DNA of 21,983 nt, from positions 1-21,983 of IMG/VR virus record IMGVR_UViG_3300044953_000076; one strand, given 5' to 3'. The DNA comes from a virus. Every line of letters begins with the position of its first letter. The first letter of the stretch is position 1. Both the position numbers and the translations under genes were made by a program. Positions 1-21,983 of the stretch are shown here, piece after piece. The notes beneath the pieces were generated by a model that ran no database searches, was not told the origin of the DNA, and was given only the letters and a program-made list of their open reading frames with translations.

Positions 1-2989
1 TACCTGGATAATTAGTTGTTATAAAATCGCCTGTACCAACACTTAAAAAATCGTGACCTGTTAATCGAACGTTTGAAAATTTTGATGTTATAAGTGTTAC
101 GTTATTTTCTTCAACGTCACCATCTATTTGTGTAACGCTATCTGTTAAACGAATAGTTGCTGTACCAGCAGCCGTATTTTCTTCAGTTACAGCACTGATA
201 CGGTAATATCTTGAATTACTTGTAAATTTAACGTTTGCACCTACAACTAATACGTTAGCTGTAGTTAAGGACGTTGCTCCTGATTTTACTGATATTAAAG
301 GACCTAATTGACCTATATTAGCAATAGTAGAACCTGCTGTATTATCGCCAAAAGTAGAATTTAATGTAACTTGAAATGTTGCGCCTGACTCTTTTGTAAT
401 AGTGATAATTTCACCTTTTTGAAAATTACCTGATCTATTTTTAATATGTAAATTATTTAAAGATATGTTATATCTAAAAAATGTAGCAGTTGCTCCTGAT
501 GTAACACCCAAAATTGTAGCCGTACCTGAACCGTTAGTAGCAATAGAATTTGAAATATCAGTGTTTGTAGCTAAACCTATAAATTGAGATTGATTATATC
601 TTATCATATCACCATTACCCAAAACACTAATAGGAGTTTCAGCAACTAACTGGCCATCAGCAACAGCACCATATTCTCCATAAACAGAAGAACCATTTAA
701 ACTTCTGATGAAACCTCCTTCTGAAGCATAATAAGATTTATTACAATAATAAGTAAAACAAGAAACCATTTCTGCTCGGCCGTTTCCATGACACCATATA
801 CCAATACCGTCCGAGTTAATTTGTGTAAAATGTGTTCCTAAAATAGATTTATTACTAGAAGCATTTGTATGTAAAAGGCCATCTATTTTTATACCAACAG
901 CGCCTGTATTTACAGAAGTCATGTCTTGACAATAAGGAGATTGTTCTAAAATAGCTCCTTCAGGATCTAATGAAGTAACAACAGCACCACCAAAACCAGT
1001 GTTAGCACTTAAATGCACTGAGGTGCCTGTCATACCTCTTAATGTCATTAATCGTAAATTTGTTGAATTGTTTAATAACCACATATAAGAAGCGTTATTA
1101 TTTTCTAAAGAAGCAACTGTAATTGTTAAAGTACCTGAGCCACCACAACCTATTTGACCAGCAGTTAATGTAGATGTATCAGATACAGTATAATTATATC
1201 CGCCGTGATAAACTCCAACAGCTGAAACAGTGTTAGAAGATATTGTAACATTAACTACAAGTCCAGCTCCTGAACCTGATGTTGTTACAGGATGTTTATA
1301 TAGGTAAGTGCCGCTTGTAGCACCTGAAATTGTGGATGATATTGATATAGTAGCAATTGTAGATGAACTGCCAGTATTAGGTTGTACTTCAACAGCTCTT
1401 AATGCTTCGCCTCTTACTGAAACTCCTGATGGAACAACTAAAGGTAAATTTTCTCTATACGAACCTGCTTTTATCCATATCAAGTCACCAAAGTTAACAC
1501 TTTTTACAGTTAATACTAAATTTGTTCCTCCTCCTAAATCAGCAGAAGATAACGTAATAGTATCGTTTACAGCAAAATTTTTACCACCATTTATTATAGT
1601 TATATTAGATAATGATAAAGCAGATGTTCCGTCTTTTACAACTTGAATTATAATATTTGAACCTGAGCCTGAGGTTGAAAAAGAACTAACAGTATAAACA
1701 CCTGCTGCACCTCCAGAGCCTCCGCTAAGTGATGAAAACTCTAAAACATCTAACCTGTTTGAAGCTGCTAAAGCAGCTTTTATTGTTTTATAAGGTAAAG
1801 TTTTTGAACCTGGATTTGAATCATTTCCTGAATTAGAAACATATAAAACGTTTTTACCTGATTCATCATAACGCCATTCAGGTATTACACCATTAGATGT
1901 TAAAATTGAACCTGCTGGTCCTAAATCTAATCTTGCAGGAGCACCAGAAGCATTTGTAAAAATCATGTCACCAGCTTCGGACATGACATTACCTTCATCT
2001 CCTACTGCTAATGTTTCCCAAACAGTAGCATCTGTGCCTGGTGTTACACCTTGTTGTCTATCTTTTTTCTGTACGTAAGAACTTCCTACATATCGTACAA
2101 CTTCACCAATTAAATAAGTCGTGCCTGGAGCATATGAACCTTGAAATTTAAAACCTGTGCTGACTAAATCCCAATAAGATGAGTTTACAGCACCTGTGGC
2201 CTGAACAGCAGGATATTGACTTGAATGATTTGTATTTGCTACGTAAGAATTACCTCCGTAGTTAATAACATCTCCTGTTTTGTAAGAAGTGCCGTGTGAA
2301 TATGTTCCTGTTGGTTTATAACCTGTTGTTACAACGTCCCAGTAAGCATTATTTGTAGGTGTATTACCTGCAGGAATTTCTTGTATTGCTATATAAACAT
2401 ATCCACCATAAGTTACTACATCACCTGTTTGGTAATTAGTTGCAGCGTTATAACTATCTTCCCACTGTAAGCCCTCTGTGTAAGTGTTAAATTTTGTTTC
2501 ATCAAATGATGAATCACTACCTGAAGAGGTATGAGCAGTAATACAAATCCATAAACCAGCGCCATATTTAACTACATCATTTACTTTATAATAAGTATTT
2601 AATGCGTATGAACCTTTGTAGTCTGTAGCATCAATATATAATTGAAAATTAGCAGTGTTTAATATAGCTACACCTGCTACAGCAGCTGCTGACGTATGTT
2701 GAGTTGTACAACGATATTGTCTTGCTCCGTATTTTACAACGTCATTTAATTTGTAATGTGTAGAAGCTGCATAATCACCTTTAAAAAAAAGAGATTCTGC
2801 TTGTAATGAATATTTTGAAGCTGCTAAATCTGTATAAAAACCTGCAACTGTAGCCGATGATGTATGATTAGAAGTAACAACATAGGTATTACCTCCATAT
2901 TTTACTATATCATCTATAACATAAGCTGTTGATACAGCCCAATCGCCTCTCCATTTAAATTTAATTCTGCCTAATTGAAAATCTGCCAT
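1..2989 (-). CDS. Giant tailspike/tail-fibre protein with six carbohydrate-binding-like modules and beta-helix region (3' end outside window)
   Basis: An open frame runs from an ATG at 2989 to the window edge without a stop, giving 996 visible residues; the C-terminus lies beyond position 1. Residues about 13-328 hold six degenerate modules of about 50 residues with the pattern Y-x(3)-D/G-D-V-V-x-Y-G-x(3)-Y, later ones ending in Y-W-D, as in carbohydrate-binding module 5/12-type repeats. At about 383-402 follows YVSNSGNDSNPGS and PYKTI, the start typical of DUF1565/pectate-lyase-like right-handed beta-helix proteins; the remainder is Gly/Ser/Asn-rich and repetitive. It probably forms the distal adhesin that binds host surface polysaccharide. 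A catalytic site cannot be identified by eye. It is the last gene in the window and has its own late promoter 22 nt upstream, with no clear Shine-Dalgarno. The virion adhesin role is inferred from module content and neighbours. Confidence 0.85.
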   Translation of the reverse strand, partial: MADFQLGRIKFKWRGDWAVSTAYVIDDIVKYGGNTYVVTSNHTSSATVAGFYTDLAASKYSLQAESLFFKGDYAASTHYKLNDVVKYGARQYRCTTQHTSAAAVAGVAILNTANFQLYIDATDYKGSYALNTYYKVNDVVKYGAGLWICITAHTSSGSDSSFDETKFNTYTEGLQWEDSYNAATNYQTGDVVTYGGYVYIAIQEIPAGNTPTNNAYWDVVTTGYKPTGTYSHGTSYKTGDVINYGGNSYVANTNHSSQYPAVQATGAVNSSYWDLVSTGFKFQGSYAPGTTYLIGEVVRYVGSSYVQKKDRQQGVTPGTDATVWETLAVGDEGNVMSEAGDMIFTNASGAPARLDLGPAGSILTSNGVIPEWRYDESGKNVLYVSNSGNDSNPGSKTLPYKTIKAALAASNRLDVLEFSSLSGGSGGAAGVYTVSSFSTSGSGSNIIIQVVKDGTSALSLSNITIINGGKNFAVNDTITLSSADLGGGTNLVLTVKSVNFGDLIWIKAGSYRENLPLVVPSGVSVRGEALRAVEVQPNTGSSSTIATISISSTISGATSGTYLYKHPVTTSGSGAGLVVNVTISSNTVSAVGVYHGGYNYTVSDTSTLTAGQIGCGGSGTLTITVASLENNNASYMWLLNNSTNLRLMTLRGMTGTSVHLSANTGFGGAVVTSLDPEGAILEQSPYCQDMTSVNTGAVGIKIDGLLHTNASSNKSILGTHFTQINSDGIGIWCHGNGRAEMVSCFTYYCNKSYYASEGGFIRSLNGSSVYGEYGAVADGQLVAETPISVLGNGDMIRYNQSQFIGLATNTDISNSIATNGSGTATILGVTSGATATFFRYNISLNNLHIKNRSGNFQKGEIITITKESGATFQVTLNSTFGDNTAGSTIANIGQLGPLISVKSGATSLTTANVLVVGANVKFTSNSRYYRISAVTEENTAAGTATIRLTDSVTQIDGDVEENNVTLITSKFSNVRLTGHDFLSVGTGDFITTNYPG

Positions 2990-3010
2990 AATTGCAATTT
3001 ATTTTAAATA

Positions 3011-3018
3011 TATTTATA
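3011..3018 (-). promoter_or_regulatory. T4-type late promoter box for the tailspike gene
   Basis: The minus strand reads TATAAATA exactly, the consensus -10 element of T4-like late promoters. It sits in the 42-nt gap between the 203-residue protein gene and the tailspike, 22 nt upstream of the tailspike ATG. Two other exact copies in this window lie at nearly the same distance from start codons. Confidence 0.7.
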
Positions 3019-3031
3019 ATAATTTTTTAAT

Positions 3032-3643
3032 TTATATACTCCATGTTGTATTATTTACAACAGACGTTGATTCAAAGCTATCAAAATTATCACTTGGTAA
3101 TGGTGTTCTGGCTACAGGTTTATTTTCTCTTTTAACCAGTATTCCATCATTATTTATATAATATGTTGACTTAAAATCATACGTAAATTGTTGATATTTA
3201 TCACTATCATTGTTAAAATATCTTTTTTTATTTTGAAAAACTGCAACAGAAATTCCATTACCAGGAGCTATAAGTAGTGTTAATGTTGTTCCTGAAAGAG
3301 TATAATCAGTAAAAGCTGTTTTTTCTATACTATTTACAAATACACTTATCTGTGATATTGTTAAACCTGATATACTTAAATTAAAAACTTTTGTATTTCC
3401 ATCACCTGTAAAAAGTTGAGGATTATCTAAATATTCTTTTCTTTCAGTAGTATAATTGGTTTCATCCACTGGCACAAATTCGGATTTACCTTCTTCAAAA
3501 TATTTTGAGACAGTAATTTCATCATTAACTTTTTCTTTATCATAAAATGTTAAATATAACATACCTTCTGTTGTTCTTCTTAAGCCGTTAAAATTTTTTA
3601 ATTTTGGTACACTTATAGATGTTGTAGGAAGTAAATATGACAT
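3032..3643 (-). CDS. Small virion structural protein (203 aa), unrecognised family
   Basis: A 203-residue protein with an ATG at 3643 that shares its A with the TAA stop of the gene upstream (TAATG), so translation is probably coupled. There is no signal peptide or membrane segment. It is rich in Thr, Asn, Tyr and Phe. A central segment (about residues 75-140) reads like a short beta-sandwich: GDGNTKVFNLS, then SVFVNS and DYTLSGTTLTL. This pattern (a G-x(3)-F-x-L opening followed by V-x-V-N and Y-x-x-x-G-x-x-L) is common in phage tail and neck proteins. It lies between other virion genes and just before the tailspike, so a connector or fibre-attachment role is possible. I do not recognise the family. 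Confidence 0.7.
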   Translation of the reverse strand: MSYLLPTTSISVPKLKNFNGLRRTTEGMLYLTFYDKEKVNDEITVSKYFEEGKSEFVPVDETNYTTERKEYLDNPQLFTGDGNTKVFNLSISGLTISQISVFVNSIEKTAFTDYTLSGTTLTLLIAPGNGISVAVFQNKKRYFNNDSDKYQQFTYDFKSTYYINNDGILVKRENKPVARTPLPSDNFDSFESTSVVNNTTWSI

Positions 3644-3990
3644 TATGAAATCTCCAATATACTAGCAAATGCTTCTATTTCAGGTAACGAAGAGTCTATA
3701 TTTGTTTCTGCTACAATTCTAATTATATCATTTGCTTCTAAATTAACAGGTTTATCTAAAACTAATGTGTTGTTTGTTTCAATTTCTAAAGATTTTCCTA
3801 TATGATAAAAAGTTGTTCCACCATCAGTTGTAACTTTTACATCAACTTTAGCTAAATTTGTTGAACTTTTATTTGAAATATATAAAGCATGTATAACAGC
3901 GACTGTAGACGGTGGGCAAGTATAAAAATTTGCACTAGCATCATTATTAGTAACAATATTCATACCTGCATTTTTAAAAGCACTAGCCAT
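3643..3990 (-). CDS. Small virion structural protein (115 aa)
   Basis: A 115-residue protein, ATG at 3990. Its sequence alternates short beta strands: TVAVIHALYISN, VDVKVTTDGGTTFYHIG, then a paired VLDKPVNLEANDIIRI element. The last part is the phage-type phrase 'preferred value, then L-x-x-x-D-x-I-x-x', seen in small head/tail decoration or collar proteins. No catalytic residues or membrane segment are seen. The gene follows the 128-residue fibre-like gene by 8 nt, and the only good ribosome-binding sequence (GGAGGA) lies inside the last codons of that gene. Its stop overlaps the next start (TAATG). A virion protein is likely; the exact position in the particle is unknown. Confidence 0.7.
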   Translation of the reverse strand: MASAFKNAGMNIVTNNDASANFYTCPPSTVAVIHALYISNKSSTNLAKVDVKVTTDGGTTFYHIGKSLEIETNNTLVLDKPVNLEANDIIRIVAETNIDSSLPEIEAFASILEIS

Positions 3991-3998
3991 TTTTTAAA

Positions 3999-4385
3999 TT
4001 ATCCTCCAAATACTATGGAATACGCTAAAGCGTCACCATCCATAGCCACTGTACCACTTTGATTTGGTAATGTTATTGTTCGATCTGATGTAGGTTCTGC
4101 TACAGTTAAAGTAGTTTCAAAAGCATTTTCAACGTAACCTTCAAATATTAAATTTGCACCATTAAGTGTAATATTATTTGTTGTAATAGCGCCAACGTCC
4201 GTAACACCCTGAAGCGTAACAGCACCGGCACCTCCAACTTCTTTAACTGTTCCTGCAGCATCTTTAGTATAAAATTTACCATCAGGTATATTTAATACTA
4301 ATTCTCCTAATTCAATACTACCTGCTGCAGGTACTGATGCTGGAACAAGAGAACGTCTTGGTTTAATTACTGTGATTACTGGCAT
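3999..4385 (-). CDS. Short tail-fibre-like protein (128 aa)
   Basis: A 128-residue protein with ATG at 4385. Residues about 22-45 carry the phage-fibre N-terminal phrase 'S-I-x-L-G-E-L-V-L-N-x-x-D-G-K-F-Y-T-K-D', used by many fibre and receptor-binding proteins to attach to the particle. Residues about 80-115 carry a fibre repeat, FEG-x(4)-AFETTLTV-x-x-PT-x-DRTITLPN-x-SGTV, which recurs almost unchanged in the 462-residue fibre protein at 15963-17351. The protein is probably a short fibre or a separate attachment piece of a longer one. It ends in FGG-stop, and those codons form the ribosome-binding site of the next gene. A 7-nt gap separates it from the small membrane protein upstream. Confidence 0.75.
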   Translation of the reverse strand: MPVITVIKPRRSLVPASVPAAGSIELGELVLNIPDGKFYTKDAAGTVKEVGGAGAVTLQGVTDVGAITTNNITLNGANLIFEGYVENAFETTLTVAEPTSDRTITLPNQSGTVAMDGDALAYSIVFGG

Positions 4386-4392
4386 AATTTAA

Positions 4393-4533
4393 TTATTTTC
4401 TCAAAATGTTTTTTATTTTATCTATAAATTTATAATTAAATTTTTCGTCTTTTTTACCAACACTATAACCAATTAAAAATGAAACGGCCATAACTGTAAG
4501 TATTGCTAATATATGCCAAACTAAAAATGCCAT
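4393..4533 (-). CDS. Small single-span membrane protein (46 aa)
   Basis: I translated this 46-residue frame by hand. It begins MAFLVWHILAILTVMAVSF and ends with KNILRK before a TAA at 4393-4395. Residues about 3-25 are one hydrophobic transmembrane helix. The rest is short, lysine-rich and probably cytoplasmic. The start shares its A with the stop of the 564-residue fibre gene (TAATG) and has a strong GGAGGAA ribosome-binding site 7-8 nt upstream, inside the last codons of that gene. Small membrane proteins among late phage genes can be holins, antiholins or other lysis or superinfection factors. No family is recognisable, so this is a size-and-topology guess. Confidence 0.7.
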   Translation of the reverse strand: MAFLVWHILAILTVMAVSFLIGYSVGKKDEKFNYKFIDKIKNILRK

Positions 4534-6227
4534 TAATATGTTCCTCCGTCTATTGTTGTAATTGCTACTGAACCACTTGTTACTGTAAAGTTTGCTGCAG
4601 GAAAGTTAGCAATACCTATATTTGCTGATGTTGCTAATTCACCTTGTATTCTCACTGTATTACCTGATACTATCGTATCTATTCCTTCTCCTGTTAAAAA
4701 TTCTAAAGTTTGTTCTAATAAAACTTGTCCTAAGGTTGAAGACTCATCGGATATGTTAATAAAAGGATTTGAAAGTTTATTTCTCGTAATTGAACCTGCT
4801 AACATAGCATTTGTAACACCTAAAGCTTTTACATTTAATGCGTCTGCTGTAATTTCTATTGAACTGTTATCTACTGCTACGTCTAATTGATTACCTGTTT
4901 TTGTTAGAGCAGCACCTGCTGTAATTTGTCCTGCACCTGAAAACTGACTGACTGTTAATGATGTTGAACCTAATGTAGGTGTACCTTCATGTGTAAATAC
5001 ATAACCGTTATCTGCATTTTCTGTTCCTTGTTCTACAAATACAAAAGTGCCACCAGTTATTTCAGAAGCAGTATCAGCATCAACTGCTCTTGTCCACACT
5101 GTGGATGATGTTCTTACGTAAATACCGTTTTGACTTGCTGTTGATTGATTCTTAACTAAAATTCTATCACCATCTGTTAGTGCCACACCATCAAGTGTTG
5201 TAATAGCTGAAGCATAAGTTAATGTAGCTCCTACACCTGAAGCACCGTTATCATATGTTGCAGCTAAATTTACGGTTGTTGCGGCTACAACTGAATTTTT
5301 TACATCCAAACCTTGTGATACAGAATCTACATATTCTTTTGTTGCAAGTGATGTTGTACCAAATCCTGCACGATCTTTATATCCTGCAGGCACTGTAACT
5401 GTAGCTGTGCCGTGTGGTGTTAAAACTATATCTTTATTTGAATCAGTTGTTGTAATTGATTGGCCATTAATTGTAATGTCGTCTACAACTAAAGATGTAA
5501 GTCCTGCAATATCAGTTATTGTTGAACCTAAAGTAAGTGTAGAACTTCCTAAAGTTGTACTTGCATTTTGTAATTTTGCATTTGTAACACCAGCATCTGT
5601 TAACTGTGTTGTACCAATTGAACCAGCAGCAATTGAAAATGATACTTGATTATCTGTAACAGCAGTTACAACTTGTGAATTACCTTGAAAATCTAAAGTT
5701 TCATTTGTATTAAATGTATCTGAACCACTATCACCTGTAATTGTAAAATTAGAAAAAACAGTTTCAAAGGATAAATTTCCTGAACCATCTGTTTTTAAAA
5801 ATTGGCCAGGTGTACCTGTTACTAGAGGTAAAGTTAAAGTATAACTTTCAGCTAAACTGTTAGGAGATTTAATTGTAATTGAATCTGTACCGTTATTTGT
5901 TCCTTCATTAAACTTAATTCCTCCGCCAGTAGTTGTACTATTACCTATAATGATTTGATCAATTGCTTTATTAGCATCTACAATCATACCTGATGTAGCA
6001 GTTAAAACACCTGGTTGATGATCTAATAAATCTGTAAAATATTTACCACCAATGACCTCTTGTGCCGAAGCATTACCGTTGCCATCAAGAGGGCCGACAC
6101 CGATAAAAAGTTTATCTCCTAATGTATTGTAAGTACCTACGGCGTATGAATATGCAAGCTCTCCGATTTTTGCTTCAGCGGGTTTACCTACACCAGGTGA
6201 CGTTCTAATTTTAATTATAGTTGCCAT
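4533..6227 (-). CDS. Tail-fibre protein (564 aa)
   Basis: A 564-residue Thr/Ser/Gly-rich, cysteine-free protein starting at 6227, 3 nt after the previous gene. The N-terminus (about 1-70) contains the attachment phrase IGELAYSYAVGTYNTLGDKLFIG. The middle (about 130-300) has typical fibre segments: 'YTLTLP-x-x-x-G-T-P-G-Q-F-L-K-T-D-G-x-G-x-L', 'GVTNAKL' and 'ITINGQSI'. Residues about 295-430 form a domain widespread in phage fibres: ATKEYVD-x-x-x-QGLD-x-K-x-SV, then LDG-x-x-L-x-x-GDRILVKNQ and NGIYV. 'GVTNAML' near 470 repeats the earlier 'GVTNAKL' element. The protein is likely a structural shaft or fibre of the host-recognition apparatus. It ends in DGGTY, whose codons double as the ribosome-binding site of the small membrane protein. 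Confidence 0.85.
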   Translation of the reverse strand: MATIIKIRTSPGVGKPAEAKIGELAYSYAVGTYNTLGDKLFIGVGPLDGNGNASAQEVIGGKYFTDLLDHQPGVLTATSGMIVDANKAIDQIIIGNSTTTGGGIKFNEGTNNGTDSITIKSPNSLAESYTLTLPLVTGTPGQFLKTDGSGNLSFETVFSNFTITGDSGSDTFNTNETLDFQGNSQVVTAVTDNQVSFSIAAGSIGTTQLTDAGVTNAKLQNASTTLGSSTLTLGSTITDIAGLTSLVVDDITINGQSITTTDSNKDIVLTPHGTATVTVPAGYKDRAGFGTTSLATKEYVDSVSQGLDVKNSVVAATTVNLAATYDNGASGVGATLTYASAITTLDGVALTDGDRILVKNQSTASQNGIYVRTSSTVWTRAVDADTASEITGGTFVFVEQGTENADNGYVFTHEGTPTLGSTSLTVSQFSGAGQITAGAALTKTGNQLDVAVDNSSIEITADALNVKALGVTNAMLAGSITRNKLSNPFINISDESSTLGQVLLEQTLEFLTGEGIDTIVSGNTVRIQGELATSANIGIANFPAANFTVTSGSVAITTIDGGTY

Positions 6228-6230
6228 TTA

Positions 6231-6485
6231 TTAATACTCTCCGCCGTTTAGCGTTAAATTTCCAGTAGTTGTAATAATGTTTGTTCTTGTCACAAACTTT
6301 TGATCACTTGCTCTATATTGTAATAAAGCACCATCATCAAGGCCATCAGTTGTTGTATCTACATCGCCTAATAATTTTAATTGTAATGAATTGTTTTGTA
6401 GCGTGGCACTAGCTGGTATCGTTACTGATACTTTTTGCGGTCCAGCGGATGTAGGTGAACTGATACGAGCAGTTATGTTAGCCAT
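6231..6485 (-). CDS. Small fibre-associated virion protein (84 aa)
   Basis: An 84-residue protein with ATG at 6485. It is preceded by an AGAGAGA purine tract as a plausible ribosome-binding site and a perfect late-promoter box 23 nt upstream. It contains 'LLGDVDTTTDGLDDGALLQYRASDQKFV', the 'D-x-x-x-x-x-x-D-G-x-L-L-x-Y' phrase common in phage fibre N-terminal regions, and it ends NGGEY. The same C-terminal ending style (D/N-GG-x-Y) closes the next gene, which begins 3 nt after this stop. The two may assemble into one fibre. No catalytic motif is seen. Confidence 0.7.
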   Translation of the reverse strand: MANITARISSPTSAGPQKVSVTIPASATLQNNSLQLKLLGDVDTTTDGLDDGALLQYRASDQKFVTRTNIITTTGNLTLNGGEY

Positions 6486-6507
6486 TCAAATCTCTCTTTT
6501 TTTCTTA

Positions 6508-6515
6508 TATTTATA
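6508..6515 (-). promoter_or_regulatory. T4-type late promoter box
   Basis: An exact TATAAATA on the minus strand lies in the 57-nt gap upstream of the 84-residue protein (distance to ATG 23 nt). The transcript would start near 6502 and carry a short leader with an AGAGAGA ribosome-binding tract. It would drive the 84-residue protein and the downstream fibre genes. Confidence 0.75.
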
Positions 6516-6542
6516 TTAAATCTAATTTATAATATATAATAA

Positions 6543-6884
6543 TTAAGAGGTGCTTACTTCAGGTCGTACTGTTATAATGCCTTCTACAACTCTAGTTACT
6601 ACACCAGAGGCAGAAGTTATTTCAACGTCATAGACATATCTTTCTGGATCTAATGCGGCCGTTTGATTGGCCGTTAAGGAAATCGTTAAAACACCAGTGG
6701 TTCTGTCTGCAGCAAATGTTGTTGTTATTGTTGTTCTTGTTCTTGTGGATGCATATCCTTTAGCTAATTTTGCAACAGCCGTAAAACCAGTCAAATCAAA
6801 TACCTCTCCATTTATATCTTTAACTGTTACGTCTGATGTGAATGTTGCACCTTGGTCTATTGATAGATTTGCTACAGCTGCCAT
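6543..6884 (-). CDS. Small beta-sandwich virion protein (113 aa)
   Basis: A 113-residue protein starting immediately after the stop of the upstream gene (TAA then ATG, no gap). It opens 'LSIDQGATFTSDVTVKD', continues with 'FDLTGFTAVAKLAK' and 'TGVLTISLTANQTAALDPERYVYDVEI', and ends 'VVEGIITVRPEVS'. This is the layout of the Ig-like/BppU-type N-terminal fold found in many phage baseplate and receptor-binding proteins. The 'GxFTxxVTVKDxxGxxFDLTG' and 'L(D/E)xGxYVYDVE...G.V.RVVEG.ITV.PEV(S/T)' phrases recur in T4-like marine phages from memory. It probably sits in the baseplate or fibre base. No enzymatic residues are seen. Confidence 0.75.
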   Translation of the reverse strand: MAAVANLSIDQGATFTSDVTVKDINGEVFDLTGFTAVAKLAKGYASTRTRTTITTTFAADRTTGVLTISLTANQTAALDPERYVYDVEITSASGVVTRVVEGIITVRPEVSTS

Positions 6885-7094
6885 TTATTTTTTTTCTTTA
6901 GTTTCCTTAACGTTTATACCTAATTCTTCTACTATTTTATTGTTATAGTATTCAGTTAACACGTCTATTTTTTCAATTTCAATAAGTAATCTTGTCTTAT
7001 TGTTCTGTATTTCTTGTCTTGCTATGATGTAATTCTTCAATTTATCACTGAACTTGGTTTCATCATATTCGTTACCATTAATTGTAATTGCCAT
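6885..7094 (-). CDS. Small phage protein, DUF6447-like (69 aa)
   Basis: The frame opens at 7100 with M-N-M. The second ATG at 7094 is preferred because AAAGGA (7101-7106) sits 6 nt before it and directly abuts the first ATG. With this start the promoter-to-start distance (20 nt) also matches the two other late promoters. The protein begins MAITINGNEYDETKFSDKLKNYI and then forms a charged helix of about 35 residues, likely a coiled coil. The 'ITI-x-G-x-E-Y-D' opening resembles the small DUF6447-type proteins of T4-like cyanophages; this assignment is from memory. The function is unknown. The next gene starts directly after its stop. Confidence 0.7.
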   Translation of the reverse strand: MAITINGNEYDETKFSDKLKNYIIARQEIQNNKTRLLIEIEKIDVLTEYYNNKIVEELGINVKETKEKK

Positions 7095-7113
7095 ATTCAT
7101 TCCTTTGTGTTAT

Positions 7114-7121
7114 TATTTATA
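7114..7121 (-). promoter_or_regulatory. T4-type late promoter box overlapping the end of the cassette
   Basis: An exact TATAAATA on the minus strand overlaps the stop codon (7117-7119) of the last gene of the radical SAM cassette. It is 20 nt upstream of the ATG at 7094, with AAAGGA in between. The downstream virion block can therefore be transcribed independently of the cassette. Confidence 0.75.
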
Positions 7122-7512
7122 TAAAAAATTCAGCCTTATAATAACTTCTTATATCTGGTATTATACCTTTATTTTCATTAAAAGGTGTAATTTTTTTTAA
7201 TATTTCATCATAAGTATATGTATCTTCATTATAGATTTTAAAATAGGGATCATTACCATATAATAAATCTTTGTCATTTAATAATTCTATAAAATCTTCG
7301 CCGAAATCTTTTGACAGCCAATGTGCATAACATATGGCCACTACATAACTTTTAGAAGGATATATAAAGCCCATATCTTTATTAAAAAAATATTGTATTG
7401 CATTTTCAATTATATCTTTAGAAAATTGTATTTTTATTTTATTTAAATCGTCAGCGTAATCATTATTTAACTTATGATATAACGCTTGCCTGATTTTCCA
7501 TTCTTTTACCAT
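7117..7512 (-). CDS. Unrecognised 131-aa protein, last gene of the modification cassette
   Basis: A 131-residue protein with ATG at 7512. It overlaps the preceding radical SAM gene by 41 nt, and no clear ribosome-binding site precedes this ATG, so the start is uncertain. The sequence is predicted mostly helical at the N-terminus (residues 1-75, with 'FSKDIIENAIQYFFNKDMGF' and 'YVVAICYAHWLSKDFGEDFIELL'). The C-terminal half is acidic and Tyr-rich. There is one cysteine and no metal-binding motif. I do not recognise the family. Its position as the final, overlapping member of the radical SAM/oxygenase operon suggests it belongs to that system, for example as a substrate-binding or accessory protein, but nothing in the sequence proves it. 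AT-rich composition matches the enzyme genes. Confidence 0.6.
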   Translation of the reverse strand: MVKEWKIRQALYHKLNNDYADDLNKIKIQFSKDIIENAIQYFFNKDMGFIYPSKSYVVAICYAHWLSKDFGEDFIELLNDKDLLYGNDPYFKIYNEDTYTYDEILKKITPFNENKGIIPDIRSYYKAEFFI

Positions 7513-8416
7513 AGTAGTCTAGTAATCCTTTATATCCATTACAACTATTATTCAAATCTTTTACATAACGATAATGTTCTGTTAAACAATGGCCATAATA
7601 TTTACAATTTTTACAAATATCTGATATGTTTTTTATAGGTTCATTATCTGCCCATTTTAAATAATCTTTAAATGACTTTAATTCTAAAAAATATTCTTTA
7701 TCGTCTTTATCAAATTCCAACACACCAAAATTACCATTAGGTGTTATATAGACATGATTATTTGAAAATGCGTTATATTGTTTATTTAAACTTTTAATTA
7801 TTTTACCTTCATTTATAAAATCAAATTTTTTCTCTACTTTACTTTCAATCCATTTTTGCACAAATAATTCAAAGTCTTTATGTGTCACAGATTGTTTATT
7901 TGCTTGATTTATCGAGTAAGGTTTTATTTCTACACTTTCAATGCTTGAACATAAATTAAGTTTTTTAATCATCTCATCTACATTCATACTTATTACCTTT
8001 TCACTTGCTAATATTAACACTGCAATAGGCACCGTACTTTGAAACATATTATTATAAACTAAATCAGATTTTTCTCTGGCTTCAAAATCATAACTTACGC
8101 TTAAATAAAAATCATTTTTAAAAAATCCTTCATGTAGCATTGAATAATTTGTTATTATATTTATTTTATCTTTATAATATTTACGAATAATATCTTTCAG
8201 ACCATAAAAATAATCTTTTTTTAAAGCGCCTATTTCTCCACCATATAAATCAACCCATTCTATAATTCTTACTTTACTTATTTCTTTTAATTTTTTATCT
8301 AATATAGGTAAAGGTATTTTTTTTTGATCACTCAATTGTTGAGATGTTAAATAACAAAAGTTACATCTAAAATTACAAAAATAACTAGGATTTATAGAAA
8401 TAATTATTTTATTCAC
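7472..8416 (-). CDS. Radical SAM protein D, reduced SPASM/twitch-type (314 aa)
   Basis: The radical SAM motif C14-x3-C18-x2-C21 binds the catalytic [4Fe-4S] cluster, and YGGE (58-61) is the SAM-amino-group motif. The C-terminus has C268-x2-C271-x5-C277 and C292, four cysteines enough for one auxiliary cluster. The usual upstream SPASM cysteines are absent: the equivalent 'TPNGNFGVLEF' segment (225-235) has none. It is therefore a reduced SPASM or twitch-like enzyme. The start is a GTG at 8416 that overlaps the previous stop (GTGA). The family acts on peptides or small molecules by hydrogen abstraction from the substrate. The substrate here is unknown, but proximity suggests the Cys-His-Xaa-Ser tail of the 177-residue protein or another modified virion component. 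It overlaps its neighbours on both sides. Confidence 0.85.
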   Translation of the reverse strand: MNKIIISINPSYFCNFRCNFCYLTSQQLSDQKKIPLPILDKKLKEISKVRIIEWVDLYGGEIGALKKDYFYGLKDIIRKYYKDKINIITNYSMLHEGFFKNDFYLSVSYDFEAREKSDLVYNNMFQSTVPIAVLILASEKVISMNVDEMIKKLNLCSSIESVEIKPYSINQANKQSVTHKDFELFVQKWIESKVEKKFDFINEGKIIKSLNKQYNAFSNNHVYITPNGNFGVLEFDKDDKEYFLELKSFKDYLKWADNEPIKNISDICKNCKYYGHCLTEHYRYVKDLNNSCNGYKGLLDYYGKRMENQASVIS

Positions 8417-8934
8417 TTTGTTAATCTTTCATTTATGTAATAATTAAAGCTTGCAACACGTCTAGGTAATTTTAATTTAAGAGGTGTAACAATATGTTCA
8501 AATTTCATACTTTGATTCATTATAATAATATCATATTGTTGAGGATAATAATTAATTAACTCTTTTTTAGTTTCAGTTTCTCTAAAACAAATAGCGCCTC
8601 CTATATCTTCATCCATTGTATCAAAGTATGCCAAAATACAAAGATTAGGTCCTTCTACTAAATCATTATGCCACATCAATGTAGCATTATCTATACCATT
8701 TACTAATTCTATTTTATCGGCAAGTTTGTAATTTTTATCAATTTGTTTTACACATTTTTCACCTAAATATTTTTGTATATCTAATAATTGATTTTCAATT
8801 AATTTTTCTTTTTTACAAATTTGTAAACTCAAATTTTTATCTTCTATCCATTTGACGTTATCTAAATTTATAAATTTAATAACGCTTTTATCATTTTCTA
8901 TAATATAACCTTGTGTTAAAAAATTATCCAGCAT
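8413..8934 (-). CDS. 2OG-Fe(II) oxygenase-like protein 2 (173 aa)
   Basis: The protein carries the iron- and 2-oxoglutarate-binding set of the double-stranded beta-helix dioxygenases: H89-x-D91 (in WHND), a distal H147 (FEHIV) and R158/R159 (PRRVASF) for the 2OG carboxylate. The stretch 'LAYFDTMDEDIGGAICFRE' is the expected strand region with a GG turn before a Phe-rich strand. The family hydroxylates or oxidises side chains of peptides, proteins or small molecules using O2 and 2OG. The start overlaps the upstream radical SAM gene by 11 nt (ATGCTGGATAA), and its stop overlaps the next start. 2OG oxygenases are common in T4-like marine phages, but here two such genes alternate with radical SAM genes. 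The first 60 residues are helical and of unknown role. Confidence 0.8.
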   Translation of the reverse strand: MLDNFLTQGYIIENDKSVIKFINLDNVKWIEDKNLSLQICKKEKLIENQLLDIQKYLGEKCVKQIDKNYKLADKIELVNGIDNATLMWHNDLVEGPNLCILAYFDTMDEDIGGAICFRETETKKELINYYPQQYDIIIMNQSMKFEHIVTPLKLKLPRRVASFNYYINERLTK

Positions 8935-10024
8935 TTACACTTTCATCAATATAAGGCGTTAACTCAATATTATTTAGACCATTTGCTTTTAATACCTTTG
9001 GAGCAATACTTTTCATAATTTTACAATGTTCTTCTACAACATTATGTTTTTTAAAATCTTTAATAGTCTTTCTACAACCATTACATATATTAAACATTGG
9101 ACACTCAAAACAAGCTCTTTTCATACTATATAAATTCATATCGGTTTGTAATGGTTTAAAAAATTCACCATTCATTTCTCTATCAAAATCAATTGATTTA
9201 TCTTTATCATCACCAAAAGCTCCACAAGAATAATAATCTCCACTAGGATTTAATGCACGTATACCTTCATCACACTTTCTATTTTGAGGACAAAGAGTAT
9301 ATTTACCCCTTACTCTTTTCATCATTTGTTTAGTATTAAATTCCCAATGATAAAAATTTTTTTCCCATATTTCTACATACTTTTGATATATCTTACTTAA
9401 CAAATATGGTTTATCTTGTTCACCACTGGCCATAGCATAGTTTAATTTACACTCTACACCTACTTTACTTGTCTTTAGTAAGTCGTGTGTTGTGCCATAA
9501 GGCATTTTACCGTCAGACATTTTAAAAGCTAACTCTACGTTTTTTAGTGCTAGATGTTCATTTTCGGGAACAATTACAGCAATAAAATCAGGCCTATAAC
9601 CGCAATATTCTAACATAGTATCTGAACATTTCCAAAAATCTTCTTCTGTAAATTCAGAGTAATCACCCTTTAAACGGCCACCGCCATATTGAAAAGATGT
9701 GTTAACTCCTACTCTATCATTATTAAATAGATTTGCCCATTTTTTAGGTTTCTTATAAAAAGGCCATAGATTAGTTGTAAGTGATATTGACGTATTATAT
9801 TCGTGTTCATCTAACCAATCAATTATTTTCCAATAATAATCTGGTTCTACCATTAATGGGTCACCACCATTTACTATAATTGTTTTTGTATGAGGAAATC
9901 TTTTTAAAAAACGAAAAATATAATTATGATTTAACAAATCACTTTTGTGCATAGCAATTTTAGTGCTAGAACAAAATGTACATTTAAAATTACAGGCTTC
10001 AGTAGGTTTAATAATTAAGTCCAT
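8924..10024 (-). CDS. Radical SAM/SPASM protein C (366 aa)
   Basis: The classic motif is C11-x3-C15-x2-C18, with NGGDP at 52-56. The C-terminal third has a full SPASM-type set: C245, C251, C267, C305-x2-C308-x5-C314-x2-C317 and C334, enough for two auxiliary [4Fe-4S] clusters. SPASM proteins mostly modify ribosomally made peptides (anSME, PqqE and sactisynthase families, for example). Residues 106-122 (NTSFQYGGGRLKGDY) form an unusual Gly-rich loop after the barrel strand 'LTTNL'. The ATG at 10024 shares its A with the preceding stop (TAATG), so it is coupled to the upstream 2OG oxygenase, and it overlaps the next oxygenase gene by 11 nt. This radical SAM gene therefore lies between two oxygenases. 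The substrate is not identified. Confidence 0.9.
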   Translation of the reverse strand: MDLIIKPTEACNFKCTFCSSTKIAMHKSDLLNHNYIFRFLKRFPHTKTIIVNGGDPLMVEPDYYWKIIDWLDEHEYNTSISLTTNLWPFYKKPKKWANLFNNDRVGVNTSFQYGGGRLKGDYSEFTEEDFWKCSDTMLEYCGYRPDFIAVIVPENEHLALKNVELAFKMSDGKMPYGTTHDLLKTSKVGVECKLNYAMASGEQDKPYLLSKIYQKYVEIWEKNFYHWEFNTKQMMKRVRGKYTLCPQNRKCDEGIRALNPSGDYYSCGAFGDDKDKSIDFDREMNGEFFKPLQTDMNLYSMKRACFECPMFNICNGCRKTIKDFKKHNVVEEHCKIMKSIAPKVLKANGLNNIELTPYIDESVNAG

Positions 10025-10602
10025 TATACTATAATTGCTTTTGTGTTTGGTTGATCTTTAACTTTATAACCTAAAACTAAAGACGTTCTAGGACTTTCAC
10101 CAAAATATGGTTTTACTCTATGCACTAAAAAACCAGGAAATATAATCAGTCTGTTTGGTTTAGGTAAAATGTTTATGGCGTTATTAGGGTATTCTGCAAA
10201 AGTTAAGTTTTTATATATTGTTAATTCTCCGCCAATCCATTTTTCATTATTAAAATCACTACGTAAATAATAAATAGCTGTGATATAAGAACTTTCAACC
10301 ATATCGTGATGTGGTTCGTATAGATGATTTGTTACTTTTGATACATCATATTTTTTTAAATAACCTTTTTGAAAGTTAGACAATTCTAAATTTTCAAAAT
10401 CAATATTGTTTTGAATACAATAATTAACAACAGTTTTTTTTACATATAACTGAAATGTCTTTTGACTAGGCGTAAAATTAAATATATCTTGGTTTTTAAT
10501 TGTAGTGTCTATATTGCTTTCTTTTTTTAATTGATTGATTAAAATTTCATCAATCAAAAAATTATCTATTATATTAATAGTATCTGTAAATTTAATTTGC
10601 AT
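10024..10602 (-). CDS. 2OG-Fe(II) oxygenase, prolyl-hydroxylase-like (192 aa)
   Basis: The frame opens with a TTG at 10638, 47 nt into the upstream gene, but the ATG at 10602 gives a more natural 192-residue protein beginning MQIKFTDTINIIDNFL and an 11-nt overlap (ATGCAAATTAA). With that start the P4H-type iron motif is H98-x-D100 (in EPHHD), the distal His is H161 (LVHRV) and the 2OG-binding Arg is R172 (ESPRTSLVLGY). Between them is the diagnostic 'YITAIYYLRSDF...WIGGELTIY' followed by 'IIFPGFLVHRV'. These match prolyl-4-hydroxylase-like phage proteins. Such enzymes hydroxylate protein or peptide side chains. It lies between the GNAT-like gene and radical SAM C. The oxygenase call is confident; the substrate is unknown. 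Confidence 0.88.
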   Translation of the reverse strand: MQIKFTDTINIIDNFLIDEILINQLKKESNIDTTIKNQDIFNFTPSQKTFQLYVKKTVVNYCIQNNIDFENLELSNFQKGYLKKYDVSKVTNHLYEPHHDMVESSYITAIYYLRSDFNNEKWIGGELTIYKNLTFAEYPNNAINILPKPNRLIIFPGFLVHRVKPYFGESPRTSLVLGYKVKDQPNTKAIIV

Positions 10603-11164
10603 AACGTATATAATACTTATCTTGTTTTTTAAAACCAAATTGTTGCATTATTTCTCTATGATATGGCTCTTTTTGTATTCTCATTTGATTCATCACTAAA
10701 TGTAAATATTCTAAATAAGAACCAGTAGGTATAATTAATTTATAATTTTTAAATGTTTTTACAATATCAGAATACATTTTCCTAATAAATTTACGTATTT
10801 CGGTTTTTGGTCTTTGTTTTAAAACACCAGAATATTTTATACTTCCTATTATTATTTCGTTTTCATATATGTGTAACATAGCCACACCTTTTTCTAATTT
10901 CCATTCATTTGTACAAGTTACCCATTGTTCTTCATTTTTATTTTTTAAAGTTTGTTCATATATATCGGCATCTGTTTCTTTTGTTCCCCACCAAATTAAA
11001 AATAAAGCTTGTTTATCGCATATTCTAGGTACGAAAGGATGTTTTATAGGTAAATTATCTAATATAATATCTACGTTAGGTATATCTACTCTAATAAGCG
11101 ATGTAGTTTCTTTGTAGTCGTACATCTTCGATATATCTGTGCGTAAGTTTATAGACACACTCAT
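10592..11164 (-). CDS. Unrecognised 190-aa protein, possibly GNAT-like
   Basis: The start is the ATG at 11164, 74 nt inside the end of radical SAM B. It is chosen because a strong Shine-Dalgarno (GAGAGGAG) lies 4 nt upstream; the next Met at 11125 has no comparable site. The sequence is mixed alpha/beta: 'QALFLIWWGTKETDADIYEQTL', a strand pair 'VAMLHIYENEIIIGSIKY', a basic helix, and an ending 'EIMQQFGFKKQDKYYIRY'. The last phrase, and the 'I-I-I-G-x-I' strand, resemble the end and core of GNAT acetyltransferases ('x-x-x-F-G-F-x-x-x-x-Y-Y-x-R-Y'). The acetyl-CoA-binding loop R/Q-x-x-G-x-G/A is not clear, so this is only a suggestion. If correct, acetylation could be an additional tailoring step. 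It could also be an unrelated fold. Confidence 0.6.
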   Translation of the reverse strand: MSVSINLRTDISKMYDYKETTSLIRVDIPNVDIILDNLPIKHPFVPRICDKQALFLIWWGTKETDADIYEQTLKNKNEEQWVTCTNEWKLEKGVAMLHIYENEIIIGSIKYSGVLKQRPKTEIRKFIRKMYSDIVKTFKNYKLIIPTGSYLEYLHLVMNQMRIQKEPYHREIMQQFGFKKQDKYYIRYAN

Positions 11165-12143
11165 CTAACTCCTCTCTATATCTATAATCGTGATTCATAA
11201 AACAGCCTAAAGTACATCTATCTAAAAACTCACAAGAAACACAATTATATTTTTCTAAAAATTTGTTTTCAATAATACTATTATCCATACGTTTAATAGG
11301 AGACTTGTACATACTTAAAGATTTTTTATCTTGCACTAAATTACCACACATACATAATGTGCCATCAGCTAATACTAACTTACTTACTCTACAAGAAGAA
11401 TAATTTTTTTTATTAAAAATCCAATCTTTTACAGGATGTACATTTGGATAATTATCAACACAATGCTTAAAAAACTTTAATAATAATTCATCACTTGGCA
11501 TATTAAATTTAGCGTGTTCATCTGGCATATAGTAATCAAAATAAATGTATTTACCATTATTGTAAAGATAATCAAAATAATCATCACCGTTATTTAAATA
11601 ATGCTCTATATTAGGTTTAGTTAATAAACAAGAAAAACAAGTAACTCTATCTCCAAAATAATCTACATTACTTTTAAATATTTCAAATTGTGCTTTATTA
11701 AAACGGCCTCTTGGATCGTATGAAGTTGAAAGTCTTGTAGGTATATTATTATCTTTAGAATGCTTTAATAAATCTTCTATTTGTTCTATGCCATTTTTAT
11801 TTGTAACTAAATTAGATACCCAATTTATTGAATACAACTTATTATATTTTTTTGCTATTTGAGATATGCCTAAAGATAATTGTTTATAAGCTTCATTTAA
11901 TTCTTTTGTATAAATGCTTGGTGCAAATACTTCACCACCCATTATATTTAAAGTAATTTTATTTCTAAATTCTCTACTTATGAATTTTTCAATAGGCTCT
12001 AACTTATTTAAAACTGTGTCTATACCTATTTTATCTTGGTGATTTTGCCAACAAAAAGCACAACTTAGATTACAAAATTCAAATAAATGAATTGTATATT
12101 CTTGCTCAGGATCTCGTTTAGGCTCAATGATAAATTCTCTCAT
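11091..12143 (-). CDS. Radical SAM/SPASM protein B (350 aa)
   Basis: The radical SAM motif is C24-x3-C28-x2-C31 after an unusually long 23-residue lead, and MGGE is at 68-71. SPASM-type cysteines are C251, C264, C266, C301-x2-C304-x5-C310-x3-C314 and C329. The pattern 'C-V-S-C-x(5)-C-x-x-x-C-F' is the usual end of the SPASM domain. The barrel segments 'NWVSNLV' and 'STSYDPRGRF' align by eye with 'GITSNLV' and 'GTSWDPKIRF' of radical SAM A, so A and B are paralogues. B probably acts on a peptide or protein substrate encoded nearby. It starts 6 nt after an unknown 367-residue protein and overlaps the GNAT-like gene by 74 nt. AT-rich composition matches the cassette, not the virion genes. Confidence 0.9.
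   Translation of the reverse strand: MREFIIEPKRDPEQEYTIHLFEFCNLSCAFCWQNHQDKIGIDTVLNKLEPIEKFISREFRNKITLNIMGGEVFAPSIYTKELNEAYKQLSLGISQIAKKYNKLYSINWVSNLVTNKNGIEQIEDLLKHSKDNNIPTRLSTSYDPRGRFNKAQFEIFKSNVDYFGDRVTCFSCLLTKPNIEHYLNNGDDYFDYLYNNGKYIYFDYYMPDEHAKFNMPSDELLLKFFKHCVDNYPNVHPVKDWIFNKKNYSSCRVSKLVLADGTLCMCGNLVQDKKSLSMYKSPIKRMDNSIIENKFLEKYNCVSCEFLDRCTLGCFMNHDYRYREELDECVYKLTHRYIEDVRLQRNYIAY
11169..11176 (-). promoter_or_regulatory. Strong ribosome-binding site that sets the 190-aa gene start
   Basis: The minus strand reads GAGAGGAG, then TTAG, then the ATG at 11164. It lies within the coding sequence of radical SAM B. It is among the best Shine-Dalgarno sequences in the cassette, where most genes rely on overlapping stop/start codons, so this gene may be translated more strongly than its neighbours. 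Confidence 0.65.
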
Positions 12144-12149
12144 TAAGGC

Positions 12150-13253
12150 CTATATAAGTTGATATTTACTTAAAGCCTCAATATTGTTGTTTCTTTTTAA
12201 ATTAAAAATGTGTTGTATTAAAACATAATTAATATTTTGAAAATCAAATTTAGGCACTAAACAAGTATCAAAGGGATTTTCGACAACAAAGTTGAGCATT
12301 GTATTCATTTCATCGTTCGTAATATTATCTTTAACAGCTAATTCTAAATAATCAAAAGTGCTAAACATTGTTTTATTAATGGCCATTCCCTCCACATCAT
12401 TATAAATTTTTTTTATTAAATTTCTTAAACCTGTTATTTTTTCTTGCGATAAATTTTCTATTTTACAAATACCATAAACGCCTTTACCATAATCATCTTT
12501 TTGCTCCCATATAGTTTCATCAGCATAATATTGTAAAGAACTTACATTTTTAATGGGATTATTTGAATTTAAATCTAAATCATTTTCTGTAAAATTTAAA
12601 GTTAATTGAAAATTTTTATTTAATAAATTCATTAATATCATTTCTCTATTGTCTGTAAAAGCTTCTTTAAACCATCTTCTTAAAAATTTATGAACAGTTG
12701 TATTTAATTTATTAATATGATTAGAAGAACCACTAAAATAATTTGCCAATAAAAACTCGTAAGAAAGATTTAAATTTAAATTTTTTATTGAATTTCTTTG
12801 TTCATTAGATATTGTAATTTCATTAAATAAATTATTTAAATTACCTAATCCTTCCCATAATTGTTCCATATTTAAAACATGTATAGGCTTTAATTGCGTG
12901 TTGTTTATGATTCTTTCTTTTAATATGGTTAATTGTAAAATTTTATTAAATGTATTTAAATCTAAATTTACAAAAATAGTTTTTAACCAATTAATTAAAA
13001 ACTTATTAAAATTATCTTTGTCTGCATATATTATGAATTTTTTATTTAAAGTATCTACATAATTTTTAATTTGTATTATTAATTCAGAAAAATTATCAGG
13101 CAAAGTTTTATAATGGTTTAATAAAATACCTTTTTGTATTTTTTTCAAATATTCATCCATAATATTGCCATAACGGCCTATTACGACTCTATCTATATCC
13201 GTTTGAATAAAATCGTCTAAACTTAAATATACTTTATCGAATAAATGTATCAT
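12150..13253 (-). CDS. Unrecognised 367-aa largely helical protein of the cassette
   Basis: A 367-residue Asn/Leu/Lys-rich protein. The first 30 residues are strand-like ('MIHLFDKVYLSLDDFIQTD' followed by 'DRVVIGRYGN'), and the rest is mostly helical with repeated 'N-x-L-N/I-K' segments. The C-terminus (about 255-330) has 'YGKGVYGICKIENLSQEKITGLRNLIKKIY' and 'FSTFDYLELAVKDNITNDEMNTML'. There are only two cysteines, no metal-binding motif and no membrane span. The ATG at 13253 shares its A with the stop of the previous gene (TAATG). I do not recognise the family. Its place between the candidate substrate and radical SAM B suggests a recognition, scaffold or chaperone role, but that is inference. 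Composition is very AT-rich (9 G+C in the 60 bases at 12601-12660). Confidence 0.75.
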   Translation of the reverse strand: MIHLFDKVYLSLDDFIQTDIDRVVIGRYGNIMDEYLKKIQKGILLNHYKTLPDNFSELIIQIKNYVDTLNKKFIIYADKDNFNKFLINWLKTIFVNLDLNTFNKILQLTILKERIINNTQLKPIHVLNMEQLWEGLGNLNNLFNEITISNEQRNSIKNLNLNLSYEFLLANYFSGSSNHINKLNTTVHKFLRRWFKEAFTDNREMILMNLLNKNFQLTLNFTENDLDLNSNNPIKNVSSLQYYADETIWEQKDDYGKGVYGICKIENLSQEKITGLRNLIKKIYNDVEGMAINKTMFSTFDYLELAVKDNITNDEMNTMLNFVVENPFDTCLVPKFDFQNINYVLIQHIFNLKRNNNIEALSKYQLI

Positions 13254-13933
13254 TAAATTTTTAAACCTTTTAATGTAGATTCTCTAGCTTGTATATATTC
13301 TTTACCTTTACCATTTGCAATTGACCAAGTTAAAAGAAACAATGGATTTTTATCATTTGCCCAATATTCAAACATATTTTTACCTCTAAACATGTAATCA
13401 TTAAAATAATGAGTATAAAACTTTAATTTATCATTATTTATTTTTTTATAATAACCGAAAAACCTAGTATGTTTTAAAAGACTTATAAAGTTAACACCTT
13501 CTAAATCTTGTGTATCATCTTTAGTGTATGATTGTGCGTAATTTCTAAAATCGTCAGAATTTAACATATACATATTATATAAAGATAAACTTTCTAATTT
13601 GTTCTGCCATTTTTCTAATATTTCAAAATTTTCTGAAATAAATTTATTAAAATTTTCATTTTTAGCAAGCCCTTTCATAACGAAAAGAATGTCTATTACT
13701 ACATTTTCTAAGTAAGATATATTTACAAGAGATACTGAGTGAAGATAATCTTTTACTAAATCTAAATCAATATTTTTCAAATCAGCGGGTATATCTAAAT
13801 TACTTAAATACGTAATTAATTTTTTTCCTTTTAAATCACTTATTGAATAATCTATTAAATAACTTACATCTTTTTCTGTAAAATTCTTTTTTAAATCTTC
13901 AATAGATATGGGTGCTTTTGTTTCAATAATCAT
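13253..13933 (-). CDS. Unrecognised 226-aa helical protein next to the candidate substrate
   Basis: A 226-residue mostly helical protein with no cysteine. It begins MIIETKAPISIEDLKKNFTE, followed by 'VSYLIDYSISDLKGKKLITYLSNLDIPAD', then long helices. The C-terminus is aromatic and basic ('FFGYYKK', 'FYTHYFNDYMFRGKNMFEYW'). The ATG at 13933 shares its A with the stop codon of the 177-residue Cys-His-Xaa-Ser protein (TAATG), so both are likely made together. It lacks a signal peptide, transmembrane helix or recognised enzyme motif. Because it is translated directly after the candidate substrate, a chaperone, leader-binding or particle-attachment role is plausible. I do not recognise a family, and no winged-helix RRE signature could be confirmed by eye. 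Confidence 0.72.
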   Translation of the reverse strand: MIIETKAPISIEDLKKNFTEKDVSYLIDYSISDLKGKKLITYLSNLDIPADLKNIDLDLVKDYLHSVSLVNISYLENVVIDILFVMKGLAKNENFNKFISENFEILEKWQNKLESLSLYNMYMLNSDDFRNYAQSYTKDDTQDLEGVNFISLLKHTRFFGYYKKINNDKLKFYTHYFNDYMFRGKNMFEYWANDKNPLFLLTWSIANGKGKEYIQARESTLKGLKI

Positions 13934-14466
13934 TATCTTCTACTCCTACTGCCGTGGCAAGAACTGTGACAACTTGAATGGCAAACTTCTATTGTTTCAG
14001 TTACCGTTGTTGTTCTTATATTATTATAAGCGGTTGCTATATTTGAAAAATATGTTTCCAATTTAGTGTCATCTATTACAGACCCGGCCGTTATATCTGT
14101 CGCTGTTATGGCTCCTAAAGCGGCTCTATCGCCTGTATCTAAATGTGCCACTTGTGTATCATCAAAAACTGTGCCTGTTCCTGTAATATTTTTTATAGCT
14201 CTTTGTTGACGAATATTTGTATATAATGCAGCTTCAGTTTCTAAAACATTTTTTATTGTTGTCGCTGTAATAATTGTGCCTGATATATCTGCACCTGTAA
14301 TATTTAAACTATCGCCAGCTGTTGTGCCTCCGTAACTTGCGTCAGGCATTTCTGCAAAAGGTTTACTATCTGTTCCCCACACTATACCAGTATTTGCCAC
14401 ATCAGTAACTAAATCTTCAAACTTATCAACAATACCTTGTTTAGATATTGGGTTGGATATTACCAT
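13933..14466 (-). CDS. Virion-style protein with C-terminal (Cys-His-Xaa-Ser)3 tail; candidate modification substrate
   Basis: A 177-residue protein. Residues 1-160 are fibre/virion-like: Thr/Ala/Ile-rich, no cysteine, with 'FEDLVTDVANTGIVW', 'SLNITGADISGTIITATTI' and 'IDDTKLETYFSNIATAYNNIR'. Residues 162-177 are entirely different: CHSSCHSSCHGSRSRR, three Cys-His-Xaa-Ser units (C162, C166, C170; H163, H167, H171) then a basic end. All the cysteines of the protein are there. It is encoded between radical SAM A, whose 3' end overlaps its start by 26 nt, and an unknown gene that starts on its stop codon. I infer that the body is a leader or particle anchor and the tail is the core modified by the neighbouring radical SAM enzymes and oxygenases. 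The repeat recalls the His-Xaa-Ser (Hxs) precursor proteins. An alternative is an unmodified metal-binding tail. Confidence 0.85.
   Translation of the reverse strand: MVISNPISKQGIVDKFEDLVTDVANTGIVWGTDSKPFAEMPDASYGGTTAGDSLNITGADISGTIITATTIKNVLETEAALYTNIRQQRAIKNITGTGTVFDDTQVAHLDTGDRAALGAITATDITAGSVIDDTKLETYFSNIATAYNNIRTTTVTETIEVCHSSCHSSCHGSRSRR
13948..13983 (-). repeat. Three tandem Cys-His-Xaa-Ser codon units
   Basis: Residues 162-173 of the 177-residue protein are three 12-nt units encoding CHSS, CHSS and CHGS. The codons are not copies: Cys is TGC/TGT/TGC, His CAT/CAC/CAC, the third position TCA/AGT/GGC and the last Ser AGT/TCT/AGT. The protein repeat is kept while the DNA has diverged, including use of both the TCN and AGY serine families. 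Confidence 0.85.
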
Positions 14467-15487
14467 ATTTTATACCTAATTTTAACTCTTTCATTAAACT
14501 TTTTGGTGCGCCACAAATATCACTTTGCCAAGCAAGTTGGTGACAATCACCTCCACAAAATTCAAAAACTTCACAAGAGAAACATATTGAGTTTCGAGCA
14601 CGTTCACAAGCGATGTTTTCTATTCTAATAGGACTATTTATAACAGATTTTATATCGTCTTTTATATGACCAAATTGAAATTCAGGTGCAGAATTAGGGC
14701 ATCCTGATATTGTGCCATCAGCATTTAATGTAAATATTTTTTGTTCACAATCTCTACAAAAAGTACCACCTTTTAAGAATCCTGTTTCAAACTTATTGTA
14801 TATAACCTCTAATGTTTCGTTATCAAACCAACTTCTACAATCATATTCTTTTGATTGGTGGTGCATTTTTAAAAACCATTTATCTTGTTCAATATTATCA
14901 GGAAATATTTCAGGATGTAATTTTGCATTTCCATTACCTGTTAGCCTTTCAAACGAAACCTCCTGCACACCTAAATTTTTTATCCATTGTAATATTTTAA
15001 TTGGCTCCATAGAAATGGTATCTTTTGTAACGCTGATAAACAATTTTATAGTAACGCCTTTAGATAATAAATCTCTTACATTTTTTTCCCATAAATTATA
15101 TTGTTTATCGTTTTCAAATCTTATTTTAGGATCCCAACTTGTGCCCATACGATTTTTTAATGGGCCTGAAATAAAATCATAATGTTCTTTTTTTAATTTA
15201 AAAACTAAATTAGATGTAATGCCAAAAGTACTATTTTTCCATAAATCTTTACACTCATTATAAAATTGATACATATGTGATACTGGCGCTAAAAAAGGTT
15301 CTCCTCCGTGAAATTCAAAATGTATTGTATCTTTTTCATTTTCATAATTTTGTCTAAATCTTTTTACAAAATCTATTGTTTGTATAGGATTAAAATAAAT
15401 TTTAGCGCCGTTTATACCGTTTGTAAAACAATGTTTACAGTTTAATTGACAAGTTTCAGTTGTTTTTATATAAAACATCCAATTCAT
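14441..15487 (-). CDS. Radical SAM/SPASM protein A (348 aa)
   Basis: The radical SAM motif is C13-x3-C17-x2-C20, with HGGEP at 60-64, the form typical of SPASM peptide maturases and anaerobic sulfatase-maturating enzymes. The C-terminus has C244, C247, C263, C294, C302-x2-C305-x5-C311-x3-C315 and C325, a full two-auxiliary-cluster SPASM set. The ending 'CEVFEFCGGDC' and 'CGAPKSL' closely follows the anSME/SPASM pattern. Its last 26 nt overlap the start of the 177-residue Cys-His-Xaa-Ser protein, making it the enzyme most tightly linked to that candidate substrate. It begins 1 nt after the cupin/JmjC-like gene. A by-eye resemblance to HxsB-type maturases is possible but unproven. A peptide-modifying radical SAM enzyme is the confident call; the chemistry is not predictable. 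Confidence 0.92.
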   Translation of the reverse strand: MNWMFYIKTTETCQLNCKHCFTNGINGAKIYFNPIQTIDFVKRFRQNYENEKDTIHFEFHGGEPFLAPVSHMYQFYNECKDLWKNSTFGITSNLVFKLKKEHYDFISGPLKNRMGTSWDPKIRFENDKQYNLWEKNVRDLLSKGVTIKLFISVTKDTISMEPIKILQWIKNLGVQEVSFERLTGNGNAKLHPEIFPDNIEQDKWFLKMHHQSKEYDCRSWFDNETLEVIYNKFETGFLKGGTFCRDCEQKIFTLNADGTISGCPNSAPEFQFGHIKDDIKSVINSPIRIENIACERARNSICFSCEVFEFCGGDCHQLAWQSDICGAPKSLMKELKLGIKYGNIQPNI

Positions 15488-15488
15488 T

Positions 15489-15938
15489 TTAATATCCTAT
15501 ACTTAAAGCCCAAGTAAATGGTGAACTTTCAACTCTATGTTTTGCACCTTTAGGTATAAAAATTGCTTGTTCTTCTTTAACTATTATTGGACAATTATCC
15601 GTATAAATTTTTTTGTTGCCTTTTATAACACATAAAAGAACGTTTAAATCATCTGTGTGTTCTGGAAAAGAAAATCCACCAAATTGATTATAAAATAAAT
15701 GCACGTTTTTAATTTTAAAATTTAAATCATATTGTTTTAATAATGATAGATGATAATTATTATCTTCTAAACCTTCTACTTTTATGTGTGGTATATTTTT
15801 ATAATTTTTTACCCAATTGCTAAAAGTTACTTCACTTTTAACTTTATAGTCTTTTCCTTTTTTATCTATATAAATTATTTGATTATTTTCGTATCTTGTA
15901 TAAGATATTAATTCATCATTTAATGCTGCAATTAACAT
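15489..15938 (-). CDS. Cupin/JmjC-like Fe(II) protein (149 aa), first gene of the cassette
   Basis: The C-terminal half is a small cupin. 'FGGFSFPEHTDD' gives H94-x-D96, then 'LLCVIKGNKKIYTD' (the G-x-K strand) and 'EEQAIFIPKGAKHRVESS' with the distal H134. This H-x-D...H set with IPKGxxH matches the metal site of JmjC/cupin_4-type hydroxylases and related cupins, so iron binding is likely. A separate 2OG-binding Lys or Arg is not certain; K110 is a candidate. Such proteins hydroxylate peptide or protein residues. The gene is the first of the cassette, 24 nt after the fibre gene, and its ATG follows an 18-bp palindrome with no clear Shine-Dalgarno. The next gene, radical SAM A, starts 1 nt after its stop. 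Confidence 0.78.
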   Translation of the reverse strand: MLIAALNDELISYTRYENNQIIYIDKKGKDYKVKSEVTFSNWVKNYKNIPHIKVEGLEDNNYHLSLLKQYDLNFKIKNVHLFYNQFGGFSFPEHTDDLNVLLCVIKGNKKIYTDNCPIIVKEEQAIFIPKGAKHRVESSPFTWALSIGY

Positions 15939-15939
15939 A

Positions 15940-15957
15940 CTGTAATATTTATTACAG
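15940..15957 (-). promoter_or_regulatory. Perfect 18-bp palindrome with late-promoter-like box at the head of the cassette
   Basis: The bases read CTGTAATA-TT-TATTACAG, two 8-base arms around a 2-base centre, ending 2 nt before the ATG of the cupin-like gene. The minus strand contains AATAAATA (15946-15953), one mismatch from the late consensus TATAAATA. It could be a dimeric-protein operator, a near-leaderless late promoter (only 8 nt from the ATG versus 20-23 for the others), or a hairpin covering the start. No U-tract follows, so it is not a typical terminator. Confidence 0.55.
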
Positions 15958-15962
15958 CAAAA

Positions 15963-17351
15963 TTATAATATAACCGCTTCTATCAGACCTTTTTGATTAT
16001 CTTCAAGAGCTATAGCAAAAACTTTTTTAAATTCATCACTTATTTTTGCAGCAAAACCACCATTACCTGCAACTAACTCATCACCTTTTTTAATTTCACC
16101 TACTACTTTTATTAAAACACGACCTTTTAAAGCTATCGATTGTCCTTCTGCTTTAGCATTCATTAAGAAAGCAGGTTTATCGGATATAACTCCTAGTGCT
16201 CTATGTCCTATAAAACATTCTGTTACCTCTTGTGAACCTCCAATCATAACAACAGTGCCTACATCATAAACTTTATCTGTTTTAAAAATTTCAGCTAAGT
16301 CAGCATAATTAGCCTGACTAGCAGTTGTAGATAAAACGTTTGTATTAGGATTATAAGTTAAATCAGTATCAGTTTTTAAAGATTGACTACCTGTTGCACC
16401 TGCTGAGAAAGTTATAAAATTTGCGGCAGAAGTAGTATTATCTGCTGTCAATGTTATTGTTGATGCTGTGCCTCCTGAACCAGTAATAGTTGTAGCATTT
16501 AAAGTATTTACGGTTAAAGTATCTGCACTTAAATTTAATTTTGCAGCTCTAATTGTTGCGTCAGCAATATCATCATTTACAATTGTTGCATTAGCAATCA
16601 TAGTACTTGTAACTGTTCCAGTATCACCTGACGTAATAACTGTGCCTGTAATATTAGGTATTGTAATTGTTCTATCAGCCGTTGGGTCTGTGACTGTTAG
16701 TGTTGTTTCAAAAGCATCATCAGTAGCGCCTTCAAAAACTATACCACCTGAAGTTAAATTTAAACTTGTTCCTTGTAGTGTGCTAGAAAATGTACCTGTT
16801 GTACCAGCAACTGCTCCTGAAAATGTACCTGTTGTACCAGATACTGCACCTGAAAATGTGCCTGTTGTACCAGATACAGCACCTGAAGAATTTAATGAAG
16901 TTACTGTAGCTGCTCCAGATTGAAATGTACCTGTAGTAATTAAATTTTCATCACTAAAACTTATACTACCTGTTGAACTTGTTATTAATCCTGAAGATAT
17001 GGATATCGTGCTTACGTTTAATGCTGTTGTGATATTAACAGTAGGTGTTAAACTTATCGTTAAAGTGTCAGTAGCACTTACCACTGCATTAATTTGATTT
17101 GACGTTCCAAAAACATTTAAAGTTTGTCCAGCACCTATAGCTTGAATTGATGAACTTGAATCTCTGATTATCCAACCAGCAGCAGAAAAAGCAACACCTG
17201 CAATTTCTACAACAGCACCGCAAATAGATGTAGCTGATAAACCTGCACCAGCTAATGTAGATGGGTCGCCAAAATCAGTTTGAGTTAAAGTATTTAACTT
17301 AACTCGCATTTGTTCTAGTGTATCAGTGGTATTAATTACTGTAAATGCCAT
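15963..17351 (-). CDS. Tail-fibre protein with internal 33-nt repeats and conserved C-terminal domain (462 aa)
   Basis: A 462-residue fibre protein. The N-terminal region has 'TDTLEQMRVKLNTLTQTDFGDP', a coiled-coil-like start common in marine phage structural proteins. The middle is Thr/Ser/Gly-rich, with three tandem 11-residue GAV(S/A)GTTGTFS units at about 156-188 and, at about 205-240, the fibre module FEG-x(4)-AFETTLTV-x-x-PT-x-DRTIT-x-PN-x-x-GTV shared with the 128-residue protein. The C-terminal about 120 residues form a separate globular domain: 'YADLAEIF', 'YDVGTVVMIGG', 'ALGVISDKPAFLMN', 'ALKGRVLIKVVGEIKKGDELV'. From memory this domain recurs at the ends of T4-like cyanophage and pelagiphage structural proteins. 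It is the last gene before the radical SAM cassette, 24 nt away. Confidence 0.85.
   Translation of the reverse strand: MAFTVINTTDTLEQMRVKLNTLTQTDFGDPSTLAGAGLSATSICGAVVEIAGVAFSAAGWIIRDSSSSIQAIGAGQTLNVFGTSNQINAVVSATDTLTISLTPTVNITTALNVSTISISSGLITSSTGSISFSDENLITTGTFQSGAATVTSLNSSGAVSGTTGTFSGAVSGTTGTFSGAVAGTTGTFSSTLQGTSLNLTSGGIVFEGATDDAFETTLTVTDPTADRTITIPNITGTVITSGDTGTVTSTMIANATIVNDDIADATIRAAKLNLSADTLTVNTLNATTITGSGGTASTITLTADNTTSAANFITFSAGATGSQSLKTDTDLTYNPNTNVLSTTASQANYADLAEIFKTDKVYDVGTVVMIGGSQEVTECFIGHRALGVISDKPAFLMNAKAEGQSIALKGRVLIKVVGEIKKGDELVAGNGGFAAKISDEFKKVFAIALEDNQKGLIEAVIL
16786..16884 (-). repeat. Three 33-nt tandem repeats inside the fibre gene
   Basis: Units 16786-16818, 16819-16851 and 16852-16884 differ at only a few bases and encode GAVSGTTGTFS-type blocks. 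They keep frame, so they lengthen a fibre shaft by 11 residues per unit. Copy number is likely to vary between related phages. Confidence 0.85.
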
Positions 17352-17354
17352 TGT

Positions 17355-17573
17355 TTATTTTTTAAGTACCTCTTTTAATAAATTTTTAATTTCAAACAAT
17401 TCTTGCTTCAGAATATTTATCTCTTTTATAGTATTTCTTATTTGATCGCCTTGTTGTTCACGTATTTTAATCCTACTCATATACAATTGATATTCAGTTT
17501 TATTTGTATTTACAATTGCGTTTGTTTTTGTATCTCTTTCTAAAGAACTATAACCTTGTACTTTTATTTTCAT
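17355..17573 (-). CDS. Small coiled-coil phage protein (72 aa)
   Basis: A 72-residue protein, ATG at 17573, 1 nt after the stop of the large structural gene. Residues 1-32 form a short polar head ('IKVQGYSSLERDTKTNAIVNTNKTEYQLYMSR'), and residues about 36-72 are a heptad-like helix with I/L at regular spacing (NTIKEINILKQELFEIKNLLKEVLKK), probably a coiled coil. There are no cysteines. Small proteins of this kind are frequent among T4-like marine phage structural genes, where they may act in tail or fibre assembly. It is followed 3 nt later by the 462-residue fibre gene. No family name can be supported. Confidence 0.7.
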   Translation of the reverse strand: MKIKVQGYSSLERDTKTNAIVNTNKTEYQLYMSRIKIREQQGDQIRNTIKEINILKQELFEIKNLLKEVLKK

Positions 17574-17574
17574 A

Positions 17575-20500
17575 TTAAGCCGCCAAAGCTATTCCTCTTA
17601 AATCTCTAACGATAGGAGGATAAGATGAAATATCTCCTTTTAAAACTATTTTAATTTGAAATGCAGTAAATTCATTTAAACTTGATTTTGAATATTTGTA
17701 CTCTTTAAAAGTACTATCGTTTTCAGCAGGTATTACTGTAATATCTTCGTTACCATCACTGTTAAAAGGTATCCATGATAAGTCATTTATATTTCTTACC
17801 TCTGTAGCGCTTGTAATTCTAAAAAAAACTTTTACTGATGAACTTGATCTAACGTTTTGTGTTAATCTAACGTCCAAAGCAGTTGAAGCATTTTCTAACA
17901 CTATTGGTCTTGTGCAATATACGGCCGCTGATGAAGTACCTGTAGCAGCAGTATCATCAACAAAATTAGGTGTATTACCTGATGTAGGATTGTTTAATCT
18001 ATTTTGTACAGCTACCATACTCATACGTTTTACATCTAATACAGGTGAAAGTTTTGTACTTGTTGTAGTTAATGTAATATTTAAAAATAAAGATTTAGAA
18101 CTTGACATTTCATTTGTTTCATTAATTACACTTGCCACCATTTGAGGTGATGTAAATATAATATTATTACCTGTATTTACTCTAATTGCATTTGATGATG
18201 ATATTAAATTAAATTCAGTTTCATTACCGTTATGAATTGACCTACCTGAGGTTGTTCTTAAATCGTAATCAATATTAGTGCCAGGCACGGTCATAGTTGA
18301 TATGTTTAAACAACTTAAATCAAATAATCTATTTTCAGTAGCAGTTACAGTTGTTCCACCTATGTCACCAGTAGATGTAGCTGTGCCAGCGGTTGTAATG
18401 TCATAACTGTCAAGTGTTACATTTGAAATACTTGTATATGTTCCATTAATTTGTGCTGAAGTGATACCATTATATGTACCAGCGGCTACACCAGCAATCG
18501 TAACGTTATTACTTGTGCCATGCATTCCGTGATTTTTATGGAATACTCTTATTACTCCGGAAGCATTTGTTGTTCTTAATGAATTGTTCGGTAATGTTCT
18601 TACAGGCAAACTATCATTAACAAGTGTAACAGTACCTGTTACATTTTCAAATTCAGCACGATTAATTTTAAATTTTATATCTTCATTTTGTTCTGCTGTC
18701 CAAGTTGAACCATTTTGAGATTTAAATAAAACTCCTGCATACGGTTGAACCGATATTGTTCTATCAGATCCTATTTGAGTATCTCCTATTCTTGCAACAA
18801 AAACATTATACTTATCACAGTTAGACAAAACACAGAAAGAATATTCAGTTTTTTCTTGTAAATAAACAGGTGAAGGAAAAGTAAATTTTGTAGCCGTCGT
18901 AGCGTCGTCTGAAATATTTACAGAACTTGGATTTAATACTACTTCACCAAAAGGTAATATTGTACGTGAAGGATAACCATTTACCACCTCTCTTATTTGC
19001 ATTGTTACAGGAATATTTTCATCTTTTGATTGGAAAAATAAATCAACAGAAGTAACAAAAACTCCACCGGTGTCATCAATTAAAAAAGTTTGTGCAATAG
19101 GATCTATCCATCCTATAACTTCTGTTGTTGTTCGTGTAGATTCTCTTACAATGTTTCTAGTATCAGTTACAGTTTGTCTTACTAATTGTGGTTCTCTTGT
19201 TGATACGATTGTATTTTGAACTGTCTCTAATGAACCTTTTGCAATATAGTCAGCTTCAGCAGAGGTCTCAACATCAGTCATAGAATTTGTCGATGAACTT
19301 GTAAGTCTGAATATTCTTTGACCTGTTCTCCATCTAGGGTTATTATCATTTGTAGGATCAGGTATACTAAAAGTACCTGTTAAAGTACCATTTGAATTTG
19401 AAATTAAACTGCCTCCTATAGAACCTCCTGTTGGTGTTACGTATGATGTAATATCAATATTATCAAAGAAAGGATAAACTCTTGTATTAGGTTTTAATCT
19501 AGTAGCTGTAAAACTAATTGTACGAGCTCTTATAAAAGGTATGAAAGCTATATTTAATACTCTGTCACCTAAAGATGTTCTAACAACTTGAGGAACTAAA
19601 GCTGTTCTTATACCTGATCTTGTTTGAGAAACTTGTTGCTCAGTTGTAAGAATTGTATCTCTCACAGTACCAATTCTTCCTTGATTTACCGTTCTATCGT
19701 TTTGACTCGTAACTCTTTCAACAGGAGTGCCTTGCCAAAAATCTTGCCATTCATTCCATACTGTATCAATTTCTACACTATCTAAATTAGGATTTCCTAA
19801 ATCCGCTAACATAGTATCAAAAGCTCCTTGTTGATTTATTAATAAATCTGGAATTCTATTTGTTTCTTTCCATTCATCGCCTGGTGGATCAAGTGTAATT
19901 GAGCCTGCCCAAGTAAAAACATTAAAAGGATTTACGTTAATATACTTACTTGCAAAAGATTGATCTATTAATGTGGTTTCCGTATAAGGTAAAGTAATTA
20001 AATCTCCTGTTTTAGCGTAATTAGCTGCTGTTCTATCGGCAGCAACAATTGCTGTACCGTCATCATCTGCTTCAATTAATTGCACAGATTCAGAATTAAA
20101 CAAAGGTCTCATGTAACCACCAGCCATATCTATAGAAACTTTATAATCTAAATTTCCTACATCACCTATTCCATGACCTGTAAAATTATCTACAATAAAA
20201 CCATTTTTAAATCTGTCAAAACCCTCTGCGTCTTGTATTTGTAAAGATTGAGCTTGCGTTTCTAATAATGATAATTGTGTATAATATTCTACATTTTCCA
20301 ATCTTTTTTCTAAACGACCAATATCTCTCATTGTATAACGTCTATTGTCTTGTTTTTGCACCTCTAAATCTTTTTCATTTAAAGTATAAGCATTTAAAAA
20401 TAAAGTATAAAGGTGCATAGCATTTTCTAAACTTTTTGGTATTTGTGGACTTAAAGAACTAGAGCCTTTTAAAACTTTAAAATTTCCATCTTTATCTAAA

Positions 20501-21983
20501 AATATTTTATCTATTCTTGGTAAATAATATTCTAAATCAGTGGTTATATCAGAATTAAATTTAACAATATCAATTAAAGAAGCACCTGTGGCTATTGCCG
20601 AAGATGTGGTTTGATAAAATCTATTTGAAGTAGAACTAATAATCGTAGATGAATCAGCAACTCTAGGTCTAAAATCTAAACAATCTCTTAATTTGTATTT
20701 TTTACCAGTTGTATCAGAAGTGTATTCAGATATATCTTCATAGTCATTTGCACCTGTGTATGAGTCAACATCAAAATAATCTCCTGTACCATGTGAATAA
20801 AAATTAAAACTAATTAATAATCTTCCCGTAGGTACGATAGCTCCAGTTTTTAATTTTATTCTACCTATATCGTAAAAATTATCACGTTGGCCTGTATCTA
20901 AAGTAAATCGATTTGTAATATTTGTATCGCTGGTTGTTGCAACTGTAGAAAAATTTGCTGACATAAAAATAGAATTAATTTCTATAACGTCAGCTTTTCC
21001 TAAACCAATAGTACCTGATTCAATTTCCGTTTGAGATGATACATTTAAAGTAGCGTTACTGTTTAATGTTTTTTGTTTAGAACCTGCTGTGCCACGACTT
21101 ATTGTTGCTAATATTTTTATTTTAGCATTTGAATAATTTGTACCAAAATCTAAAGTTAAAGTTTTTCCAGTAGGAGAACCACCTCTTGTAAATATTGCAT
21201 TACCTAAATGGTTATTTCCTGATAAACTTAAAACATCACCATTAGCTCCTGTAACCGCTGCGTTTATAGCCATAATTGAAACATAAAAATCGTTTTCAGA
21301 TAAACTTGCAAAAGTTTCATTTGTTCCTGCAGTAATTGTTGCTATACCTGAAGATAGTGTAGCAACAAAATTTCTTCTTACACTTAAACTTGTATCTGTA
21401 TTATTATTATTTGCTGTTGTTTTTAAAGTTTTTATTACTCTATATGGCAATTCAAATATTGAAATATTTTTATTAGAACCTTGTAATTTACCACGATTTC
21501 TAAATGCAATTGTTTTAGTAGATACATCAGAAGCACCCACTGCTGTCAATAATTGTAAACTTGTATTTGATGAAATAGATTCTATTATTCTTGTAACAGA
21601 AGAGCCAACGTCAGTTGTAAACGTAATTGAGTCACCTATACGTAATTCTGTATTAAACAAAGTACCAAATCCTGTAACTGTTGTTCCACTATTTGCCACT
21701 GAAATAGAACCAAATACTGGATATCTTTCTCCATAAGTTGAATCTATTGCAACATCAGCAGTATATGTTGGTGATCCAGCCATGCCAAGTTGTTTTACTT
21801 GCGTAAAGTCAAATGATTGTACACCATTAAATCCATATCTATCAGACTGTATAGCCGCTGTAACAGCTGAAGTTGCACCTGTAATTGTTTCGCCTGCTAC
21901 AAACACACCTGTTACATTATTTAAAACCGTAACTCCGTGTGTAACAGTAGGTGCTGCAGAAAAAGCTGTTACGTTAATTGCTG
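17575..21983 (-). CDS. Very large virion structural protein, DUF4815-like (5' end outside window)
   Basis: The frame is open to the right edge, with 26 more codons upstream of the GTG at 21906, so the N-terminus is outside the window and at least 1,469 residues are visible. Segments, numbered from that GTG: a beta-rich N-terminal part; a helical section at about 500-545 ('RRYTMRDIGRLEKRLENVEYYTQLSLLE'); an 'F-x-N-G-F-I-V-D-N-F' then 'D-x-x-x-D-Y-K-V-S-I-D' and 'RPLFNSESV' stretch; 'SFTATRLKPNTRVYPFFDNIDIT' at about 790-825; and 'DPIAQTFLIDDTGGVFVTSVDLFFQSKD' at about 937-965. These phrases match the large DUF4815-type tail proteins of T4-like marine and other phages, from memory. It is probably a major baseplate or tail-adhesion component. 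The C-terminus ends 'DISSYPPIVRDLRGIAL'. Confidence 0.85.
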   Translation of the reverse strand, partial: AINVTAFSAAPTVTHGVTVLNNVTGVFVAGETITGATSAVTAAIQSDRYGFNGVQSFDFTQVKQLGMAGSPTYTADVAIDSTYGERYPVFGSISVANSGTTVTGFGTLFNTELRIGDSITFTTDVGSSVTRIIESISSNTSLQLLTAVGASDVSTKTIAFRNRGKLQGSNKNISIFELPYRVIKTLKTTANNNNTDTSLSVRRNFVATLSSGIATITAGTNETFASLSENDFYVSIMAINAAVTGANGDVLSLSGNNHLGNAIFTRGGSPTGKTLTLDFGTNYSNAKIKILATISRGTAGSKQKTLNSNATLNVSSQTEIESGTIGLGKADVIEINSIFMSANFSTVATTSDTNITNRFTLDTGQRDNFYDIGRIKLKTGAIVPTGRLLISFNFYSHGTGDYFDVDSYTGANDYEDISEYTSDTTGKKYKLRDCLDFRPRVADSSTIISSTSNRFYQTTSSAIATGASLIDIVKFNSDITTDLEYYLPRIDKIFLDKDGNFKVLKGSSSLSPQIPKSLENAMHLYTLFLNAYTLNEKDLEVQKQDNRRYTMRDIGRLEKRLENVEYYTQLSLLETQAQSLQIQDAEGFDRFKNGFIVDNFTGHGIGDVGNLDYKVSIDMAGGYMRPLFNSESVQLIEADDDGTAIVAADRTAANYAKTGDLITLPYTETTLIDQSFASKYINVNPFNVFTWAGSITLDPPGDEWKETNRIPDLLINQQGAFDTMLADLGNPNLDSVEIDTVWNEWQDFWQGTPVERVTSQNDRTVNQGRIGTVRDTILTTEQQVSQTRSGIRTALVPQVVRTSLGDRVLNIAFIPFIRARTISFTATRLKPNTRVYPFFDNIDITSYVTPTGGSIGGSLISNSNGTLTGTFSIPDPTNDNNPRWRTGQRIFRLTSSSTNSMTDVETSAEADYIAKGSLETVQNTIVSTREPQLVRQTVTDTRNIVRESTRTTTEVIGWIDPIAQTFLIDDTGGVFVTSVDLFFQSKDENIPVTMQIREVVNGYPSRTILPFGEVVLNPSSVNISDDATTATKFTFPSPVYLQEKTEYSFCVLSNCDKYNVFVARIGDTQIGSDRTISVQPYAGVLFKSQNGSTWTAEQNEDIKFKINRAEFENVTGTVTLVNDSLPVRTLPNNSLRTTNASGVIRVFHKNHGMHGTSNNVTIAGVAAGTYNGITSAQINGTYTSISNVTLDSYDITTAGTATSTGDIGGTTVTATENRLFDLSCLNISTMTVPGTNIDYDLRTTSGRSIHNGNETEFNLISSSNAIRVNTGNNIIFTSPQMVASVINETNEMSSSKSLFLNITLTTTSTKLSPVLDVKRMSMVAVQNRLNNPTSGNTPNFVDDTAATGTSSAAVYCTRPIVLENASTALDVRLTQNVRSSSSVKVFFRITSATEVRNINDLSWIPFNSDGNEDITVIPAENDSTFKEYKYSKSSLNEFTAFQIKIVLKGDISSYPPIVRDLRGIALAA

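Follow-up and report, generated by a model that had tools for sequence, protein, structure and literature searches.

A recurring phage cassette of four radical SAM enzymes and its candidate substrate, a protein with a Cys-His-Xaa-Ser tail

Introduction

What do the arrays of radical SAM (rSAM) enzymes carried by some phages act on? Reports since 2010 have called such arrays "highly unusual" and have assigned them to metabolism or DNA repair. The question is raised again by a 21,983-bp virus sequence from a marine phage, which is probably a fragment and which is referred to here, at its full length, as the window. Positions 7117-15938 of the window hold a cassette of 12 ORFs, all on the minus strand and flanked on both sides by tail-fibre-type genes. 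Herein, we describe the composition of this cassette, its recurrence, and a candidate substrate for its enzymes.

Results

Composition of the cassette

The cassette encodes four rSAM enzymes, two 2OG-Fe(II) oxygenases, one cupin/JmjC-like protein, four uncharacterised proteins, and a 177-aa protein that ends in repeated Cys-His-Xaa-Ser units, annotated here as the CHxS protein. Ten of the 11 junctions between genes overlap or lie within 1 nt, and the remaining one is a 6-nt gap. Pfam, NCBIfam, and PHROG searches, together with a comparison of 42 regions, revealed no exporter, immunity gene, or clear protease family within the cassette.

Three of the rSAM enzymes, rSAM_A (14441-15487, 348 aa), rSAM_B (11091-12143, 350 aa), and rSAM_C (8924-10024, 366 aa), are of the radical SAM/SPASM type, and rSAM_D (7472-8416, 314 aa) combines a radical SAM domain with one auxiliary-cluster-like Cys set. 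They occur in 42, 41, 40, and 40 of the 42 regions, respectively. Each enzyme matched the Pfam Radical_SAM family (E values of 3e-4 to 4e-7) as well as phrog_1802 (1e-27 to 8e-67; 3e-41 for rSAM_B), and alignments of homologues show that the canonical CX3CX2C motif is invariant in all four. The full seven-Cys SPASM pattern (CX9-15GX4C..CX2CX5CX3C..C) is present in rSAM_A and is at least 95% invariant. Auxiliary Cys residues in rSAM_B and rSAM_C are SPASM-like, those of rSAM_B being invariant along with C24/C28/C31, and rSAM_D has a shorter set (C265/C268/C274/C289) that is invariant along with C11/C15/C18. The most conserved enzyme of the cassette is rSAM_C, with 50-64% identity to its jumbo-phage versions; the corresponding range for rSAM_D is 44-51%. 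The nearest NCBIfam models are the ranthipeptide maturase PapB for rSAM_A (E 7e-13) and the dynobactin enzyme DynA for rSAM_C (E 2e-10). With 48 bits against a curated cut-off of 340 and 40 bits against 450, these scores are too far below the cut-offs for a reaction to be assigned on the basis of homology.

The first gene of the cassette encodes the cupin/JmjC-like protein (15489-15938, 149 aa, 40/42 regions), which matched Cupin_2 (E 1e-5) and whose DT01 homologue matched JmjC_2 (E 3.5e-8). Its JmjC/2OG-like triad, H92-x-D94...H132, is at least 95% invariant in 40 homologues, and the protein is putatively an Fe(II) enzyme on the basis of these residues. The two 2OG-Fe(II) oxygenases (10024-10602, 192 aa, and 8413-8934, 173 aa) matched PF13640 with E values of 2e-9 and, more weakly, 1e-3, the latter protein also matching phrog_19592 (E 1e-12), and HxD...H is readable in both. 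Some 2OG gene is present in 38 of the 42 regions. The cassettes of the phages Phosso and Atu_ph07 contain none, which indicates that oxygenation is accessory.

Among the uncharacterised proteins, fam226 (13253-13933, 226 aa) is found in 40/42 regions and in Bdellovibrionota. Its AF2 model is mostly helical (pLDDT 94) and had no match in a PDB fold search; a possible role is that of a substrate-recognition or scaffold protein. No Pfam or PDB match was found for fam367 (12150-13253, 367 aa, 29/42 regions), and profiles of fam226, fam367, and the CHxS protein gave only spurious weak matches to PDB sequences. The last gene encodes a core member, fam131 (7117-7512, 131 aa, 38/42 regions; phrog_20737, E 7e-44), and fam190 (10592-11164, 190 aa) is restricted to 8/42 regions. 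The original prediction described the same 12 tightly packed genes as four rSAM proteins, two 2OG-Fe(II) oxygenases, a cupin/JmjC-like protein, a protein with a Cys-His-Xaa-Ser tail, three unknowns, and a possible GNAT. All of its ORFs are present and the assignments hold, except that fam190 had no match in Pfam, NCBIfam, or PHROG; its assignment as a GNAT was rejected and the count of uncharacterised proteins rises to four.

The CHxS protein is the candidate substrate

The CHxS protein (13933-14466) consists of a folded body and a disordered C-terminal tail that ends in CHSSCHSSCHGSRSRR followed by the stop codon. These last 16 residues (13936-13983), which comprise three C-H-x-S units and then R-x-R-R, are the proposed modification site. 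The AF2 model has a pLDDT of 88, with values of 54-66 in the tail. According to AF2 models, the fold is common to gp170 of Atu_ph07 and to other phage proteins, and a PDB fold search with the body gave no match; the earlier "virion-style" label was thus a fair one. tblastn searches of phages with either the whole protein or the tail gave no match, which we attribute to the divergence of the bodies and to the filtering of short repetitive queries, and CHxS proteins were located by a degenerate DNA pattern. Their folded bodies range from 110 to 290 aa. Mean pairwise identity is 84% in the tail versus 36% in the body, which marks the tail as the part being maintained. In phage and Bdellovibrionota tails alike, the residue two positions after His is Ser, Asn, or Ala and never Gly, whereas the residue directly after His is often Gly. 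This pattern would be explained if a C-beta acceptor were needed at the His+2 position.

The cassette recurs as one system

Relatives were sought in 50,697 phage records by tblastn and in IMG/VR viral contigs by two scans. Separate tblastn searches with rSAM_A, rSAM_C, and rSAM_D returned the same seven phage records, all of which have the tail, and gene order is near-identical in the jumbo phages Atu_ph07, Phosso, FLC6, FLC8, SURPRISE13, and DT01. The IMG/VR scans yielded 361 relatives of rSAM_A and 320 of rSAM_C, and a 222,888-bp IMG/VR contig (L030) also carries the cassette. Every rSAM_A-found locus that reaches the site (75/75) encodes a protein ending in CH..CH..CH..R.RR. Among the rSAM_C-found loci, 56 of 80 have the tail, and the other 24 stop short of the site or of the tandem block. 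Matches to the DNA pattern that do not end in RxRR-stop have none of the cassette genes. The core is kept in 42/42 contigs, through inversion and splitting of the cassette, and distances among rSAM_A sequences are correlated with those among rSAM_C sequences (r=0.80, 0/999 permutations). The cassette is therefore one recurring system.

According to the original prediction, a RiPP-like system acting on a structural protein or releasing a peptide would be supported if related phages had the whole set together with the Cys-His-Xaa-Ser protein, and enzymes without this protein would argue against it. The set recurs in the phage records and in every IMG/VR locus that is long enough, and no locus that reaches the site has the enzymes alone, which supports the proposal. 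In the broad sense the cassette is RiPP-like, as a ribosomal candidate substrate is strictly linked to tailoring enzymes, and the case for the CHxS protein as that substrate is strong.

Fibre genes and the virion

Wherever the flank was visible, the cassette lies beside virion or fibre genes. In the window, the adjoining gene (15963-17351, minus strand) belongs to a tail-fibre PHROG and encodes a C-terminal ADLAE-type domain. In 24 of 40 phage regions, this domain lies upstream of the cupin gene at a distance of no more than 1.5 kb. The other 16, including FLC6 and DT01, have no such neighbour and still have the CHxS protein. The virion mass-spectrometry cluster of Atu_ph07 was given as "CDS 170-215" (PMC6102473), and its first gene is exactly the CHxS gene gp170 (numbering checked). 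An indirect link that rests on this boundary gives us moderate confidence that the CHxS protein is mounted on the virion.

Bdellovibrionota versions

The cassette is also present in chromosomes of Bdellovibrionota, a phylum of predatory bacteria, where it is adjoined by S74 fibre-type proteins. The tails vary in this phylum and His-x-[Ser/Asn/Ala] units and the RxRR end persist. Some tails have no Cys (CHSSHSSHSSHSSRGRR, CHGNFPPPCHGSRGRR) and retain H-x-S/N, and some have only two H-x-S/N units, which makes a single fixed product unlikely. The mosaic adhesive trimers (MATs) of Bdellovibrio have an S74 chaperone; MATs, however, are fibres and not a modification system, and the paper describing them makes no mention of radical SAM (PMC10769870). 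Predators and phages both contact Gram-negative envelopes.

Discussion

Relation to known systems

No description of this cassette was found in the literature, and the matches listed for the motif string CHSSCH in PMC were all unrelated. One of the closest known systems is the His-Xaa-Ser (Hxs) system, in which a His-x-Ser repeat protein (HxsA, TIGR03979) is likewise encoded with rSAM maturases (HxsB, TIGR03978; HxsC, TIGR03977), and the Bdellovibrionota tail CHSSHSSHSSHSSRGRR resembles HxsA repeats. However, the repeats of HxsA are internal, lack Cys and the RxRR end, and precede a C-terminal region resembling a peptidoglycan-binding domain, and Hxs has two core rSAM enzymes rather than four. 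TIGR03979 matched none of 67 CHxS proteins, and the cassette enzymes score below the cut-offs for HxsC (31 bits versus 268) and HxsB (24 versus 370), so membership in Hxs was rejected.

Triceptide and dynobactin maturases (DynA, HaaB, YhhB) form His-to-C-beta or Tyr-to-His cross-links at i/i+2, which is the spacing of H-x-S, and joining of His to C-beta is known for dynobactin, HaaB, and YhhB (PMC11002830). Their substrates are short diversifying precursors, in contrast to a protein of ∼177 aa with an invariant tail, and the best scores of the cassette enzymes fall short of the dynobactin/darobactin maturases (40 bits versus 450 for DynA, 24 versus 650 for DarE). The Cys found every four residues in the CHxS tail recalls the CX3D and CXXX repeats of PapB and CXXX-repeat substrates; yet the tails have no conserved acidic residue and hence no conserved Asp acceptor, and the scores are low (48 versus 340 bits for PapB, 29 versus 350 for CXXX), which places the cassette outside the PapB-type ranthipeptides.

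Unexplained rSAM arrays have also been reported in jumbo and T4-like phages. DT01, FLC6, and S13 (SURPRISE13) have exactly the CHxS cassette, and none of the papers found names a CHxS protein or a substrate. Further arrays occur in 332-Vera, pelagimyophage MAGV3, a TARA EVG, and Campylobacter CP220, some of them in a structural or host-recognition region, the comparison with 332-Vera, MAGV3, and TARA being by description. CP220 was rejected as a relative, as tblastn found no orthologue of rSAM_A, rSAM_C, or rSAM_D and its rSAM genes are dispersed in the first 50 kb, which were inspected.

Proposed role and alternatives

The cassette as a whole is probably explained by dedicated post-translational modification of the CHxS tail for decoration of the virion or its fibres. 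Late in infection, the rSAM enzymes would act on the His-x-[Ser/Asn/Ala] units at the C terminus, which as a rule follow a Cys, and would be assisted by the Fe(II) oxygenases and the uncharacterised core proteins, which are perhaps recognition or scaffold factors. The SPASM-type enzymes rSAM_A, rSAM_B, and rSAM_C, the peptide maturases as nearest models, and the exclusion of Gly at His+2 favour C-beta chemistry, and the likeliest products would be His-to-C-beta cross-links of the triceptide and dynobactin kind, formed within each H-x-S triplet; Cys thioethers and hydroxylations may also form. The finished protein would be mounted beside the tail fibres, where the modified tail may act in adhesion or penetration at the Gram-negative cell surface. 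Our confidence in the exact chemistry and the surface role is weak to moderate. Counting against the modification model is the need to explain how oxygen-sensitive rSAM enzymes would work in marine hosts that are aerobic.

Several other readings were weighed. The enzymes could prepare His/Cys ligands through which the modified tail binds metal, haem, or Fe-S, or they could make it redox-active at its tip, and its function would then lie in metal or electron chemistry and not in adhesion, as suggested by three Cys-His pairs at four-residue spacing, Fe-dependent enzymes throughout the cassette, and a tail that would be disordered until ligated. Ligation alone, however, leaves the Ser/Asn/Ala preference and Gly exclusion at His+2 unexplained, and the loss of Cys from some Bdellovibrionota tails that keep H-x-S/N makes this reading unlikely. 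SPASM enzymes resembling peptide maturases, a dibasic RxRR end, and a RiPP-like operon would also suit an antimicrobial or exclusion peptide cleaved from the CHxS protein and released. This we consider quite improbable: antimicrobials diversify and this tail is near-invariant over hundreds of phages, the body is a large folded domain, the gene sits among virion and fibre genes, and neither a protease nor an exporter is evident. Of the two outcomes originally proposed, modification of a structural protein thus fits better than release of a peptide.

The target might instead be a different virion protein, such as the neighbouring ADLAE fibre protein, with the CHxS protein as an enzyme partner or carrier. 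The frequent adjacency of the two genes fits this idea, which the 16 regions with a CHxS protein and no ADLAE neighbour, and an invariant unstructured tail of the kind typical of substrates, render very doubtful. There is, finally, a slim chance that the enzymes serve auxiliary metabolism or nucleotide or DNA modification and that the CHxS protein is a passenger, in line with the DNA repair or metabolic roles proposed by the authors describing DT01 and CP220 (PMC8541153, PMC2853527). Against this stand the exceptionless linkage to one tail motif, the SPASM architecture with peptide maturases as nearest relatives, the location amid tail-fibre-type genes, and the tblastn searches, which gave no orthologue of rSAM_A, rSAM_C, or rSAM_D in CP220.

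Modification of the CHxS tail would offer an explanation for the rSAM arrays of several jumbo phages, and it provides a candidate substrate and a testable product for DT01, the FLC6 group, Atu_ph07/Phosso, and hundreds of metagenomic phages. For peptide chemistry, four or more radical enzymes would be gained with a defined 16-residue target. To our knowledge, no virion protein has yet been assigned a dedicated multi-enzyme radical chemistry of its own, and this would be the first case. That phages and Bdellovibrionota both carry the cassette suggests that they recognise or breach Gram-negative envelopes by common chemical means. Tentatively, phages that infect Gram-negative bacteria might share a system with predatory bacteria, through separate phage and bacterial enzyme lineages, in which radical enzymes cross-link a His-x-Ser/Asn tip on a fibre-associated surface protein and this tip grips or breaches the outer envelope of the target cell. 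Such a chemically tailored organ of attachment or penetration would have no known counterpart.

Sequence features around the cassette

A flanking late promoter had also been proposed. The sequence TATAAATA occurs five times versus 8.5 expected by chance; three copies precede, by 14-23 nt, the genes that start at 2989, 6485, and 7100, and none lies ahead of the first cassette gene (15938). A late promoter of this kind was therefore rejected as the driver of the cassette. The GC content falls from ∼33% to 24% over the cassette, and a palindromic AT-rich sequence lies upstream of the cupin gene.

Organization of the cassette in the window

Nearly all genes of the 21,983-bp virus record are on the minus strand. 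The twelve genes of the cassette run from 15938 down to 7117 (minus strand), and neighboring genes overlap or are separated by no more than 6 nt. They are transcribed in the order cupin (cupin/JmjC-like), rSAM_A, the CHxS protein (177 aa with a C-terminal Cys-His-x-Ser repeat tail), fam226, fam367, rSAM_B, fam190, 2OG-1, rSAM_C, 2OG-2, rSAM_D, and fam131, where rSAM_A to rSAM_D are radical SAM enzymes, the 2OG genes encode 2OG-Fe(II) oxygenases, and the fam proteins are uncharacterized. Domain and family searches gave no support to the earlier suggestion that fam190 is a GNAT. A fiber-type gene with a C-terminal ADLAE domain is located on the upstream side (15963-17351, minus strand), a further block of fiber genes lies on the other side, below 7100, and the GC content falls over the cassette, from about 33% to 24%. 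The late promoter of the original prediction, the T4-type motif TATAAATA, is found on the minus strand at 3011-3018, 6508-6515, and 7114-7121, in each case 14 to 23 nt ahead of a gene start, but its total count does not exceed chance. Between the fiber gene and the cupin gene, an AT-rich inverted repeat, CTGTAATA-AA-TATTACAG (15940-15960, minus strand), is a possible regulatory or processing site.

The cassette recurs as one system

That these genes form a single system, as originally proposed, was borne out by four independent lines: phage genomes, the tail pattern in viral metagenomes, relatives found through the enzymes, and a comparison of 42 regions. We consider it virtually certain that the gene set and its linkage are real. 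Among 50,697 phage records, tblastn searches with rSAM_A, rSAM_C, and rSAM_D each matched the identical seven, which belong to Atu_ph07 (two records), Phosso, FLC6, FLC8, SURPRISE13, and DT01. These phages fall in unrelated groups (T4-like Rak2-type and phiKZ-like), and each record carries, directly 3' of rSAM_A, a 178-306-aa gene with the C terminus CHxSCHxSCHx[S/A]R[G/S]RR. The tail DNA pattern occurs in at least 119 stretches of viral contigs as compared to 19 in the genome collection. Among the matches listed, nearly all viral ones stop exactly at R-x-R-R-stop and are accompanied by the enzymes; cassette genes were not found at any match continuing beyond RxRR, which provides an internal negative control.

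A search with rSAM_A that made no use of the tail returned 361 relatives, of which 80 were kept; the tail is present at every one of the 75 that extend to the site. For rSAM_C (320 relatives, 80 kept), the tail was seen at 56 loci, and the remaining 24 end before the tail position or, in the split architecture described below, before the tandem block. Across the 42 regions (17-31 kb each), the genes present are rSAM_A (42), rSAM_B (41), cupin, fam226, rSAM_C, and rSAM_D (40 each), the CHxS protein (39, with the other three encoded elsewhere on the same contig), fam131 and some 2OG gene (38 each), fam367 (29), and fam190 (8). In addition, rSAM_A and rSAM_C distances are correlated (r = 0.80, 0/999 permutations).

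In the split architecture (L268-L274), the cassette is divided into two blocks, at times oppositely oriented, with the core still kept, and has two tandem CHxS genes of 124-140 aa together with as many as five additional rSAM_E genes, which have a CxxxCxxC-like motif. This second architecture also occurs at L006, L017, L023, L038, L050, and L060, and both architectures are present on one 151-kb contig (L060/L074). In FLC6, gp77 and gp78 (L003:18319-19532), annotated as dihydrofolate reductases, lie between rSAM_B and rSAM_C within the cassette. Three loci (L133, L137, and L143) come from the public MAG Rhodobacteraceae bacterium Water_Bin34 (G003), in which at least nine contigs have T4-type portal genes; the bin is thus phage-rich, and the CHxS genes in it probably belong to phages.

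Comparison with known systems

The known His-Xaa-Ser (Hxs) system was rejected, as none of 67 CHxS proteins matched TIGR03979 and HxsB and HxsC scored far below cutoff. Unlike the CHxS protein, real HxsA has internal HxS repeats that lack Cys and are followed by a PG-binding-like region. Curated cutoffs likewise rejected the ranthipeptide, dynobactin, and CXXX-repeat systems. Radical SAM arrays have been noted, without a substrate, in papers on pelagimyophages, 332-Vera, DT01, S13, a TARA genome, and CP220, and a literature search for the tail string gave no relevant paper among the matches listed. The Campylobacter phage CP220 (L280) is reported to have eleven radical SAM genes, but tblastn found no orthologue of rSAM_A, rSAM_C, or rSAM_D in it; the two radical SAM genes in its first 50 kb are near sugar-metabolism genes, so this is probably a different system. 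The cassette appears to represent a new class within systems of dedicated radical SAM maturases plus a ribosomal substrate, and a virion or fiber protein as the substrate is apparently a new use of such maturases.

The CHxS protein and its tail

The CHxS protein is very probably the substrate. Its last 16 residues have a mean pairwise identity of 84% as compared to 36% for the body, which indicates that the tail does one common job on differing carriers. In most RiPP precursors the leader is conserved and the core variable; here the conservation is reversed. Where the tail was located solely through the enzymes, Cys, His, and R-x-R-R never vary; the fourth residue of the repeat is usually S, with N or A as the alternatives. 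Tails from Bdellovibrionota differ in spacing and Cys (CHGNFPPPCHGSRGRR, CHTNVPTPPPCHASRGRR, CHSNHCSHSNHGSRGRR, and CHSSHSSHSSHSSRGRR), and what nearly all tails of both sets retain is the H-x-[S/N/A] unit together with a terminal RxRR.

AF2 folds the body confidently (pLDDT 88) and the tail with low confidence (54-66). The fold had no match in the PDB. In a viral structure library it was found in a DT01-like 178-aa protein, a 296-aa Atu_ph07 protein, and larger proteins of Myoviridae sp. ctijX18. The latter three (BFVD A0A8S5USJ7, A0A8S5USJ8, and A0A8S5USV2; 504-660 aa, TM 0.51-0.57) share the body fold, which may thus be a general virion module.

Enzymes and proposed chemistry

rSAM_A has a complete SPASM pattern, rSAM_B and rSAM_C have SPASM-like sets, and rSAM_D has a shorter auxiliary set. 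Among the relatives of rSAM_A with solved structures are the sulfatase-maturating enzyme and YydG, each of which modifies a peptide or protein; the best model for rSAM_C is the dynobactin maturase, at a score far below cutoff. The H-x-D...H triad of the cupin is invariant, fam226 has a confident predicted fold that resembles no PDB entry, and the 2OG genes, being absent from Phosso and Atu_ph07, are accessory.

In phage and Bdellovibrionota tails together, Gly occupies His+1 57 times and His+2 never. Because Gly has no Cβ, this pattern would be a requirement of a reaction at the +2 Cβ. Known radical SAM enzymes that join His to Cβ include HaaB, YhhB, and the one for dynobactin (PMC11002830). 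Together with the rSAM_C model, these points favor His-x-Ser cross-links, and we tentatively suggest, from sequence, that the radical SAM enzymes could install His-to-Cβ cross-links in the tail. The Fe enzymes might add hydroxylations.

Probable virion location and Bdellovibrionota cassettes

In phages, the CHxS protein is likely located in the virion or fiber. The ADLAE domain is found in the gene just upstream of cupin in 24 of 40 phage regions. For Atu_ph07, Attai et al. (PMC6102473) reported 131 virion proteins, most of them encoded in CDS 31-76, 170-215, and 284-329. With the numbering checked against the portal (gp198) and prohead core (gp204), the CHxS protein is gp170, whose gene opens the second of these clusters, and rSAM_B, rSAM_C, and rSAM_D lie outside it. 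This is strong, though indirect, evidence for a place in the virion.

Cassette genes also occur on five contigs from Bdellovibrionota-type MAGs, where the flanks inspected carry bacterial genes, namely those for a catalase-peroxidase, a histidine kinase, a cbb3 oxidase, a P-type ATPase, and TldD. rSAM_C was detected at E<1e-40 in 18 of 369 Bdellovibrionota genomes, once on a 4.15-Mb contig. In this phylum of predatory bacteria the cassette resides in chromosomes, at loci L361-L379 (genomes G001, G004-G007, G391, G395, G421, G424, G425, G429, G430, G448, G450, G451, G532, G693, and G710). In the rSAM_C tree, the phage sequences group apart from the bacterial ones (support 95/86). At five loci a protein with a C-terminal S74 chaperone domain adjoins the cassette; in two cases its N terminus carries a type IV pilin methylation motif. 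Bdellovibrio recognizes prey via S74 fiber proteins, the mosaic adhesive trimers (PMC10769870). Since predators and phages alike must grip and breach Gram-negative envelopes, a surface role is favored, and a function in adhesion or penetration is quite possible. The tail of the L378:4282 region (G451), WCHSSHSSHSSHSSRGRR, appears to stand midway between CHxS and HxsA-type repeats. Because an ADLAE gene lies next to it, L378 may be a phage contig.

Follow-up and report, generated by a model that had tools for sequence, protein, structure and literature searches.

Is the Cys-His-rich end of a small phage protein the substrate of the radical SAM enzymes encoded beside it? The question is raised by a 21,983-base stretch of a virus record, here called the window and analysed over its whole length, which its size and open ends show to be a fragment. 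An open reading frame running from ATG to TAA (Table 1) encodes a protein of 177 residues whose last 16, residues 162-177, are CHSSCHSSCHGSRSRR. A preliminary description of this DNA had proposed a (Cys-His-Xaa-Ser)3 tail at the C-terminus, holding all the cysteines and three of the four histidines of the protein, with four radical SAM genes as neighbours, and this is borne out by the sequence: no cysteine lies outside the tail, the sole other histidine is found within VAHLDTG, and all four radical SAM genes are present on the same strand. The first 26 bases of the frame coincide with the 3′ end of a radical SAM/SPASM gene, here named rS1, and the stop codon of the frame overlaps the start of the next gene (TAATG), so that the genes look translationally coupled. 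We think it likely that the tail protein is a virion protein, located at a fibre tip, and that its C-terminal tail is a predicted modification target of dedicated radical SAM enzymes.

Table 1. Coordinates of the tail gene, its enzyme cassette and neighbouring genes in the window.
Feature	Position	Strand	Description
Large protein	17575..21906		DUF4815 E 1.2e-30, phrog_358; probably structural
Tail-fibre-like gene upstream of cassette	15963..17351	-	phrog_22593, phrog_19602
Cupin-fold protein	15489..15938	-	first gene of cassette; 149 aa; Pfam Cupin_2 E 1.2e-5
rS1 radical SAM/SPASM	14441..15487	-	348 aa; directly upstream of tail gene; Pfam, PHROG and NCBIfam radical SAM matches
Tail protein (proposed substrate)	13933..14466	-	177 aa; variable body and C-terminal (CHxS)3-RSRR tail
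16-residue tail CHSSCHSSCHGSRSRR	13936..13983	-	coding part without stop; invariant in alignments A2, A4 and A5
g20767 (phrog_20767)	13253..13933	-	226 aa; conserved, directly downstream of tail gene
g12150, conserved partner	12150..13253	-	367 aa
rS2 radical SAM	11091..12143	-	Pfam E 3.2e-5; phrog_1802
Conserved accessory protein	10592..11164	-	no Pfam match
2OG-Fe(II) oxygenase	10024..10638	-	PF13640 E 2.4e-9
rS3 radical SAM	8924..10024	-	Pfam E 3.5e-7
2OG-Fe(II) oxygenase-like	8413..8934	-	PF13640 E 0.0014, under curated cut-off; phrog_19592
rS4 radical SAM	7472..8416	-	Pfam E 3.5e-6
Small conserved accessory protein	7117..7512	-	phrog_20737; kept in Phosso and other loci
Long tail-fibre protein beside cassette	2..2989		six CBM_5_12 (carbohydrate-binding module) stretches

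A DNA pattern for the tail retrieved 46 stretches from viral contigs, about 40 of which encode proteins that end in the tail, with bodies of about 100-300 residues. The pattern matches L013, L016, L018, L023, L028, L044 and L048 were rejected as chance reading frames or as frames without a C-terminal tail. The 206 distinct proteins collected carry 89 distinct versions of the 16-mer, and pairs drawn at random within the main class have on average 32% identity over the body vs 81% over the tail, counts that hold partly by construction because the regular expression used for collecting prescribes the RxRR end and leaves the CH positions little freedom. For the commonest 16-mer, CHSSCHSSCHGSRGRR, 21 different coding sequences were found, and it is therefore the peptide that is conserved, not the DNA. 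Alignment of homologs, named in the preliminary description as the check on its reading, shows that the tail is nearly fixed and that hardly any residue of the body is invariant; in alignment A2, M1 and P36 are the sole invariant positions outside the tail. When ten whole records (37-504 kb) were scanned, the DNA pattern of the CH repeat was confined to tail genes, in most of the records to a single one, and the reversed control pattern was never found. Judged from these sequences, a chance origin of the tail is excluded. More divergent tails with radical SAM genes nearby were also seen, at L045:8571-9128 (CHGDCRRSKR end), L010:560-1141 (five CH units, ending SSGGW) and L001:4453-5037 (short end CHGSI).

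The linkage between tail and enzyme was examined from starting points other than the tail. When loci were collected with rS1 only, 287 viral relatives were obtained and the 80 best were taken; a tail gene was found downstream of rS1 in all 75 loci that could be read, the contigs of the other five ending too early, and the tail was always of the form (CHx[S/N/A])3-RxRR. A second rS1 search, directed at divergent copies and with contigs partly shared with the first, gave 74 of 80 loci ending in the tail; four of the remainder are cut by the contig end, and two (L162 and L163) have an extended CH repeat and are the only loci found through rS1 without the RxRR end. A search with the body after removal of the tail again yielded a CH repeat at the protein end (60 of 60 loci). 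The locus sets overlap between searches, and these counts are not independent events. The searches covered viral contigs, public phage records and a single scan of genome contigs, a scope in which near relatives of the window may be missing. rS1 and the tail are inseparable in all readable loci; loci that kept the enzymes and lost the tail, which the preliminary description had named as the observation that would speak against its reading, were looked for and no such separation appeared.

The tail is not confined to one type of protein. Among the matches listed for a relaxed pattern are tandem pairs of proteins of 124-140 residues that carry the same tail. In hhalign comparisons, the bodies of the tandem class and of the first class have no detectable relation once the tails are removed (probability 3.6%), whereas the C-terminal 56 columns including the tail align at 99.1%. 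Genes for CxxxCxGCF-type radical SAM proteins follow the tandem pairs wherever enough downstream DNA is readable, and a tail-fibre-like gene precedes them where examined. A 151-kb virus, G001, has both tail classes and two copies of rS1. Since unrelated bodies carry the same tail and have their own radical SAM genes, the tail is a portable unit. Tandem pairs with LRTFDKT bodies, which form a subsystem of their own, were noted at L278, L300, L306, L307, L311, L315, L324, L327, L331, L334, L336, L340, L341, L343 and L344.

Against phage records, enzymes were used as queries instead of the tail protein, whose body drifts too far: tblastn of the whole window tail protein gave no match. rS1, rS3 and g20767 each match the same seven of 50,697 phage records by tblastn, namely Sinorhizobium phage Phosso, Agrobacterium phage Atu_ph07 (two records), Burkholderia phages FLC6, FLC8 and SURPRISE13, and Pseudomonas phage pPa_SNUABM_DT01. 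In all five phage regions read, a tail protein annotated as hypothetical protein directly follows rS1, with the endings CHTSCHASCHSSRSRR, CHSSCHASCHNSRSRR, CHSSCHTSCHGSRGRR (twice) and CHTSCHTSCHSARGRR. Jumbo phages in culture, with hosts in Agrobacterium, Sinorhizobium, Burkholderia and Pseudomonas, possess the cupin, rS1, the tail protein, unknown partners and further radical SAM genes, and rS1 and the tail are carried by phages as diverse as Atu_ph07, Chimalliviridae and marine viruses. Cassettes also lie on bacterial MAG contigs of 382 kb (L050/L381) and 228 kb (L051/L382) that have bacterial-looking genes elsewhere and may reflect a prophage, a tailocin or a binning error; a Gp23 search of these contigs, meant to separate prophage from chromosome, gave no match, but the controls were equally without match.

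The cassette has a usual gene order: cupin, rS1, tail protein, g20767, g12150, rS2, accessory protein, 2OG oxygenase, rS3, 2OG oxygenase and rS4. The cupin is upstream in 179 of 185 loci, and g20767 comes after the tail gene in 166 of 169, both in a redundant set in which some contigs are counted twice. Across 16 divergent homologs, rS1 retains an invariant CX3CX2C motif and the SPASM cysteines CX9-15GX4C ... CX2CX5CX3C ... C; these cysteine motifs and the co-occurrence with a candidate substrate are as expected of a radical SAM/SPASM peptide maturase. The protein g20767, a candidate adaptor or maturation factor, has a confident AlphaFold model without a PDB match, its fold search returning only an uninformative alpha/beta segment of about 55 residues with Z of 4.1 or less. 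For g12150, no significant family was found in Pfam, PHROG or NCBIfam. A GNAT-like label for the accessory protein after rS2 was backed by no match and was dropped, and a viperin-type defence reading of the radical SAM proteins was rejected because the matches are weak (27-30 bits) and lie mostly over the radical SAM core. B12-binding radical SAM proteins occur in or beside some cassettes (L024:5671-7341, L037:820-2598 and L382:13568-15280), which suggests methylation as an extra step.

Several indirect lines suggest that the tail protein resides in the virion. At L162:5553-6500 a member of the tail protein family is naturally fused, behind four CH units, to Peptidase_S74 (E 1.5e-11), a domain that acts as a chaperone for trimeric fibres and spikes and cleaves itself off; the window tail protein lacks this domain. 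The same tail-fibre families are encoded upstream of the window cassette, of the Atu_ph07 cassette and of the tandem pair in L344. Atu_ph07 virion proteins identified by ESI-MS/MS cluster in CDS 170-215 (PMC6102473). The Atu_ph07 gene numbering agrees with that of the paper (portal gp198, prohead core gp204), so that, by the cluster limits, the virion cluster begins with gp170, the tail protein. With the S74 fusion, the upstream fibre gene and the Atu_ph07 cluster taken together, the tail protein is probably a particle protein, as the preliminary description had it. The protein matches phrog_35144 (E 7.5e-7, covering residues 100-177), and its AlphaFold model (pLDDT 88.9) is a compact alpha/beta domain. 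A fold search among 367 PDB chains gave no match with Z of 2 or more, and Foldseek gave none at E below 0.001; in BFVD there are six matches at E below 0.001, the Atu_ph07 homolog among them. The predicted model has no recognisable fibre fold, which counts against a position at the fibre tip.

Over 618 units, the repeat reads Cys-His-x-z, where x is free and often Gly or Thr. At z, Ser, Asn or Ala is the rule; Gln, Arg or Lys is rare there, and Gly and Thr are never seen. The spacing typical of triceptides, an aromatic residue and, two positions on, an acceptor with a free Cβ, is present in the H-x-z units. The maturases HaaB, ScaB and YhhB join His C2 to the Cβ of Ala or Arg, at i+2 for HaaB and ScaB (PMC11002830). 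By analogy, the rule at z would fit one His(i)-Cβ(i+2) cyclophane per unit, although small polar residues could be favoured at this position for other reasons.

We propose that the tail protein is a small virion protein, most likely at or near the tail fibre tip, whose last 16 residues would act as a portable modification tag. It would be translated from an overlapping operon with rS1, and rS1 would modify all three Cys-His-x-Ser units inside the infected cell, ahead of assembly, with the Arg-x-Arg-Arg end probably serving as a recognition handle. g20767 and g12150 may assist rS1, and the further radical SAM proteins and the Fe(II)/2OG or cupin oxygenases may act afterwards. The likeliest chemistry would be one crosslink per unit, for example from the His ring to the Cβ two residues further on, and the tail cysteines may form additional crosslinks such as thioethers or provide metal ligands. 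The product would be a compact, rigid and possibly metal-binding fibre tip for host contact. From the co-occurrence of tail and cassette we infer that the enzymes act on the tail, and the order of the steps, the product and its purpose are put forward as parts of the same model. Most of the fully visible cassettes encode several radical SAM proteins, which is more than a 16-residue tail obviously needs and counts against this proposal.

The same Cys-His units could instead remain unmodified and bind Fe, Zn or Cu at the fibre tip, with the radical SAM genes serving something else nearby. The CH-rich end and the fibre context would suit such a tip, for which HxH iron sites in T4 gp37 and in marine phage fibres provide a precedent (PMC11705849). 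We nevertheless regard it as unlikely: neither the near exclusive Ser, Asn or Ala at the fourth position nor the conserved RxRR is needed for metal binding, and rS1 and tail never separate in readable loci across very different phages. The cassette might also make a small cofactor or a modified porphyrin-like ligand that is then bound by, or attached to, the Cys/His tail. The CHxxCH sequence is reminiscent of the CxxxCH haem site, several radical SAM/SPASM relatives make cofactors, and the enzyme classes in the cassettes are varied, with B12-type radical SAM proteins in some of them. This account is very unlikely in our view, since the tail gene overlaps the enzyme gene as a substrate gene would, neither a transferase nor a lyase was recognised, and the best NCBIfam matches of rS1 are peptide maturases (PapB, TIGR04083), though far below the cut-offs.

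The preliminary description had read the layout as leader plus core, and a stronger form of that reading makes the tail a RiPP core that is cut off and released against host cells or rivals, the body being only its leader. A core-like C-terminal repeat beside radical SAM genes is what such a system would present. A classical RiPP, however, has a conserved leader, cleavage and export, whereas the body here does not amount to a conserved leader, and the tail occurs on two body classes that are unrelated to each other. No RRE/PqqD-like element was matched in Pfam or NCBIfam among the cassette proteins of the window, and no protease or transporter was recognised among its cassette genes with Pfam, PHROG and NCBIfam. 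The body is moreover long and varied, with a confident predicted fold, and the S74 fusion and the Atu_ph07 virion cluster point to a particle protein. The leader-plus-core layout in its classical sense is thus not upheld, and release of the tail as a free peptide appears highly improbable. The modified virion tail is the reading that we retain.

To our knowledge, no virion protein is known to be matured by radical SAM chemistry. A nearly fixed tag now ties widespread phages, including isolates with public genomes and cultured hosts, to enzymes that are usually called auxiliary metabolic; it gives the cassette enzymes a candidate substrate and predicts a new kind of receptor-contacting tip. The self-contained tag and its enzyme set are on offer for protein chemistry. 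A wider claim, to which we give somewhat less than even credence, is that a transferable 16-residue tag, placed on unrelated carriers in jumbo and marine tailed phages and recognised by radical SAM enzymes of its own, could produce an unprecedented crosslinked and possibly metal-loaded virion tip for host recognition or penetration. The exact tail sequence was not found in papers, and no description of the tail or of the system was found in the open-access literature, preprints aside.

Among known systems, the triceptides (HaaB, ScaB, YhhB, XyeB, FxsB and GrrM) likewise place a radical SAM/SPASM enzyme beside a protein in which an aromatic-x-acceptor motif is repeated at the C-terminus. In contrast to them, the substrate here is of phage virion type without a conserved leader, each unit has an invariant Cys, the tail ends in RxRR, and several radical SAM proteins and oxygenases are present. 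The enzymes are far below the NCBIfam cut-offs, the best score with the triceptide maturase models tested (XyeB, FxsB, GrrM, YhhB and AmcB) being 29 bits vs cut-offs of 310-450. Likeness to the Hxs systems, suggested earlier on account of the His-x-Ser motif and seen also in the paired radical SAM proteins, does not, by the models tested, extend to membership. The radical SAM proteins lie far below the HxsB/HxsC cut-offs (TIGR03978, 24 bits with a cut-off of 370; TIGR03977, 31 bits with a cut-off of 268), none of the HxsA models matched the tail protein, and the Cys is invariant in this tail, unlike in Hxs.

A Cys every four residues recalls the ranthipeptides (PapB) and the CXXX-repeat peptides. 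The best NCBIfam match of rS1 is to the PapB model (NF047865; E 7e-13, 48.4 bits vs a cut-off of 340), and the CXXX-repeat maturase model matches with 29 bits vs a cut-off of 350; unlike in ranthipeptides, the acceptor Asp or Glu is absent at the expected spacing and the substrate is a virion protein. Campylobacter phages CP220 and CPt10 are T4-like and resemble the present carriers in their wealth of radical SAM genes, 11 radical SAM proteins in the case of CP220 (PMC2853527), but CP220, which served as the negative control, has neither the CH tail nor an rS1 ortholog. The nearest structural analog is the iron-binding tip of T4 gp37, which also presents a His-rich distal fibre end with possible metal ligands; the tail differs from it in the absence of a fold match, in having Cys-His pairs rather than HxH, and in being encoded with a dedicated radical SAM cassette.
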